From: a virus
Strand: one strand, 5' to 3'
DNA length: 62,298 nucleotides
Virus record (IMG/VR): IMGVR_UViG_3300043419_001334
Coordinates: 1-62,298 of that record
Part shown: piece by piece, positions 1-62,298 of the stretch
Numbering within the stretch: position 1 is the stretch's first letter
Layout: each line of letters starts with the position of its first letter
Notes under the pieces: model-generated
The model's input: only the letters and a program-made list of their open reading frames with translations
Database searches by the model: none
What the model was told of the DNA's origin: nothing
Made by a program: the position numbers and the translations under genes

Positions 1-206
1 GTTTTAGTGACTTTATGGCCTACTGTGGAATATCAACTGCGAATTATGATAATACTTTGGTAGGATGGGCTAATTTAACATTACAAACTGGAAGGTATTT
101 TGGAGCGTATGGTTTAACATATACATCCGCAGGTGCGGGCGGAACGGCTAGAAGTTCCATAATCTCAAATTATTCTTGGAGCTTTGTGGGAGACTCTGGT
201 GTATAA
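1..206 (+). CDS. C-terminal end of a BspA-like surface/tail protein (5' end outside window)
   Basis: The reading frame is open from the window edge, so the ATG at 15 is probably internal and this is the last ~68 residues of a longer rightward gene. The segment NYDNTLVGWANL, then a Gly/Ala-rich turn and a closing NYSWSFVGDSG, matches the typical last repeat and C-terminus of BspA-type leucine-rich-repeat proteins of Bacteroidota, which end in a Trp-containing strand and a short Asp-Gly tail. In this context it is probably the tip of a tail fibre or a virion-displayed adhesin (inference). A symmetrical terminator follows immediately, and the next gene converges from the other strand. The family call is by eye; a non-BspA fibre end is possible. 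Confidence 0.55.
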   Translation, partial: FSDFMAYCGISTANYDNTLVGWANLTLQTGRYFGAYGLTYTSAGAGGTARSSIISNYSWSFVGDSGV

Positions 207-211
207 TAAAA

Positions 212-235
212 AATCCCGTAAATATTTACGGGATT
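212..235. terminator. Bidirectional hairpin terminator
   Basis: A perfect 12-bp inverted repeat (AATCCCGTAAAT / ATTTACGGGATT) is flanked by A-runs on one side and T-rich sequence on the other. It lies between two convergent genes (rightward end at 206, leftward end at 257), so it can stop transcription from both sides. Confidence 0.8.
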
Positions 236-256
236 AATCTATTTAAAAAATTTTAA

Positions 257-847
257 TTATTTTTTATTAAGATAACTCAATACAACAGTATATGAGTCGG
301 ACATATCAAAATTTTCTTTTTTGAGTGTGTTGTTTTTTGTATACATCCACTGAATTTGTGGTTCTCTTTTAGCCACTAAATCCCAAATTATTTGTTTTTT
401 ATCACAATCTTTAGGATGTCCTCCAAATAAAACAAACTTACCTTTATCATTCTTTTGTACTAACTCAGGAAATGCGGTTTTTCTTGACTCATATGTTGAA
501 ATATATTCAGGTACAATTCCAAGAACATCATAAACTTCTTTACTTATTAAAGTATTATATCTTAATAAAGTACCAATTGTGTACGCGTTATTTGAATTTA
601 ATAGTGGTTCTTCGATAACACACTTAACAATACCTAAACCCTTATACTCTTCTAATTTTTTTCTAAAAGAAGTTGATTTAAGAAGTAATTCTTCCATCTT
701 GTTTTCTGAAGTTGGTTTAGGTCTAGGAGATATATGAGTTAACTCTAAAAGTTGTTTAGTGTTCATGTCAAATAGAGCCCAACCAATGGTTTTGGTGGAT
801 ATATCAAGTCCTAAAATTTTAGGACTTTCTTTTAAAGATTTCTTCAT
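257..847 (-). CDS. RuvC-like RNase H-fold nuclease (putative Holliday junction resolvase)
   Basis: A 196-residue protein. The first strand carries ILGLDISTKTIGWA (Asp15), the second acidic motif is CVIEEP (Glu79/80), and the C-terminus has FDMSDSYTVV (Asp181, Asp184). This order of acidic residues is that of RuvC-type Holliday junction resolvases, which cut branched DNA before packaging. A TTG at 862 would extend the frame, but the ATG at 847 lies just after the stop of the upstream fibre gene (ends 852) and gives the normal short N-terminus, so I prefer it. It is the last gene of the leftward tail-fibre block. Some phage relatives of this fold have other nuclease roles, so the exact substrate is uncertain. 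Confidence 0.65.
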   Translation of the reverse strand: MKKSLKESPKILGLDISTKTIGWALFDMNTKQLLELTHISPRPKPTSENKMEELLLKSTSFRKKLEEYKGLGIVKCVIEEPLLNSNNAYTIGTLLRYNTLISKEVYDVLGIVPEYISTYESRKTAFPELVQKNDKGKFVLFGGHPKDCDKKQIIWDLVAKREPQIQWMYTKNNTLKKENFDMSDSYTVVLSYLNKK

Positions 848-851
848 AAAA

Positions 852-3245
852 TTAAAAATCAAACTTTATCAAAAACTGTTGTATGCCTGTTCTTAGAACG
901 GGAGACTGCATTTTTGATATAATCATAAGATTTTTGTCGTCATCGTAAAGACCAATGTCTGTTATATAAGAAGAAGTACCAGGGGTCCAAGTAGGATTTG
1001 TTGTATTTTGGAAATCAGCATTACCCAAATTAACTTTATATCTCATCTCATATATTGTCGCTTGAATGTCAGTTTCAATAGAACCATAAAAATAATATTC
1101 ATCTCCAAAATTCAAAGTAATCCCTTGTTGACCTATTGTTGTTAATGAAATTAAGTCAGCCAAGTTAAATGGGGAGGCATTACTATAATCATCACTAGTT
1201 ATTACAAAAGTTGTCGATGAAAAAGCTCCAGGAGGAATAAACCCATTAATTAAATAATCTTGTAAATCCAATGTTTTATTAATAACCCTCCAATCAGATG
1301 GGTCGGGCCTTTGGTCCCCCTCAACTATTTGAGCTAAAACATAAAATTGGTCAGCAATAAAACCTTGTACATTTGAGGGTGAGGCGTCAGGAACATTCAT
1401 ACAGGCGAACTCATTACCAAAATTAATCGCAACATCTTTTGCAACAGAATCACAACTAGGGTTTGGACCTTGTATTTTTGAATAGTAATTACAGTGTAAA
1501 AAATTAGTAAATGTTGTTGAATTATACATCAAATATGTTATGTACATATACTGAGTATTCCCAGTTAACAATCCATCATAAGGTGTGGTTCCGCTTCCTC
1601 CACAAACATTAGGAACAACTAAGCTTAATCTAGGTGCTGGCAAAGTCCAATTTCGATTAGACTTATATGACATCGCAGCAATTATTTCCTCATCATCAAT
1701 AATAATAATATGGTCATCAGGAAATACTTTACCAATTCTGCTAGGATAACCATCTTCATTAGCATTACCATCCCAAAGGTGAAAATATCTATGACCAGGT
1801 CTGTTCATATCTTGGTTAAAATTTGATGTTAAATAATGAGCTTGGAATAAATTTAAAGTCGCAAACCCTGGAGGGTCTACCCAAAATGTTTGTCCGCTAC
1901 AACATGTCGGTGATTTATGCCACATTAACCAAGGTATGTGTAATCTAAAATTACGCCCCTCTCCTGTTGTATCAGCAGGTAGTGATGGGTCATGAGCCTG
2001 CATTGCAAACTTTTCCCCATAAAAATAATCTATAGTTTGATTTGTATAATGTATTATCGCAATTGCCTTTTGTTCTTCAGGTCTAACAGTTATTCTATCA
2101 CCTAATGAGTTATTATAAAAAACAGAACTACTATCTGTTTGTCCAGAACTTGATGAATATCCATAGTATTCTTTACTACCAAGATATTCAACTGAACCAA
2201 ATCCTGCGTAATCTACGTATGTTGATGACATTAACCCTGCCGGATTTTCAGACCAAGGAATATTCATATTCCAAATTTTTGTATCAAATTGGTCAGTATC
2301 ACAAACAGATTCAAAATTAATAACATCATCTCTCCAATGTTCTCTTGGGGTAAGACTATCGTAAAGTTCAGTCATACCAGATGGGTAAAATAAAATTCTT
2401 CCGAAACAACCGCTCGCAAAGTAACTAAAGTTCGGTGTAGGTCTATCCAATTCAATTATATTATTACAAAATGAAACTACTTTATACGTTAGTATCGGAT
2501 AACAATTTGTAAATGACATTAAACATGGTGTAGGTTCAGGTGGGGTGCAAATGAATCTAGTAGGTTCAGGTGGACAATTAGTACCTGATGGGGTTGGTGT
2601 TGGTAATGGGGTTTCACAAGGATATTCAGGTTGTTGTGGGGGTGTTGATGACGGAGTTGGTGTTGGAGTAGGTGAAGTTGGGATTACACAACTACAATTA
2701 TTAGCCCCAACTCCATTGTAATATATTGTTATAATATCTCCTGATTGAGGTAGTCTTAATATATTACTGTTACATGCTGAAAAAGACACCTCTATTGTAT
2801 TACTACCATTTAAAGTAGTCATATCAACAATATAGTTTGAATTTAAAGCTATATTACCTGTAGTAATAGCACTCCAATCTAAAGTACTAGCGGTTAAATC
2901 AGCACTAAAAAATCCTCTCATAGCGGCGGTATTAAACACATCGTATATTTGAGAATCTGCATTTGGTACTCCATATGTGTTACCTTGCAAACCTTTAACG
3001 TAATACGGATATTTGATATATTGTTTATTAGGTTCACATCCAAAACTATTATTATGAGAGTTGAATCCAGGTGTTAATATCATAGTGTCAAACTGATTGT
3101 AGGTTGAAGGTAAATTATAAGTAACCTCACAATCTCCAATTTGAAAATAAGATATATTAAAGTTACCTTGTGATAGTTTTTTTCTACCTGCGTCAGTTAA
3201 CCTTGAATTTATTAGACCTGATGTATTTTTAAGTATGTAACTCAT
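852..3245 (-). CDS. Large tail/baseplate-associated structural protein with Pro/Thr linker
   Basis: A 797-residue protein with no signal peptide. Its N-terminus (ILKNTSGLINSRLTDAGRKK, then a segment with FQIGDCEV) resembles a conserved N-terminal attachment region seen in tail proteins of large Bacteroidota phages. From memory this is a family resemblance only. Around residues 187-240 lies a Pro/Thr/Cys-rich linker with repeated PTPTP units. The remainder is beta-rich and Tyr/Asn/Ser-rich with scattered Cys, and ends in IQQFLIKFDF. It sits last but one in the leftward fibre block, downstream of the protease gene, and is probably an appendage on the same baseplate. A TATTTAT box lies just before the start. 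Enzymatic function not recognised. Confidence 0.6.
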   Translation of the reverse strand: MSYILKNTSGLINSRLTDAGRKKLSQGNFNISYFQIGDCEVTYNLPSTYNQFDTMILTPGFNSHNNSFGCEPNKQYIKYPYYVKGLQGNTYGVPNADSQIYDVFNTAAMRGFFSADLTASTLDWSAITTGNIALNSNYIVDMTTLNGSNTIEVSFSACNSNILRLPQSGDIITIYYNGVGANNCSCVIPTSPTPTPTPSSTPPQQPEYPCETPLPTPTPSGTNCPPEPTRFICTPPEPTPCLMSFTNCYPILTYKVVSFCNNIIELDRPTPNFSYFASGCFGRILFYPSGMTELYDSLTPREHWRDDVINFESVCDTDQFDTKIWNMNIPWSENPAGLMSSTYVDYAGFGSVEYLGSKEYYGYSSSSGQTDSSSVFYNNSLGDRITVRPEEQKAIAIIHYTNQTIDYFYGEKFAMQAHDPSLPADTTGEGRNFRLHIPWLMWHKSPTCCSGQTFWVDPPGFATLNLFQAHYLTSNFNQDMNRPGHRYFHLWDGNANEDGYPSRIGKVFPDDHIIIIDDEEIIAAMSYKSNRNWTLPAPRLSLVVPNVCGGSGTTPYDGLLTGNTQYMYITYLMYNSTTFTNFLHCNYYSKIQGPNPSCDSVAKDVAINFGNEFACMNVPDASPSNVQGFIADQFYVLAQIVEGDQRPDPSDWRVINKTLDLQDYLINGFIPPGAFSSTTFVITSDDYSNASPFNLADLISLTTIGQQGITLNFGDEYYFYGSIETDIQATIYEMRYKVNLGNADFQNTTNPTWTPGTSSYITDIGLYDDDKNLMIISKMQSPVLRTGIQQFLIKFDF
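2528..2683 (-). repeat. Pro/Thr linker-coding repeat tract
   Basis: Degenerate short repeats (GGTGTTGG-type units on the + strand) encode two PTPTP-rich linkers separated by a Cys-containing segment. The same word GGAGTTGGTGTTGG recurs in the linker of the neighbouring protease gene. Confidence 0.65.
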
Positions 3246-3250
3246 TTGTT

Positions 3251-3257
3251 ATAAATA
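3251..3257 (-). promoter_or_regulatory. TATTTAT box upstream of the 797-residue structural gene
   Basis: Coding-strand context GTATATTTATAAC ends only 5 bases before the ATG at 3245, in the 27-base gap after the protease gene. Confidence 0.35.
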
Positions 3258-3272
3258 TACTTTTTAAAGTTT

Positions 3273-6200
3273 TTAAGTAATTACTACTTGACAATAATTA
3301 CATCCACTAATTACCGCGTTCGCCAGTGTGTAATTTTCAACCGCCTTAGAACTGTAGCAATAGTTAGAGATATTTTTAACTATCGTGGTAGTAGTTTCTA
3401 CATTAATAGAATCACCTGAAATCATGTAGACAGTGTTCCAATTCTCAGTAGAAGCCGTAATGTATTTAGAATTACTTTGGCAGCCTGCGGCAAAATTAGT
3501 TCCAGTAGATGTACTTGAACCGCTTGAACTTATCGCTTGTGGAACGTTGTTCAATTTTAATATGGAGTTAGTTGTAAGTGTGGATGCGGTTTGAGATGGC
3601 GATGTATCAAACGTATTGGTATGTAAAACATCAAATATAATAGTCGTACCTGTTGGTAAGGACGGTGTGACGTTTACTATTGTATTATATTGTTTTGTAA
3701 GTGTGGTTGTGGTATTCGAAACTATAGATTGACTAGTTGTTAAATATAAATTGTATACGGTTATGTTTTGAGCAGAGGTTAATGTAATTTTTTGTGTAGT
3801 TGTTGCACCACTTAAGTCTTTACCTATCACAATATAATCACCACCTTTTAGTCCGTTAAAAATTGGGTAACTCTTATAAGTTGTTCCATTGTCTATTGAA
3901 TACTGATATGGGGGAGTTCCTCCTGTTACATTAAACACGATGGAACCATTAGATTCTTGTGTTGGGTTATTTTGAGATATTTTCATTCCTAATGTTGGAT
4001 TATATGTACATAATCCTTGTGAAATTGTAAGGTCATACGATGACCCTGATATTGTATAAATACCAAATGGACTAACCGGATTGTGAGTCGCCTCAGATAA
4101 GAACCCTGTCGAACCCGTTACCCCACTAGTCTCCCATTTTGTGGTATCGGTGTTAAAATATAATACCCAATCATCCCCTGTCTCACCACATGGTAATTGA
4201 CCAGTCCAACTTGCTTGACCATTTATTTCACCATTATAAGTTAATTCAAAAATGTCCTCTCCACATTCAGACGGATTATCGAATGATGCACAAACATCAC
4301 CACTATAACATAAACCTTCGAAAACTCTAGCCGTTATTGTTGAATAGGTTGACCCTATAACCCCCCAACCCGTTACTGGTGGCGACTTAGGACTATAGTT
4401 TAATATTTTATATGATTCCCCATAAAATCCTTGGATAAACCAATAAGGTTGTTTACTATCATTAACCCAATAAATTGAATAATCGCCACTGTTATCAACC
4501 CAACTTGGTTTACCATTAATTAATCTTTGGTTATCATTAAATTGATATTGATTTGGTGTTCCATCAATTGTTATTGTAACACATAATTTTGGTTCGGGTG
4601 ATAATGATGTTGGCGAAATGGATAAAGTTGATGTGAAATTTTGAGGTCCTGAAACAACACAGACTGTAACTGCCGTAAAATCATAGTAATAGTCAGTAGT
4701 TGTTGCGGTGTATTCTCCAGGTAATAATTGGTATAAATTTGGTCCACTTTGCCCATTACTCCATGTTGTAAGATATGGTGGGGTTCCTCCAGTTATTGTT
4801 AATGTTGCAGTTCCATCACCAACTACAGATTGTGAAGAAGTTGTAGAACATATCACCCCCATGGGATATAAAACAATCGGAGCACATTCATTACCTAATA
4901 AGTAATAAGTACCACATTGATTAGTTCCACTTACAGATGGATATAATGTTGTAGGGTCAGGGTCAGGTGGGTCACAACCTTGTAAAACGCTAGTAACTGT
5001 AGTTGCCGTACACGCGGAACAATTAATAAAATAATTAGACTGAAATAGATTAACACTAGCATCATAAATGATTGATGATGGAGGTATAGCGGTTCCATAT
5101 ACCTCGCAGCACCCTGTAAAATGACGCATTTCTAAATAATACGACTCACCAGGTATTGGTATTTTATTTTGTAAGGATTGAGCTACAGGTTGAACTCCAG
5201 AACTTAATGTAAAATTATTTGTTGGGAAATTTTGTACCCCGAAAAATGAACTTGGGTTTCCCGAATCATCATCACAAATTTTAAAATAAACAGGAGGGTT
5301 TGAACCATAGGAAGTACTAAACCAATCACTAGCACTTATACAAGTAGTTGGAGTTGAGTCCTGCCATTCATAAACAGTACCAACCGGATAAGTTGAATTT
5401 ATATTTAATATACTTAATAAGGTATTAGTTGACACTTCCCTACATTCCCACCAAAATTCAATATCATTCCAAAATATAATACCGTTTATATTATTATTAC
5501 CGTTTTTTAATGTAAATTCAAAGGCATTTCTACCTCCAATTATACCCGCATCTGAAGCGTTAACAATTCCACATTGTGAATACACAACTAATAATGTATT
5601 AGACGCAGGTGGTGTTGGTCCACCTCCAGTTGGAGTTGGGGTCTGTGGTGGTGTTGGTGTTATTGGAGGTGTTGACCCTCCTCCTCCCCCTGTTGGTGGT
5701 GTTATTGTTGGAGTTGGTGTTGGGGTACCACCTGGTGGTACCGCCCCCATTGAATTTAATAGGGGTTCTCTAGCTCCTCCAGGTGCGAAAAGAGCTAAAG
5801 ACCTTGATACTTGCCCCGGTGAAAACATAAACATACAAGCACTACGTGTATAGTCCATGTAATTCATCGTCATTTCAATTGGATTACCAGGGCAACTAGA
5901 ATAGTGAGGATAAGCTGGGCATCCTGAGTTTGGTCCATCGTGTTCTGGTGTATCACTAACCCCATCACTAGCTCCACACCCACTACCTCCCCATATATGT
6001 TTTAAATTTAACCAGTGTCCTATTTCATGTACAGCAATCCTACCAATGCCGTATATAGAGTTAGACGGGTTTGGATTCGATATACTACCAACTGAAAAAT
6101 ATGATATAACTATACCGTCACGTTCAGGTGACCCTCCCGGATAAGGGGCGTAACCACCTAAACCAGGTTCTAAAGCACACACCCAAATATTTAAATAACT

Positions 6201-6668
6201 GTCTCTATCCCAAGCATCAAATCCACCATCTGAAAAAAATCTAGGGTCATTTGGACCGTCAAAATAATCCAAATTAGTAGTTCTTCTCTGTATACCAGTT
6301 GTAGGGTCACCATTTGGGGCTCTTGACGCAATAGTAAATTGTATACCCATGTTACCCGCCGGTTGGAATATTGGTGGTACGTCAACTATATCAGGGTTTG
6401 TTGCACTAAAATCTAAATTTAATTGGTCTATTTGTGCTTGTAATAAATCATAGGAAACATTTTGTTCCGTTGTTTTATATATAACATGGAAAACTACAGG
6501 TATTGTAATTATCTGAGTTGAAGTGTAGGAAGGATTAATTGCTAAAAATGCCGTTGTGAAATTTTCAACCGCTGTTTTTCCAGACGCGTAACTAGGGTCA
6601 ACTAAGTTTAAATAATCCTCTTGAGCGTCTAATCCACAAGGTAAAGATATTTCAGTAAAACTACTCAT
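3273..6668 (-). CDS. M43 (pappalysin/cytophagalysin-like) metalloprotease with Pro/Thr linker and Ig/SprB-like repeats
   Basis: A 1131-residue protein. Residues ~50-300 form an M43-type zinc protease: IPVVFHVIYKTTEQN near the start, zinc motif HEIGHWLNLKH (His214, Glu215, His218, His224), Asp-rich SDTPEHDGP, and a Met-turn in MTMNYMDY (266-273), all intact. A Pro/Thr/Gly linker (~311-356) joins it to a long region with Cys-rich segments and at least two SprB-type repeats (GGTPPYLTTWSNG and GGTPPYQYSIDNG). There is no signal peptide, so it is not made for host export. Position in the tail-fibre block suggests a virion-borne enzyme that cleaves host surface proteins during adsorption (inference). 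Activity is likely; location on the particle is unproven. Confidence 0.8.
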   Translation of the reverse strand: MSSFTEISLPCGLDAQEDYLNLVDPSYASGKTAVENFTTAFLAINPSYTSTQIITIPVVFHVIYKTTEQNVSYDLLQAQIDQLNLDFSATNPDIVDVPPIFQPAGNMGIQFTIASRAPNGDPTTGIQRRTTNLDYFDGPNDPRFFSDGGFDAWDRDSYLNIWVCALEPGLGGYAPYPGGSPERDGIVISYFSVGSISNPNPSNSIYGIGRIAVHEIGHWLNLKHIWGGSGCGASDGVSDTPEHDGPNSGCPAYPHYSSCPGNPIEMTMNYMDYTRSACMFMFSPGQVSRSLALFAPGGAREPLLNSMGAVPPGGTPTPTPTITPPTGGGGGSTPPITPTPPQTPTPTGGGPTPPASNTLLVVYSQCGIVNASDAGIIGGRNAFEFTLKNGNNNINGIIFWNDIEFWWECREVSTNTLLSILNINSTYPVGTVYEWQDSTPTTCISASDWFSTSYGSNPPVYFKICDDDSGNPSSFFGVQNFPTNNFTLSSGVQPVAQSLQNKIPIPGESYYLEMRHFTGCCEVYGTAIPPSSIIYDASVNLFQSNYFINCSACTATTVTSVLQGCDPPDPDPTTLYPSVSGTNQCGTYYLLGNECAPIVLYPMGVICSTTSSQSVVGDGTATLTITGGTPPYLTTWSNGQSGPNLYQLLPGEYTATTTDYYYDFTAVTVCVVSGPQNFTSTLSISPTSLSPEPKLCVTITIDGTPNQYQFNDNQRLINGKPSWVDNSGDYSIYWVNDSKQPYWFIQGFYGESYKILNYSPKSPPVTGWGVIGSTYSTITARVFEGLCYSGDVCASFDNPSECGEDIFELTYNGEINGQASWTGQLPCGETGDDWVLYFNTDTTKWETSGVTGSTGFLSEATHNPVSPFGIYTISGSSYDLTISQGLCTYNPTLGMKISQNNPTQESNGSIVFNVTGGTPPYQYSIDNGTTYKSYPIFNGLKGGDYIVIGKDLSGATTTQKITLTSAQNITVYNLYLTTSQSIVSNTTTTLTKQYNTIVNVTPSLPTGTTIIFDVLHTNTFDTSPSQTASTLTTNSILKLNNVPQAISSSGSSTSTGTNFAAGCQSNSKYITASTENWNTVYMISGDSINVETTTTIVKNISNYCYSSKAVENYTLANAVISGCNYCQVVIT
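5605..5740 (-). repeat. Pro/Thr/Gly linker-coding repeat tract in the protease gene
   Basis: Short GT/GGT-rich repeat units encode PTPTPTITPP, a run of five Gly and a second Pro/Thr stretch. Such linkers separate catalytic and binding modules in secreted hydrolases. The DNA shares words with the linker tract near 2650. Confidence 0.7.
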
Positions 6669-6758
6669 TTAAATAAAATTACAATTTTCCATTTTTATAA
6701 AACTTGAACTATAATTAATAATTATCAAAATATTCAAAACAACTACAAAAAAACTATT

Positions 6759-9608
6759 TTATGGTATTAATTCCTCCGTTAAACATTCGTAATATTGATT
6801 ACCAACCAATAAATTAGTAGGTGTTGGTGGTGATGGCATAACATATTCAAAAGTTACCGTATAAGGACTTGATGTATCTACAGAATAAACTCTTAAATCA
6901 TCCTGATTCATAACGTATAATGTAGTTGCAATTTGGAATACACTATATGAAGAACCTGGTGGTAATAATGCTTGAGCTTCTAAATAACCAGTACTAGTAT
7001 ATTGACTTAAGAAATTATTATTATCAACGTCTAATGTTGTAATAAATATTTTACCAGTATTTGTGAAACTAATTGAATTTTTAATTTCAGTAAATGGAAT
7101 TAGTGACAAATTGAATTTAGGAGTAACATTTCCATTACTTAGGTCAACTTGCATTAAATCATAGGACCCACTAACGTTACATAATAATGTATTACTATCG
7201 AAATATGATAATCCATAAGTCAGTGTTTGTGATAAAATAATTTCTCTATTATATGTCAAATCAATAGGACACAAATTATTTATATCATATTCAAAAATAC
7301 TACCCCCACCGCCATCTAATACCCACAATTTATTTTCACTTCTTGTTATACCTAATGATGTAGTATATTGAGTTGTGGTTGGTAATATCTCATATAGATT
7401 AGTACTAGGATTAAAATCATATACGTCATTATCTGAAGCGAATAAAACATCACAAACTTTAACACAAGCGACGTTACAAGTTTCACAGGAGATATCATAT
7501 AAAATTTTAACCGCAACGTTTACAACTAAGTCTGATAAATTATTTTGATTAATACCACAACCAGCAATAATTGTAATAGTACCATTTGGGTAATTAAATA
7601 TTATCTCATCTATACCTGTTATCTGTAATATAAGTTGTCTAATAGTTTCAAAAAAGACATTGTCCGTTGGATAATCTCCTAACCCATAACCATAATAAAA
7701 TATTTCACTCAATACCGCAGCCCCAATGGTTACTTCCGCAGTCCATGTTGTTTGGTTTAAAATACAATTAGTATCCCCCGCAGTTAAATCAAAATAACCC
7801 TCAGACAACATTTCTTTAAGTCCTTTTTTAACTATAATACCGTTGTCTTGGATATCACCATTACAAACATTATAAGTTTGCTGGGAACTAAACACTAAAG
7901 GTCCTACTAATGTTATATCTTTAGTTAAAGTACACCCATTACTATCATTAATGGTTAATGTGTAAGTTCCTGGTGATAAATTTATTACTGTCAATCCGGT
8001 TTGACCATTAACGTTATTACTCCAAGTTAATGTAAATGGTGGTTCACCTTGTGTAATGAAAGTCGTAATACTACCATTGACTCCATTAGTTGGATTTATA
8101 CCTTGTAAACTAAAGTCCACAGGTGGTATGGTGTCGATAATAAATGTTTCTTGTATTTGACAACCTGTGTCGTCAGTAACACTAATAAAATAACCCCCAA
8201 CGGTTAACCCATTAAAAGTGTAATTAGTGTTTGAGGTCGTAACCGGTGGTAACCCGTTTACCTCGTAAGTGTATGTGGAACTTGTTCCAAAAACTTCTAC
8301 ATATAACGAACCTACAGAAGTTAAACAATCGGCATCGGTAGTCGTAATCTGTATTGAAAAATTATCAATAGTGTTAATCGTAACGCTTTGGTAAAATGTA
8401 CATGGTCCATTATCACTTATATTTAAATCATAGATACCACCCTGTAAATTAGAAAATGTTATTGTAGGCACATTACTTGTTAGTGTTTGTAAAAATCCGC
8501 TAGTATTAGACAATACAAATGTGTAAATAGGGGTACCTCCAATTAGATTAACCGTTATAGTTCCTTGTCCATTGTCACACACACTGTCTGTGGTAATTAT
8601 AGATTGTAACGAAAAACCTCCAGCTGTTAGTAATGAGGTTTGGATTACGGTAGTACAAAGTCCAGCATCAGTTACTGTCACTGTGTACGGACCTGATGGT
8701 AAATCTATAAAGGTATACGAATTAGAAAAACTAATGTCTTCAAATCCATTCGATAGTTGGTACCTAAATGGTGCCGTTCCACCACTTAGATATAATGTAA
8801 ATGACCCATCTGCAGCATAACATGAAGGTGGATTAAGAGTTAATGCAACTTGTCCTAACGATTCTACCAAATTTACATCAACTGATTTATTAACAACACA
8901 CCCATTAGAATCCGTAACTGTCACGTTGTATGAACCGTATGTCAATCCTGATATTGATGATGTTGTTTCTCCATTTGACCATAGATAAGTGTATGGAGCA
9001 CTACCGGTTAAACCTGTTACGAATAATTTACCTGAATTAGCAAAACATGCAGAATCATTTACAATGTAAAATCCATAATCAAATGAAGTTGATGATAATA
9101 TTATACAAGTTTCTGATTTTCCTGTACATCCCCCTCCATCATCCGCTATCACATACCATATTCCAGCAGGAACTGTGGTGGTGTAGAAATTATTTAAAGA
9201 TGTACCAGAATTGTAAAATCCATTTGTAGTTTCATAAACATAGTATGTCGATTCCCCATAAGAATTTGAGGTTTGAGCAGTTAAGCTACCACTATTTACA
9301 CCACATGTAGTATCAATATGGTCAGTTATAGAAACACACGCACCGCTTGAAATAAAAAAACTAACTAAAACGGGGTCAGGATTTGATATACAACTATCAT
9401 ATAATTGAAAGGTATATGTTCCAGCGCTTAAATTGTATTCAGTGTATGTTGTAACTCCCGGCCCTAAAAAAACTAAATCAGTTCTTGGGTAAACCCATTG
9501 TACTGAATAGTCAGGAGCACTACCAAAGATTTCCAAATTAAATATTCCAGAGTCAGTTATCGAGCAGTCACCAGTTAATGTTAAAAGGGTTTGTAGATTA
9601 CACGCCAT
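6759..9608 (-). CDS. SprB-repeat fibre protein with C-terminal beta-propeller-like region
   Basis: A 949-residue protein starting at the ATG at 9608, whose A and T overlap the stop of the preceding gene (TAATG); a GTG at 9617 is less likely. Roughly residues 1-570 contain five to six Ig-like repeats of the SprB type, each with a Gly-Thr/Ser-x-Pro-Tyr turn, SNG, and a closing G-x-Y-x-V-x-V-T-D-x-x-G-C, for example APYTYLWSNG and YNVTVTDSNGC. SprB is the gliding adhesin of Flavobacterium. A middle segment is Cys-containing. The last ~230 residues show repeated short strands (NKLWVLDGGGG, GKIFITTLDVD, TTLYVMNQDDLRVY) that look like an NHL/SMP-30-type propeller. It probably forms a receptor-binding fibre (inference). 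Confidence 0.72.
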   Translation of the reverse strand: MACNLQTLLTLTGDCSITDSGIFNLEIFGSAPDYSVQWVYPRTDLVFLGPGVTTYTEYNLSAGTYTFQLYDSCISNPDPVLVSFFISSGACVSITDHIDTTCGVNSGSLTAQTSNSYGESTYYVYETTNGFYNSGTSLNNFYTTTVPAGIWYVIADDGGGCTGKSETCIILSSTSFDYGFYIVNDSACFANSGKLFVTGLTGSAPYTYLWSNGETTSSISGLTYGSYNVTVTDSNGCVVNKSVDVNLVESLGQVALTLNPPSCYAADGSFTLYLSGGTAPFRYQLSNGFEDISFSNSYTFIDLPSGPYTVTVTDAGLCTTVIQTSLLTAGGFSLQSIITTDSVCDNGQGTITVNLIGGTPIYTFVLSNTSGFLQTLTSNVPTITFSNLQGGIYDLNISDNGPCTFYQSVTINTIDNFSIQITTTDADCLTSVGSLYVEVFGTSSTYTYEVNGLPPVTTSNTNYTFNGLTVGGYFISVTDDTGCQIQETFIIDTIPPVDFSLQGINPTNGVNGSITTFITQGEPPFTLTWSNNVNGQTGLTVINLSPGTYTLTINDSNGCTLTKDITLVGPLVFSSQQTYNVCNGDIQDNGIIVKKGLKEMLSEGYFDLTAGDTNCILNQTTWTAEVTIGAAVLSEIFYYGYGLGDYPTDNVFFETIRQLILQITGIDEIIFNYPNGTITIIAGCGINQNNLSDLVVNVAVKILYDISCETCNVACVKVCDVLFASDNDVYDFNPSTNLYEILPTTTQYTTSLGITRSENKLWVLDGGGGSIFEYDINNLCPIDLTYNREIILSQTLTYGLSYFDSNTLLCNVSGSYDLMQVDLSNGNVTPKFNLSLIPFTEIKNSISFTNTGKIFITTLDVDNNNFLSQYTSTGYLEAQALLPPGSSYSVFQIATTLYVMNQDDLRVYSVDTSSPYTVTFEYVMPSPPTPTNLLVGNQYYECLTEELIP

Positions 9609-12600
9609 TAATAACACAAAATATTAAAGTTTATACCGACATCTATTTTGATGTTAACACCAACTTTGTCAGTAGAACAACTCATGTCATAAATAATGAC
9701 ATCATCGTTAGTTCCAAAATAATAACCATATCCTAAAGAATCTAAATTATTTAATGCAATATTAAGTGCGAAGTCCCACTCTCCAGTTGACGGTGAACTG
9801 AGTGGCCCTGTGTAACCAACACCATTATACGCCGGGTAAGAGACTACTTGTGCATTGTCTATTTGTATGATAACAAACCATTCGGAAGTTAGTGTGTTTA
9901 ATTCACAACTATTTAACGAATAACCTATAGAGTTCAAGTACGAATTTAAGACCGAACCTAAAATTCCATCAAAGTCGGGTACTTGTGGATTATTACTAAA
10001 TGGATATCTTTGGCAGGTTACTGACGTGACAGCACATCCAACATCATAAATGTCAGTAGTCACAATACAAGGTCTGCAAGGTACAGGTACTAATTGACAA
10101 CCAGCTTGTCTTCTCCATACAAATTTTTGTCTGTGAAATATAGAATTTTCATATCTAACACCTGTGTTCCATATTGTTGTTGCGGGTATCATTTGTTCAA
10201 CCAGTCTAATCCAATAATCTCCAAGTCCATTAACATATTCCATCATATTTTGATACTTGAAGTTATTATTTTCTAATCCGGCTAGTTTTTGAGATTCTAT
10301 ATATTTCCAATAAATCGACTGTAATGTCGGATATGCACTTGTTTTACCGTCGGTTTGGTATTGTCTATTTCTAACATTAATCATGTTTTTCCAAAAAGTT
10401 TGGGCAAACTCGAAAAATGTTTTTCTTTTTGGTTGTGGGTTAATTTGAGTCCAATCAACTCCCCCACGATATGGGTATTCTATTCTTGGGTTTGGATTAC
10501 ATCTAGTTGGTCTTGGTTCAAATAAACCTCTATTAGGTATTGGATAATTATATTGGGTTGACATATACCATACATCATACACAATTCCTTGTGCTGGATT
10601 TAGAAATAAATCAACATTTTTAGCATTTAATACTAATCTATCATCTTGTGTAGTATATCTCGCGTTAAAAGAACTATCTCTATTAATTCTTAAACCTATT
10701 TCATTATCAACCCAGCTTTTATTGTTATCAACAACTGGTGATAAATTAAAACCTAAATTCATATATGGGAAATCCCTGAATCTATTCAAATATATTTGTC
10801 CATACGTGAATGGTGCCAACTCTGTTTGATAATTAGGATTAGACCCTGTAAAAACACTATTAGTTAAATCAAAAATTTCAGGCGACCTATGTGAAGGGGT
10901 TGATTCAAACCAACCAGCACCCATTTGGAAATAATAGTCCTCGGTACTATCGGGAGCTAACGGAAACCCTTCATCATCTACAGGGTAATTATCTCTTACC
11001 AAATCAACATCTTGTATTGATAATGCGGTAGTAAACCCTGTATATTTTACTCCGAATATTGAGAAGACATTTGTAGGGTCTAATTGTGGAGCTTCGGTAA
11101 CATATGTTCCTCCTGATATCTGAGCGTAATACGTATTAAATTGTGATATGTTTATTTTTTGGTCAACCAAATAAATAAACTCATTAAACTCCACCAAAGC
11201 ATCGGGAGCACCAATAAGTCTCATTAATATCTCAATTGACTTTCTTGTTCCCTTAGATTTAAACAAATAAGCAGAATTTAAAATTAAATTTCTATAATAT
11301 TGATAATTTAATTCATCTGGTGTTTTTTCAACACCTACACCTGAAAAAGAAGACTCGTTACTATTTTTTTCTCCAAAAACCGAACCTAAAAAGTCCTCAT
11401 TACTTATTGGTGATATGTTGGTTGTCCAACCTAATGTTTGAGCTAAATTTTTTAAAAGTTTTGATGGGATATCGTCTCCAACATTATAATTAACAGAATT
11501 CATAAAGGCAAGAGCGTTTATGAATTTATTAACTTCATCAAAACTTCTACCATAAATCTGAAGAACTTTCTCCATTTTTTGACCTATGGTATCGAAATCT
11601 TTATAAGAACCAGTAGTTAAGAATCTTGAAATTAAATTAGTCCTAAATGAATCAAAATATTCACTTATTTGGTTTAACTTTATTAAATATTGTTCGAATC
11701 CATTTGACATAATATCAATGTTCCAAACACCATTCATTGGCCACGTTACACTCTCGGTAGAAATATAAAAACTTCCATCATCCGCCTCTTTAGGTACTCT
11801 AAAATTAGAAGTATATATAGGGGTTCCATTTCTGTTAAGTAAAAAGTTTTCAACCTCGTCCAAATCATCACTATAAACTTTATTAACCTCCATATCATTT
11901 GGACGTATAATTAAAGTGTCATAAGTTGTGGATGAACCTGAAAATGGATTACCGTTAACTGTTATAGTTAAAGTTCCTGTTGTTAAAGAATTAGTTGGTA
12001 TTATTTTTTTTAAAGAATAACCCGTTCCATTGTAGTACAAAGAATACTTCGAATATTCCGTTGTCATATTTCTTAACTCAGAAACCTCAATTTCTCTTAA
12101 TTCAAGATTTCTAGTAGATGCCGTTGTAAAATCAATTCCAAATGGATTTCTGATTCTACTTATTGTTAAATTAAAAGTTGTTAAATCTTGAACAACGTCA
12201 TAAATAATATTTTGGGCCGTTGGACCATCTTTATAATTTAAACCAATTCTATTAGATTCAATACCCGCAGGGAAATAACTAATTATTTTGGTTACCGATG
12301 ATGATATCCTTTTCGCCATCGAACCAAACTGAACAAAATTAGTTACTTCAGATAAATCAAAATTAGGATATACTTTAAAATTATTTTCAAAAATAATTTT
12401 GGATTGTTCTATCGAATAAACACCTAGATTCTCTAAATTAATTGGTTCTGAAAATACTCCAGTATAAAAAGTTCTATCAGATTTTTCAGTGATAGAGCTT
12501 GTAAAATTAAAATTCCCTTGCGTAAGTCCTCCCCCTTGGACTAGTTGAAATCCAACTAAATCATCCGAAAACGTTCCCGCTCCTGATGCCGGTGTAGGTG

Positions 12601-12628
12601 GGCAAATGAATTTTTTTTGTGTCGCCAT
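9608..12628 (-). CDS. Baseplate/tail protein, possible tail-protein-I-like connector
   Basis: A 1006-residue protein starting MATQKKFICPP; the start overlaps the previous stop by TAATG. Residues ~335-500 carry a helical segment (KVLQIYGRSFDEVNKFINAL and, later, YLFKSKGTRKSIEILMRLIG) that resembles the helical region of phage tail protein I-type baseplate subunits, which link the wedge to tail fibres. The C-terminal part has Cys-rich CQLVPVPCRPC and a beta-rich end. It lies between the 302-residue protein and the SprB fibre, a fitting position for a fibre connector. The wedge-connector role is inferred; the structural role is well supported by context. Confidence 0.55.
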   Translation of the reverse strand: MATQKKFICPPTPASGAGTFSDDLVGFQLVQGGGLTQGNFNFTSSITEKSDRTFYTGVFSEPINLENLGVYSIEQSKIIFENNFKVYPNFDLSEVTNFVQFGSMAKRISSSVTKIISYFPAGIESNRIGLNYKDGPTAQNIIYDVVQDLTTFNLTISRIRNPFGIDFTTASTRNLELREIEVSELRNMTTEYSKYSLYYNGTGYSLKKIIPTNSLTTGTLTITVNGNPFSGSSTTYDTLIIRPNDMEVNKVYSDDLDEVENFLLNRNGTPIYTSNFRVPKEADDGSFYISTESVTWPMNGVWNIDIMSNGFEQYLIKLNQISEYFDSFRTNLISRFLTTGSYKDFDTIGQKMEKVLQIYGRSFDEVNKFINALAFMNSVNYNVGDDIPSKLLKNLAQTLGWTTNISPISNEDFLGSVFGEKNSNESSFSGVGVEKTPDELNYQYYRNLILNSAYLFKSKGTRKSIEILMRLIGAPDALVEFNEFIYLVDQKINISQFNTYYAQISGGTYVTEAPQLDPTNVFSIFGVKYTGFTTALSIQDVDLVRDNYPVDDEGFPLAPDSTEDYYFQMGAGWFESTPSHRSPEIFDLTNSVFTGSNPNYQTELAPFTYGQIYLNRFRDFPYMNLGFNLSPVVDNNKSWVDNEIGLRINRDSSFNARYTTQDDRLVLNAKNVDLFLNPAQGIVYDVWYMSTQYNYPIPNRGLFEPRPTRCNPNPRIEYPYRGGVDWTQINPQPKRKTFFEFAQTFWKNMINVRNRQYQTDGKTSAYPTLQSIYWKYIESQKLAGLENNNFKYQNMMEYVNGLGDYWIRLVEQMIPATTIWNTGVRYENSIFHRQKFVWRRQAGCQLVPVPCRPCIVTTDIYDVGCAVTSVTCQRYPFSNNPQVPDFDGILGSVLNSYLNSIGYSLNSCELNTLTSEWFVIIQIDNAQVVSYPAYNGVGYTGPLSSPSTGEWDFALNIALNNLDSLGYGYYFGTNDDVIIYDMSCSTDKVGVNIKIDVGINFNILCY

Positions 12629-13536
12629 TAAGATGTTATATTAGTGAAGTTTTTACTGAAATCGATATTATTACCTCTATCTTGTCTAACTTCAAATAAT
12701 AAGTTATTAAATTGGTCTCTAATTTCGTATAAGTTATATTGTTTGTAAATGTTATTTTGAGTATCGTACATTGTGTAAATACCGTCATCAATAGCCTTGG
12801 TTTGATTACCGAACAGAGCGATTGCCATTGTTGAGAAATCGTGCTCAGCCATTTCAATGTCCAATGTTATTGGATTAAAAAACGTATTTGTAATTATTAT
12901 ATTTTGATTAGGTTGTCCAATATATGGAACCGCATTTGGTTTGTTTGAAGGTGATGATGATGGTGATAATGTACAGAAAACAATATTGGTATTATTATCA
13001 GTATAACGATATCTTATGGCCTTTGCCGAAGTATTTGTTAAGTTTTGTACGACAGGTTCACAAAAGAAACTAGAGGTAATTATTCTAAAAAAATTAGGTA
13101 TTTTACTACCGTCAGAATTTAAATATTCAACTCTAAATCCTACAAGTCCTTGTGTTACAAATTTGTTTCGATACTCAGAAGGAACCGAGTTTAAATCAAT
13201 GACTATCCCTCTAACATTAGGTAAGGACGATAAAACACCACAATCTAATATTGTAGTTCTAATCTGTGCAGGTCTAATATATAGTGTATAGATACCGATT
13301 CTATTAAAGGTATCTACAGGTAATTTTAAATTATATAAACCACCTAAAATTTCAACATCTGCATTACCACCGGTATTTGCGTTATTGAAATAAGGTCTAA
13401 GTAAAGCCGCCGCATCTAACTTTGTCAATAAAAAATTACTAGTATCATCTCTAGATGGTGTATAATTTAATATGATTTCTACGTCCTCTGGTGAAACATC
13501 CGCCGGTCTTATTGTTCCATATGTACCTGTTGCCAT
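12628..13536 (-). CDS. Baseplate-associated structural protein of unknown fold
   Basis: A 302-residue protein. It has a beta-rich segment with YTLYIRPAQIRTTILDCGVL followed by LPNVRGIVIDLNSVPSE, then FFRIITSSFF and, near the end, DIEMAEHDFSTMAIALFGNQ. I do not recognise the family. It is first after a small gap, with its own TATTTAT box 26 bases upstream, and it is translationally coupled (TAATG) to the 1006-residue baseplate protein. That suggests equal dosage and a shared assembly. Confidence 0.5.
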   Translation of the reverse strand: MATGTYGTIRPADVSPEDVEIILNYTPSRDDTSNFLLTKLDAAALLRPYFNNANTGGNADVEILGGLYNLKLPVDTFNRIGIYTLYIRPAQIRTTILDCGVLSSLPNVRGIVIDLNSVPSEYRNKFVTQGLVGFRVEYLNSDGSKIPNFFRIITSSFFCEPVVQNLTNTSAKAIRYRYTDNNTNIVFCTLSPSSSPSNKPNAVPYIGQPNQNIIITNTFFNPITLDIEMAEHDFSTMAIALFGNQTKAIDDGIYTMYDTQNNIYKQYNLYEIRDQFNNLLFEVRQDRGNNIDFSKNFTNITS

Positions 13537-13561
13537 TGTTTAAAAATAATTTGATTTTATT

Positions 13562-13568
13562 ATAAATA
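13562..13568 (-). promoter_or_regulatory. TATTTAT box upstream of the 302-residue baseplate gene
   Basis: Coding-strand context GGTATTTATAATAAAA in the 46-base gap before the ATG at 13536. This divides the wedge genes upstream from the fibre genes downstream. Confidence 0.4.
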
Positions 13569-13582
13569 CCTTTTATTGTATT

Positions 13583-14764
13583 TTATGTGGATACAATATT
13601 GAAAAATCCATATCCATAATTCTCTAAATCCCCCACGTTATTAACCTCTCCAAGTCTTTGTATTCTTTCTAGCGCCGAGTTCTTACCTCTTTCAATAAAG
13701 ACATTAGAATAAACTTCGGTATCAAAAACAACGTTCATTAAAACTTCGTTTTTAGTAACTGCACTACATTCTAAATCAGTACATCCTGAAGAAGAAATTA
13801 CAAATATTGTTGTTCCATCATTGTAATCATAATAATCTATGTCATTAACGGTATAGGCTGTATAAGGTAATGAAGGATTTGGACTGTAAACAATTCCTAT
13901 GGACCCTGACGAACCAGTAACTAAAACGTTTGGTTTAAATTTACCGTCACCAATTCTTGTTGGGTCTCCTTTTCTTCCCCATTGTACTAAATCATTCAAA
14001 GACGATTTAGTATAACCTGTTATTATAAATGGAATTGTGGTGAATTGGCAACATGGTACCGTAGTTTCACACACCGCATCTCCTGAAAAAATAAAGTCAT
14101 ATTGTAGTGGTGTTGTCGACCAACTTCCTCCTTGTGGGGTAAAAAATGCAGTCCCATTAGGATTTGTTGCTACTATATCAACATATGGTACAGTTATTTC
14201 TTTAACTATTACGTTGTATCCCCATGGACTTAATCCTGACATAGTAATTGTGTAAGTACCACTTGAAGAATATGTATGTTGGTAATAGTTCGGTGAAAAT
14301 GATGTCACTGTTTGAACCCCTGTTCCGTCACCCCAATCAACATAATAATTAGAAAACTCTAAATATTTTTTAAATTCTACGTCAGAGGTATTAAAGAAAA
14401 ATATATCAAATGGACTTGAGGTCTCTGCGGTGAATATAAAATTCATCATAGTATCTTTCTGAGTCACAGCACCATCGAATACAGAATAGTATCCTATATC
14501 AACAGCGTTTTGACTTAAAAACACAGGTATTGACAAGTCACTTAATAAAGAGTCCCCGTTAGTTCCTCCTGACAGGATTTGAGTCATCGATGAATATACG
14601 TAAGTGTTTGCGGTAGTATTTACTGTTCTTGGGTCAGGTGGTAATATGCAGCATGGGTCAATCTCTCCATTAACCAAATATGTATTATCAATAAATGGTA
14701 TTGGGAATAAATCATTCCTGACATTTTCAGGTGATATTCGTATGTAATATGACCTATCTTGCAT
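13583..14764 (-). CDS. PKD-domain tail protein
   Basis: A 393-residue protein. Around residues 130-195 lies a PKD-type Ig domain: YYVDWGDGTGVQTVT, then YQHTYSSSGTYTITMSG, with the diagnostic WGDGT and HTYSSSGTYT signatures. Such domains mediate protein or polysaccharide contacts on cell surfaces. The rest is beta-rich, with Cys pairs (DPCCILPPDP, TVPCCQF). The C-terminus contains a short helix (GKNSALERIQRLGEVNNVGD) found in several phage baseplate proteins as a docking peptide (inference). The start overlaps the stop of the 271-residue gene by TAATG. Probably a small spike or decoration on the baseplate. Confidence 0.65.
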   Translation of the reverse strand: MQDRSYYIRISPENVRNDLFPIPFIDNTYLVNGEIDPCCILPPDPRTVNTTANTYVYSSMTQILSGGTNGDSLLSDLSIPVFLSQNAVDIGYYSVFDGAVTQKDTMMNFIFTAETSSPFDIFFFNTSDVEFKKYLEFSNYYVDWGDGTGVQTVTSFSPNYYQHTYSSSGTYTITMSGLSPWGYNVIVKEITVPYVDIVATNPNGTAFFTPQGGSWSTTPLQYDFIFSGDAVCETTVPCCQFTTIPFIITGYTKSSLNDLVQWGRKGDPTRIGDGKFKPNVLVTGSSGSIGIVYSPNPSLPYTAYTVNDIDYYDYNDGTTIFVISSSGCTDLECSAVTKNEVLMNVVFDTEVYSNVFIERGKNSALERIQRLGEVNNVGDLENYGYGFFNIVST

Positions 14765-15579
14765 TATTGTGGCGGATTTACATATTCATACCAATTTATG
14801 GGTGTTCCTATTCCTTCTCTATTACCAGTTAAAATATCATATATTTTATAGGTGTATGTTGAATAATCTAATTCTATTTTTTTATAAAAATAAGTTTCGG
14901 GTGGAAATAAATATTTTTCAGGTAATGTTCCTTGTGGTGTTGTCATCATTTTTATGAAATCACCATTCTTAGCATCAAAAAATTTAGCCGTCATGTAGAA
15001 GGTATCTAGATTAATTACGTTCCGGTCTCTTAACCAATAAATAAAAAAACCTTCTTTTTTGCCAATATAATCTAATGGATATTCGGGGATTGTAATATCC
15101 ACATTACTAACAACCGGAGATATAGTAACATTTTCACTTCTTGGTCCATCTGATGATAATATAATTGTAAAATAATTTTTTTGAGTTGTGGTTATTGTAG
15201 TGTCATAAAAATCCAATTTAAAGAATGACTTTTTAAATTGTTTGGTTTGATAGTACACTTCGAAAGCCCCTAAAGTAGCCGCAGTAAAACTACAAACCCA
15301 ATCAGATGCCGACGACCCAGGGACATCAACATCCGATAATGTAAAAAAATTAAACTTATATACAATTTCACTTAAATTAATTAATGGTGGAATATCATAA
15401 TAATCATGACCAAATCTAACAATTTCATAGTCTTTAGGTGAACCGATAATTTCCTCAACCACCTCGTCTTCATAAATTTCAATACTATCATTTCGGCCAT
15501 GAAAATCCCATTTAATCTCGATAGGTATATCAATAGATTGGTCTGTTTTTGGTAATATGAATCTATAATTATTATTCAC
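14764..15579 (-). CDS. Tail/baseplate structural protein, function unknown
   Basis: A 271-residue protein starting at a GTG (15579) placed 8 bases inside the end of the upstream gene; no better start exists. It is beta-rich with Tyr/Phe/Asp-rich strands (SIEIYEDEVVEEIIGSPKDY, EGFFIYWLRDRNVINLDTFY). No catalytic motif or known domain was recognised. Coupling to genes on both sides (8-base overlap and TAATG) makes it part of the same assembly block. Confidence 0.45.
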   Translation of the reverse strand: MNNNYRFILPKTDQSIDIPIEIKWDFHGRNDSIEIYEDEVVEEIIGSPKDYEIVRFGHDYYDIPPLINLSEIVYKFNFFTLSDVDVPGSSASDWVCSFTAATLGAFEVYYQTKQFKKSFFKLDFYDTTITTTQKNYFTIILSSDGPRSENVTISPVVSNVDITIPEYPLDYIGKKEGFFIYWLRDRNVINLDTFYMTAKFFDAKNGDFIKMMTTPQGTLPEKYLFPPETYFYKKIELDYSTYTYKIYDILTGNREGIGTPINWYEYVNPPQ

Positions 15580-17365
15580 AGGGGTCTATAAATGGGTCTT
15601 CTACATCATTAAATAGTTTATAGTTAGTTCCTTCAGGTATTAATTTAAAAATTAAATTTTTAAATGGATGATGTTTTCCATTCAAAAATGGTTGGTCTAC
15701 TCCGATTCCGTTGGAATCTATGTAACCATATGAATACAGGTCTCTCCAAACAAAGGTATTTCTATTCTCAGAAAATGTTGCATAGTTAGGAATATCAACA
15801 ACATTTCTTGGGTCACCTTCCTCTAAATAATCTGAAAAAGCCCTAATTGGTATAGAATATAACGGTTGATAGAAATAACCCGGATTAAACTGAAATCCGT
15901 TGTCATTTTGCAACACACATGAAAAATTATTATTATTAAACTTAATTTTGTGATATCTATGTGAAATTACTCTTTCGGTTTGTTCATAATCATTCCATTC
16001 ACATAGGTCACCGTCTATAGTATCACCACTAACAAGAGGATTTGTATATATAAAATCGAATGGAGCCCCACCGGCGTTATTAACATATGGATATGGATTT
16101 AAATTATTATAAGTTGTTGTATTTAAATATGTGTTAGAGTTTGGGGATGCCCACCATGTTGATGGTACCCCTGCCATTGGAACTAATGGTAGGTTAAAGT
16201 CAAACCCCCATCTTAACCCCTCAGTCCACCCCATATATCCTTTCCAAATTACAGTTACGAATAATTCAGATACCGGTCTTTTTTGATTGTCTATTAATTT
16301 ATTTAAATCAAAATCTTTATTAAAACTCAACGTATAAGTATCAGAACCTTCTTTCAAAGAAATTCTACCAACATTATTTGGGGTTCTTGCAGGATATTCA
16401 TACTTTTTTTCATTTTTGAATGGATTAGTTTCAAATCCTGAATTTACTAAAACAATATCTTCAGGATTATTCAAAATAATGTGTTTTCTTATATAATATT
16501 TGGACTTGGATTCTACAGGTGCATTTTGTAAAATAACTCTTTTTGCAGTACCTTGTACTCCTGGATTGAATGTACCTCCTAAAAACCCAACATTAATTAT
16601 GTTAAATATATATAAATCACTTTCGTAAGTTCCATCACCTAAAGAATAAACTTGGAATAAATTGTTACCTAAATAATCAAAACTTAATTCCACAAATTCA
16701 CCAACATTAAACCCATGCTTTACAGGACATACAAATGTAATTAACCTCCTACCGCTTAAAGTCGTGTCTCTTATATAAAAAGGTATTCCGTCAGCCACGT
16801 CCCAATTTAAATTATGAACAGTAGTACCATCATAAAGAATGGCGTTTAATGCTTCATTAACAATATTTTCATAAGGATAACTTATATAAAAACTCCAATT
16901 ATAAGATGATGCACTTTTAGCTTGTAATATTTGATGATATTCAGGTGGCGTTCCTGAATCAGGTGCCGTGTAACCTAAAAAATTATAATCAGTTCGAATA
17001 AAACTAAACTCATCGTACCCAGGAAATCCAGCCCATAAAGTTGGTGATGTGCCTCCCGTACATTGTATTTGAGCATCAATATTTCCATTAACATAATACA
17101 AACTATTTATAAATGGTTCATATGCACTTACACCTGTGTATGAATTTTTAAATATAAAAGTAAGTTTAGACGCTGGTCTAAAAGTTGTGGATTTTTGTCT
17201 TTCTCTATCAAAAACAATTTGTAAATCAATATCAACACTTCTATCGTATTCCGTTAGTTCTTTAACAGTTTGTACAAAAGGTACCTTGATTGAAAAATCA
17301 ACGTCAACGGCACTTTTATATCTCAAAGAACCTAATAAAAGTCTGATTTCTTGTTGATTACCCAT
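15572..17365 (-). CDS. Tail/baseplate structural protein, function unknown
   Basis: A 597-residue protein starting MGNQQEIRLLLGSLRYKSAV and coupled to the giant gene upstream by TAATG. The early part has SVDIDLQIVFDRERQKSTTF; the rest is beta-rich with many Asn/Tyr/Gly turns and no obvious enzyme motif. Its N-terminus resembles the first residues of the 1849-residue neighbour only in the MGN start. It is a virion component by position; the specific wedge or fibre role cannot be assigned. Confidence 0.45.
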   Translation of the reverse strand: MGNQQEIRLLLGSLRYKSAVDVDFSIKVPFVQTVKELTEYDRSVDIDLQIVFDRERQKSTTFRPASKLTFIFKNSYTGVSAYEPFINSLYYVNGNIDAQIQCTGGTSPTLWAGFPGYDEFSFIRTDYNFLGYTAPDSGTPPEYHQILQAKSASSYNWSFYISYPYENIVNEALNAILYDGTTVHNLNWDVADGIPFYIRDTTLSGRRLITFVCPVKHGFNVGEFVELSFDYLGNNLFQVYSLGDGTYESDLYIFNIINVGFLGGTFNPGVQGTAKRVILQNAPVESKSKYYIRKHIILNNPEDIVLVNSGFETNPFKNEKKYEYPARTPNNVGRISLKEGSDTYTLSFNKDFDLNKLIDNQKRPVSELFVTVIWKGYMGWTEGLRWGFDFNLPLVPMAGVPSTWWASPNSNTYLNTTTYNNLNPYPYVNNAGGAPFDFIYTNPLVSGDTIDGDLCEWNDYEQTERVISHRYHKIKFNNNNFSCVLQNDNGFQFNPGYFYQPLYSIPIRAFSDYLEEGDPRNVVDIPNYATFSENRNTFVWRDLYSYGYIDSNGIGVDQPFLNGKHHPFKNLIFKLIPEGTNYKLFNDVEDPFIDPCE

Positions 17366-20300
17366 TAAAATTCATAAACATCAGTTTTTATCCACTTAAC
17401 CAAAAATCTATCGTAAGCAGTTTTACCTAAGCTTATACCAAAGTAAAAATAATAGGGACCAGATGATGTAAAAGTTCGGTTACTATTACCTGGTGGTAAT
17501 GGAGGTTCTGGGTCAATTTCTCCGGCCGGATTTACGTTGAATATATAGGCTTTATTATAAGTATACAGAGTCGGGTTTTCGGGATGCATAAAATCCGAAT
17601 CCGGGGAAGATGCACCTAATCTGTCAAATTCTTGATAATACGAATCAAAAAATACGGGAGATGGGTCAGTGGCCCAATCATTATCTTGGTCACCAAAAAT
17701 ACTATCGTCATCTGAATTTTGTTTTATTATCCACTGATAAATTGGAACTCTTTGTGAAAATATTGGTATGTCATTGTATACACATGGATTTGACAAATCA
17801 CCTGTTGGGGTAACAACCAATCTATGAGGTGAAATCCAATCTCTTAATTGAACTTCTTCTTTATAGAATATTCCAAAAACGTTATTTCTAGCACCTGAGG
17901 AGTTTAAAAAAACCGAACTAGTAGGTACAATTGGAATTGAGTTTGGTTCAGAACCATAGTATTCGTCAGGGTCAAATTCTTTAATCCCTATTTGTGAGTT
18001 TATGGCAACCATTTGAGCGTAGTCACCATCGACTTTTTTAAACCCTCTATCATTAAATAACCTTTGAATCATGTCGGTAGCGACCCCTGCAGCCCCGCCA
18101 CCTAATATAGCCGCAAATTGTTCTAAAATTAAACCCGCAATACTCCTACTAAGTAATCTAGACAAGAAAAATTGACTTATTAATTCTGAAACATCTTTAA
18201 ACGAGGTATGATATAAACGATTCATAACGTATCCATCGTATCTCGGGTCCAAAACCAATTCACTAGTATATTTGGTTCTAGGTCCCATATCCAAAATTGT
18301 AGTTGGATTTTGTAACAATTTAACATTTGCACCAGATGAGTCCTCGAATTCAATATCAAATGGACCAAATCCAAATGCGTTTGTTTTTCCAACAAATCCG
18401 GTTGGGTGTCTGTATGGTGAAGACCTGTAATATAATACATTGGTTTCGTAATCAGGAAATACTAACTGATTACAAGAACAAATATATGGTGAATTCTCAG
18501 GTGGTGGTGTAAATCTTACTTGATTCCTTACTGGATACATAAATAATGTTCCGTTTATCCACTGATTAGTAAACATATGTCCAAATACGTTTCTACAGGC
18601 CGCAAAATTCAATTTAATTCTAGCGGACCACTCAAACACCAAATAGAAATCTAAAGGGATTGTTAACATGGGGGCGGTTACCAATTTATAACATCCGTTT
18701 TCGACTATTAGGTCTCTTTGTGGAGGACTTATACTAATATTACCTAAATTAACAACATTTCGATAACAATCGTTATTAGTGTCAGGTTCTAATATTATCA
18801 TACCATCACTATCGGTACTATAACATCGTAAAGGTGCTAATCCCGCACAATCCAAAGATTCCGCAACATTGTTAGGTAACGCCGGATTATTTTGTAATTC
18901 TGTCAAGTTGTCCGCAGCAGCACCAGCGTCTCCTGTTCCGGGTGGGGATGACGCTGAGGATACTAATCCATTATCATTAACAGTGTTAACTGCTAATAAA
19001 TTATTCGCCATTAAAGGATAACTAATTTCTATATAATGCCCTGTGGGTGTACTTGTACCATCACAATATAACATAGTACTTGACATAAATAATCTGTCCG
19101 ACCTCATTACAATCCTTTCTGAATTATCAAAAATCATGTCCTCAATAAACGCAGGGTCATTGTTATATGGAACACAGTAATATGCCGAAAAAGGTGGACT
19201 AGCCTCAAATCCATTAGACCAATTATATATCGGTGGGGTATTGAATACAAAAGTAGTGGCATCAAATGGTGAGTATGACGCCGCTAATCTAGAGTCATTA
19301 GTATAAACATATGAACCTCCTTCAACTATTTCATTAAGAAAATACCCCTTACAAGCTCTACCATTTGTGGTTGTATTATAAAATAAACCATTATTAGAAA
19401 ATAAATCACCTGTAGTGTAAACGTCAGGTGCTATTGATGGGTAGGAATTGGAGCCACCATAAGGTCGATAGAAAGGAGAAATTGGTAACGGTTCAACCGA
19501 ATTCCAAAAATCTCTAGTCATCCTATTATTACTTATAATTCTCAAAGTACCACTAGGTCCTAAAGTCTCAACAGCAGGGGGCCATCCGTCAATAGTATTT
19601 GTATAATATGTAGAATCCATTCTTGAGTAAGTTGTTGTAGCACTAGATGTGAATGTTTGAAATAAACTAGGGTCTAAGGATAGTTCATATGATGGATGAA
19701 ACAAATATTCACCAGGTGTATACACATCAGCACTACCATTAGAACCTAAATGTCTAACACACTTAAATCCTCCTTGGATTGGTATATTTAATTTAAAATT
19801 ATCTTCAACAATATAAAATGGGTCGGCAGCCCATGCGGAATTAAAATCGGTGTCAACCCCGTACAATCTACTAATATCAAATCGGCATCTTTGTCTTGTT
19901 GAGTATGGGTCAACCCCTCTTACTAAAAAAATTAATTTCTGTAATGAAAAATCTTTAAGACAAGTAAAACCTAAGTTACCACTAGCACCGTACGTAGTGA
20001 ACGGAAAGACCCAAGTAGGGGGATAATCGAACGGGGGAATTGGGGGAATTGTAAACGGATAACTATTATCCACACCGGCAACATCCGTTCTAAAAAGATA
20101 CTGGAATGTGGTCATATCACTATTCATTACTCGGTTATATAGTGTTCCAGGAAAAGGGTTACCCACCGCTTGAGCTCTCGCCATATATTCTCCAACAGTT
20201 GTGTTGTGAATAACTTGGAAGTATTCAACATCCATTTGAAATTTAGCATAATTATTGTTAGTTCTTGCAGTCAAGTTATAGTAAGTTGGATTATTACCAG

Positions 20301-22914
20301 TACCATCCGGTCTTGCCCATAATACTTCAGCATTATCTATTTGGTAATATAATATATCATCATCTGTAGGATTTCCGGGGTCATTAATCTCAATTACCGG
20401 AGTTCCTCTTGTTGACCCAGTAATTGCTCTATTATTAAACTGATTATCATTGGTTAGGCCAGTTAAATTTGGGTCTTGTGAATTTGTAGGTTCAATAAAA
20501 GATACCATTTGACCTACATTCCAATTTACAGATGGTTTAGCCATCAATATTATCACATTATCTAAGTGCCATTTACTAATACCATTCCCAGGTAAATCAA
20601 TTGCAAAAGACGCCTTTATTCTATTATACCCTCCTCCAGGATTAAAAGCGCTTTCATCAAAATACTTAGCTTTGGTATTTAAAATATTAAGTCTTTCCCA
20701 GAAAGGTAAACTTGGAGAGTATATAAATTCAAATCCCGGTTCATCATCAATCTCAAATGGTACAGGATATGGTGCTCTAGATATTTCACTTCCATTATAT
20801 GGTCTTCCCGCAATTATTAATCCATATGCGGCATCAGGATTTCCGGCCGGGCAAATTCTCCAATTTGAAGGTTGGAAAAATGGGGTGATGAAGGTTGATG
20901 CTCCTATTTGGTTTGCCGTATTTAATAAGTCAGCTCCTGCCGATGAAACCGAGCCAACACTAGTTTGACTACCACCATCTTGTGCCGGTTCATCACATGA
21001 GCACATTTCACAATTAGGATAGGTTAACATTGGTAGGTTCATTGACCCATTTCGACATCTATCTTCGAAGTCATCAGCAATACCTTGGAATTTGTCGCAC
21101 ACCCTAGATAATGTATCACATAATCCACTTAAAAATCCAAATGGGGTTATATTTAAAAAAGAAGTTCCAGCAATAGAACAAATACCATCCGCAATTGCAC
21201 ATATAAAACCAGCAATACCTTCCATAACCACCCAAAGAATACACACAATCAAACCAACTATATGTTTTAAAAGTATTACTGCAAATAATATTGGTGTGAA
21301 AATTCCTAATATAAATGTGAACAATATATATATTATATCGTTTTGGAACATACCGTCGTTTGCGGGAAACTTATTGTGAGTACCCTCACATTCCTCATTC
21401 AAAATATCTTTAATCGCAATTATTTTATATCTATTCAAACCACCTCTATGTTCGGAAATCATTTGTGACACAGTATAAACTTTACTGTGAATCATTTCAT
21501 AAAATCTGTCTTCACAATTAACCGCCTCATCAACCATAAGTAATCCGGTTGGAGTTAGGTTACCTCCTGAGTCGGTCTCTCCATATTCATTCCAATCCAA
21601 ACTAAAAGCATAAGATGCTCTAACCTGTTTATACTGAGGACTAGCCAATAAAGTAGTTGTTGGTGCAATACACCCTACAAAAGCTTCAGTTAAGAAGTTA
21701 GCATCTTGTATTGATGGGTCTTGGTCATAAGAATCCCAACCCCATTCTTTAATGTTTGGTACCAAAAAAGCGCCTCTAATAACTTCATTAGACAGTGAAG
21801 GCGCTTGTTCCCATTTAACTTTAAACCTATATTTTCCTTTTGTTGGTATACCTACGTTAGGGTCGTTAGAAATTTGTCTATTACCAAATTCATCAGTATA
21901 AACATAATCTAAATTCATAGGTACATCTATTAACCATGTCCCATTTTCGTCTACACATTTACCTCCATTTTCTAATTCATAGGTTTCAAGTACAGGTCTT
22001 CCGTCTGAATCTATATTTATAGTTTGTCTTATTGACAATAGTTCCCCAGGACCTGTAATTAAATTACACAAATTTCCAATTTTTTTTCTAGCCTTACAGT
22101 TTCTTTTCACCGCCTCTTTATCAACATTAGAAAATATTGACCCCATAAAAATAGCCGCGGGTTCTATTTTGATACCAAATTCTTGTGATAAATCAAAATC
22201 TATTCTTGTAATACCTAAATAACATATTTCAGGTTGTCCCCATAATGGAACTACTTCAATAGTTCTATTTGATTGTTTTATTTGTGGTAGTTCTCCTAAA
22301 TTTGTAGACGCTCTAAATTCAGTTCCTGATACTTGCTGTTCATTAGCTAAATTAAGTCTTATCATATCCTGTGGTGATAATGAAAATTCACCAATATCCG
22401 ATAAGTCAACATCTAAGTGAACTATTTGAGTACCGACAGGTACTCCAAATAACATAAAGTCACCACTATCATTTGTTTTAGTCGTATATTTATAATATTT
22501 TTCAAAAACCTCGGAAACTTCAGGTATAATTAAAACGTCTTCCCTCGATGGAAAAGTACCTGTTGGTATATGACCTCCGTGTGATTTTTCATAAGGAAGT
22601 AAATTATAACGATATCCGTCATCATTTAAGTCATTGAGGGTCTTATATGGATAAATGTCATTGAGCGTAGGATTATTTTCATCACTATCTGATAATGGTA
22701 TAAAGATTGAAACCTTGGCGTTTGGTATTCCAAGTCCATTATTGGCACTTACCCTGCCTACCACAACTCCATAATCAGAACATTGTCTAGTATAAATTTG
22801 ACTTTGTAATATTTTTAAAGAAAGAATCTCTAACGACTCAAAATCCTGTTCTAACGCTATGTTTAGTGCTTTGTCAACACCAATTTTAGTCCTTAATCTA
22901 TATGAATTACCCAT
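17365..22914 (-). CDS. Giant (1849-residue) baseplate protein with CNA-B/carboxypeptidase-regulatory-like domain and a hydrophobic segment
   Basis: Residues ~45-180 form an Ig-like domain of the carboxypeptidase-regulatory type (VVVGRVSANNGLGIPNAKVS, later NDSGDFMLFGVPVGTQ). Residues ~525-585 are strikingly hydrophobic (IIYILFTFILGIFTPILFAV, then LLKHIVGLIVCILWVV and GIAGFICAIA) and look like two or three membrane helices. They are followed by a Cys-rich stretch (CEMCSCDEP). The remaining ~1200 residues are beta-rich and repetitive in Pro/Tyr/Asn. It lies directly downstream of gp6, where T4 carries gp7, the largest wedge protein, so a gp7-like scaffold is possible. No sequence match to T4 gp7 is visible by eye. 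Confidence 0.55.
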   Translation of the reverse strand: MGNSYRLRTKIGVDKALNIALEQDFESLEILSLKILQSQIYTRQCSDYGVVVGRVSANNGLGIPNAKVSIFIPLSDSDENNPTLNDIYPYKTLNDLNDDGYRYNLLPYEKSHGGHIPTGTFPSREDVLIIPEVSEVFEKYYKYTTKTNDSGDFMLFGVPVGTQIVHLDVDLSDIGEFSLSPQDMIRLNLANEQQVSGTEFRASTNLGELPQIKQSNRTIEVVPLWGQPEICYLGITRIDFDLSQEFGIKIEPAAIFMGSIFSNVDKEAVKRNCKARKKIGNLCNLITGPGELLSIRQTINIDSDGRPVLETYELENGGKCVDENGTWLIDVPMNLDYVYTDEFGNRQISNDPNVGIPTKGKYRFKVKWEQAPSLSNEVIRGAFLVPNIKEWGWDSYDQDPSIQDANFLTEAFVGCIAPTTTLLASPQYKQVRASYAFSLDWNEYGETDSGGNLTPTGLLMVDEAVNCEDRFYEMIHSKVYTVSQMISEHRGGLNRYKIIAIKDILNEECEGTHNKFPANDGMFQNDIIYILFTFILGIFTPILFAVILLKHIVGLIVCILWVVMEGIAGFICAIADGICSIAGTSFLNITPFGFLSGLCDTLSRVCDKFQGIADDFEDRCRNGSMNLPMLTYPNCEMCSCDEPAQDGGSQTSVGSVSSAGADLLNTANQIGASTFITPFFQPSNWRICPAGNPDAAYGLIIAGRPYNGSEISRAPYPVPFEIDDEPGFEFIYSPSLPFWERLNILNTKAKYFDESAFNPGGGYNRIKASFAIDLPGNGISKWHLDNVIILMAKPSVNWNVGQMVSFIEPTNSQDPNLTGLTNDNQFNNRAITGSTRGTPVIEINDPGNPTDDDILYYQIDNAEVLWARPDGTGNNPTYYNLTARTNNNYAKFQMDVEYFQVIHNTTVGEYMARAQAVGNPFPGTLYNRVMNSDMTTFQYLFRTDVAGVDNSYPFTIPPIPPFDYPPTWVFPFTTYGASGNLGFTCLKDFSLQKLIFLVRGVDPYSTRQRCRFDISRLYGVDTDFNSAWAADPFYIVEDNFKLNIPIQGGFKCVRHLGSNGSADVYTPGEYLFHPSYELSLDPSLFQTFTSSATTTYSRMDSTYYTNTIDGWPPAVETLGPSGTLRIISNNRMTRDFWNSVEPLPISPFYRPYGGSNSYPSIAPDVYTTGDLFSNNGLFYNTTTNGRACKGYFLNEIVEGGSYVYTNDSRLAASYSPFDATTFVFNTPPIYNWSNGFEASPPFSAYYCVPYNNDPAFIEDMIFDNSERIVMRSDRLFMSSTMLYCDGTSTPTGHYIEISYPLMANNLLAVNTVNDNGLVSSASSPPGTGDAGAAADNLTELQNNPALPNNVAESLDCAGLAPLRCYSTDSDGMIILEPDTNNDCYRNVVNLGNISISPPQRDLIVENGCYKLVTAPMLTIPLDFYLVFEWSARIKLNFAACRNVFGHMFTNQWINGTLFMYPVRNQVRFTPPPENSPYICSCNQLVFPDYETNVLYYRSSPYRHPTGFVGKTNAFGFGPFDIEFEDSSGANVKLLQNPTTILDMGPRTKYTSELVLDPRYDGYVMNRLYHTSFKDVSELISQFFLSRLLSRSIAGLILEQFAAILGGGAAGVATDMIQRLFNDRGFKKVDGDYAQMVAINSQIGIKEFDPDEYYGSEPNSIPIVPTSSVFLNSSGARNNVFGIFYKEEVQLRDWISPHRLVVTPTGDLSNPCVYNDIPIFSQRVPIYQWIIKQNSDDDSIFGDQDNDWATDPSPVFFDSYYQEFDRLGASSPDSDFMHPENPTLYTYNKAYIFNVNPAGEIDPEPPLPPGNSNRTFTSSGPYYFYFGISLGKTAYDRFLVKWIKTDVYEF

Positions 22915-22928
22915 TAAACACTTTTTTC

Positions 22929-22935
22929 ATAAATA
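22929..22935 (-). promoter_or_regulatory. TATTTAT box upstream of the 1849-residue gene
   Basis: Coding-strand context ACTATTTATGAAAAAAG, 14 bases before the ATG at 22914. It overlaps the base of a possible hairpin. Confidence 0.35.
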
Positions 22936-22936
22936 G

Positions 22937-22984
22937 TTTATTTGCCACTTTACTAGAAGATAGTTTATTATCGGGCAAAATAAA
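22937..22984 (-). other. Possible long-loop hairpin between gp6 and the giant baseplate gene
   Basis: On the coding strand TTTATTTTGCC pairs with GGCAAATAAA around a loop of about 27 bases, with one bulge. There is no clean T-run directly after it, so it may be a weak terminator, an RNA processing site or chance in AT-rich DNA. Confidence 0.3.
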
Positions 22985-22987
22985 TTA

Positions 22988-24826
22988 TCAAGAAAAATTG
23001 ACTGTAGAAAGATTCTTTACTCTAATATTAATATCCTTACTAGGGAATCTAACTTGATACGTCTGACTAGGTTCCGCAAATATTGTATCATCCACAAGTT
23101 CAATCTGTCTTGTTAGACTGTCAGAATATCTCTGAGAGGTTTGAGACGACGAATAAGAACCTCCAACTTTGTTATAAACAACAATATCAGATAAAGAAAT
23201 AACTCCATTTTCACTTTGTATCTGTCTTCTTAATTCTGATATATAAACATTCTCTCCCATTTGTCTATTGGATGGGTCGAAGAAATCAGAAACTAAATTA
23301 ATTATGGATGAAATAACCGCTCCTTGATTTTGACTACTGTCTAATACAACATCAATTGTCAAAGATAAATCACAAACGTTAGCTGTTTCAACTGAAACAT
23401 AATCATTAATCATTCTATAATTAGACAAATAATTAGCAACATTATTCTTTAAAGTATTTGATACAATTTCTGTCAATTTACCGTTGTCATCATATGACAA
23501 CATCTTTATTCTTATTTTATTATTATCTTCAGTAATTGCCACTTTAGCCGGAGCTCCGAACTGAGATGGCATTGTTCTTATTATTGAGTCATAATCATTA
23601 ACCGTAACCGCCCTGTTCTGTGCCGCAAAGTTAAAACTTACTAAGTTTCTAACCTCCTCAGTTGTTGGTGCCGCCGCACCACCAATAGCCGCAGTAACAT
23701 TTGTACATCTTAATGAATTAATAACCGTATTATTTATAGAATCTGATGGTCCGTTAACAAAGAATGATACTGTACCTAATTGTGTAATAACATTAACACC
23801 TAAGTTACTATTAGCCCCACCACCAATTCTATATTGTACAAAAATAGTTGAGTTAGATTTCAATGTACTTCCTAATGCAAAATTATTCGAGTATTTATAC
23901 AAATCTAATTTATATCCATTACGGGCGAACTCTCTTAATTGTTCATCCGCAGATTGACTACCTCCACCAAATGTCATTTTCAAAAATCCTTCGGGTGTAT
24001 ATTCGGTAATAAATTTACTATTTGTTGTTATATATTTTCCAACTTTAATTCCTGGCCTATCTGTCTTTTTTGTAGGGTCTTCTATAAAAACTCTATCCTC
24101 CGCCAAAGCTTTGACTTCGTACCATCTATTATCAGAACCTAAAAATTCCTGAGCTGACGGTACATTAGCATACTGAGTACCGTCTTTTAATAATACTGAA
24201 GTCACTCCCAATACATTTTTTTCAGGTAAAAATAATTCATAAAATGGTTTTACATCATTAGGTGTTACTACTTTTTTGAATACTTTGGTTATACCATTAA
24301 CTACTGTTTCTCTCTTAACAATAGTATAATTAAGTAACTTGTTATTTGCGTCAAATATTGGAATTTTAAGTCGATTGGGGTACCCATCAGCACTAACAGG
24401 GGAAGCGAAATCTATATCGTAAACTGTTTCAAAAACTTGTCCAGCTCCATTAACCTGTGAACCTCTCCTCAAAATACCACAGTATCTCAAGTCTTCTTTA
24501 TCTCCAAATGCCGGAACTGTGATAGAAAAATCAACAAGAGCAACTGATGGTCTCTGTCCGGGTATTTTGAGTCCGTAAGTTCTAGCTATGTTATATATTG
24601 AGGACCTCTGTTGAGCAAATTGTAAAACCGTTTCCTGTATACTTCTGTCTATGTTGAATTGTAAATTATCTGAAACAGCGGCATTTAAGTCCAACAACGC
24701 CGAAAATACTGACGCGTCGTTAAAATTACTTACCAAATCAGGATAATAGGTTTGTGTGAAATTTATTAACTCAGTCCTAATTGATTGGAAATCTCTAGTA
24801 GTATACGATATTTTTTTATTTGCCAT
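22988..24826 (-). CDS. 6: Baseplate wedge subunit gp6-like (baseplate J-like)
   Basis: A 612-residue protein. The N-terminus ISYTTRDFQSIRTELINFTQ followed by FNDASVFSALLDLNAAVSDN is the hallmark opening of T4 gp6 and related baseplate J-like wedge proteins. The C-terminal half has AVTVNDYDSIIRTMP, another conserved gp6 segment. Gp6 dimers form the ring that holds the wedges together and opens on sheath contraction. The gene follows gp25 by five bases, the same pairing as in most contractile injection systems. Length is close to T4 gp6 (about 660). Confidence 0.92.
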   Translation of the reverse strand: MANKKISYTTRDFQSIRTELINFTQTYYPDLVSNFNDASVFSALLDLNAAVSDNLQFNIDRSIQETVLQFAQQRSSIYNIARTYGLKIPGQRPSVALVDFSITVPAFGDKEDLRYCGILRRGSQVNGAGQVFETVYDIDFASPVSADGYPNRLKIPIFDANNKLLNYTIVKRETVVNGITKVFKKVVTPNDVKPFYELFLPEKNVLGVTSVLLKDGTQYANVPSAQEFLGSDNRWYEVKALAEDRVFIEDPTKKTDRPGIKVGKYITTNSKFITEYTPEGFLKMTFGGGSQSADEQLREFARNGYKLDLYKYSNNFALGSTLKSNSTIFVQYRIGGGANSNLGVNVITQLGTVSFFVNGPSDSINNTVINSLRCTNVTAAIGGAAAPTTEEVRNLVSFNFAAQNRAVTVNDYDSIIRTMPSQFGAPAKVAITEDNNKIRIKMLSYDDNGKLTEIVSNTLKNNVANYLSNYRMINDYVSVETANVCDLSLTIDVVLDSSQNQGAVISSIINLVSDFFDPSNRQMGENVYISELRRQIQSENGVISLSDIVVYNKVGGSYSSSQTSQRYSDSLTRQIELVDDTIFAEPSQTYQVRFPSKDINIRVKNLSTVNFS

Positions 24827-24831
24827 ATTAT

Positions 24832-25290
24832 TTAAATATTAATTATAACAAAATCACTAGCATTAAAAACATCACTATTAATTCTGTAATCAATTTTTAT
24901 CTTTGCGGTATGTTCCAAAGTACCTATACCCGGAACTCTAAAAACTCTATCATCATTATCATTAATATATGAACCCTTATCTTCGTCTCCATCTGAAGCG
25001 GGTTTAATATCTATTTTAGTTATTGTAATTCCGGGTATGTATTCACCAACTGAATCTCTAATCTCAGATTCTATTTCTGAAAATGTTGGTCCATCCAACG
25101 GTTCAAATAGATATTCGTACAACCTTGTTCCAAAATCAGGTAAAAAATATCTTGTACCTTTTCTTGTTAATATTAAATGAACCAAATCAGTTCTAATTTC
25201 CTCATCTTTAGTTGTTGATAAATCAAAATAAGTCCCATTAAAAGAATCTCTAAAAGGAAAATTTATACCGTATGTTTTTCCGTTTGCCAT
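24832..25290 (-). CDS. 25: Baseplate wedge subunit gp25-like
   Basis: A 152-residue protein with the gp25/lysozyme-fold wedge signature: INFPFRDSFNGTYFDLS, then IRTDLVHLILTRKGTRYFLP, FGTRLYEYLFEPLD and a final VDYRI-type strand (KIKIDYRINSD). Gp25 initiates sheath assembly and bridges gp6 and the sheath. It is slightly longer than T4 gp25 (132) because of an Asp-rich loop (SDGDEDKGSYINDNDD). No Glu-based peptidoglycanase motif is evident, as expected for this structural homologue. Confidence 0.92.
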   Translation of the reverse strand: MANGKTYGINFPFRDSFNGTYFDLSTTKDEEIRTDLVHLILTRKGTRYFLPDFGTRLYEYLFEPLDGPTFSEIESEIRDSVGEYIPGITITKIDIKPASDGDEDKGSYINDNDDRVFRVPGIGTLEHTAKIKIDYRINSDVFNASDFVIINI

Positions 25291-25295
25291 TTATA

Positions 25296-25302
25296 ATAAA
25301 TA
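25296..25302 (-). promoter_or_regulatory. TATTTAT box before gp25
   Basis: Coding-strand context GTATTTATTATAA abuts the ATG at 25290 with a 5-base gap. It is embedded in the 12-base spacer after the 207-residue gene. Confidence 0.35.
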
Positions 25303-25926
25303 CTATTCAGTTGATTTTATATTATAATAATAACTATCACCATCTTCGGCGACCCATCTATCTGACAAAGTTTCAACTGAAGGTAAATCAGTGTCAACTT
25401 TAATCTCTTTTGGTTCTATTGGGAATTTGTTTGTAACCCAATTTGAATCCTTCCAATAAATTCTATTATTGGGTTGGCACAAAAGATAACCGTCATCACC
25501 AATTAAAATGTGACCACACTTATAATCTGAAGGTTCATCAGAATATGGATTTCTGTACCAATCAATCGTCATAAGATATGTTGCCCAAATTTTTGAGCCA
25601 TCCCTTAAAACAACCTGACACCTTTTTTCATATAAATAATCATAAGTTGTTACAGTTACGTTTTCAGAAAAACAATCCCATAATTGTTTAAAGTGAAACG
25701 GTATGTCGTTAGTCGGTTCCTTCATGAATATTTCAGAAATAGGAACCCTTGACCTCATCATTCCATAATCCGTCATTACATGGAATGTTAATATTTTTCC
25801 AGCAACTGATTGGACGGCAAAAGCGTAAGCCTTGTGGAATTTATTATCATCTTTAGGATTTTTTGTAAAATGTGATACCCTAACTAAACACTTAAACAAT
25901 TCAATGTTTTCATTATATACCGCCAT
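25303..25926 (-). CDS. Conserved-looking protein of unknown function
   Basis: A 207-residue protein, Trp/Tyr/Asp-rich, with motifs such as CLVRVSHFTKNPKDDN, KAYAFAVQSVAGKILTFHV and PYSDEPSDYKCGHILIG. No signal peptide, membrane segment or recognised catalytic motif. It is bounded on one side by the nrdA terminator and a TATTTAT box, and on the other by gp25 (12 bases), so it is transcribed with the wedge genes rather than with nrd. A baseplate-assembly or accessory role is a guess from position only. Confidence 0.45.
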   Translation of the reverse strand: MAVYNENIELFKCLVRVSHFTKNPKDDNKFHKAYAFAVQSVAGKILTFHVMTDYGMMRSRVPISEIFMKEPTNDIPFHFKQLWDCFSENVTVTTYDYLYEKRCQVVLRDGSKIWATYLMTIDWYRNPYSDEPSDYKCGHILIGDDGYLLCQPNNRIYWKDSNWVTNKFPIEPKEIKVDTDLPSVETLSDRWVAEDGDSYYYNIKSTE

Positions 25927-25930
25927 ATTA

Positions 25931-25937
25931 ATAAATA
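25931..25937 (-). promoter_or_regulatory. TATTTAT box after the nrdA terminator
   Basis: Coding-strand context AGATATTTATTAATATGG, 4 bases from the ATG at 25926. Its place directly downstream of a terminator supports a fresh start of transcription here. Confidence 0.45.
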
Positions 25938-25948
25938 TCTTAAATAAA

Positions 25949-25970
25949 AAATCCCGATTACTCGGGATTT
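25949..25970 (-). terminator. Terminator downstream of nrdA
   Basis: A 9-bp stem (AAATCCCGA / TCGGGATTT) with a 4-base loop. On the leftward strand a TTTTTTATTT run follows. It lies 4 bases after the nrdA stop. Confidence 0.85.
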
Positions 25971-25973
25971 ATT

Positions 25974-28406
25974 TTATGATGAACAACCAAAACATTCAAA
26001 CTCAGAATTTGCGGGTTTCGGTGGTAAATTCATGTTACTATAATCAACCTTTGGTGGTTCAGGTGTTACATTTGGTTTTGATACTTTTGATATATCTACT
26101 GCCAAGTGTTTTGCTCCCGTTGAAATTGCCTTTGTTCTAACATAGTAACAAAGTGTTTTCAGTCCCTTTTCCCATCCATAGAAGTGAGAAGACGATATCT
26201 TAGAAAGAGTTGGATTACCCATATAGATATTCATTGATTGTGATTGGTCAATAAAAGGAGCTCTGTCAGCCGCCATCTCAATTAATTCCTTTTGTGAAAT
26301 TTCCCAAATTGTTTTGTATTTTGGGATTAGATGTTCAATTCTTTTAACTTTCTTATTGTATTGTTTGTCCTCGGGGTCAAGGTAGTTATTGAAATTAATT
26401 CCCTGAACTGAACCTTCATTAAGAATAATTTCATTCTTTAGGTCTTCTCCCCAAATACCAAGCTTCTCAAAATCGTTAATCAAATACTTGTTAACAATCA
26501 TAATCTCACCACCAACAACTCTTCTATTAAAAATGGCCGAGTGAGCGGGTTCTGTCATTTCATATGACCCTGTAATCTTGGCAGATGACGCGACAGGCAT
26601 TTGAGCGGTGAATAAAGAGTTACAAACACCATACTTACTAACATTCTCCTTCAATATCCCCCAAGGCCATCTTCCTGACAACTCGTCTTCTTTAAGTCCC
26701 CACATATCAAACTGAAATATTCCGTTTGACATTGGTGACCCTTCAAAAAAGTCATACGGTTTATATTCACCATCAATACATAGTCTGTTACTTTCAGTGA
26801 TGGCCGCAAAATAAATTGTTTCAAAAATTTCTTTATTAAGTTTTTTGGCTTCGTCAGATGTAAAGATGTAGTCCATCAAATAAAATACATCGGCAAGACC
26901 CTGAGTTCCAATGGCAATTGCTCTTTGTTCACGTCCACCCTTGTTTCCTTTTTCAGTTGAATAGTTGTTAATATCTACAACTTTGTTTAACGCCCTTACA
27001 ACTTTACGGGTTTCTTCATACAACAACTGATGATTAAAATCTCCGTCTTTAATGAAGTTCTTTAATACCATTGATGACAATGTACAAATCGCAGTTGTAT
27101 CTTCATCTGTATATTGGTAAATCTCATTACAAAGATTTGACTGTTTGATTACACCGATATTTTGGTGGTTTGTCTTTTTGTTCGCGTTGTCCTTTGAGCA
27201 AAGATATGGAACACCAGTCTCAATTTGAGATTCAATAATCTTGGACCAAATTTCTTGGGCTTTAACTTTTTTACCAAGTCCTAATTCAACTGCTTTATTA
27301 TAATTTTCTTCATACTCATCCCCGTAACATTCTTGGAGGGGTTTAACACCCGCTTTCTTAATATCATTCGGACAGAACAAATACCAATCACCATTGTTCT
27401 TAACAGCTTTCATAAAGTTATCGGGAATCCAAAGAGCCGTAAATAAGTCACGAGCTCTTAATTCTTCAGCACCTGTATTCTTTTTAATATCCAAAAGGTC
27501 AAAAATATCTTTGTGCCAAGGTTCCAAATAAATTGCCGCTGAACCAGGACGACGACCTTGTTGATTAAAGAAACGAAGTGATTCATTGACAATCTTCAAA
27601 TATTTCAAAAGTCCTCCGGCAAATCCACCTGATGATGAGATACGGCTTTCTTTACTACGAATATTTGACATAGAAAGACCAATACCTGCAGCATCTGATG
27701 AATATGTTGAGATGTCTCTCATTGTATTCAAAAGACCTTCTCTTGAGTCCGCATCATTAAAGTGAAGAACACAAGAGGCGAGTTGTGGAACCTTTGTACC
27801 GGCATTAATCATAATTGGTGTTGCCGGTGAAATAAGTTGACTTGAAAGTGATTTGTAGTATTCAACAGCTTGTTCAAATGATTTAGTTACCCAAATTGCA
27901 ACACGCATGTACATGTGTTGTGGTCTCTCGATTGTTTTACCACTTGGTAGTTTCAAAAGATACATCTCTTGTAATGACCTCCAAGCAAAATAATCAAAAT
28001 TATAATCATTGTCGTGATTAATAACTTCATCAACATTAGATGGTCCGTAACTGCTAATCATATTTATAAACTCCTCATTAACAATTCCTTCTTTGTAAAG
28101 TGCCATCATAGTATTTGAGAAACTTGGGTTTGTTTCTTTATGATAAGATGAAATTGCAACAGATGACGCGAGTCTAGAATAATCGTGGTGACTACCAGTA
28201 TAAGCGGCGGCTATTTCATAAATTAATTTATCCAAATCTTTGGTCATAATCTCACCTTCGGTTGGTACCGAAGTGATTACTTTAATAAAGATTTCGTCCG
28301 AATTTACGTTCAAACCTTTCGCCGCTCTTTTAATTCGGTTATATATTTTCTGTGGGTTAAATGACGAGTCCTCCCCACTTCTTTTTTTAATTTTTAAAGA
28401 CATCAT
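25974..28406 (-). CDS. nrdA: Ribonucleoside-diphosphate reductase, class Ia, alpha subunit
   Basis: An 810-residue protein. Residues ~3-95 form an ATP-cone (KIKKRSGEDSSFNPQKIYNR). Active-site features are intact: LASCVLHF (first redox Cys), NLCNEI (catalytic Cys and Glu), AICTLSS (second redox Cys), and the radical-transfer Tyr pair in TLCYYVRTK. The C-terminus ECFGCSS keeps a CxxC pair for re-reduction by thioredoxin or glutaredoxin. It reduces NDPs to dNDPs with NrdB for phage DNA synthesis. It follows nrdB by 19 bases and ends at a strong terminator. Full length; no intron or intein seen. Confidence 0.96.
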   Translation of the reverse strand: MMSLKIKKRSGEDSSFNPQKIYNRIKRAAKGLNVNSDEIFIKVITSVPTEGEIMTKDLDKLIYEIAAAYTGSHHDYSRLASSVAISSYHKETNPSFSNTMMALYKEGIVNEEFINMISSYGPSNVDEVINHDNDYNFDYFAWRSLQEMYLLKLPSGKTIERPQHMYMRVAIWVTKSFEQAVEYYKSLSSQLISPATPIMINAGTKVPQLASCVLHFNDADSREGLLNTMRDISTYSSDAAGIGLSMSNIRSKESRISSSGGFAGGLLKYLKIVNESLRFFNQQGRRPGSAAIYLEPWHKDIFDLLDIKKNTGAEELRARDLFTALWIPDNFMKAVKNNGDWYLFCPNDIKKAGVKPLQECYGDEYEENYNKAVELGLGKKVKAQEIWSKIIESQIETGVPYLCSKDNANKKTNHQNIGVIKQSNLCNEIYQYTDEDTTAICTLSSMVLKNFIKDGDFNHQLLYEETRKVVRALNKVVDINNYSTEKGNKGGREQRAIAIGTQGLADVFYLMDYIFTSDEAKKLNKEIFETIYFAAITESNRLCIDGEYKPYDFFEGSPMSNGIFQFDMWGLKEDELSGRWPWGILKENVSKYGVCNSLFTAQMPVASSAKITGSYEMTEPAHSAIFNRRVVGGEIMIVNKYLINDFEKLGIWGEDLKNEIILNEGSVQGINFNNYLDPEDKQYNKKVKRIEHLIPKYKTIWEISQKELIEMAADRAPFIDQSQSMNIYMGNPTLSKISSSHFYGWEKGLKTLCYYVRTKAISTGAKHLAVDISKVSKPNVTPEPPKVDYSNMNLPPKPANSEFECFGCSS

Positions 28407-28425
28407 AGTTTTAAAAGATAATCAA

Positions 28426-29373
28426 TTAAAAGTCGTCCGTAAAGGACAATGTTTCGTTCAACTTTGCTTTTTGGTACTCAACAGTTCTTGATTCAAAAAA
28501 GTTACCTTTTGTTTCAACTGCAATTTGTTCCATGAATTTAAATGGTTGTTCAACATTAAATTGTTTCTTACATCCCATCTTAACAAGTAGACCATCGACC
28601 ACAAACTCAAGATATTGTTTCATAAGGTTTGAATTCATTCCAATAAGTGAAACAGGAAGTGATTCTGTGATAAACTCTTTTTCAATTTCAAGTGCCGACA
28701 ACAAAATTTCTTTAATTCTCTTTTCACTTGGTTTATTTTCACAATGGTTATTCAAAAGATGAATTGCAAAATCACAGTGTAGATTTTCATCCTTAAAAAT
28801 AAGTGAATTAGCGTTACATAAACCTTGCATAAGTCCTCTTGACTTGAGCCAAAAAATTGAACAGAATGAACCTGAGAAGAAGATTCCTTCTACCGCCGCA
28901 AATGCCACAAGTCTTTCTTGAAACGATGCGTTTGTAATCCAATCAAGAGCCCACTTAGCTTTCTTTTGGACTGCGGGAAGTCTGTCAATTGCATGGAAAC
29001 ATTCGTCTTTTTCTTTTGGATTTGACACATAGGTATCAATCAAAAGTGAGTACATTAGACTATGAATGTTTTCCATTGCAAGTTGGAAACCGTAAAAGAA
29101 TTTTGCTTCAGGATATTGTACTTCTCGGTAGAAATTTTCAGCCAAGTTTTCGTTAACAATTCCATCTGATGCCGCAAAGAATGATAGAACATTCTTAACA
29201 AAGTATTGTTCATTTTCTGAAAGGTTTTCCCAATCACGAATATCCCCTGATAAATCAACTTCTTCTGCCGTCCAAAATGCCGCTTGATGCATTTTATAAA
29301 ATTCCCATATATCGTTATGTTCGATAGGAAATATTACAAACCTATTTGGGTTTTCTACTAAAATCTTTTCCAT
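28426..29373 (-). CDS. nrdB: Ribonucleoside-diphosphate reductase, class Ia, beta subunit
   Basis: A 315-residue protein with the diiron/tyrosyl-radical set: Asp40 in EEVDLSGD, Glu101 and His104 in [12 protein letters not shown], radical Tyr108 at the expected +4 from that His, then [16 protein letters not shown] and [13 protein letters not shown] for the remaining Glu and His ligands. The acidic C-terminal tail LSFTDDF is the peptide that docks into NrdA. The intact Tyr argues for a class Ia oxygen-dependent enzyme, hence an aerobic host. It sits between the helicase gene (5 bases) and nrdA. Confidence 0.96.
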
Positions 29374-29378
29374 ATTTA

Positions 29379-30761
29379 TTAATTATTTTGTTGTTCTCTT
29401 TGTTTTCTTCTTTCGAGTAAATCTTTTACTCGTTGTCTCTGTTGTTCTTCTTTCTGCTCCTCAAGTCCTAAGAATGTTACTGAACTTTCGGTATCTATTT
29501 CTAACATACCGTTATCGAACTTACAATTTTCAAATACAATACCGTCATCACCAATTCTTGATTTGGTTATGGCAATTGTAGCAAGTTTCATCTCTTTTTG
29601 TTGTAATGTTTTAGCAACAGAGATAATAACGTGACCAACTTGAGCTTTCTTAATTGACCCTCCCATTTGGTCTGTTGTTACAACCTCAGAAGAGATTGAA
29701 CTTCTATTACCCTGTGTTGCCGTCCATCCAACTAAATTTAACTCGTGACACATCGCCTCGAAACCTCTCATAACCGAACCTTCACTCTTCCACTCATCAC
29801 CCAAATTTTTATCAGGCACAATACAGTCGATATAATCTAATACAATCATATCTAATTTAACACCATCTGCAATCATCTTACGAATTTGATTTTTGATTTG
29901 CAGTATTGTTAAAGTATCAGATGGTAGTTTCTTTAAGATGAGTCGATTTTCCATCTTACTCTGTACCTCTCTAACCTTATCCATTACCTCATCTTTCTTA
30001 TTTGATAACTCATCAGGGTGAACCTTTGTCCAAAGTGTGATGTGTTTACGTTGGATAATTTTAGGGTTATCCTCGAAGAATATTTGAAGTACGTTATATC
30101 CCAAATTAAATGCGTGGTTTGATATTTTGGTTAAGAATGTAGATTTACCTACACCTGTAGGGGCTAAGATAACACCTAATTCCCCTTTTGCCAAACCTCC
30201 CTTCAAAAGTCTATCGATTCCCGGTATTCCCATTGGAATCGGGTGACGATAATCCTCATTAAGTACATCATCCAAATTAGAGAATACGTCCGACATCCCA
30301 TCCTCTCGTTCCCCAACTTGAAGGGCCTCTCTAACTAATTCTTCGAGTTTATCATAACTTTCAAACTCACCACCATCAATAACTTTTTGAGCTTTAGTAA
30401 TGGCTTTCTGTAGTTCTTGTTGTTTACAAAACTTGAGAGCCTTTTCTTGAATGAAACCACTACCTTCAATTGGTGAATCTTTAATTTTTGTGATGGTATC
30501 CAACACAATCTTAGACGCCAATTCTTGTTGTAGTTCCGACTTAGTTATCTGTTCTAATGTATCAAAAGTTGGTACGTGTTCGTATTTGGAATAGTACTCC
30601 TTAATCATTTGCAAGATGATTTTGAAGTACTTATTTTCAAAATATTGTTGTTCTATAACGTCAATTATGGACCTTCCGAACTCTTTATCAATAATGATTT
30701 GATTCAATAATTGTATTTGAAAAGAAGACCCTAAATAATCGAAATTTTTGTTTGACGCCAT
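29379..30761 (-). CDS. 41: Replicative DNA helicase (DnaB/T4 gp41 type)
   Basis: A 460-residue RecA-fold hexameric helicase. The N-terminal ~155 residues are a helical collar/primase-interaction domain. Walker A is APTGVGKST (200-208), followed by [18 protein letters not shown]; Walker B lies in [13 protein letters not shown], and the sensor region contains [14 protein letters not shown] and [10 protein letters not shown]. It unwinds DNA 5'-3' ahead of the fork. The gene has its own TATTTAT box 23 bases upstream and continues into nrdB. The C-terminus is a basic/Gln-rich tail ([12 protein letters not shown]). Confidence 0.9.
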
Positions 30762-30783
30762 AGTAAATTTTTGTTCGTTTTTG

Positions 30784-30790
30784 ATAAATA
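30784..30790 (-). promoter_or_regulatory. TATTTAT box upstream of the helicase gene
   Basis: Coding-strand context AATATTTATCAAAAACG in the 29-base gap before the ATG at 30761. This is the only site of the set inside the replication module. Confidence 0.35.
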
Positions 30791-31243
30791 TTATCGCTTA
30801 GTACTAATTCCCGCGAATTCAAAAGTTAAATTTTTCGCTGAAAAAATGTCAGTAAGTGATGAAAGCAAACTTTTTATATGAGGGCGGATATCTACGGTGT
30901 ATCTTATTTTAGGAGGGAAAATCTTAGCATCAATCTGACGATGACAAATTGTCATGTCCCCATGTTTAATAAAGATGTTAAAGTGTTCTGGTCCGTCGGT
31001 ATATGACGTATCCAAAATAGATGGATTACCCTGAATCTCATAAGAATTTTCAAGCATATAATCCACAGTTTTCATTTTCAAACGATGCATGAGAGTATTT
31101 TTAAATTCTAAAATAAACTCATAAAGTTCGGATGAGTATTTCGCTTCGGGGTTGTAATCACGAACATTAAAATACCTCTGAACGATGATGTTATCGTTAA
31201 CCATCATCAAAAACTCAAGTTTTGTTAAATCTTGCTCTTTCAT
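30791..31243 (-). CDS. Unknown replication-module protein
   Basis: A 150-residue protein starting MKEQDLTKLEFLMMVNDNII. Helical N-terminal half (YSSELYEFILEFKNTLMHRL), then a beta-rich part with HGDMTICHRQIDAKIFPPKI. No known domain recognised. Its place between the FEN exonuclease (6 bases) and the replicative helicase is the position of replication accessory factors in T4-like genomes. A helicase loader is conceivable, but nothing in the sequence shows it. Confidence 0.45.
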   Translation of the reverse strand: MKEQDLTKLEFLMMVNDNIIVQRYFNVRDYNPEAKYSSELYEFILEFKNTLMHRLKMKTVDYMLENSYEIQGNPSILDTSYTDGPEHFNIFIKHGDMTICHRQIDAKIFPPKIRYTVDIRPHIKSLLSSLTDIFSAKNLTFEFAGISTKR

Positions 31244-31249
31244 AAAAAA

Positions 31250-32254
31250 TTACTTTTTGGTTTTAAATTGTTTTTTTTCTTTTCTTGTTAATTTCATAAA
31301 CGGTTTTACGAAGTTTACCCACGCTTCATCATGTTTTGGGAGAAATTTGAAGAACCCGTCCTCCATCATCATACGGATTAGGTTTCTATGTCCTCTCCCC
31401 TCGGGGTCTAATGTTTCACTATAATATAATTCGACTATTTCCTTACCTTCCTCTGTGATTAACGGATTAGACAAATCCACGATTTTGTTGTTAATCTCAA
31501 AAAATTCATTTCCATAGATACCTGATTTTGTTTTACCTGAAAGTAAGTTTTGTAATATTTTGTTCTCTTTGTCCTCGGTAAGTAATACCTCGGCTCTTGT
31601 TAAAATATCGTTAAAAGAAACCTCATGGTCAAGTATCTCGGGAAATAATTTGACTAAAGTTTTTTCACCCAAATAATATATACCATCAATATTGTCCGAT
31701 TTATCACCTGACAATATTTTATATGTTTTTACATTATAGTGTGGAATTTCAACCTCATGTAGTTTGATAAAATCACCTTTCTTATATGTTAATCTCTTAC
31801 TAGGTGAGTATATAGAAACGTTCTCAGATATTAGCTGGGTTAGGTCCTTATCACTCGAGAAAATGGTTATATTCTCGTTGTTTGCAATTTGACAATAATA
31901 CGCAATAAGGTCATCCGCCTCATTGTTGTTAATATCAACTTGACGAACAAACATCTCTTCAAGATATTGTTTTACCCTATGTTTTTGTTGGTAAAACGAC
32001 TCTTCTTTAAAGTCATATCCAGGTTTTCTGTTCTCCTTGTATTGGGGGTAGATTATTTTTCTTGTAAGGGAACTACCTTCTCCATCCCAAAACACAACTA
32101 CTTTATCAAAGTTTTCTTCTTCGATAAATCGTCGGGTAGTATTTAGAAAATGCCAAATACCCCCAACGTGTTTACCTTCGTGAAAGAAATCTTTCACACC
32201 ATGAAATCCAATTTTTAATAAATTGTTTCCGTCAATTAATAATGTTTTGGTCAC
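31250..32254 (-). CDS. rnh: 5'-3' exonuclease / flap endonuclease (T4 RNase H type)
   Basis: A 334-residue PIN/FEN-family nuclease starting at GTG (32254), with AAAAGG just upstream. Acidic metal-binding motifs are in order: LLIDGNNLLK near the start, VVFWDGEG, NEADDLIAYY, IFSSDKDLTQ and ILSGDKSDNIDGI. The helix-hairpin-helix region that follows has YYLGEKTLVKLFPE. In T4 this enzyme removes RNA primers from lagging strands. The C-terminus is strongly basic (TRKEKKQFKTKK). It lies directly downstream of uvsX. Confidence 0.9.
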   Translation of the reverse strand: MTKTLLIDGNNLLKIGFHGVKDFFHEGKHVGGIWHFLNTTRRFIEEENFDKVVVFWDGEGSSLTRKIIYPQYKENRKPGYDFKEESFYQQKHRVKQYLEEMFVRQVDINNNEADDLIAYYCQIANNENITIFSSDKDLTQLISENVSIYSPSKRLTYKKGDFIKLHEVEIPHYNVKTYKILSGDKSDNIDGIYYLGEKTLVKLFPEILDHEVSFNDILTRAEVLLTEDKENKILQNLLSGKTKSGIYGNEFFEINNKIVDLSNPLITEEGKEIVELYYSETLDPEGRGHRNLIRMMMEDGFFKFLPKHDEAWVNFVKPFMKLTRKEKKQFKTKK

Positions 32255-32265
32255 CTTTTATTTAA

Positions 32266-33276
32266 TTAAGGTTCGACTTCTTCTTTCAAATCAAAATCCA
32301 AATCAGACACACCCAAAATATCTTTCCAATATTCCGCATGTTCTTTTTTGTAACTTTCAATGGATGCCTTTTCTTCGGCTGGTTCTTTACCCGCCATAAA
32401 TCCATGTGGTGTAACTATAATTTTACCATCCTCATAACCTAATCCATTGATGTGGTTTTTAAGTACAGATACTTTGGTACGAACCGCAAATTTAACAGTT
32501 CTCTTATCTTTTGTGGCGGTAATCTTTGTAGTACCAGCACCTTTTTGATTACCAAACAAAAATACCAAAGATGAGTTCAACCAAATCGCTTCACCACCTT
32601 TTGCCTTAATTTTTGGTTGTCCAAAAGGATTATCAGGAAGTTCAACCCAAGGCTGATTAACAATAACGAGTGTGTTTTCAAACTTTGAGTCAGCTTTACG
32701 ACTACCTGAAATTCGTTGGTTAATACCCATACCAATCTTGTCGGCAAGAACCGAGGCATTGTGTTGTTTACCACCTTTACCTTCAAAGGTCATCTTACAA
32801 GGAACTGAACCAACAGAATCCCAAAGGAATAATAAACTATAGTCCAACTCACCTTTTTCTTGAGCGTCCAACAAGTTGTTTATATATTCTGTGATTTGTT
32901 CAATATAATCGAAGTTATTATTAAATAGATAAAATCCATCCCAATCAATCTCACCTGTTGATTCATCAACAACTTCTTCACATTGAAAACCCATAATGCG
33001 AGCGTGTTCAAATGACCACTTTTGTTCGGTAATAATGAACACAGGAAGAATTCCTTTTTTCTGAGCGTCAACCGCGGCCTTTACAAGTGCGGTAGTTTTA
33101 CCTGTGTCTGAGTGACCTAAGAACATATTAATATGTCCTATGGCCGGTCCAGGAATTCCAACCGCATCCAAAAATTCTGTACCCAAGTCAAAATACCTTT
33201 GAGGTTTGTATTTTGCTGAAGTAGAGAACTTAGATTTGATTGAATCTAAACCTAATTCTTTTTTCTTAATTGCCAT
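32266..33276 (-). CDS. uvsX: UvsX/RecA-like recombinase
   Basis: A 336-residue RecA-superfamily ATPase. I chose the ATG at 33276, one base after the stop of the upstream gene, over a 17-residue longer start. Walker A is GHSDTGKT (54-61); Walker B is LLFLWDSVGSVP; the loop region includes IGMGINQRISGSRKAD and the partner strand VIVNQPWVE. T4 UvsX drives strand invasion for recombination-dependent replication. With gp32-like protein two genes upstream, this forms the usual recombination core; a UvsY mediator was not recognised. Confidence 0.9.
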   Translation of the reverse strand: MAIKKKELGLDSIKSKFSTSAKYKPQRYFDLGTEFLDAVGIPGPAIGHINMFLGHSDTGKTTALVKAAVDAQKKGILPVFIITEQKWSFEHARIMGFQCEEVVDESTGEIDWDGFYLFNNNFDYIEQITEYINNLLDAQEKGELDYSLLFLWDSVGSVPCKMTFEGKGGKQHNASVLADKIGMGINQRISGSRKADSKFENTLVIVNQPWVELPDNPFGQPKIKAKGGEAIWLNSSLVFLFGNQKGAGTTKITATKDKRTVKFAVRTKVSVLKNHINGLGYEDGKIIVTPHGFMAGKEPAEEKASIESYKKEHAEYWKDILGVSDLDFDLKEEVEP

Positions 33277-33277
33277 A

Positions 33278-33502
33278 TTAACTATATTTCTTAAATTGTT
33301 GTAGAGCATCCAGCTTATCTTTAGCACTAGCCAATTGGTCTACGAATTTATCCATCTCCTCTAAGTGTTGGGGATGTTCTCCGATACCCACAGGATTATT
33401 AAGATAAATCATGAGAGTTGCCTCGGCTTCTGAAATTTGGGCGGAGTACTTATTGGTCAACGCCTCATACAATTTTTGAGTAATTTTTTCTTGATTTGAC
33501 AT
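33278..33502 (-). CDS. Small helical protein between gp32 and uvsX
   Basis: A 74-residue protein, predicted almost wholly helical: KITQKLYEALTNKYSAQISE, then a Pro-containing turn, then EMDKFVDQLASAKDKLDALQ. It lies immediately after the gp32 terminator and 1 base before uvsX. Its size, charge and position would suit a UvsY-like recombination mediator or other UvsX partner, but I see no sequence proof. Confidence 0.55.
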   Translation of the reverse strand: MSNQEKITQKLYEALTNKYSAQISEAEATLMIYLNNPVGIGEHPQHLEEMDKFVDQLASAKDKLDALQQFKKYS

Positions 33503-33520
33503 TTTTAAAAGGTATTAAAA

Positions 33521-33542
33521 CTACCCCATATTTCAGGGGTAG
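33521..33542 (-). terminator. Terminator downstream of gp32
   Basis: A 7-bp GC-rich stem (CTACCCC / GGGGTAG) with an 8-base loop, followed on the leftward strand by TTTTAATACC. It probably lowers readthrough from the abundant gp32 message into uvsX. Confidence 0.75.
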
Positions 33543-33563
33543 TTTGATTAATATTTTTTTTTA

Positions 33564-34415
33564 TTAGAAAGGTAGGTCGTCAGAAGGTTCGTCTTCAGAT
33601 TGTGGGTCAACAATTGTTTTCTTTCCACCCATAGACATGGTTTCCTCTAGTTCACTTCCGTAGATGTACTTACCTGCGTCAGAATCCCAACGTGGAACTT
33701 CACCACGAGCAATTGCCTCGAGATATTCAGCCGGCTTCTTAGAATATACATCACTCCAACCCAACTCATCATTCACCCATGTTTCTTTGGTTTCCTTATC
33801 ATCATGAAGTGGTGATGGGTCGTCGTGCATAATTGTTTGAATAACTGTATACGTTGCGCCTTTTGGAGTTTTCGCTTTAGTCAACTCAAGAATAATATCT
33901 CTACCATTTTCAGGGTCAGTGATATCTCCCTTTTGACGGAAAATTGGAATGATTTTATCCAAAATACCTTCGTTCTTATAGTTGTGCTTAAAACGCCAGA
34001 ACTTAACACCATCTTGTTCGTTGTCACGGTCGATTACCTTAACAATATAGAATTTACGTGGTTTATACTGTTTTGCAAGCTCCTTATCAGACTCTTTTCC
34101 CGTTGACATGAGTTCTTCATAAACTTCTGACAATGGAGAACGCTCGTTGTCATTTTTACCTGGGTCGAAAAACTTTTGCCATTTTCCATCAACTTGAACT
34201 TCGTGAAACCATACTTCTTTGAATGGTGAACTTCCATCTTTTGTTGGGAGGATTCGGAGTCGTTTTTGACCTTGTTTCTCGTTATCCTTAAGGATAGCCG
34301 CGAAATACTTTTTCATTCTTTCATCTTGAGACATTTTTGAGGAGTTAGATGAACCTCCTTGTTTTGAATTTTCGTACTGCGAAAGAATCGCATCTAAAGA
34401 ATTGTTTGTCGCCAT
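33564..34415 (-). CDS. 32: Single-stranded DNA-binding protein (gp32-like)
   Basis: A 283-residue protein with a basic N-terminal segment (DERMKKYFAAILKDNEKQGQ), an OB-fold core (KRLRILPTKDGSSPFKEVWF, FYIVKVIDRDN, KFWRFKHNYKNEGI), and an acidic C-terminal tail ending DEPSDDLPF. The order basic N-terminus, OB core and acidic tail is that of T4 gp32. The zinc-binding Cys/His set of T4 gp32 is not evident. The final DDLPF resembles the DDDIPF tip of bacterial SSB. The gene has its own sigma70-like promoter and is closed by a terminator, consistent with high expression. Confidence 0.85.
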   Translation of the reverse strand: MATNNSLDAILSQYENSKQGGSSNSSKMSQDERMKKYFAAILKDNEKQGQKRLRILPTKDGSSPFKEVWFHEVQVDGKWQKFFDPGKNDNERSPLSEVYEELMSTGKESDKELAKQYKPRKFYIVKVIDRDNEQDGVKFWRFKHNYKNEGILDKIIPIFRQKGDITDPENGRDIILELTKAKTPKGATYTVIQTIMHDDPSPLHDDKETKETWVNDELGWSDVYSKKPAEYLEAIARGEVPRWDSDAGKYIYGSELEETMSMGGKKTIVDPQSEDEPSDDLPF

Positions 34416-34443
34416 AATAATTAAAATTTAAAATTGTTTATTA

Positions 34444-34472
34444 ATAATAAGTGTCAGCCTTTGTTTTGTCAA
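34444..34472 (-). promoter_or_regulatory. Sigma70-type promoter for gp32
   Basis: On the leftward strand a TTGACA box (34472-34467) is followed by a 17-base spacer and TATTAT (34449-34444). The predicted start near 34437 leaves a ~22-base leader to the ATG. It lies just after a terminator. It does not show the TTTG -7 element typical of Bacteroidota vegetative promoters. Confidence 0.5.
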
Positions 34473-34476
34473 ATTA

Positions 34477-34500
34477 AAAAGGGGTCATTTGACCCCTTTT
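34477..34500. terminator. Terminator downstream of the 221-residue gene
   Basis: An 11-bp stem (AAAAGGGGTCA / TGACCCCTTTT) with a 2-base loop begins right after the stop codon at 34502. It has A/T runs on both flanks and could act in both directions. Confidence 0.85.
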
Positions 34501-34501
34501 A

Positions 34502-35167
34502 TTATCTTACCTCGGTGAAGTCTCCCGATTCCTCATCTCCAAAATCTCTAAAACTTTTTTTGATATCTATAGGTGAATAACCTTCAACATCATCCTGTGT
34601 TAGAATATAATCATTTTTTCCTGATTTTTCCAAATCAATTTCTTTATCCTCAAAAAAATCACTTAGTTTTTGGTTAAACGGTCCTGAATCTAAACTACGT
34701 AATTCAAGTTTTTCCTCAGGAGTTTTTGTTCTATATTTTTCAACTTTAGCCTCTAAATCATTTAATTTGGTAACGATAGAATCCATATTAGATAGTTTAC
34801 TTTCTAACTCTTCTAAGTGTTTGAATAAGTTATCAAAGTATTCTTCTTGTTTTGTTTCAATATTTTTTTGTGACTTAACTAAATCTGTTATTTCAAGTTC
34901 TTCTCCTTTTGCTTTACCTTCCTCATCTCCAATTTTTTCAACATCTGGGTCGGTTGCAACATCCACAGGTTGTGGAGCCGCGGTTTCAGGTGCTGCCGGA
35001 GGTGGTGGAGCCGCACCTTCTGCGGGTGGTAATGCTCCCGGGTCACCAGGTGGTGGGGGAACCGCACCTGGGTCCGCTGGTGGTGGAGGTACATCCTGTT
35101 CAGTGATATAATTATTTATTTCGTTATATCTTTTAATTTCATTTAAAATTTTTAAATCTACTCTCAT
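34502..35167 (-). CDS. Pro-rich, coiled-coil acidic protein (possible capsid-packaged or scaffold protein)
   Basis: A 221-residue protein. An N-terminal amphipathic peptide (LKILNEIKRYNEINNYITEQ) is followed by a Pro/Ala-rich linker (~25-65), then an acidic coiled coil (FKHLEELESKLSNMDSIVTK) and an acidic C-terminus. The N-terminal peptide contains L-N-E and I-T-E (21-23), which fit the I/L-x-E cleavage rule of T4 prohead protease. This suggests a cleaved capsid-targeting peptide (inference). The gene follows the 74-residue gene by 4 bases and is closed by a terminator. No known family recognised. Confidence 0.55.
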   Translation of the reverse strand: MRVDLKILNEIKRYNEINNYITEQDVPPPPADPGAVPPPPGDPGALPPAEGAAPPPPAAPETAAPQPVDVATDPDVEKIGDEEGKAKGEELEITDLVKSQKNIETKQEEYFDNLFKHLEELESKLSNMDSIVTKLNDLEAKVEKYRTKTPEEKLELRSLDSGPFNQKLSDFFEDKEIDLEKSGKNDYILTQDDVEGYSPIDIKKSFRDFGDEESGDFTEVR

Positions 35168-35171
35168 TTGT

Positions 35172-35396
35172 TTAACCGTTTAAAAGTTGTTTAACTCCAT
35201 GTAAAGTTTCTACTTGGATTTTTTTATTAATATTCATGGTATTATCTACTCTCTCGATTAGACCATCTTTCATTCTCACGGTGTAACAATCACCAGTGTC
35301 TAAATCACATACCTCTTTGAATCCGCCGCCAGCGTCTCTTTCGGTTATTCTAGTATTTTTTCCCAAATACCTGTCTAAAATTTCTTTAGTATTCAT
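35172..35396 (-). CDS. Small protein of unknown function
   Basis: A 74-residue protein. The helical N-terminus (NTKEILDRYLGKN) contains R-I-T-E (ITE at 17-19), followed by a compact beta part with GGGFKEVCDLDTGDCYTVR holding two Cys, and a closing VETLHGVKQLLNG. It has a TATTTAT box 13 bases upstream and is co-transcribed with the Pro-rich coiled-coil gene. I do not recognise it. Confidence 0.5.
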   Translation of the reverse strand: MNTKEILDRYLGKNTRITERDAGGGFKEVCDLDTGDCYTVRMKDGLIERVDNTMNINKKIQVETLHGVKQLLNG

Positions 35397-35408
35397 GGTT
35401 TTTTATTT

Positions 35409-35415
35409 ATAAATA
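35409..35415 (-). promoter_or_regulatory. TATTTAT box upstream of the 74/221-residue gene pair
   Basis: Coding-strand context GATATTTATAAATAAAAAA, 13 bases before the ATG at 35396. This site also reads TATAAATA, the T4 late-promoter consensus, in the same direction. Confidence 0.5.
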
Positions 35416-35440
35416 TCTTTATTATGATAAAAATTGTTAC

Positions 35441-38400
35441 TTAAATAACAGTCTCATCCATTAAACTTATAGCATCAGATACCTCAGTAATTATGTTATT
35501 TTTTTGAGTTTCACTCATTTCGTCCCAAACATTAGACTCAAGCTGTTTTGCTTCAGAATTTAAAACTATAAATTTCTCATATTCTCCATCTTCCGCCAAA
35601 TTTGGAGTAATTCTTTGCGCCCATCTTTGTGTTAATATTTTAACAGAATCTTCTAAACTATTAAATGACACGTATGGTTTATTATTAGATGTACAATAAA
35701 ATAATCCATTACCATTAGAATCTACTTTAAAATAATTAGCCGACCCACCCCAGTCTCCTGAAATATCAATACCGGCAAAATTATTATTATACGTTTCAAA
35801 GTTCGGATTAGAGAACGTACTCGTATATAATTTAGCAAAAACAATTTGACTTAGTATTGTTGACCTTTCAATATCATTTGGTATTGCCTCTAATGATAAT
35901 CTTATAACCACCTCTTTAACTTCTTTAGGTGTTGCGGTTGATTTAACTGGTTCTTCTTTTAAGTATTGAGAATACTTAGTATTTGCACTACAAGTTTGAT
36001 TTTCAGAGAAAGTATTTGCGGGATTTGAATTTATATTATCGTAACTTTCTTGAGTTTGTGATTTAACATTTGTTGCCGAACCTTGTTCAGTATCGGTTTC
36101 TTGTTTCATCCTATCTTGTATTTTCTTTATTAAATTAGTCTTTAATGTTTGAATAAATTGGTCAACTTTAGGTAACGCCGCAGTTGGTTGTCTTACTCCC
36201 GTTAATCTTGTTTCAAACATACCAGGTGCTATTGCATGTGTAACTTCCAATATCATGTAAGGACCACTAAACATAGGTACATATCTTAAATTAAAATACA
36301 TTGTAGGTTGAATAAGTGCGTTACCCATCATGTTTATAGTACAGTTGTAACTTCTATTTTTATATATGTTATATAACGATGTGCTTTGTGTTGCTCCTCC
36401 TCTGTTTCCAGCCTGATTTGCCATACTATTAATCACTTGGAGTGACTCAGCGGTAGAAGTACCAGATTCTTGGGATACTTCAAATGATTTAAATATAGAT
36501 TGATTTTGAGTTCCTATATCCACATTAAATCCAACCACTTTATTAGATTTATCCCAGTCAGTTTTATTTGTTTGGTTCTCGACAAGAGGATTATCAGAAG
36601 CTCTTCTCAAGTCAAACGCGTCGTCTCTAAACCTATAATCGACATTATTTTTCATGTCAACGTGTTCAGACGCTTTAGTTGAATACATACAAACCATCTT
36701 AGCTGAAGAATCTCTATAATCCACATTCAAAAATGTACCAAATAATGTGTTACCAAATTCTAGAGTACCTTCAGGTTTAGGTTTAGGATTTTTTCCAGCA
36801 TCTTGTACGTTATAAAAATTAACATAAGATGGCATATTCATTATGACAAAATTGTTTTCAATCAATATAGATTGGAAAAACGTGAATACTGTCATTTTTG
36901 GATTTATGTTCACCAGTTTATCTTTAAGTTTAAAGATATCAATTAATACTTTATCTCCAACATTTCTACTCGCTCTATCCAACATTAACAAATCCTCAAA
37001 CAGTGTCTTTTCTTTAAAATTAGCACCCGCTATCCATTTATCGTTGGTTGCCTTAAATGATTCCCATAGTTCTACTTTTGTTTGTTTACCATCTAATTCA
37101 GATGGTTTTGGTGGTTTGTTTTGGGAACTTGTAACATTAGCCAAAGCACTTCTAATTCTTAACATTAAGTTATTTACTGTATCGGATTGAAAACTATCAA
37201 CTTGATTCAAATACTCATCCATAGAATTAACTAACGTAACATTACCCCATTTAGAATTAGCATCAGGAACTGTAGGGTATTGTGGTTCTGGTGGTGTTTC
37301 GATATTTGTAACGTATTGTTCATCATCAGAATTTTGAGATACAAACCCATAAACTGTTTCAATGGCTTGATTAACAATAACCGTATTATTGGTTGGGTCA
37401 TCAATATCAACTTGTTCCCCTGTAAATTCAGAATCACCATTCTCATTCTTTAAAACAACAAATTTTTTTTGGTTATTTTTATACACGGTTACAGTAGATG
37501 CGTCATTAAGTGTATATATCTGTAGAATTTGACCAGGAAAATTAGTTGTGGGTAAAGAAGGACTAACACCTGTTTGTTCTTGTGTTAATTTTTGAGTTGC
37601 ATATATTTTAATTATTGGTGCTAAATTTTCTATATTTTTCTCAGTAAATTCAACATTTAAATCAACAAAAAAATCAGTAATATATGAACCATTGTCAGTA
37701 TAACTTAACTCAGGTATTTCTGAAAACCCTACATATAATTCTAAAGCCTTCCAAGCGTCTAGGTTATTAGTAGACGAAGTAGTTAATGTTGTGGTTCCTC
37801 CATTTGTTGGTAATGAGTTTTGAACATAACTACCCCAACTATACGGGTCCTTAATATCTCTATTTGAAAAAGTATAAAACAATCTTTTATCAAACCCTGA
37901 AGGATTACCTAATTTAAAAACTATGTCGTAATTTAAAAATTCTTTTAAATAACTATTAACTTGGGTAGCTTGGGTTTGTTGTATATTAGAGACGATATCT
38001 GTTGCCGATAAATCTGCCGGAGTATTTTTAGGCACCTTCATCATTTCCCTCATCATCATTTGGAAATTTTTAAATGATTTCTTAGGTATTGATTCCCCTT
38101 CTGTTGATGTTGATGACTGATAGTTAGTCACTGACTGTGAGAAATTTAAAAATTCCTTTTCAAAACTATCTAAGGCATTTTTATCAAAAGCGCTAAATAA
38201 TTCTGAAATTAAATCATACCCTAGTTCATCAGAGTTAAGGGAATAATTTTCTTGCTCTTCGGAATCATTATTAACGTATTTTATATATTTATTAGGTCCT
38301 GGTTTAGATAATTTACTGATATCAAAATAACCATAATTAGGACACGCCCACATTCCTCTAACCGAACCATCATACATAGCATAGTTACCACTAACTTCAA

Positions 38401-41400
38401 TGACTAACTTAGCATTATCTGTGTCACCTTCAAAACATTCATTAAATGTTTGATTAATTAAACTACCATTAGATGGGATTGGATATTCAAAATTTCCGTC
38501 TGAAGTATCTACTGTTACAGACCAAGGAGTTAGACTTAAACTCCTACTAGAATTAGCAGGGTCAAAACCTAAATTACCATTTATTATTGCGTCACTTACA
38601 ACATTTAAATTTACCCCTGAATCAATCCCACTTTGGATATCGGAACTAGTATATCCATTAAAAACTTCAGAACCTTGATAGAAAACATTAAAGTCGTTAA
38701 TTAATTTAGGATAAAAACCTGTGTTAATTACAGTTTGGGTTGGTCCTCCTATTGTGAAATTAACATCCTGTTCTAGTACTATTTCCACACTTTCACCGTT
38801 AACAGTTAAATTATATGCGGTTGTTGGGTCTGAATTTACTGGGTCATAGTTTTCAATATATTCAAAATTATTCCAAACACCGTCCATAATATCTACGTTG
38901 TTTTGAATATCGTTTTTGTATCTATACCATATCGAACCTATTTTTAAAACCCAAGCATACGGAACTTTATGAATCGCACTGAACTTTTTTAACGTGGCCA
39001 ATATATAATCTAAATCATTAGTTGTATTATTAGACTGACTTGAATTATAAGTTTTATATTTTTCTCTTAGGGTACATAATGGTAGACTGTTAATAAACAA
39101 GTAAGCCGCAGTAACAAATGGAGAGTCTTCCCCATTAGTTTGTTTTAATACACCCTCTTGAATCGCGTTTATAAACATAGGAGTATTCAACATAGAATTA
39201 ACTTGGTCTGCCGATACCCCAGCATCGTAATTTTTATATCTAATATTACCTTCAGTTAAAAACTGAGTTTGGTAGGTTCTATTATTAAAAAATTCAATTA
39301 AGTCAGTTTCTTTGTTTACGTTTGGTACCTGAGCGTTTTCATAAATGAAATTTGTTATAGGTCTTTTTGTTAATGTAGTATCAGTGTTGTTAAAATTAGA
39401 AATAATTTTATTACTCCTGTTATATGTTATTATCTTAGTAGTATTAAACGCAGCCTTAGCGTCAGAAACCGCAGCACCATTAGCCAAAGAGTTCTTAACC
39501 CAATCTGTATTAGTTATCGGATATGTGTCTAATAAATCAAATTCATTTGTCTCAGAATTACCAGTTATAAAATTTTCGAATTCTGTTTCATTTTCCAATG
39601 AAACCAATGGATTTGATTTTGTTGCCGCCACTGTACGTACATCCAAAAATTGGAACCCACCGCTTTCAGTTTGATTCTTGATATATTCAGTGTTGAATAT
39701 ACCCCTTATAAAGTTTTGCCAACTTTTACCCATACCTGAATTTGATATGTGTTTAAGTGTTGGTACAAAATTTTCAGAATTTAACCCGTAGTTTTTCAAT
39801 TTTTCAATCAAAAATCCACTATCAGTTCCTAATCCGTTAACCATATTTATTTTTTCGGCATCCGATATAGTACTAGCCACAGAATCTCTACTTTGTGTAG
39901 ATGAAGCGGCTCTAGAAAGTCTAGAATAATTTGAGGTATAAAATAATCTTTCATATATTTCATAGAAAAATTTAACCTCATCTTTATTTGAAAAAATTTC
40001 GTTGGTTACAGGAAATTCCATTCCATTCATTGAAACTCTTTTGACATCAGTTTCCTCGTTAAAATTAGGTTGCCCGTTTTTAGTATCTCCCGCTCTTTCA
40101 GTATACCCTCTTAAAAACTCTTCTAAAAATTCAACTTCAGGCCATACATCATATTGATTCCCTTTTGTTTGACTAACATAATCAGGGTCTCCAGGGTATG
40201 CTATTACATACTTTTCCTCTCCATTTTCTCCATTAGTTTCAACAATAAATTGAGGCCATGGATATATCGGTAAAGTTTCGTTATTACCTGATGATATATT
40301 ATCGGCACAAGCACTTGAAGTTGATGAGTTTAAAATACAATTTTTTCTTACTTTATCATCTCTCTTGTCCCAAGCTCTAGTATGAACATCATCCATCATT
40401 CTTAAAAATGCCTCTGAATTTGCAAAAATAACCGCCATAATATTCCTAGCAGTTGGTACGAATCCAAGTCCTGTACTTTTACTTTGTAACTTTTCTGCAA
40501 GAGCCTTTGTTATGTCATCTTGAATTTTTTCTCGATAAGCAATTAAATCTTTACTCATTCTATTAGTCTCACTTAAAAAAGTCTGAGTTAGAACTTTAGT
40601 TTCCTTATTAATATTAGTGTTGTTTAAATTACCAAATTTATAATATGTGTATTTAGGGACGGGTTCTCCATCTTTAAGAGTTATATTTCCCGCATTAAAA
40701 TTCATATTTTCAGATAATTCTTTACCCAACGCATTTAAATCTTCAGTAGTTGGTTCTTGATTACCCTTTCTCTGTTTAAATGTTTCTGTTAAGTTAATTT
40801 CACTAGGATTAGTTAATTCTTGGTAAAATAATTCAATTTTTATATTATTTGGTATACTACTTCGTTGTTTTTTACCGTTTATTTCATAAAACCCGTTTTC
40901 TCCTACTGTTTTATTACTATTTAATATTGTGTTATATTCGGTAATAAGTTTTTTTAGATTTGTAAGAGCCTCTTCTTTCTTTTTCTCATCCGAAAATTCT
41001 TTTTTGAATGAATACAATTTCATGTCGTCTGAGACCGAAACAAAATAATTTTGTTTGTCCATGTATGTTTCAAACCAAGATTCATTTAAAATGTAAAAAA
41101 CTTTGTTTTGATACTCTTTTAACTTTTTTTCATAAAATTCCAAGTCATTAAGTGGGGCCATATTTTGTTGTATGAAAGACTCCAAATAATTTTTTATAAA
41201 AAATTCCAATCTATAATACATTTGCATTATAGTAATCTCTGGAAAATCATCAGGTATTAAACCTTTATTTTTGTACTCACTATATAGTTCTTTAATTTTT
41301 TGTGTTCCCTTTTGAACCGGTAAATCGTTAACTGTTGTAGATTGTGACGGACCTCCTTCATTACCCTTAACAGGTAAGTTATTACTATACATGTGAGGAG

Positions 41401-42145
41401 TTGCCAGAGCCGCCGCCATTGTAACCTCATTAAGCACGTTGTACTTATAAGTTATCATTTTTAATGTTATATGAAAATTACCGCTCGATGTACTATATCG
41501 ACTAGTAAAATTCTCTAACATCAATGAATACCTAACCGCCTTACCAAAAAATCCTTTTATTGTTAAATAAAATATCGGATACGGTAAGTTAAAGAACACC
41601 GCATATGGTGAATTGTCACCTCCTTCAAATAAAGCCCTGCCTTTTACATCCTCTAATTCAATAGTTACTGTTGGGGTAAAAGAAGTATTTTGTTTTATAT
41701 TAATTGATACGATTCCAAGTAACCCGTTATCTACCGCCCCTTGTTTACCATTAGATAATAAGGTTTGTCTAGTATAGAAATCATCATCTTTATCAGGATT
41801 TTTAAATGTGTCTACCTTTACTTGGTTATCACCCAACCCTTTTAAAGTATTTTTACCTGTAATTTCATCAGTATAACTGTTATCTAAAAATTCTTTACCA
41901 CCAGGTTTTAAAAAATTAATGGCGGCTATCGATGTATTTCTGATAATATCGTTATTATCAGAACCTAAAGCTAGTTTTGTTCTCGGTATTGGTTTACACT
42001 CTAAATTAGCATACATCACCAAATTTTCATGGTTGATGAGCCTTTCTTTTGAGTTACCCTCATCATCAATTACTTTATTTGGGTCAACAATAACTATATT
42101 ATTATAATCAAATTCAACTAATATGTTTTCTGAGTTATCTACCAT
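35441..42145 (-). CDS. Giant baseplate hub protein with C-terminal glucosaminidase-like domain
   Basis: A 2234-residue protein, the largest in the window. The N-terminal ~270 residues contain TVTIELEDVKGRALFEGG and PYPIFYLTIKGFFGKAVRYS, which I read as the opening of a hub protein. Near residues ~1950-2020 are INMMGNALIQPTMYFNLRYV and ILEVTHAIAPGMFETRLTGV, typical of late-control-D/gp27-like hub domains. The last ~160 residues (IERSTILSQIVFAK, YNNNFAGIDI, SFNSLEDSVKILTQRW) resemble a FlgJ/glucosaminidase lysozyme fold, but the usual catalytic Glu position appears to be Ala. The start lies 11 bases inside the gp53-like gene. It probably forms the central needle assembly. Confidence 0.7.
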   Translation of the reverse strand: MVDNSENILVEFDYNNIVIVDPNKVIDDEGNSKERLINHENLVMYANLECKPIPRTKLALGSDNNDIIRNTSIAAINFLKPGGKEFLDNSYTDEITGKNTLKGLGDNQVKVDTFKNPDKDDDFYTRQTLLSNGKQGAVDNGLLGIVSINIKQNTSFTPTVTIELEDVKGRALFEGGDNSPYAVFFNLPYPIFYLTIKGFFGKAVRYSLMLENFTSRYSTSSGNFHITLKMITYKYNVLNEVTMAAALATPHMYSNNLPVKGNEGGPSQSTTVNDLPVQKGTQKIKELYSEYKNKGLIPDDFPEITIMQMYYRLEFFIKNYLESFIQQNMAPLNDLEFYEKKLKEYQNKVFYILNESWFETYMDKQNYFVSVSDDMKLYSFKKEFSDEKKKEEALTNLKKLITEYNTILNSNKTVGENGFYEINGKKQRSSIPNNIKIELFYQELTNPSEINLTETFKQRKGNQEPTTEDLNALGKELSENMNFNAGNITLKDGEPVPKYTYYKFGNLNNTNINKETKVLTQTFLSETNRMSKDLIAYREKIQDDITKALAEKLQSKSTGLGFVPTARNIMAVIFANSEAFLRMMDDVHTRAWDKRDDKVRKNCILNSSTSSACADNISSGNNETLPIYPWPQFIVETNGENGEEKYVIAYPGDPDYVSQTKGNQYDVWPEVEFLEEFLRGYTERAGDTKNGQPNFNEETDVKRVSMNGMEFPVTNEIFSNKDEVKFFYEIYERLFYTSNYSRLSRAASSTQSRDSVASTISDAEKINMVNGLGTDSGFLIEKLKNYGLNSENFVPTLKHISNSGMGKSWQNFIRGIFNTEYIKNQTESGGFQFLDVRTVAATKSNPLVSLENETEFENFITGNSETNEFDLLDTYPITNTDWVKNSLANGAAVSDAKAAFNTTKIITYNRSNKIISNFNNTDTTLTKRPITNFIYENAQVPNVNKETDLIEFFNNRTYQTQFLTEGNIRYKNYDAGVSADQVNSMLNTPMFINAIQEGVLKQTNGEDSPFVTAAYLFINSLPLCTLREKYKTYNSSQSNNTTNDLDYILATLKKFSAIHKVPYAWVLKIGSIWYRYKNDIQNNVDIMDGVWNNFEYIENYDPVNSDPTTAYNLTVNGESVEIVLEQDVNFTIGGPTQTVINTGFYPKLINDFNVFYQGSEVFNGYTSSDIQSGIDSGVNLNVVSDAIINGNLGFDPANSSRSLSLTPWSVTVDTSDGNFEYPIPSNGSLINQTFNECFEGDTDNAKLVIEVSGNYAMYDGSVRGMWACPNYGYFDISKLSKPGPNKYIKYVNNDSEEQENYSLNSDELGYDLISELFSAFDKNALDSFEKEFLNFSQSVTNYQSSTSTEGESIPKKSFKNFQMMMREMMKVPKNTPADLSATDIVSNIQQTQATQVNSYLKEFLNYDIVFKLGNPSGFDKRLFYTFSNRDIKDPYSWGSYVQNSLPTNGGTTTLTTSSTNNLDAWKALELYVGFSEIPELSYTDNGSYITDFFVDLNVEFTEKNIENLAPIIKIYATQKLTQEQTGVSPSLPTTNFPGQILQIYTLNDASTVTVYKNNQKKFVVLKNENGDSEFTGEQVDIDDPTNNTVIVNQAIETVYGFVSQNSDDEQYVTNIETPPEPQYPTVPDANSKWGNVTLVNSMDEYLNQVDSFQSDTVNNLMLRIRSALANVTSSQNKPPKPSELDGKQTKVELWESFKATNDKWIAGANFKEKTLFEDLLMLDRASRNVGDKVLIDIFKLKDKLVNINPKMTVFTFFQSILIENNFVIMNMPSYVNFYNVQDAGKNPKPKPEGTLEFGNTLFGTFLNVDYRDSSAKMVCMYSTKASEHVDMKNNVDYRFRDDAFDLRRASDNPLVENQTNKTDWDKSNKVVGFNVDIGTQNQSIFKSFEVSQESGTSTAESLQVINSMANQAGNRGGATQSTSLYNIYKNRSYNCTINMMGNALIQPTMYFNLRYVPMFSGPYMILEVTHAIAPGMFETRLTGVRQPTAALPKVDQFIQTLKTNLIKKIQDRMKQETDTEQGSATNVKSQTQESYDNINSNPANTFSENQTCSANTKYSQYLKEEPVKSTATPKEVKEVVIRLSLEAIPNDIERSTILSQIVFAKLYTSTFSNPNFETYNNNFAGIDISGDWGGSANYFKVDSNGNGLFYCTSNNKPYVSFNSLEDSVKILTQRWAQRITPNLAEDGEYEKFIVLNSEAKQLESNVWDEMSETQKNNIITEVSDAISLMDETVI

Positions 42146-42461
42146 AATAAAAGAAATGATTATCTAATTGATTCTTATAATCCTGTAATGAAGTTACAAG
42201 TGGAAATGGAATTGTCAATACACTACCGTCAACTATATTCCATTCTTGTCCTCCAAACTTAGGGTTAGCTTGTAAAATTAACCATCCAAAAAATGGCGAA
42301 CCATAATACTGTTGTGAAACTTTATCAAGTCTAGATTGTCCAACCTTATAGATATATCTTTTATCTGTGCTTTTACTAGGTAAATCCACATAAGTAACGA
42401 CAGTTTGTTGTCCGTTAACTATAAATTCAGTATATCTATTATAATATTGTTTTTTTGCCAT
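42135..42461 (-). CDS. 53: LysM-like baseplate protein (gp53-like)
   Basis: A 108-residue protein. YKVGQSRLDKVSQQYYGSPF followed by WLILQANPKFGG and VLTIPFP is a LysM-like fold as found in T4 gp53 and P2 gpX, small wedge or hub-side proteins needed for baseplate closure. The two strands and the SPFFGWLIL segment fit gp53 best. It lies between the OmpA-like giant (2-base gap) and the hub (11-base overlap), a typical site. Peptidoglycan binding is not implied by the structural role. Confidence 0.75.
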   Translation of the reverse strand: MAKKQYYNRYTEFIVNGQQTVVTYVDLPSKSTDKRYIYKVGQSRLDKVSQQYYGSPFFGWLILQANPKFGGQEWNIVDGSVLTIPFPLVTSLQDYKNQLDNHFFYYGR

Positions 42462-42463
42462 TG

Positions 42464-45400
42464 TTAGAAATTAAACTTAGCGTTATCTAAATAAGTAGTG
42501 TTAGGTCCATGATTTTGACCGTCATATAGTTTTTTAATATCCTCTGATTGTGTTGCATTATCTACACCCGGAACCGTTGTATAATTGAACTTTCTTGTTT
42601 TACCTTTTGGGTACATTTTCTCATCTAAATCATCAACAAAATCTTTATAGTCATTACTGTCTTTGAAGTCGGTGTAAAGTTCTTCTTCGTATTCAAGTTC
42701 TTTAGTATACTCCTTGGCCAAATCATCAACAATACCATCAAATTTATTTTTCAAATTGGTTGGGTCACTAACACTTACAAGGTCTCCTTTTATAATTGAA
42801 TTTTTAAAACTTTCTCTTTTATTACTGTCTTGTAAAACTCTTGAAATAATTAAGAAGAAATGTTTTTCGGGACTATCCACACTGTTTCCTCCGATAAAGT
42901 TATCATACACTGGTATAAAATTACCAACTTCATCATAAGGTTCTTCAGTTATCTTATTATCAGTTAATAGTGTTTGATAATCAATCAAAGTATTTGACGC
43001 TCTATTTAAATCATCCCAAAGTTCATCATCCGTGGAGCTAATTGAAGGGTTTACAGTTGTGGTTGTTGTACTAACTTCACTAGTTCCATTAATAGTATAT
43101 ACTATCGGTAGATTCTTATCTCCAATTTTACCGTCAGTTAGGGTGGCAACAAGATTTAATTTTCTTATAATCCTACTATAATCCTGTTGGAAAGTTACCA
43201 TTTCTTGTGATGTTGTATATAAAACATTTGAAAAATTGTTATATAGGTCACTAACATAAGATATCATATTTTCGGTAATAGTATCCATTACATTTGACTG
43301 CCAACTAAATTTATCCAATTCTTTCATGATTGGATTCGTTCTATCTGTTATTTCACTCTTAACTAAATCAAAAATATCCTTTGTAAACGAGTCGATATTT
43401 GATGGTGCCCCATATATTGGAGCATCGACTTGACTAGTTGTACTGATATTTAATCCACCTTCGTTATATAATCTGTCTTTGTTCATGAATTGAACAATTC
43501 CGTGATTAGTATTCAACATTACTTTTTCTAACAGATTAGGAATCGTTTCCATATATGTTTTAGTACTTCCCTGAAGTTCGTCCATAACTTTTTGGTAACT
43601 TATGTCACCAGTTTGTCCACTTTCTACCGGATTTGTACTTAATATTTCTCCGATGGTATTACCACCATCATTTGTTGGTTGATTATCAACATTATTGACT
43701 GTTGAATTTTCTTCTCCTAATTCAAGAGCGTCAATAAATTTCTTATCCAAAGCTTTCCAAGAATCATCGGTCCATGTTGACCTTTCATCATATATTTCAG
43801 TGTTAGCGTAATAGTTAAATGATAGTGCGTTTTGTAACTGTTCAACCGGTTTTGCAAGTCCATGACCACCAATCATATCAAAACTTAATGATATTTTGGC
43901 AATCATAGGTTGTACACCAATACCCTCAGGGTTCATATCAAAAAGTGGTGACTCATAAGTTATACCTAATTCTCTTGGGATTATTTTACAGTTATAGAAA
44001 TCACCGATTCTAAGTATCAAAACCGGAGGTGCTCCAAATGATGTATTAACAGCATCATTTGATTTAGGTTTACCATCAGAACCTATCACAGGTATAGTTT
44101 CACCAGGTCTAACACATTGATTTAAGAAAGTTAATCTAGCATTTAAACCTTCAGGTGTCATAGAATGGAACGCCGGGTTGAAGTACTTAATCTTTTCTTT
44201 TATTGAATCGTAAACCATTGGGGCGTTTTCTTTTATAACCTCGAAATAATCACACTCAGTTAATAAATTTCTAACTATCTGTTTACTAATACCTTCTTTG
44301 AGTTTTTTTTCAATTGTTACATTATCTTTTGGTTGTGGTTTTTGTGGTACAATTCCTTGTTCTGAGGTGGAACTACTTGGTGGGTTAAAAAGAACACCCG
44401 GATTTTCTTCTAAATTATCGGGTATAGTTCCAGCGTCAGATGGTTTATCGTTTATAACTATGGTACTTATTCTAAGTCTTCTACATGCCATAACACTAAC
44501 AGAATAAATCTGAGAACCGTTGTTTGTTGCCCCATTTTTATCCTCAACAGGTGTCGTACAATTTACGGTATCTTGCATAACCCCTCCTTGTGCTATAGGG
44601 TTAGTAAAAGATTCTCCTGACCCTCCACCAAAACTTATTTTTAAGCTTCCATTATCAATATACTTACCTAAACTAACACCACCTGATGTAAAGTTTCTAA
44701 AGTACTCAACAATAGAATCACTTCTTTTTTGGTTTATTGTCTCATTAAAATTAGAACTAACTGTAAAAGATTCACCACCCTCTAAAACTATTGATATTGT
44801 TTTTTTCTCGGTAGTTAGAATACTAAACGCATCTTGAACCATTGAGTTTCCTCCGTCATTAATTAAAGAAAAATTATCTTTAATAACTTGGTCAAAAAAT
44901 TCATTAACATTTCTATTAAAATCATCCTCATTAAACAATTGTTCGGCGTTAGATACATATTCAGAAGACTTACTAATATATTGATTATATAAAACATCAT
45001 AAGAATCTACCGTTCCGTTAACCGATGGTGAATTATCATCAAAATAGAATGATAAATTTTCATATTTGTTTACAAAATCATCAACACTTGGTTCATTAGT
45101 TACAATAGAACTAGTTGAACTATCCGCATAGTTTCCACTAGTATTAGTTTGCGAGTCTTTTCCAATTGAATTAATAATATTTGTGACATCTTCTTGACTA
45201 CTTTGTGGGTTGTTTAAAATTTCTTGATAGGTATATAAGTCTTTGGTAGGTAAGGTATTAAATTTTTGAGCTAATGTGTAGATATCATACTTCACACATC
45301 CTGCGAAAAATGAATCAATTATAGAGTCAACTCTTTCTTTAGCAACTCCTTTTAATTGTTTATCAACAATTAAATTCATTACCGAAGGACTATCAACTAT

Positions 45401-47509
45401 TATTTTCCAACTAATTGTTCCCTTTCTACTACTCTCTTTATATGTGAAAACAGGTTCAGGTCTTCCTAAAAAACTAGTAGGATTCCAATTCGCAGAACTA
45501 CTATCGCTAAATGTTAAATCATATGGCGGAAACCACATTACTCTACCACCATTGGGTCCTTTTTCACAAGTAGGTAATTCATCATAGGTGTATCCAGGTC
45601 TACTTGAGGTCCTCCATGCTAAATTTTCAATAGAGAACATATATTTTTTAGCGTATCCACCTTTTCCGTTGTCATCATCTTTAATAATATTTGTAGAACC
45701 AGGATTTTTAGTTGGTGAAATATTCAAATTATATGTGTTATCAAGTACAGAATATGAAAATCTTCTACCTGATTTAGTTATACCATCAGTTTTTTGTAAA
45801 TCATTATAAGCATAATATGGAGTATCCTTAGCAAAGACTCTACAGTATTCAATTCCGGCCTCAGCACCTGTTGCGTTATCAACATAAGATAATACTTGAG
45901 AACCTTTTGTTATTTCTTTGTAACCGTCATTGAATACTTTACTAACTTGATTTATTGCATTACCTACGTGTTTTAGACGACTAATTCCTTCTACCAAATC
46001 TCCTGAATCAATTAATCTTTGAGTTTGGTCTAATATTGAATTATCTCTAAAGTTTACATTTGTTGAAGAATTTTTAGTGAAATTTGAACTAACTAAATTA
46101 AAATCTTCGTCAATTTGTCCCGCACCTCCTCCTGGTGTTGGTTTGTACCCGGCATTCTTTTTATATTTAGGAGATGTCCAAACAAATTGACCGTCAATAC
46201 CTCCACCATCAGATAGGGATTTTGCTGCGAGTCCAAAATTTAATACATCTTGATTACCTTCATACAATATACCCAATTCTGATGGACCATAAACAGGTGA
46301 TGCAACTTGTTGTCCATATGGGTTAATCGGTAATTGGTTTGGTGGAGAATTTATCTGAGATGGCTCAGCGGTTCTACCACCAACATAATATCCACCAACC
46401 AGTGTTCCATTATTTGGGTCTATTATACCTGATACAATATTAATCAGTCCTTGGACAAGGTTACCTAATAATCCTCTATCATATGCAGGACGATACCTGT
46501 TATAATCAATGTTATTAAATAATGCAGACCTTTGACCATTACCTGTATTTGCTAGAAAAATTTCAGATGGGTTTCTGGTTAGATTAAGTATAGGCCCTAA
46601 AAACCCTCCAGTTACGTTATTTAAAACATTTAACGCAATTGATGTTTGTTGAGTTTGTAATCCAAGAAACGTATTTTCATTAAAGTAATCACCCGGAATA
46701 GGTGATACAGGCCAATAAGCACCTGCCAGTCTTGTAGCAAAATCAACCGCCGCCAGTATAGGACTTTCAGGTACCGTAATTCTCCAATTTCTATAAACTA
46801 AAGGTTGTTGTCCTGTTATTAATAAACTAGCTTCAAATGGGTCTTGTAGACTCGCTAAGTTTACCGCACCAACAGTATTTTGATAAATCTCAAGATTAAT
46901 TCTTTCGATGAATAAATTTTTTAGATATTCCGCACCTAATCTAGCTATAAATGAATCTTGTGATAACGGACCCACAGAACCTTGGGGATTAGATGAAAAC
47001 AGGATTTCATATGGAGAATAAAACGAAGGTACGAACGTAGGTGGGTCCCAATATGGACCAAAATACTTATTTAAATTAGGTAAGTCTTCAGTTGAATATA
47101 AAAGAATGTATTTGTTATCAGGTATATAGGAGTTTAAATTCGCCGGTGAATACTTTTCTTCATTTAGGTAAAATGTACTGTTTGCGGCTAAAACACTTTC
47201 GGTTAAGGGATAATAAGGTTCTCCGCTAGGTTTAACAGGTACTAACGCTCCGTTATAATTTATTGATAAATTATAACCTCCAGATGGTCCGTATTCGTTT
47301 AAAGGGTATAATGTATTTGGATATGGTGACTGCCCAATCAAATTGTCCGGTGAGTTAATGACCGAACTATCTGTCAATTGAGTTTCATAAGCAACATTAG
47401 ATACTGGCGGAACGTATGAACCAACAACGGTGTACGGTGATAAATTTCTAGCTAAAAGTGAGTCTCTAAAAGATTGACTAGACGCAAAGGATAAAATACT
47501 ATCTGCCAT
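42464..47509 (-). CDS. Giant (1681-residue) baseplate/tail protein with OmpA-like segment
   Basis: The N-terminus MADSILSFASSQSFRDSLLA is followed by a Pro/Tyr/Asn-rich region. Around residues ~625-690 is GRVMWFPPYDLTFSDSSSAN, then KESSRKGTISWKIIVDSPSV, a motif shared by hub/spike-adjacent tail proteins. Around residues ~895-975 a segment reads like an OmpA C-terminal domain: an N-terminal strand, then NETINQKRSDSIVEYF and a final KISFGGGSGESFTNPI. The OmpA family binds peptidoglycan, suggesting cell-wall contact during injection. The rest is beta-rich and helical with Asp/Asn-rich stretches. It follows the tape measure gene and has a TATTTAT box. Confidence 0.6.
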   Translation of the reverse strand: MADSILSFASSQSFRDSLLARNLSPYTVVGSYVPPVSNVAYETQLTDSSVINSPDNLIGQSPYPNTLYPLNEYGPSGGYNLSINYNGALVPVKPSGEPYYPLTESVLAANSTFYLNEEKYSPANLNSYIPDNKYILLYSTEDLPNLNKYFGPYWDPPTFVPSFYSPYEILFSSNPQGSVGPLSQDSFIARLGAEYLKNLFIERINLEIYQNTVGAVNLASLQDPFEASLLITGQQPLVYRNWRITVPESPILAAVDFATRLAGAYWPVSPIPGDYFNENTFLGLQTQQTSIALNVLNNVTGGFLGPILNLTRNPSEIFLANTGNGQRSALFNNIDYNRYRPAYDRGLLGNLVQGLINIVSGIIDPNNGTLVGGYYVGGRTAEPSQINSPPNQLPINPYGQQVASPVYGPSELGILYEGNQDVLNFGLAAKSLSDGGGIDGQFVWTSPKYKKNAGYKPTPGGGAGQIDEDFNLVSSNFTKNSSTNVNFRDNSILDQTQRLIDSGDLVEGISRLKHVGNAINQVSKVFNDGYKEITKGSQVLSYVDNATGAEAGIEYCRVFAKDTPYYAYNDLQKTDGITKSGRRFSYSVLDNTYNLNISPTKNPGSTNIIKDDDNGKGGYAKKYMFSIENLAWRTSSRPGYTYDELPTCEKGPNGGRVMWFPPYDLTFSDSSSANWNPTSFLGRPEPVFTYKESSRKGTISWKIIVDSPSVMNLIVDKQLKGVAKERVDSIIDSFFAGCVKYDIYTLAQKFNTLPTKDLYTYQEILNNPQSSQEDVTNIINSIGKDSQTNTSGNYADSSTSSIVTNEPSVDDFVNKYENLSFYFDDNSPSVNGTVDSYDVLYNQYISKSSEYVSNAEQLFNEDDFNRNVNEFFDQVIKDNFSLINDGGNSMVQDAFSILTTEKKTISIVLEGGESFTVSSNFNETINQKRSDSIVEYFRNFTSGGVSLGKYIDNGSLKISFGGGSGESFTNPIAQGGVMQDTVNCTTPVEDKNGATNNGSQIYSVSVMACRRLRISTIVINDKPSDAGTIPDNLEENPGVLFNPPSSSTSEQGIVPQKPQPKDNVTIEKKLKEGISKQIVRNLLTECDYFEVIKENAPMVYDSIKEKIKYFNPAFHSMTPEGLNARLTFLNQCVRPGETIPVIGSDGKPKSNDAVNTSFGAPPVLILRIGDFYNCKIIPRELGITYESPLFDMNPEGIGVQPMIAKISLSFDMIGGHGLAKPVEQLQNALSFNYYANTEIYDERSTWTDDSWKALDKKFIDALELGEENSTVNNVDNQPTNDGGNTIGEILSTNPVESGQTGDISYQKVMDELQGSTKTYMETIPNLLEKVMLNTNHGIVQFMNKDRLYNEGGLNISTTSQVDAPIYGAPSNIDSFTKDIFDLVKSEITDRTNPIMKELDKFSWQSNVMDTITENMISYVSDLYNNFSNVLYTTSQEMVTFQQDYSRIIRKLNLVATLTDGKIGDKNLPIVYTINGTSEVSTTTTTVNPSISSTDDELWDDLNRASNTLIDYQTLLTDNKITEEPYDEVGNFIPVYDNFIGGNSVDSPEKHFFLIISRVLQDSNKRESFKNSIIKGDLVSVSDPTNLKNKFDGIVDDLAKEYTKELEYEEELYTDFKDSNDYKDFVDDLDEKMYPKGKTRKFNYTTVPGVDNATQSEDIKKLYDGQNHGPNTTYLDNAKFNF

Positions 47510-47525
47510 TTACCTGATTTAATAT

Positions 47526-47532
47526 ATAAATA
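47526..47532 (-). promoter_or_regulatory. TATTTAT box upstream of the 1681-residue gene
   Basis: Coding-strand context GGTATTTATATATTAAATC, 17 bases before the ATG at 47509, in the 39-base gap after the tape measure gene. Confidence 0.4.
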
Positions 47533-47548
47533 CCAAAGACTTATTTTT

Positions 47549-49357
47549 TTACTCTTTCTTCTTAAAGTCTTTACCCATTTCTTCAAATATTTTATATATT
47601 CTTTCTTTAATTTCTTGAATATTAAGAGCATCCATAACTTGTTGAGTGGACATACTAGAAGGAGCGGTTACATTAATGTTAATATCCATTTTAGACTCTT
47701 CAGAAGTTTTAACTTCGGTGGTCTTTGACTTTTCTGTTCCTGGGGTAACTTCACCTGTTTCAACTGGTTGTACAGTTTGTGCTTGGGATTTAAAATCAAT
47801 TCCTGTTACATCTTTTAGTTGGGTTTTTAGTGTCTCAGGCATTTCAGTACCATATGTACTAAACAATTGTGCAAATCCTTCAGCATTTTGATTAATAATT
47901 CCACTTTGTTCATTAGCCGTTTTAGTAATTAACTCCAATAATTTATCACCTTCCTCCGTGAAATCAAAATTACCAGCCATCATTTTTTCAAACATTGATT
48001 TTAGTTCCCCACTTGAGCTATCTATCAATTCTCTAACAGCTCCTGTACCTAAAGCCCCTCCTTCTGTTATAACATTGGTCCCTTCTCTTGTAATTTTTGT
48101 AGCACCTTTAATCATATCATCAACAAGTTTAGTACTTGCAATACCTCTGGCGGCTCTACCTTCCAATTTTTTTAGACTAGACGCCATACTTTTTTGTAAA
48201 TCTAATTGTTCAGCAGCTAAATCCTCCATAGCCTTTGGTTTTGACGATTCTATTAACTTATCAAGTTGTTCTTTATTGTTAGTGTCCGCTAAAACATCCG
48301 CTAACTTTTGTTCTTTACCATCTACCGTAATAACATACTCACCATCTTTCATTTCCGCTAAATTAGCAACCATTTTTTGTTGCTCTTCAGACATAAAATC
48401 AGGAAATTTAATTTTCCTCATTTTATCTTCTAACTCCGCAGAACCCATTGCCATTTTTGTTAGTTCGTCATAAGCAATACCTGTTGCTTTAGAAATCTCT
48501 CTGAGTTGTAATTTACCTTGTGGCGCAATTTCAAACTGACCTTTCTCATTTAATTGAACAAATTGTTCTGTCATTTGTACAAGTTGATTCTGTAATTCAG
48601 TAGGGTCATTAAGTGAAAGGTCCATCAATCTTAACGGGTCTAATAAGTCAGATTGTGTAACTCCTAATCGTTGTAATGCTGACGACATCTCTATCGCTTT
48701 TTCAGGATTATATAGATTATCTGCAAAACTCAAAGTAGTCTTCATGTCAATCCTCATACTTGATGCTTGAGCTGCCATCTTAGCTAAACCATCAACACCA
48801 CCCGCAAAATTATACTTATTCATGGAATCCATGTTAGCAACCGCTTGTTCACTAACCGCCTTGACACTTAATCCTTGTTGTCGAGCCACGTCAACAATTT
48901 TTTGCATACCTTCAGCAACACCATATGCAGAAACACCAACATTTTTAAATGCCGGTAATAATTCTTTAGCTTCTTTACCAGTTACAGTAGCTGCCGCATA
49001 AATATCTTTGTAAACATCTCCACCTAAAATAACATTTCGTCTAAGGTCAGCAGCAGCCGCTAATTGAATTTTTGTAACATCCTCATAAGAACCACCTAAA
49101 CCCAAGACCTCGGCTGAGGCATCTGCCATTGCTGCTTTTATTTGTTGAATATTCTCTCTACCTTGTCCAAAAAGATTGGTTACTTTTGTTGCTTCAACGT
49201 CTAGTCTTTGTATTTCTTTAATTACCGTAGGAAAACTAACGTCAATCATGCTGTTGAAGGACTCCTCGATTTTTTTCCCGAATGATTTAAAATAAACATC
49301 CGCAGCCTCTACGGAGGCTTTTGATATATCATCTGTTGATGGAGTTCCGTCTTGCAT
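47549..49357 (-). CDS. 29: Tail tape measure protein
   Basis: A 602-residue, almost entirely helical protein with Ala/Gln/Lys-rich segments (FNSMIDVSFPTVIKEIQRLD, SYEDVTKIQLAAAADLRRNV, ALQRLGVTQSDLLDPLRLMD). The Lys/Glu-rich C-terminal helix (IYKIFEEMGKDFKKKE) is preceded by a Thr/Glu-rich linker. Length is near T4 gp29 (590 residues), so a tail of roughly T4 length is expected. It lies directly after the chaperone genes and before the baseplate block, the canonical position. No transmembrane or hydrolase domain is seen, unlike many siphophage tape measures. Confidence 0.8.
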   Translation of the reverse strand: MQDGTPSTDDISKASVEAADVYFKSFGKKIEESFNSMIDVSFPTVIKEIQRLDVEATKVTNLFGQGRENIQQIKAAMADASAEVLGLGGSYEDVTKIQLAAAADLRRNVILGGDVYKDIYAAATVTGKEAKELLPAFKNVGVSAYGVAEGMQKIVDVARQQGLSVKAVSEQAVANMDSMNKYNFAGGVDGLAKMAAQASSMRIDMKTTLSFADNLYNPEKAIEMSSALQRLGVTQSDLLDPLRLMDLSLNDPTELQNQLVQMTEQFVQLNEKGQFEIAPQGKLQLREISKATGIAYDELTKMAMGSAELEDKMRKIKFPDFMSEEQQKMVANLAEMKDGEYVITVDGKEQKLADVLADTNNKEQLDKLIESSKPKAMEDLAAEQLDLQKSMASSLKKLEGRAARGIASTKLVDDMIKGATKITREGTNVITEGGALGTGAVRELIDSSSGELKSMFEKMMAGNFDFTEEGDKLLELITKTANEQSGIINQNAEGFAQLFSTYGTEMPETLKTQLKDVTGIDFKSQAQTVQPVETGEVTPGTEKSKTTEVKTSEESKMDININVTAPSSMSTQQVMDALNIQEIKERIYKIFEEMGKDFKKKE

Positions 49358-49373
49358 TTTTTACAGTATTACA

Positions 49374-49380
49374 ATAAATA
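49374..49380 (-). promoter_or_regulatory. TATTTAT box upstream of the tape measure gene
   Basis: Coding-strand context CGGTATTTATTGT, 17 bases before the ATG at 49357 and just after the chaperone extension stop at 49388. Confidence 0.4.
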
Positions 49381-49387
49381 CCGTCTA

Positions 49388-49516
49388 TTAAGAATTTTGA
49401 CTATTACCTTCATTTAATTTACCAATAATATACTTTCTTAAGTAAGTGGGCATCAATAAAAAGTCAGAATAAGACGTATTTAAATTTTTTGCGAGTACTA
49501 TATACTCGTTCGCCAT
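49388..49516 (-). CDS. Tape-measure chaperone extension (small ORF, probable +1 frameshift product)
   Basis: A 42-residue frame starting MANEYIVLAKNLNTSYSDFL and containing MPTYLRKYIIGKLNE. The MP-x-Y-x-R-K-Y-x-I pattern matches the second (T) part of tail assembly chaperone pairs in many myophages. It lies in the +1 frame relative to the upstream chaperone gene, and the +1 frame is open for nine codons before the ATG (GLSSNHREY), so the natural product is likely a ~298-residue fusion made by frameshifting. It may also be translated alone from its ATG. It ends just before the tape measure gene. Confidence 0.65.
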   Translation of the reverse strand: MANEYIVLAKNLNTSYSDFLLMPTYLRKYIIGKLNEGNSQNS

Positions 49517-49529
49517 ATATTCTCTGTGG

Positions 49530-50285
49530 TTAGAAGAAAGGCCGAAAAAATTCAACCCCAAAAACGATATCGACTTTCGTTTCTTCTCCTGATGGGGCTA
49601 TTACTCTTTTTGTTAAATCTAATGATGGAACGTTGTCCTTTAAAAAATTTCTAATGAATTTGGAATCCGCAATTGGAAGTTGTTCTACAAATATTGCAAT
49701 TTTTCCTTTATCGGTATCACCATCTAATTCAACTATTTGTTTTTGTAGCTTAATAGTAACTTTAGGAGCAACTCTTCCTTGTGGATAATTTTCAATGATT
49801 CTATCAATTTCCTGTAGTTCACCAAAATTTATAGGTTTCAATTTAACTTTAGCACCTGTCTTTGGAAGTTCCACTGAAAATGTTCCGTCTTCATTTGGTC
49901 TACTTTGTCCTTGTTTTACATTTAATTCGTCTAAAACAAGTGTTTTCTCAAATAATTTACCGGTTTTAGGGTCTTCAAGTCTTACGACATACTCAGGTCC
50001 AAACGCCGTATTTCTTAAAAACAATAATATAGCTTGGATATCTTCGTCTAACAATTCCTCAGGTCTTAAATCATGTTCATAAATTTTATTTCTTAAAAGA
50101 GACATTACAACACTATCCTTATTACTTAATCCTGATAATAAAAAGTTTTCATCTGTAGCAGTCAGATAACCTACTTTTATTGATTTTTTCTTAGATTTGT
50201 AAAAAATTCCACCTGTTGGTAGTATGACCACATCATGTGGTAGAGTAAAATTTTCAGTTGCCGCGTTTAAAAGTGAAGAATCCAT
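49530..50285 (-). CDS. Tail assembly/hub chaperone (gp26/gp51-like)
   Basis: A 251-residue protein. The opening FTLPHDVVILPTGGIFYKSK, then KVGYLTATDENFLLSGLSNK, and LLDEDIQAILLFLRNTAFGP match the T4 gp26/gp51-type baseplate hub and tail assembly chaperone family (Leu-Pro-Ser/Thr-x-Gly near the start, then a helical domain). Such proteins bind the tape measure and are not retained in tails. The frame ends FFRPFF at 49530; a TTTTTTCGG site just before the end could shift ribosomes +1 into the downstream small frame. It starts 1 base after the zinc-knuckle gene's stop. Confidence 0.75.
   Translation of the reverse strand: MDSSLLNAATENFTLPHDVVILPTGGIFYKSKKKSIKVGYLTATDENFLLSGLSNKDSVVMSLLRNKIYEHDLRPEELLDEDIQAILLFLRNTAFGPEYVVRLEDPKTGKLFEKTLVLDELNVKQGQSRPNEDGTFSVELPKTGAKVKLKPINFGELQEIDRIIENYPQGRVAPKVTIKLQKQIVELDGDTDKGKIAIFVEQLPIADSKFIRNFLKDNVPSLDLTKRVIAPSGEETKVDIVFGVEFFRPFF
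49542..49550 (-). other. Candidate +1 programmed frameshift site
   Basis: Coding-strand TTT TTT CGG: tRNA-Phe in the P site can slip +1 from UUU to its better match UUC, while CGG, probably a rare Arg codon in this AT-rich genome, waits in the A site. The shifted frame reads through to the downstream 42-residue frame without a stop. Confidence 0.5.
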
Positions 50286-50286
50286 T

Positions 50287-50424
50287 TTATTCTTTTTTTA
50301 AATTTTCATTAGTTTGATTTTGGGAATCTTTTTTTGTATTTTTCTTATGTCGGTTAAGGAACTCCTCTTCCGTTTCAAAAACTTTCCCACAAGTATTACA
50401 AGTAAATCCAGTTTGAGTTTCCAT
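50287..50424 (-). CDS. Small CxxC zinc-knuckle-like protein
   Basis: A 45-residue protein: METQTGFTCNTCGKVFETEE, then EFLNRHKK and a Lys/Gln/Asn tail. The FTCNTCGKVFETEEEFLNRH segment is the first half and the first His of a C2H2 zinc finger, but no second His follows, so metal binding may be incomplete or use dimers. It is tightly coupled to the chaperone gene (1 base between TAA and ATG) and lies after the tail tube terminator. Function unknown; similar tiny finger proteins are common in phage structural operons. Confidence 0.65.
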   Translation of the reverse strand: METQTGFTCNTCGKVFETEEEFLNRHKKNTKKDSQNQTNENLKKE

Positions 50425-50433
50425 AATAACAAA

Positions 50434-50460
50434 AAATCCCATATTAATAATATGGGATTT
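50434..50460. terminator. Terminator downstream of the tail tube gene
   Basis: A 13-bp inverted repeat (AAATCCCATATTA / TAATATGGGATTT) around a single central base, with T-runs after it on the leftward strand. It limits readthrough from the abundant tube message. Confidence 0.8.
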
Positions 50461-50483
50461 ATATAATATTGTAAAGATTTATT

Positions 50484-50972
50484 TTAGTAAACTAAAATAC
50501 AACGGTCCATTCTTAAAGTAGCCTGTATAGTCGCAACTTTATCATCAGTATAACTTAATGAATCAAAGTTAACATCCGATAAAAATGTCCCCTCAAGAAT
50601 CCATTTTTCAACAACTACACCTGTAGGGTCTAACATCTCAAGGTCAACATTCTTTTTATAACCCGCCGCATAACCCATACGACCTGTTACTGATTCCGCA
50701 CATAAACGAACCCATTCCATTAAAGCTTGTGATGCAGAAGGCCCTATTGGGTCTCTAAAGGTTACGTTGATTGTACCCCACGTAAATCTTCCCGCAACAT
50801 ATGTTTCAGTGTTTAAGAAAGGAATGGCCACTGGAGTAATTGTAATTTTGGGTCTTGAAGTACCCTCAACAAACCATTCATTTATACCTAATGTAGAAGG
50901 AAAACGCATAATAAATCGGTTTTTCCTTTTTGGTTCATAAGGTATGGGCATTTTCATTAGTAAATCAGCCAT
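50484..50972 (-). CDS. 19: Tail tube protein (gp19)
   Basis: A 162-residue protein, nearly the same length as T4 gp19 (163). Motifs include PYEPKRKNRFIMRFP, RPKITITPVAIPFLN, GTINVTFRDPIGPSASQALM and a C-terminal TIQATLRMDRCILVY. These match the T4-type tube fold, which stacks as hexameric rings inside the sheath. It has its own TATTTAT box 36 bases upstream and a strong terminator downstream, consistent with a high-copy structural protein expressed as a separate unit. Confidence 0.93.
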   Translation of the reverse strand: MADLLMKMPIPYEPKRKNRFIMRFPSTLGINEWFVEGTSRPKITITPVAIPFLNTETYVAGRFTWGTINVTFRDPIGPSASQALMEWVRLCAESVTGRMGYAAGYKKNVDLEMLDPTGVVVEKWILEGTFLSDVNFDSLSYTDDKVATIQATLRMDRCILVY

Positions 50973-51007
50973 CGTATTTTTGTTTTAATTTTTTATTCTT
51001 TTTATTT

Positions 51008-51014
51008 ATAAATA
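51008..51014 (-). promoter_or_regulatory. TATTTAT box upstream of the tail tube gene
   Basis: Coding-strand context GATATTTATAAATAAAAAG, 36 bases before the ATG at 50972. Like the site at 35409 it also reads TATAAATA forward, so it could be a true T4-type late promoter. Confidence 0.55.
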
Positions 51015-51088
51015 TCTATTAATAATTTTTTTCTCTTTACTTTTACTTTTTTAGAGATAAATTACATATTAATATTACTAGTTAATTA

Positions 51089-51907
51089 TTAATAAGGTTT
51101 CTTTACTCCTCCTGCGGTTGAAATTGTTTTAATTATGTTGTCTGGTTTGTTTTCAAAATGACTCTTAACTTTTTCTAAATTTCTTAAATCATCATCTGAA
51201 AATCCTATTGTTGGTATAAAATTATTTGAAACTATGTTCTTGAAATACGCTTTTTTCTGAATGTGTTTTGAAATTCTTTTAACATATCCCACAAAATCAT
51301 TTAAAGCTTTAATTTTACCTTCTTCGGGACTAGCAGCACTTCCTTTTCCATAAGTTACAGGATAGAATCTACACATATTAAGATACTCCCTAATCATGTC
51401 TTTTTTAGATGACTCACCTAAACCTTCGATTTCTCTATACTTTTCTAAATTTTTAATCAATTCATTAGAATCAATACCCATATGATTTGAAATTATCATA
51501 TTGTAAACAGATTCTTTCATAACACTTGGAGTGTGCCCTCTAGCCGTGACTATTGAAAATATCGACCCATTATTAATGGCTTCGACAAAATCACCCCAAG
51601 CAGGTCCTGGTTTTCCAAGTAAAGAATCAATTATAAATTGTTTATCACCCTCTACACCAAAATACCTAAACGGGTTTTCTGCAAAACCAACAATTTCATG
51701 TCCATCATAATCAAACGGTTCTTTTCCAATTTTCATACGATATTCGGCAAAATCTTCTGTAGACATTCCAACCTCATCACCATCATTATCCTTAAGTATT
51801 ATTTTGGTTGGCATAACTAATATGTTATCATCCCAATCAAACGCATAATACTTCATATCAGGAGTTCCTGAATCTGTCACACCTTCGTTAATCTTTTTAA
51901 ATTTCAT
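51089..51907 (-). CDS. HAD-superfamily hydrolase-like protein
   Basis: A 272-residue protein. After a short N-terminal peptide (MKFKKINEGVTDSG) comes the HAD motif I, YAFDWDDNIL (nucleophile Asp24, acid/base Asp26). Motif II is IVTARGHTPS, and motif IV is TIGFSDDDLRNLEKV. A Lys for motif III lies in between (SPEEGKIKAL). HAD enzymes are phosphatases or nucleotidases; a DNA 3'-phosphatase or nucleotidase is possible. It lies alone between the sheath and tube genes, bounded by a terminator and a TATTTAT box. The I-N-E near the N-terminus resembles a prohead cleavage site. Confidence 0.7.
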   Translation of the reverse strand: MKFKKINEGVTDSGTPDMKYYAFDWDDNILVMPTKIILKDNDGDEVGMSTEDFAEYRMKIGKEPFDYDGHEIVGFAENPFRYFGVEGDKQFIIDSLLGKPGPAWGDFVEAINNGSIFSIVTARGHTPSVMKESVYNMIISNHMGIDSNELIKNLEKYREIEGLGESSKKDMIREYLNMCRFYPVTYGKGSAASPEEGKIKALNDFVGYVKRISKHIQKKAYFKNIVSNNFIPTIGFSDDDLRNLEKVKSHFENKPDNIIKTISTAGGVKKPY

Positions 51908-51915
51908 ATTTGATT

Positions 51916-51922
51916 ATAAATA
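51916..51922 (-). promoter_or_regulatory. TATTTAT box upstream of the HAD gene
   Basis: Coding-strand context TATATTTATAATC, 9 bases before the ATG at 51907. It begins right after the sheath terminator. Confidence 0.45.
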
Positions 51923-51924
51923 TA

Positions 51925-51954
51925 AAGACAGACCGACTTTTGCCGGTCTGTCTT
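51925..51954 (-). terminator. Terminator downstream of the tail sheath gene
   Basis: An 11-bp GC-containing stem (AAGACAGACCG / CGGTCTGTCTT) with an 8-base loop, 10 bases after the sheath stop, followed by a T-rich run on the leftward strand. Confidence 0.88.
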
Positions 51955-51964
51955 ATATTAATGT

Positions 51965-54900
51965 TTAGATATTTTCAAACGAAGCTCCTGTTGGAGTTAT
52001 ATAGAATGTGATATCTATAAATTCAAGAGCCTTTGTTGGTTTAATATAAATTTTACCAGTCATTTGATTTCTATCTAAGTCAGCCACATCTGAAGAAACT
52101 GTTACACGGAAATCGTATAAACCTCTATCTCTTCTGATAGCGTCTAAGATTGGGTTAACGGCATCCAAGAAGTCTTGTCTAACTTTTTGGTCGTTTTGTT
52201 CAAACAACAATCTTACAGAAACCGCCGAAATCAACTTACGAGCTTGTAACAACAATCTTCTAACGTTAATTCTGTCAAGAGCTGACTGTCTAATTTGTAA
52301 AGTTTTATTACCCCAAATTACAGTTCCTACATCAGAGAAGGTTGCAATTGGGTTAATTCTACCTTGATAAAGAGTGTCTCTATCTTCTTGAGTCAGTTTC
52401 TTACGAGCCTTAATTGCATTTACAATACCACGAGTATAACCAGCAGCTGCGAACCAAGGGAACGCGATGTTATCGGTTAATGCTAAGTTTCTTGTTACCT
52501 CAGCTGTAGGTGGAATGTAAATTTGAGTGTTGTTTACACTATCACGAGTTAATACCCATGGGTAGTAAGTACATGTATAGTTAGAATCAATACCTGTGGT
52601 ATCCAAGTTATCAACCGCCTCTTGTGGATAGATTAAATCTTGGGAATCACCAAGTTGTGGAACAAACATATTATAGTCAGGAGTAGTTGTTATATACAAT
52701 GAATCCGCTCTGTCATATTCCACCATTTCTATGGCTGATTCAACAAGATTTGAATGGTTAACATAATCAATACCTGGAGTAACAAATACGTTAATGTTAA
52801 CAGACTCAGGATTAGAGAATGTCTTCTGTCCTAATAAATAAGCATAATAGTCGGTGTTAGCCCAGTCAACTGAATTATCACCTACAGTTATTTGCTTAAA
52901 TGCGCCCCATCCTGTTGCGTTTGGATATCTAATATCCGCACAAGCACCTTTTAAATAACCACTTCTACCTAAAATAAATCTGTCACTATTTGTTCTATAC
53001 TCTCTATAGATGTCCCATCCGTCGAAACCTCCTTGACATAAGAAAGTAAATTTACGAGCATAAATTCTATAGTACGGATTCGTCTCTTCATCAGGGTCAG
53101 ATGTAAATGGAGCGGCTCCAACATCAAATGCCGCGCTTCCTGAGGTTGTGTATGAATTAGGTATTGTAATTCCAGATGCGTTTATATCCATATGGAATCC
53201 CTTAGTTTGATAATCCCAATCTGAAGCCGTTGTAGAGTTACAAACTGAAAATACCGGTAATTGTTTACCCTTATATTGATAAAAATCTAAATCAATACCT
53301 ATTGTATCTGAAATACCCAAGTAAGTTCTACGTACATTATCACCAGGACTTGCTACTGAATCATTTCCACCTGTAGCCAAACCAAATGGTGGGTCATAAA
53401 TTATTTCACCTGGGTAATCGTATTTAGTCTTATATACAGGGAACGGAGGATTAATAGAATCACCATAACTTCTCATTGTATATCCTACGAAACCACAAGG
53501 TAAAGAATCTATTGGAGCATCTTCATTAATTTCAATCATTATGTATTTAGAATTTAATGCGTATTCACCGTCTTTAGTTCCTATTTTTTTAGCAATAAAT
53601 GAATTATCACTTGGGTCCATACTACAATTAGTAAATTTCTCTAAAACTACCGGATTAGCATCTGAATCAAAGAAATCTCTAACTAATACATCAAAAGTTC
53701 CGTTATTAAATGAAATGTTCACAATAGAAATTTTAACTTCGGTGTTTGCCGCATTACCATCAGAAATTGTGGTAAACTTAAATAAGTTATACACTTTGTT
53801 ACCCCTCAATTCAGAAACAACCCATGGAGATGCGGGTGATTGATACTGGTCTAAATACCAAGCAATTGATGATGGGTCGCTATCTTGTCTTGCATTTGGT
53901 AAAGCAATTAAATCACAATTTAAACCTCTAATATAACCTTTTCTATATGCGTAGTTTAAAAGAGATTGATATCTTTCCTCTACGAATAAAGGTACTAATG
54001 TCCTTGGTTTTGCGAAATTACTAGAACCAAAAACCTTACTTATATATTTAGGGTCCGAATTTGTTAATGAAGTTTCAAAGAAGAAATTTTCTCCATCTTT
54101 ATTAGTCACATTTAATCCAAAAGTTGCATATGGATTTTTACTCACACCTGAATAAGGTCCTGTACAATCCATAGATACATCTGTTAATCCTGAAACTTCA
54201 TAAACAGGTCCATCGTCAGATGAATAAGTTGCCAAACCTCTAGAACGAAGAGTTGCGATAACTAAATTATCATACAATACATAAGATTGACCAGACCAAG
54301 TAAAAATAGCACCGCCAACAGAACCACTATAACATGTTAAAACCGAACCAACGTTACCTGAACCTGTTGTTCCTGTTGGACTTAAAGGAGTACAAGGGTC
54401 TTGTATTGTTACTGACACAGTCCAGTTTGTTGTTACTGAAGAATCATTTGAAACTAACACATATGTTAATGAGCCGGCATCAAAGTTATTTGTTGTTACA
54501 TTACTTTCTTGAGGATTACTATCTACAGTTATAGTAGTAGTACAAGAACTAAATATACTAGTTACTTGAGTTAGGTCGGCACCCGCAAATGACGCGTAGG
54601 GTAATACAACTGTAATTGTATTTGTGTTATAATTTATACTTCCTGAAATACCTGAAACTGAATAATTATAAAATGTTGCACAATTGTTTGATGTTGATGT
54701 TTGTTCTATTTGAGTCATGTAAGAATAAAAAGACGTACCTGTATAACCTGAATTACCAATACCGTCAAACAACGCATAATACCAAGGGTCGTTATTTGAA
54801 TCTGAAAGATTAATTTCTGAAGTACTTAAATAATCCAAACCAAAAACATTAGTACTGGCAGTTAAAGTTGATGCAGTTAATGACTGATATATATCGGATT

Positions 54901-55573
54901 GTATTGCCCCGTAATAATAAATTGAGTTTGTTATTTGTTCATTACCTAATATAATGTCATAAATTTGTTGTCTAAAATCCGCTCCAATACTTGAAACACT
55001 ACCGTCAAACTTTTCATACGGAATGTTTAATTTTTGAGAAATTAAATCCCATCTATTACCTGGAGGTGGTGAAGCTGACTCAACAAATGTGATTGAATTA
55101 ATACTAGAATTACATCCAGTAAAATCTATTGCAAATGGGAACGCCTCAAACTCAATACAAACTTGACTACATCCTGATGGGTCCGCTGAAAAAGTTATAC
55201 AGTTTTGACCAACCGTTGAAGGATTAACATTAGCAACCGTTGATAAAGACCAAGAAGGTCCTGCGTCGTATCCTGATAAACCTAAGATTCTTGTTACAAA
55301 CAATTGATTAGACTGTTGTAAGTAAGATTTAGCAATATAAGCCGCTTCATACTTTGGGATTTGTGTGTTTATAAATTTTTCAGGAGATGTGTCCCCGAAA
55401 TAAGATGAAAATTCATCAAAGTTGGTAATAAAGATTGGCTCAAAAGCCGGACCCTTTAAAGTTTCACCAACAATACCTAGAGTTGTAACACCAACACTTT
55501 GTGATACAAAACTCAAGTCGACCTCAGAGGTGTAAACCCCAGGAGATACAAATACTTTACTGTTAGAAGCCAT
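51965..55573 (-). CDS. 18: Tail sheath protein (gp18), enlarged
   Basis: A 1202-residue protein, nearly twice T4 gp18 (659). The N-terminus VFVSPGVYTSEVDLSFVSQS and the C-terminal AIKARKKLTQEDRDTLYQGR, TFSDVGTVIWGNKTLQ, NVRRLLLQARKLISAVS and ITFYITPTGASFENI are diagnostic of contractile sheath subunits. The extra ~500 residues lie between (about residues 120-600). They are Ser/Thr/Gly/Cys-rich beta-type sequence and are probably domains exposed on the tail surface. The sheath contracts to drive the tube through the envelope. It is followed by a strong terminator. Confidence 0.95.
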   Translation of the reverse strand: MASNSKVFVSPGVYTSEVDLSFVSQSVGVTTLGIVGETLKGPAFEPIFITNFDEFSSYFGDTSPEKFINTQIPKYEAAYIAKSYLQQSNQLFVTRILGLSGYDAGPSWSLSTVANVNPSTVGQNCITFSADPSGCSQVCIEFEAFPFAIDFTGCNSSINSITFVESASPPPGNRWDLISQKLNIPYEKFDGSVSSIGADFRQQIYDIILGNEQITNSIYYYGAIQSDIYQSLTASTLTASTNVFGLDYLSTSEINLSDSNNDPWYYALFDGIGNSGYTGTSFYSYMTQIEQTSTSNNCATFYNYSVSGISGSINYNTNTITVVLPYASFAGADLTQVTSIFSSCTTTITVDSNPQESNVTTNNFDAGSLTYVLVSNDSSVTTNWTVSVTIQDPCTPLSPTGTTGSGNVGSVLTCYSGSVGGAIFTWSGQSYVLYDNLVIATLRSRGLATYSSDDGPVYEVSGLTDVSMDCTGPYSGVSKNPYATFGLNVTNKDGENFFFETSLTNSDPKYISKVFGSSNFAKPRTLVPLFVEERYQSLLNYAYRKGYIRGLNCDLIALPNARQDSDPSSIAWYLDQYQSPASPWVVSELRGNKVYNLFKFTTISDGNAANTEVKISIVNISFNNGTFDVLVRDFFDSDANPVVLEKFTNCSMDPSDNSFIAKKIGTKDGEYALNSKYIMIEINEDAPIDSLPCGFVGYTMRSYGDSINPPFPVYKTKYDYPGEIIYDPPFGLATGGNDSVASPGDNVRRTYLGISDTIGIDLDFYQYKGKQLPVFSVCNSTTASDWDYQTKGFHMDINASGITIPNSYTTSGSAAFDVGAAPFTSDPDEETNPYYRIYARKFTFLCQGGFDGWDIYREYRTNSDRFILGRSGYLKGACADIRYPNATGWGAFKQITVGDNSVDWANTDYYAYLLGQKTFSNPESVNINVFVTPGIDYVNHSNLVESAIEMVEYDRADSLYITTTPDYNMFVPQLGDSQDLIYPQEAVDNLDTTGIDSNYTCTYYPWVLTRDSVNNTQIYIPPTAEVTRNLALTDNIAFPWFAAAGYTRGIVNAIKARKKLTQEDRDTLYQGRINPIATFSDVGTVIWGNKTLQIRQSALDRINVRRLLLQARKLISAVSVRLLFEQNDQKVRQDFLDAVNPILDAIRRDRGLYDFRVTVSSDVADLDRNQMTGKIYIKPTKALEFIDITFYITPTGASFENI

Positions 55574-55608
55574 TATTAATTTTTTTGTTAGTTAATTTAT
55601 TTTTATAG

Positions 55609-55615
55609 ATAAATA
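55609..55615 (-). promoter_or_regulatory. TATTTAT box upstream of the sheath gene
   Basis: Coding-strand context AAATATTTATCTATAAAAAT, 36 bases before the ATG at 55573. The same upstream spacing as for the tube gene. Confidence 0.45.
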
Positions 55616-55652
55616 TTTGAGAAAAAACCAAAATTCTTGACTTTGTATCAAG

Positions 55653-55659
55653 TATTTAT
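55653..55659 (+). promoter_or_regulatory. Rightward TATTTAT box upstream of the small ORF
   Basis: Coding-strand context AGTATTTATAAATTGGG, 35 bases before the ATG at 55695. It sits back to back with the sheath box on the other strand, 37 bases apart. Confidence 0.35.
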
Positions 55660-55665
55660 AAATTG

Positions 55666-55683
55666 GGCAGACTATTTTCTGCC
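55666..55683 (+). terminator. Hairpin with T-run in the leader of the small rightward gene
   Basis: A 6-bp stem (GGCAGA / TCTGCC) with a 6-base loop, followed by TTTTTTAT on the + strand, only 6 bases after the TATTTAT box. It could be a terminator, or an attenuator-like leader for the gene at 55695. Confidence 0.55.
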
Positions 55684-55694
55684 TTTTTTATCTT

Positions 55695-55859
55695 ATGTTG
55701 CAGAATGGTCGAGAAATAAAGAATTTAAAGATATCAAAAGATGTTCACAAACTATTAAAAGATTATTGTGACAAGAAAGGAGTAAAAATTTATAGGTTTT
55801 TAGAAAAACTTATAACTGAAACCTGTAAAGAAAAAAAGGATATCTACGGTGAGGATTAA
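55695..55859 (+). CDS. Small helical protein on the opposite strand
   Basis: A 54-residue protein: MLQNGREIKNLKISKDVHKL, then LKDYCDKKGVKIYRFLEKLI and a Lys/Glu-rich tail. The pattern (short strand with LKIS, then two helices with a CDKKGVKIYRF-like turn) matches a small family found in many large phages and resembles ribbon-helix-helix DNA-binding proteins (inference). It is convergent with the gp15-like gene, overlapping its end by 4 bases. Regulator or toxin-like function is possible but unproven. Confidence 0.6.
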   Translation: MLQNGREIKNLKISKDVHKLLKDYCDKKGVKIYRFLEKLITETCKEKKDIYGED

Positions 55860-56893
55860 ACTAATGTATTGTTAAAATTCATAGTTGTTTCAGAATAGTA
55901 ATCATTTTTTACAACTACAATTTTTAACTCATCATTTGTGTTAAGTTGTATTAGATTAACATCATCACCAAAATAATTACCGTTAACAAACACTGAAAAA
56001 GATGATATATTTACAGTTTCTCCTAAAGACATGTTTATTGAGTAATCAAATTTTTTAATAAACTCATCAACTCCCTCGTCAAATGTTATGTTCAATTCTG
56101 TACTAGCAGGATTTGAATTTTTTTTACGACCTCTCTTAATTTTTTTATCATCCGATTCCTGTAACTGTAATAATCTATTGATGGCCGGTGACACCTCAAA
56201 TTCATTTTCATCAATTAAAAAACCTAACATTGTAAAAGAATAACTTTGTATGTAGAATTTTCTTTTTTCTAAATCCATAACTGATTCGTCACTTATTTCT
56301 CCCATTACTATTGGAATATAATGACCTTTGATAACTTGGTATGCTTGTTTTGATGCAAATTTTTCTATTACGTTTTTATTGAATGAATTTAATTCTCTCA
56401 TTCTATTACAGATTATTTTTACCGAATATGTAATATCGACAGGAACTGGTTGCGGTATTTTATAAACGTCATATCCGTTCCTATTACCATCCCATGTCGG
56501 TACCTGAGCATAAAAATAAAGTCGTCTATTCGGTATGTTATACATTAAAGACGGATTTGAGCCGAATTTAACCTCAGGAGTTCTAATAACCGTGATGAAT
56601 GGAGGTTCAACATTTTTATCTAGATTTTGAAAATTCCATGTCTCTGTAAACTGAGACCAATTTTGTGTAGTAATAAGTATGTCAACCATTGGAACTACCT
56701 TACCATCAACAACAGTTTTTAACTCATCTTTTACAAAATCTAAAAACCCCTTATCCAAATCGGCATGTAATAATGATTTAGGTAAAAAAGTGCCGTCTTT
56801 AGATATCTTTTCAGCAAGTTCGTACCTTCTAGCCAATAAAGTTTTAGACTCGGTTAAAGGGATATGTTTTTTTATTTTTTTAGGTAAAGCCAT
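55856..56893 (-). CDS. Tail completion/sheath stabiliser protein (gp15-like, tentative)
   Basis: A 345-residue protein. It has VDILITTQNWSQFTETWNFQ, then FITVIRTPEVKFG, IPQPVPVDITYSVKIICNRM and KGHYIPIVMGE, typical of a family in T4-like phages that caps the tail or stabilises the sheath near the neck (gp15 type). An Arg/Lys stretch (KKIKRGRKKNS) and a beta C-terminus follow. It lies just upstream of the sheath gene. The start overlaps the stop of the zinc-ribbon gene (TAATG). Gp15 assignment is moderate; another neck function is possible. Confidence 0.6.
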   Translation of the reverse strand: MALPKKIKKHIPLTESKTLLARRYELAEKISKDGTFLPKSLLHADLDKGFLDFVKDELKTVVDGKVVPMVDILITTQNWSQFTETWNFQNLDKNVEPPFITVIRTPEVKFGSNPSLMYNIPNRRLYFYAQVPTWDGNRNGYDVYKIPQPVPVDITYSVKIICNRMRELNSFNKNVIEKFASKQAYQVIKGHYIPIVMGEISDESVMDLEKRKFYIQSYSFTMLGFLIDENEFEVSPAINRLLQLQESDDKKIKRGRKKNSNPASTELNITFDEGVDEFIKKFDYSINMSLGETVNISSFSVFVNGNYFGDDVNLIQLNTNDELKIVVVKNDYYSETTMNFNNTLV

Positions 56894-57048
56894 TACTCTT
56901 CATTATTTTTACCACAATTATGACAAATAAATGGGTCGTCACCACCCTCAGATAATTTCCAAGACCATCCACATTCGCAAACCACTTTTTTAGTATCAAC
57001 CATTTCAGTCAATCTTTGTAATTGTTCGTCAGTTATTTTAATTTTCAT
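56893..57048 (-). CDS. Small zinc-ribbon protein
   Basis: A 51-residue protein: a helical start (KITDEQLQRLTEMVD), then CECGWSWKLSEGGDDP and FICHNCGKNNEE. The CxC...CxxC pairs form a zinc ribbon. It overlaps the neck-like gene upstream by ATGA and the gp15-like gene downstream by TAATG, so it is part of the neck/tail operon and expressed in step with both. A chaperone or assembly factor is plausible; the cargo is unknown. Confidence 0.7.
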   Translation of the reverse strand: MKIKITDEQLQRLTEMVDTKKVVCECGWSWKLSEGGDDPFICHNCGKNNEE

Positions 57049-57560
57049 AGACCTCTAAATTCGTTATTTGTTACAGGTGAAGCCGTTATTGTTCTGTAAA
57101 ACGGTAAATAACCTGCATAGGTATGTTTATTATCGGAAGTTACACGACCGTCATTATTTACTGTATAATATCTAACTCTTGTTTCAGTTTCATAATATCC
57201 AATATAATCACCAAAGTTAATTTCAATATCTAATTCTTCTAAATGTTTTTGATATACAGATACTCTAATGTTACCTGGCTCAAGATTTTCTATTTTAGAA
57301 TTACCAAGATTTTTGTTTTCAGGTGCCATAACTTGTACAAAAGCTTTAAATTCTACAGGAGGTAAAAACTTTATACCGTCAGTTAGAGTCTCTCCATAAA
57401 CATCATCGGTCTTAGTCTTATATCTATCCACTCTATATAAAACCAATGTGAAATTCATGTCACCATGTAACCATTCCTCCCCCATTGATATATCAAGGTT
57501 ATAATCCTCCGCTCCGAAAAATTTACCTATTCTTGAAATCGGTACTCTTGGTTGTCCCAT
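57045..57560 (-). CDS. Neck/head-tail connector protein (gp14-like, tentative)
   Basis: A 171-residue protein. It has KFFGAEDYNLDISMGEEWLH, the segment KTDDVYGETLTDGIKFLPP, ELDIEINFGDYIGYYETE and a final Tyr-rich strand. The TDDxYGE followed by a Leu-Pro-Pro strand is shared with T4-like neck proteins of the gp14 group. The start sits near the divergent start of the rightward SNF2 helicase. It is the first gene of the leftward morphogenesis block and carries a TATTTAT box 5 bases upstream. Confidence 0.55.
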   Translation of the reverse strand: MGQPRVPISRIGKFFGAEDYNLDISMGEEWLHGDMNFTLVLYRVDRYKTKTDDVYGETLTDGIKFLPPVEFKAFVQVMAPENKNLGNSKIENLEPGNIRVSVYQKHLEELDIEINFGDYIGYYETETRVRYYTVNNDGRVTSDNKHTYAGYLPFYRTITASPVTNNEFRGL

Positions 57561-57564
57561 ATTG

Positions 57565-57571
57565 ATAAATA
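57565..57571 (-). promoter_or_regulatory. TATTTAT box upstream of the neck-like gene
   Basis: Coding-strand context AGATATTTATCAATATGG, 5 bases from the ATG at 57560, inside the 72-base divergent gap between leftward and rightward genes. Confidence 0.4.
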
Positions 57572-57632
57572 TCTAATTTTTACTATTTTTATAATATCAA
57601 ACGTTGTTTTGGAAACAGGACAGGTAGAAAAT

Positions 57633-59372
57633 ATGATTGAAAGTAAAGCTCTTAATATTTTAGAGTCGTATTCGGGTGCAAACAATTATATTTTGAGATT
57701 AAAAACTCAAAAAGAATCAAATAAAAAGTTTTACCCTACAAGGTCACAGTCGGAATATATTACAACTTATCATGAAGTGACTCCGAAAGTTGCTAAAAAG
57801 TGGGTTGATTTGGACCCGTATTTTGCTAAGAAAATTGCCGACGAAAAACTTTATTCTGAAATACCTACTGAATTGTGGATTGAGAAGTTATTGGTGGAAA
57901 AAGAAAAATCGTATCATGTTTGGGGTAAAGTTTTTTCAGGGGAGACTCTTCATGATTTTTGGTTACCTAAAGGCGCCATAATTAAAACACATGTCATTAA
58001 AGATGTTAAGGTAGACTATGAAAAATACAGACATAGGCCCCCACTTGAACATCAAAAAATTGCAATAGAAAAATTAGTTGGTAGTACAAGATTTATACTG
58101 GCTGATGATATGGGTTTAGGAAAAACAACCTCAACAATTATCGCCGCTTTAGAGACAGGAATTCAAAAAGTTTTAATAATATGTCCGGCGTCTCTCAAAA
58201 TAAATTGGATGAGAGAGATTCAAAACTATACGGACAGGAGCGTGTTTATTGCCGAGGGTAAAAACTTTTCTCTCGAACATGATTTTGTGATTGTAAACTA
58301 TGATATCATAAAAAATTTCTACGATTTAAAAGACAAAAAAAATTCACTAATTTCACAAGGTAATTTTGATTTAATTATTATTGACGAAGCTCACTATGTT
58401 CAAAATGTTCAAGCTCAGCGTACCAAATTAATAAATAGTTTTGCAAAAAACACAAAAAGATTGTGGTTGTTAACGGGAACTCCTATGACATCACGACCAA
58501 TGAATTATTTTAATTTGTTGAGTTTAATTGATAGTCCTGTTGCTCAAAATTGGATGGCCTACGCCATAAGATATTGTCAAGGATACCAATTTAAGGCAGG
58601 AAATAGAAAAGTTTGGAACGTAACAGGGGCCTCAAATTTAGAAGAATTGAGAGATAGGACTTCTCGTCAGGTTCTCAGGAGATTAAAGACAGAAGTTTTA
58701 GATTTACCTGATAAAATTATCTCACCTGTATATCTTAGATTAAAGTCAAAAGTTTATGAGGAACTGATGGGGGATTATTACAATTGGTATGAGAATAGAA
58801 AGGACGAATCATCATCATTAACTGTCCAATTTAACAAGTTAATGAAGGTGAGACAAACAATTGCGGATGAAAAAGTATCGGATACCATAGAACTAATTCA
58901 AAATATTATCGACCAAGATAAAAAAGTTATCGTGTTCACTAATTTTACTGACACCTTAAATAAAATTGCGGACCATTTTGGTAAACAGGCGGTTCGTTTA
59001 GATGGGTCAACAAGTAAACCAATGAGACAACATGCGGTTGATGAGTTTCAAGAAAACGATAAAATTAAAGTGTTTGTTGGTAATCTGTTGGCGGCTGGTG
59101 TTGGGTTAACATTAACAGCAGGAGAAGCGGTTATATTCAATGACCTATCTTTTGTACCGGCCCACCACCAACAAGCGGAGGATAGAGCATATAGGTATGG
59201 TCAAAAGAATTCTGTGTCGGTTTATTATCCAATATTTGACAATACAATCGAGGGTATTATCTATGATATGTTATCAAAAAAGAAAAATATAATCGACACT
59301 GTAATGGGTGATAATTTGGATAAGGCAGATTTCATAGAAGAATTGATGAATAGAATAAACTCTCGTTTATAA
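57633..59372 (+). CDS. SNF2-family DNA helicase/translocase
   Basis: A 579-residue protein. The frame is open from a TTG at 57552, but I chose the ATG at 57633 because the residues before it are not conserved in type. Helicase motifs: I DDMGLGKTT, Ia LIICPASLKINW, II IIDEAHYVQN, III LLTGTPMTSRPMN, IV VIVFTNFTD, V/VI GVGLTLTAGEAV and QAEDRAYRYGQKNSV. This is the Snf2/SMARCAL1 type, as in phage UvsW-like annealing helicases. It probably remodels recombination intermediates or forks. It starts a rightward block that continues with superoxide dismutase and gp13. Confidence 0.88.
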   Translation: MIESKALNILESYSGANNYILRLKTQKESNKKFYPTRSQSEYITTYHEVTPKVAKKWVDLDPYFAKKIADEKLYSEIPTELWIEKLLVEKEKSYHVWGKVFSGETLHDFWLPKGAIIKTHVIKDVKVDYEKYRHRPPLEHQKIAIEKLVGSTRFILADDMGLGKTTSTIIAALETGIQKVLIICPASLKINWMREIQNYTDRSVFIAEGKNFSLEHDFVIVNYDIIKNFYDLKDKKNSLISQGNFDLIIIDEAHYVQNVQAQRTKLINSFAKNTKRLWLLTGTPMTSRPMNYFNLLSLIDSPVAQNWMAYAIRYCQGYQFKAGNRKVWNVTGASNLEELRDRTSRQVLRRLKTEVLDLPDKIISPVYLRLKSKVYEELMGDYYNWYENRKDESSSLTVQFNKLMKVRQTIADEKVSDTIELIQNIIDQDKKVIVFTNFTDTLNKIADHFGKQAVRLDGSTSKPMRQHAVDEFQENDKIKVFVGNLLAAGVGLTLTAGEAVIFNDLSFVPAHHQQAEDRAYRYGQKNSVSVYYPIFDNTIEGIIYDMLSKKKNIIDTVMGDNLDKADFIEELMNRINSRL

Positions 59373-59385
59373 GTCTAAAATGAGA

Positions 59386-59392
59386 TATTTAT
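59386..59392 (+). promoter_or_regulatory. TATTTAT box upstream of the superoxide dismutase gene
   Basis: Coding-strand context GAGATATTTATATCTATAAAA, 17 bases before the ATG at 59410. Confidence 0.45.
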
Positions 59393-59409
59393 ATCTATAA
59401 AATATCTTG

Positions 59410-60183
59410 ATGAAAAACTTAGAGTCTAAAGCCGAATTACTTAAAGAAGAAATTATTTTACAAGAAAAGAAAGATAACCAAAACTTTCTTATAACTGAAA
59501 TGAAACGAATTGGTATCGATAAACTACCATATTCATATTCTTCTTTAAAAAATTTCATTGATTCTAAAACAATGGATGTACATTATAACAATCACTACAA
59601 AACATATGTCAAAAAATTAAATGACGCATTATCAAAAAAAGATTATGGTGATATTGAACTCGAGGAAATTGTTAAATCTATAAGTAAATATAATACCAAA
59701 ATTAGAAACAATGCTGGCGGGGCCTTTAATCATGCAATGTTTTGGAAAATGTTATCACCAAAAAAACAAAAAATTCAGGGTGAAATTGTAGAAAAAATTA
59801 AAAAACATTTTGGTAGTGTTAATGAGTTCAAACAAGAATTTGAGGAAACTGCTAAAGATAGATTTGGTTCGGGATGGGTTTGGTTAGTTTTAACCAAAAA
59901 TAATAAATTAAAGATTATGTCAACCGCTAATCAAGATAATCCACTTATGAATGTTATTGATGGAGGCTATCCTCTATTAGGATTAGACTTATGGGAACAT
60001 GCTTACTATTTAAAATACCAAAGTAAAAGAGACGAGTACATTAAAAATTTTTGGGATGTGGTTAATTGGGAATTTGTTAATGAACTTTATAATTTAAAAA
60101 TAAAAAAAGAAACTAACGAATCTGTTAGAACTACAAAAAACCAAATTTTAGAGAGTATTAAGGGTCCGATAAAACACGGTTAA
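59410..60183 (+). CDS. sodA: Superoxide dismutase, Fe/Mn family (Mn-type signature)
   Basis: A 257-residue protein, longer than the usual ~200. Metal ligands are complete: His58 in TMDVHYNNHY, His108 in GGAFNHAMFW, Asp193 and His197 in LGLDLWEHAYY. FGSGWVWLV and the Gln in STANQDNPL (Gln175) favour the Mn type. A ~35-residue N-terminal extension (rich in Glu/Lys, containing ITE at 28-30) and a ~30-residue C-terminal extension (RTTKNQILESIK) are unusual. It lies between a helicase and a neck gene with its own TATTTAT box. The extension suggests packaging in the capsid (inference). The start at TTG 59407 is unlikely. Confidence 0.93.
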   Translation: MKNLESKAELLKEEIILQEKKDNQNFLITEMKRIGIDKLPYSYSSLKNFIDSKTMDVHYNNHYKTYVKKLNDALSKKDYGDIELEEIVKSISKYNTKIRNNAGGAFNHAMFWKMLSPKKQKIQGEIVEKIKKHFGSVNEFKQEFEETAKDRFGSGWVWLVLTKNNKLKIMSTANQDNPLMNVIDGGYPLLGLDLWEHAYYLKYQSKRDEYIKNFWDVVNWEFVNELYNLKIKKETNESVRTTKNQILESIKGPIKHG

Positions 60184-60203
60184 AATAATTCTATTTAGGG
60201 AAA

Positions 60204-60210
60204 TATTTAT
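60204..60210 (+). promoter_or_regulatory. TATTTAT box upstream of the gp13-like gene
   Basis: Coding-strand context GGAAATATTTATATAATAAAC, 15 bases before the ATG at 60226. Confidence 0.45.
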
Positions 60211-60225
60211 ATAATAAACAAATCA

Positions 60226-61347
60226 ATGGCAATAATTGAAGAACCATATAGAAGTAGTTTATACACTAAGCTTCGTCACTTATTAGGGGCGCCACTTAGA
60301 AGCGTTGAGTTAGAGGACGAACAATTGGATTCATTATTGGAGTTATCGATAGATGATTATTCTCAATACATTCAAGATTGGTTAATCGAATCTCAATGGT
60401 CTTCATTATATGGACTTAATTTAGACACCGAATCATTATCTAAAGCCTTTATTACTAAGAGTTTAGATTTTGAAGAAAGGTACACATATGCATATTCTAA
60501 AATAGTTGGTTTACAGGCCGGAGGAGACTCTGTTTTAAAGAAAGATTACATTCAGTTACAACCTGGTCAACAAATATATGAAATTCCGGCAAATAGAGAA
60601 CTTAATGAACTATTATGGTTTACTCCCGCAGAGTTAAATAATTTATTGTTTGACCCATGGTCATTTGGAGCATTAGGTGGTGTTGGATTAGGTGGACCCG
60701 CCGGATACTCTCAGATGGGTTATTCAGGTTCATATTTTATGATGCCAGCATTTGATATGTTGTTGAGGATGCAAGAAATTAATATTCAGAGAAGAATTAT
60801 TGCCGGAGATTTAACTTACAGAGTAACAGCGTTACCTGATGGTAAAAAGGCAGTTCACCTTATGAATACTCCAGGAGGTAAGTTTGATTTTGGTAACGCT
60901 ACTTTGATGAGAGGTAAAGTATGGTATTGGTATTATGATGTTGAGGGTAAAGATAGAGATGATTGTTTGAGAAATAATCCAGATATAATTAAACTACCTT
61001 CAGATGTTCCTTTTAATAAAATTAATTGGACTGATTTAAACAACCCATCTCAAATATGGGTTCGTCGTTGGTTTTTTGCGTATGCAAAAGAAACTCTATC
61101 TAGAGTTAGAGGTAAGTTTAGTGGTAATATTAAAACACCTGATTCTGAATTGACTATGGATTACCAATCATTGGCCACTGAGGCTAAAGATGAAAAATCA
61201 AAATTAATTGAAGAATTAATTGGAGCTGAAGGTCGTTTAACCAGATTAAAACCTGAGAAGGTAATGGAACGAGAATCATTAATTGCGGAAAATTTAAATA
61301 AACAAAAGAAGTTTACCGCGATGCCTCGTCAGATATATGTTATTTAA
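60226..61347 (+). CDS. 13: Neck protein (gp13-like)
   Basis: A 373-residue protein. The helical N-terminus (YTKLRHLLGAPLRSVELEDE followed by LSIDDYSQYIQDWL) matches the opening of T4-like neck protein 13. Near the C-terminus WVRRWFFAYAKETLSRVRGK is the typical helix that follows the central beta region. A Gly/Tyr/Met-rich insertion (~residues 140-180) is extra relative to T4 gp13 (309 residues). The last part is a charged coiled coil (SKLIEELIGAEGRLTRL). It joins heads to tails, yet lies on the opposite strand from the other neck genes. Confidence 0.75.
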   Translation: MAIIEEPYRSSLYTKLRHLLGAPLRSVELEDEQLDSLLELSIDDYSQYIQDWLIESQWSSLYGLNLDTESLSKAFITKSLDFEERYTYAYSKIVGLQAGGDSVLKKDYIQLQPGQQIYEIPANRELNELLWFTPAELNNLLFDPWSFGALGGVGLGGPAGYSQMGYSGSYFMMPAFDMLLRMQEINIQRRIIAGDLTYRVTALPDGKKAVHLMNTPGGKFDFGNATLMRGKVWYWYYDVEGKDRDDCLRNNPDIIKLPSDVPFNKINWTDLNNPSQIWVRRWFFAYAKETLSRVRGKFSGNIKTPDSELTMDYQSLATEAKDEKSKLIEELIGAEGRLTRLKPEKVMERESLIAENLNKQKKFTAMPRQIYVI

Positions 61348-61349
61348 TT

Positions 61350-61667
61350 ATGGAAACAAAACTTATAAAAAAACAAATAGGTCAGAAAAATTATAATATA
61401 AAGAAAATAATAACTGACCCTGAGTATATCACATCTGATGAAGAATTTTTATTAGTTCAAAACACCGTTAAAAAAGTTATATTAAATAACTCATTAACTA
61501 ATCATATAACCATTAAATCTTTATCTAAAATAACAGTTACTTGTACTGAAAATAAAATAGATGAAGAATATGATGAGGTTGTACTTTATAAAGGTTCATG
61601 TATACAGTTAATAAAGGTCAATAATATTTGGTATATTATTGGCTCAGACGGACTCAAATTGAATTAA
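61350..61667 (+). CDS. Small protein of unknown function after gp13
   Basis: A 105-residue protein starting 2 bases after the gp13 stop, so probably in the same message. Lys/Ile/Asn-rich, with a beta-rich C-terminus (YKGSCIQLIKVNNIWYIIGS). No domain recognised. The 3' end overlaps the convergent gene on the other strand by 24 bases. A head-tail joining or stabilising role is only suggested by position. Confidence 0.5.
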   Translation: METKLIKKQIGQKNYNIKKIITDPEYITSDEEFLLVQNTVKKVILNNSLTNHITIKSLSKITVTCTENKIDEEYDEVVLYKGSCIQLIKVNNIWYIIGSDGLKLN

Positions 61668-62298
61668 TTTATCTTCCCACCCATCATCGGCCAATTCGTA
61701 CATGTAATCAGGATGTAATCCTCTTTTTTCCCAATATCTCATTTCAGGTTCTGATATTGTCAAAACTTCCTCTAATGTATCTTGGTCTCCCTTCTCAAAC
61801 GGTAAACCATTAATCAATTCTGATTGGTCTTTGGTAAAGAACATTCTGTCCTCAGGATTATCCACAATCAAACCATCACGTACTTCTTCTTTAAAAACAA
61901 CCAACAACGGTTCGATACGTTTGTTAAATGTTGCTATCGCTCTCGGTACATTATAATCACCTGTCATTTCAGGATTGTTTTCTAATTCACTTGGGTCGAG
62001 ACGATAACAATTAAGTTGAACTACTGAACCAACGATATCTGAAAACGCTATTTGATATGCCAAGTCTGTTGGTCTTCCTGTATTGGCTTCCTTATTTGTT
62101 GCATCGCTACGGACCCAGTTATCCTCACCCCAAGATTGTTCCCATCCATTTTTTTGTAAAAATTTTACCTTTTCTTTTCTATTTTCATTAGTTTTGAAAT
62201 GTAAATCTAATTGTTCTTGGGACCACCCTTTTTTAGGTTTATTGACCTTTTGAACATCCCCGTGTGACGCTTTTAATCCATTATTAACATAATAAATT
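61644..62298 (-). CDS. Partial gene of unknown function running off the right edge
   Basis: The leftward frame stays open to the window end, so the codon at 62063 (TTG) is internal; about 218 residues are visible. The visible part has KGWSQEQLDLHFKTNENRKE, FLQKNGWEQSWGEDNWVR, then a helical region (IAFSDIVGSVVQLNCYRLD) and an acidic C-terminus (LPFEKGDQDTLEEVLTISEP). I do not recognise it. The C-terminus could suit a nucleic-acid enzyme or a structural protein; no motif decides. Confidence 0.5.
   Translation of the reverse strand, partial: IYYVNNGLKASHGDVQKVNKPKKGWSQEQLDLHFKTNENRKEKVKFLQKNGWEQSWGEDNWVRSDATNKEANTGRPTDLAYQIAFSDIVGSVVQLNCYRLDPSELENNPEMTGDYNVPRAIATFNKRIEPLLVVFKEEVRDGLIVDNPEDRMFFTKDQSELINGLPFEKGDQDTLEEVLTISEPEMRYWEKRGLHPDYMYELADDGWEDKLIQFESV

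Follow-up and report, generated by a model that had tools for sequence, protein, structure and literature searches.

Introduction

To our knowledge, the virion-borne tail enzymes described so far act mainly on sugars and on the cell wall. S-layers, adhesins and gliding-motility proteins are prominent in Bacteroidota. In a review of the enzymes that tailed phages use against cell barriers, the word "protease" is absent (PMC6116005), and our search of the literature, in which coverage was weak for subscription papers, returned no virion M43 protease or phage metalloprotease. The M43 family and enzymatic tail proteins are each already known; the two combined, with latency, appeared neither in the literature searched nor in annotated phage genomes.

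The closest described enzymes are ulilysin and mirolysin. A prosegment of 34 residues closes off the mirolysin cleft: Cys23 of its Cys-Gly motif binds the zinc, and Arg21 fills the S1′ pocket, where it is paired with Asp289 (PMC6949598). Two calcium ions are required for activity and autoactivation (PMC6949598, PMC8259862), and M43 enzymes autoprocess (PMC6949598). Here we describe how an M43 gene in a 62,298-nucleotide stretch of viral DNA (IMG/VR record IMGVR_UViG_3300043419_001334; hereafter the window) compares with these systems.

Results

The N-terminal part of gene C is an M43 protease

Gene C is an intact 1131-residue open reading frame (3273-6668, minus strand; confirmed in the window) that encodes a prosegment, an M43 protease, a Pro/Thr/Gly linker and a phage tail-protein body. 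The catalytic domain (about residues 54-300; 5769-6509, minus strand) was recognised by Pfam, phmmer, an AlphaFold model and Foldseek. Pfam PF05572 (Peptidase_M43) matched about residues 151-290 (52 bits versus a cut-off of 23, E = 8e-14), and residues 22-295 aligned with ulilysin and mirolysin far past chance (phmmer, E down to 5e-65). In alignments, the zinc-binding sequence HEIGHWLNLKH (residues 214-224; 5997-6029, minus strand) conforms to the M43B motif HExxHxxG(N/D)xxH, in which mirolysin carries Asp instead of Gly, and the Met-turn and tyrosine switch NYMDY (residues 269-273) is complete; together with Ser276, at the position of the S1′ specificity Asp (mirolysin Asp289, PMC6949598), it lies at 5841-5864 (minus strand). 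The zinc ligands and catalytic Glu were invariant across 52 aligned sequences and also across nine signal-less phage M43s. A first-pass annotation, made from the sequence alone, had called gene C an intact pappalysin-family zinc protease, a reading that the above-threshold Pfam match and the complete zinc motif and Met-turn confirm.

An AlphaFold2 model of residues 1-320, for which the 52 aligned sequences served as input, had a mean pLDDT of 94.2 and a pTM of 0.93. Its top Foldseek match was the proulilysin zymogen (8cdb, TM 0.85/0.89 over 308 columns), promirolysin (6r7v) also scoring high, and the metzincin/pappalysin fold is thus present in the N-terminal part of gene C. The fold of the zinc site had been set beforehand as a check on the first-pass reading; in the high-confidence model, which matches the solved ulilysin and mirolysin zymogens, all zinc-site residues are predicted to lie in register with theirs. 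Cysteines 231, 250, 259 and 278 align with the mirolysin pairs C243-C271 and C262-C291 (PMC6949598), and two disulfides are predicted in the catalytic domain. We conclude that the N-terminal part of gene C is an M43 (pappalysin) protease of the ulilysin/mirolysin type (unicellular, M43B) and that it looks functional.

Gene C carries a cysteine-switch prosegment and lacks an export signal

The N-terminal ~53 residues of gene C (6510-6668, minus strand), overlooked in the first-pass annotation, form a complete cysteine-switch prosegment with the motif Cys11-Gly12, as judged from M43 alignments, the AlphaFold2 model and the match to zymogen folds. Two prosegment helices were modelled at residues 13-23 and 27-44, and almost all of the 52 aligned sequences share Cys11, as do all nine signal-less phage M43s. 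The residues and the fold are observed; by analogy with mirolysin, the protease would be latent, its zinc capped by Cys11. The first-pass picture of an enzyme ready to act leaves out latency, gene C encoding a zymogen. Residues 1-30 are not hydrophobic, and an in-frame TAA is the codon directly before the ATG, so that no signal peptide could be gained by an earlier start; the protein had correctly been described as lacking one.

The S1′ pocket and its prosegment plug have both changed

Asp in the S1′ pocket is a common trait tied to a preference for basic P1′ residues rather than a criterion of M43B membership. This position is Asp in the sampled bacterial homologs, with one exception, and is occupied by Ser276 in gene C and by Asn and Gln, respectively, in two related phage loci, L170 and L172. 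The residue two positions before the switch Cys is Arg in most bacterial homologs and Leu in gene C (Leu9), L170 and L172. From the joint loss of the pocket Asp and the plug Arg we predict an altered specificity with a matching prosegment, and a preference for Lys/Arg in P1′ has probably been lost from the gene C protease. Gene C contains no Lys or Arg in the stretch between Lys31 and Lys65, the expected place of activation cleavage, which lends this weak support because the same stretch is Lys/Arg-free in L171, a locus that keeps the S1′ Asp. Pocket and plug residues were associated across sequences (Fisher p = 8e-10, kinship ignored), but the tree implies no more than about three independent changes; the association was not significant once kinship was counted, and we therefore treat pocket/plug covariation as a prediction and not as statistically proven. 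In the double calcium site, the equivalents of mirolysin Asp247 and Thr252 are kept (D235 and T240) and that of Asp239 is Gly/Ser; as this Ca2+ ligand is missing in gene C, the calcium switch may be weaker.

Gene C lies in the tail gene cluster of a large phage

The cluster contains homologs of the tail tube, gp25 and gp6 upstream of gene C, the latter two being a gp25-like baseplate wedge (24832-25290, minus strand) and a gp6-like baseplate wedge (Baseplate_J; 22988-24826, minus strand). The gp6 homolog matches that of the cultured Flavobacterium phage immuto at 26% identity. In immuto, gp25 and gp6 are followed by a large protein, several smaller ones, the tail fibre and the tail spikes, and the window cluster follows the same order. 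A profile of the conserved gene A (9608-12628, minus strand) matched the large protein after gp6 in immuto, the baseplate-wedge position in cultured phages, and a profile of gene D (852-3245, minus strand), the conserved protein directly downstream of gene C, matched immuto proteins just before the tail fibre (gp105-gp107); both matches are remote and weak, yet stand above those of other open reading frames. Gene C lies between genes A and B, the latter a SprB-repeat protein by Pfam (6759-9617, minus strand), and gene D. The assignment of this region to a tail-fibre block is upheld by the three tail homologs and by an order like that of the immuto baseplate and tail-fibre region.

Genes A and D found nothing in 50,697 phage records, so that the group has no cultured member among them, and an M43 match occurred in only one of these records. 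Neither PHROGs nor INPHARED gave an informative match for gene A, gene D or the protease, and searches of the PDB with genes A, D and G gave nothing useful; a PDB match of gene D (E = 3e-6) was set aside as it fell on the stretch with the P/T linkers of that gene. An 18-kb overlap at 100% identity links the window to an IMG/VR contig of 120,573 bp. The source is a large uncultured phage whose host is probably a member of Bacteroidota, as suggested by immuto, by the SprB repeats and by the bacterial M43s closest to the protease.

Several neighbouring genes were recorded alongside. Class I ribonucleotide reductase genes (25974-29373, minus strand) adjoin the tail cluster between gp25 and a DnaB-like helicase, and a 201-residue open reading frame (257-862, minus strand), whose start ILGLDISTKTIGWALF looks RuvC-like, had no Pfam match. 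About 6 kb beyond window position 1, the same phage encodes a 406-residue signal-less protein (L087:19277-20497, minus strand), in which trypsin-like signatures (TNSHVV, GGDSGSAL) were recognised by eye; its neighbour is a 2075-residue Thr/Pro-repeat protein. The 406-residue protein had no Pfam, PDB or phage match, and a similar protein (weak NAL1_N match) is found in L190 near two M43 genes described below.

The protease is an accessory at the front of a conserved phage protein

Behind the catalytic domain, gene C continues with the Pro/Thr/Gly linker (residues 311-356; 5601-5738, minus strand), evident in the sequence and in agreement with the Pro/Thr linkers first reported, a middle region with SprB-like sequence (residues 357-896; 3981-5600, minus strand) and an all-beta C-terminal region (residues 897-1131; 3276-3980, minus strand). 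Searching viral sequences with genes A and D gave about 160 related loci, in many of which gene C orthologs adjoin gene D. Only two of the 67 distinct gene C orthologs carry M43, namely the window and L171 (= L088/L009, contig 3300016474_000594), indicating that the protease is an accessory placed N-terminally on a phage protein, not an essential part of it. SprB repeats were detected by Pfam in 54 of the 67 orthologs, among them two stretches in the window gene C, and hence are no sign of a host origin for gene C in particular; the repeats noted in the first pass are present, and their description as host-like is misleading for sequences that belong to the phage gene family. Pfam found only SprB and M43 among the 67 orthologs, and a wider enzyme-swapping slot in gene C was not shown.

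The last 235 residues were predicted with confidence to be all-beta (pLDDT 94.9), and this region opens with the best SprB match (residues 905-930). This region is conserved at the gene C locus across many related phages, including those without M43, occurs as a stand-alone 241-residue protein in L050, L112 and L137, and resembles SprB-repeat proteins of uncultured phages. Searches of the PDB gave no useful solved homolog of it and no tailspike match. A polysaccharide depolymerase tailspike, with a right-handed beta-helix and a glycan site, was accordingly rejected as a description of gene C, the enzyme part being a metzincin and the C-terminal domain an all-beta fold that matched no tailspike.

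The same cassette occurs in a second tail-cluster protein

A viral search with the protease identified an M43 cassette inside gene E of three relatives (L170, L172 and L175; open reading frames of 846-853 residues). In the window, gene E is a 393-residue protein with a PKD domain and without M43 (13583-14764, minus strand), and the cassette is likewise absent from nearly all other gene E orthologs. In all three relatives it occupies one slot, directly behind the sequence VPY with which the PKD domain ends (about residue 194 of window gene E); it consists there of a prosegment, the M43 domain and a Pro/Thr linker, and the remainder of gene E comes after it. The prosegment Cys and the linker are kept, no signal peptide is present, and each of the three records, some of them fragments, contains a single M43. 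Genes C and D are missing from their expected place in the L172 phage, where the tail-fibre region contains a TnpB-like open reading frame, identified by eye (L326:9679-10890).

Display on the virion best accounts for the occurrence of one latent protease on two tail-cluster proteins, in the same order and each time signal-less. The association with the virion proposed in the first pass thereby gains genomic support, from fusion to a conserved tail-cluster domain, from the cassette in gene E and from the missing signal peptide. Bacterial M43s are secreted multidomain proteins and the virion presence of the gene C product is itself inferred, and one could accordingly picture a soluble protease freed at lysis whose C-terminal part is an adhesin-like tail without virion contact; we consider this improbable, since no signal peptide is possible, phages that lack M43 also conserve the C-terminal domain at the tail locus, and the cassette recurs in gene E. 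An equally slim chance attaches to an assembly or maturation protease that cuts phage tail proteins, such as its own linker or its neighbours, during or after assembly. Membership in the tail cluster and the autoprocessing of M43 enzymes would suit such a role, but 65 of the 67 gene C orthologs and almost every gene E ortholog lack M43, even though conservation of the neighbouring proteins is strong.

Other viral M43s fall into different arrangements. Signal-less M43s are found in long proteins of L188, L190 (two copies), L192 and L295, with Pro/Thr linkers in three of the four. The two genes in L190, a 323-kb viral contig, are in tandem (L190:7845-11638), and both include a long Thr/Pro linker; Pfam detects a fibronectin type III domain at the C-terminus of the second, and the first is similar in appearance. 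In many other viral M43s, signal peptides or lipoprotein signals are present and a tail domain is absent. Among these, L003, L004, L006 and L174 (one contig of 464 kb) encode short M43s with lipoprotein signals that possibly remodel the surface of the infected cell. A separate clade with signal peptides (L178, L180-L187, L189 and L191), on contigs that are either phage or bacterial, has Ser/Ala for the S1′ Asp and no prosegment Arg in most members checked.

The M43 part diverges more than its surroundings and is under purifying selection

A tree built from 119 M43 domains placed the window protease with those of L170 and L172 (100/99) and L171 outside (82/82), and the grouping of the first three persisted when the tree was reduced by leaving out the longest branches. 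Constraining window and L171 together was disfavoured (AU p = 0.011, in a test made after seeing the tree). The L175 protease fell elsewhere, on a long branch. Between the window and L171, gene D is 94% identical in amino acids and the rest of gene C about 80%, compared to 51% for the M43 part, which points either to exchange of the cassette between genes or to unusually fast evolution; silent-site divergence was discarded as an arbiter between the two, being saturated in all genes, even in gene D at 94%.

Between L170 and L172, dN/dS was 0.12 for the M43 part and 0.03-0.05 for the flanking parts, showing that this M43 part is under purifying selection, constrained but freer than its carrier. 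Such selection, together with the retention of the zinc ligands, catalytic Glu, Met-turn, switch Cys and four structural Cys, makes it very improbable that the M43 fold is a pseudoenzyme serving only as a binding or host-mimicking domain, a notion that could draw on the changed S1′ Asp and prosegment partner and on a domain that evolves faster than its neighbours.

Discussion

We think it rather probable that gene C encodes a tethered, zymogen-controlled virion protease, located at the periphery of the tail or baseplate, that trims host surface proteins at adsorption. Its product would be made in the cytoplasm without a signal and held inactive by the prosegment, with Cys11 on the zinc. The conserved C-terminal part would then build it into the particle, with the Pro/Thr/Gly linker serving as a flexible leash for the protease. 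Once the cell has lysed, the prosegment might be lost through the effect of extracellular Ca2+, through oxidation of the two predicted disulfides or through proteolysis, and in the gene C and gene E arrangements alike the active protease would remain tethered by its C-terminal side. It could then cut Bacteroidota surface proteins and expose the receptor, as a protein-cutting counterpart of depolymerase tailspikes. Latency would protect the producing cell, and the calcium-containing, oxidising medium outside would permit activation. Location in the virion, activation and substrate are all parts of the proposal that we infer, host surface proteins, at entry or release, being the likeliest target; the adhesins, S-layer and lipoproteins named in the first pass are conjectural targets. 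Three observations weaken this reading, namely that M43 occurs in so few gene C orthologs, that one Ca2+ ligand is missing and that the C-terminal domain is without a solved homolog to prove a virion role.

The same anatomy would also serve a virion-borne receptor-destroying or release enzyme which, after lysis, strips receptors and sticky proteins from debris, vesicles and neighbouring cells in the manner of a neuraminidase and so spares particles. Zymogen control fits activation outside the cell, and no sequence feature separates this role from one in entry; we regard it as unlikely, if still worth weighing beside a tethered protease that acts at adsorption.

More tentatively, and with slightly more doubt than conviction, we suggest that the prosegment, pappalysin and Pro/Thr leash make up a mobile "latent protease" cassette of Bacteroidota phages that is carried by different virion proteins and was acquired repeatedly by large phages of distant relationship, its pocket and plug changing together, for passing protein surface layers. 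If the proposal is true, a tethered, self-latent metalloprotease is a phage route past S-layers, adhesins and gliding-motility proteins, and shows how a phage is able to produce a hazardous protease within the host cell that does no harm until release. The predicted change in P1′ preference is directly testable.

Compared with ulilysin and mirolysin (PDB 8cdb, 2cki, 6r7v and 6r7w), gene C shares the prosegment and catalytic fold (TM 0.85/0.89 to proulilysin), the Cys-Gly switch, HExxHxxN/DxxH, the Met-turn and the four structural cysteines; unlike them, it has no signal peptide and is fused to a phage tail-cluster protein, and it differs from mirolysin in having Ser276 for Asp289 of the S1′ pocket and Leu9 for the plug Arg21 and in missing the calcium ligand Asp239. 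Secreted M43s of Bacteroidota (for example L194 and L211) have the same prosegment and about 40-51% identity to gene C, but they carry export signals and serve the bacterium, whereas the phage copy is part of a cluster of tail genes. The viral M43s with lipoprotein signals or signal peptides (L003, L004, L006, L174 and L005) have the catalytic domain and prosegment cysteine in common with gene C, but they possess export signals, have no tail domain and probably act on the surface of the infected cell. Nearest in architecture are the gene E orthologs of L170, L172 and L175, equally signal-less and built from prosegment, M43, Pro/Thr linker and tail-protein part; there, in contrast to gene C, the cassette sits in the middle of a PKD-domain protein, so that removal of the prosegment would also cut the chain. 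As in depolymerase tailspikes and other enzymatic tail fibres, the enzyme of gene C is joined to a tail-cluster protein and is accessory among relatives, but it is proteolytic, zymogen-controlled and without a beta-helix spike, and its substrate would be a surface protein.
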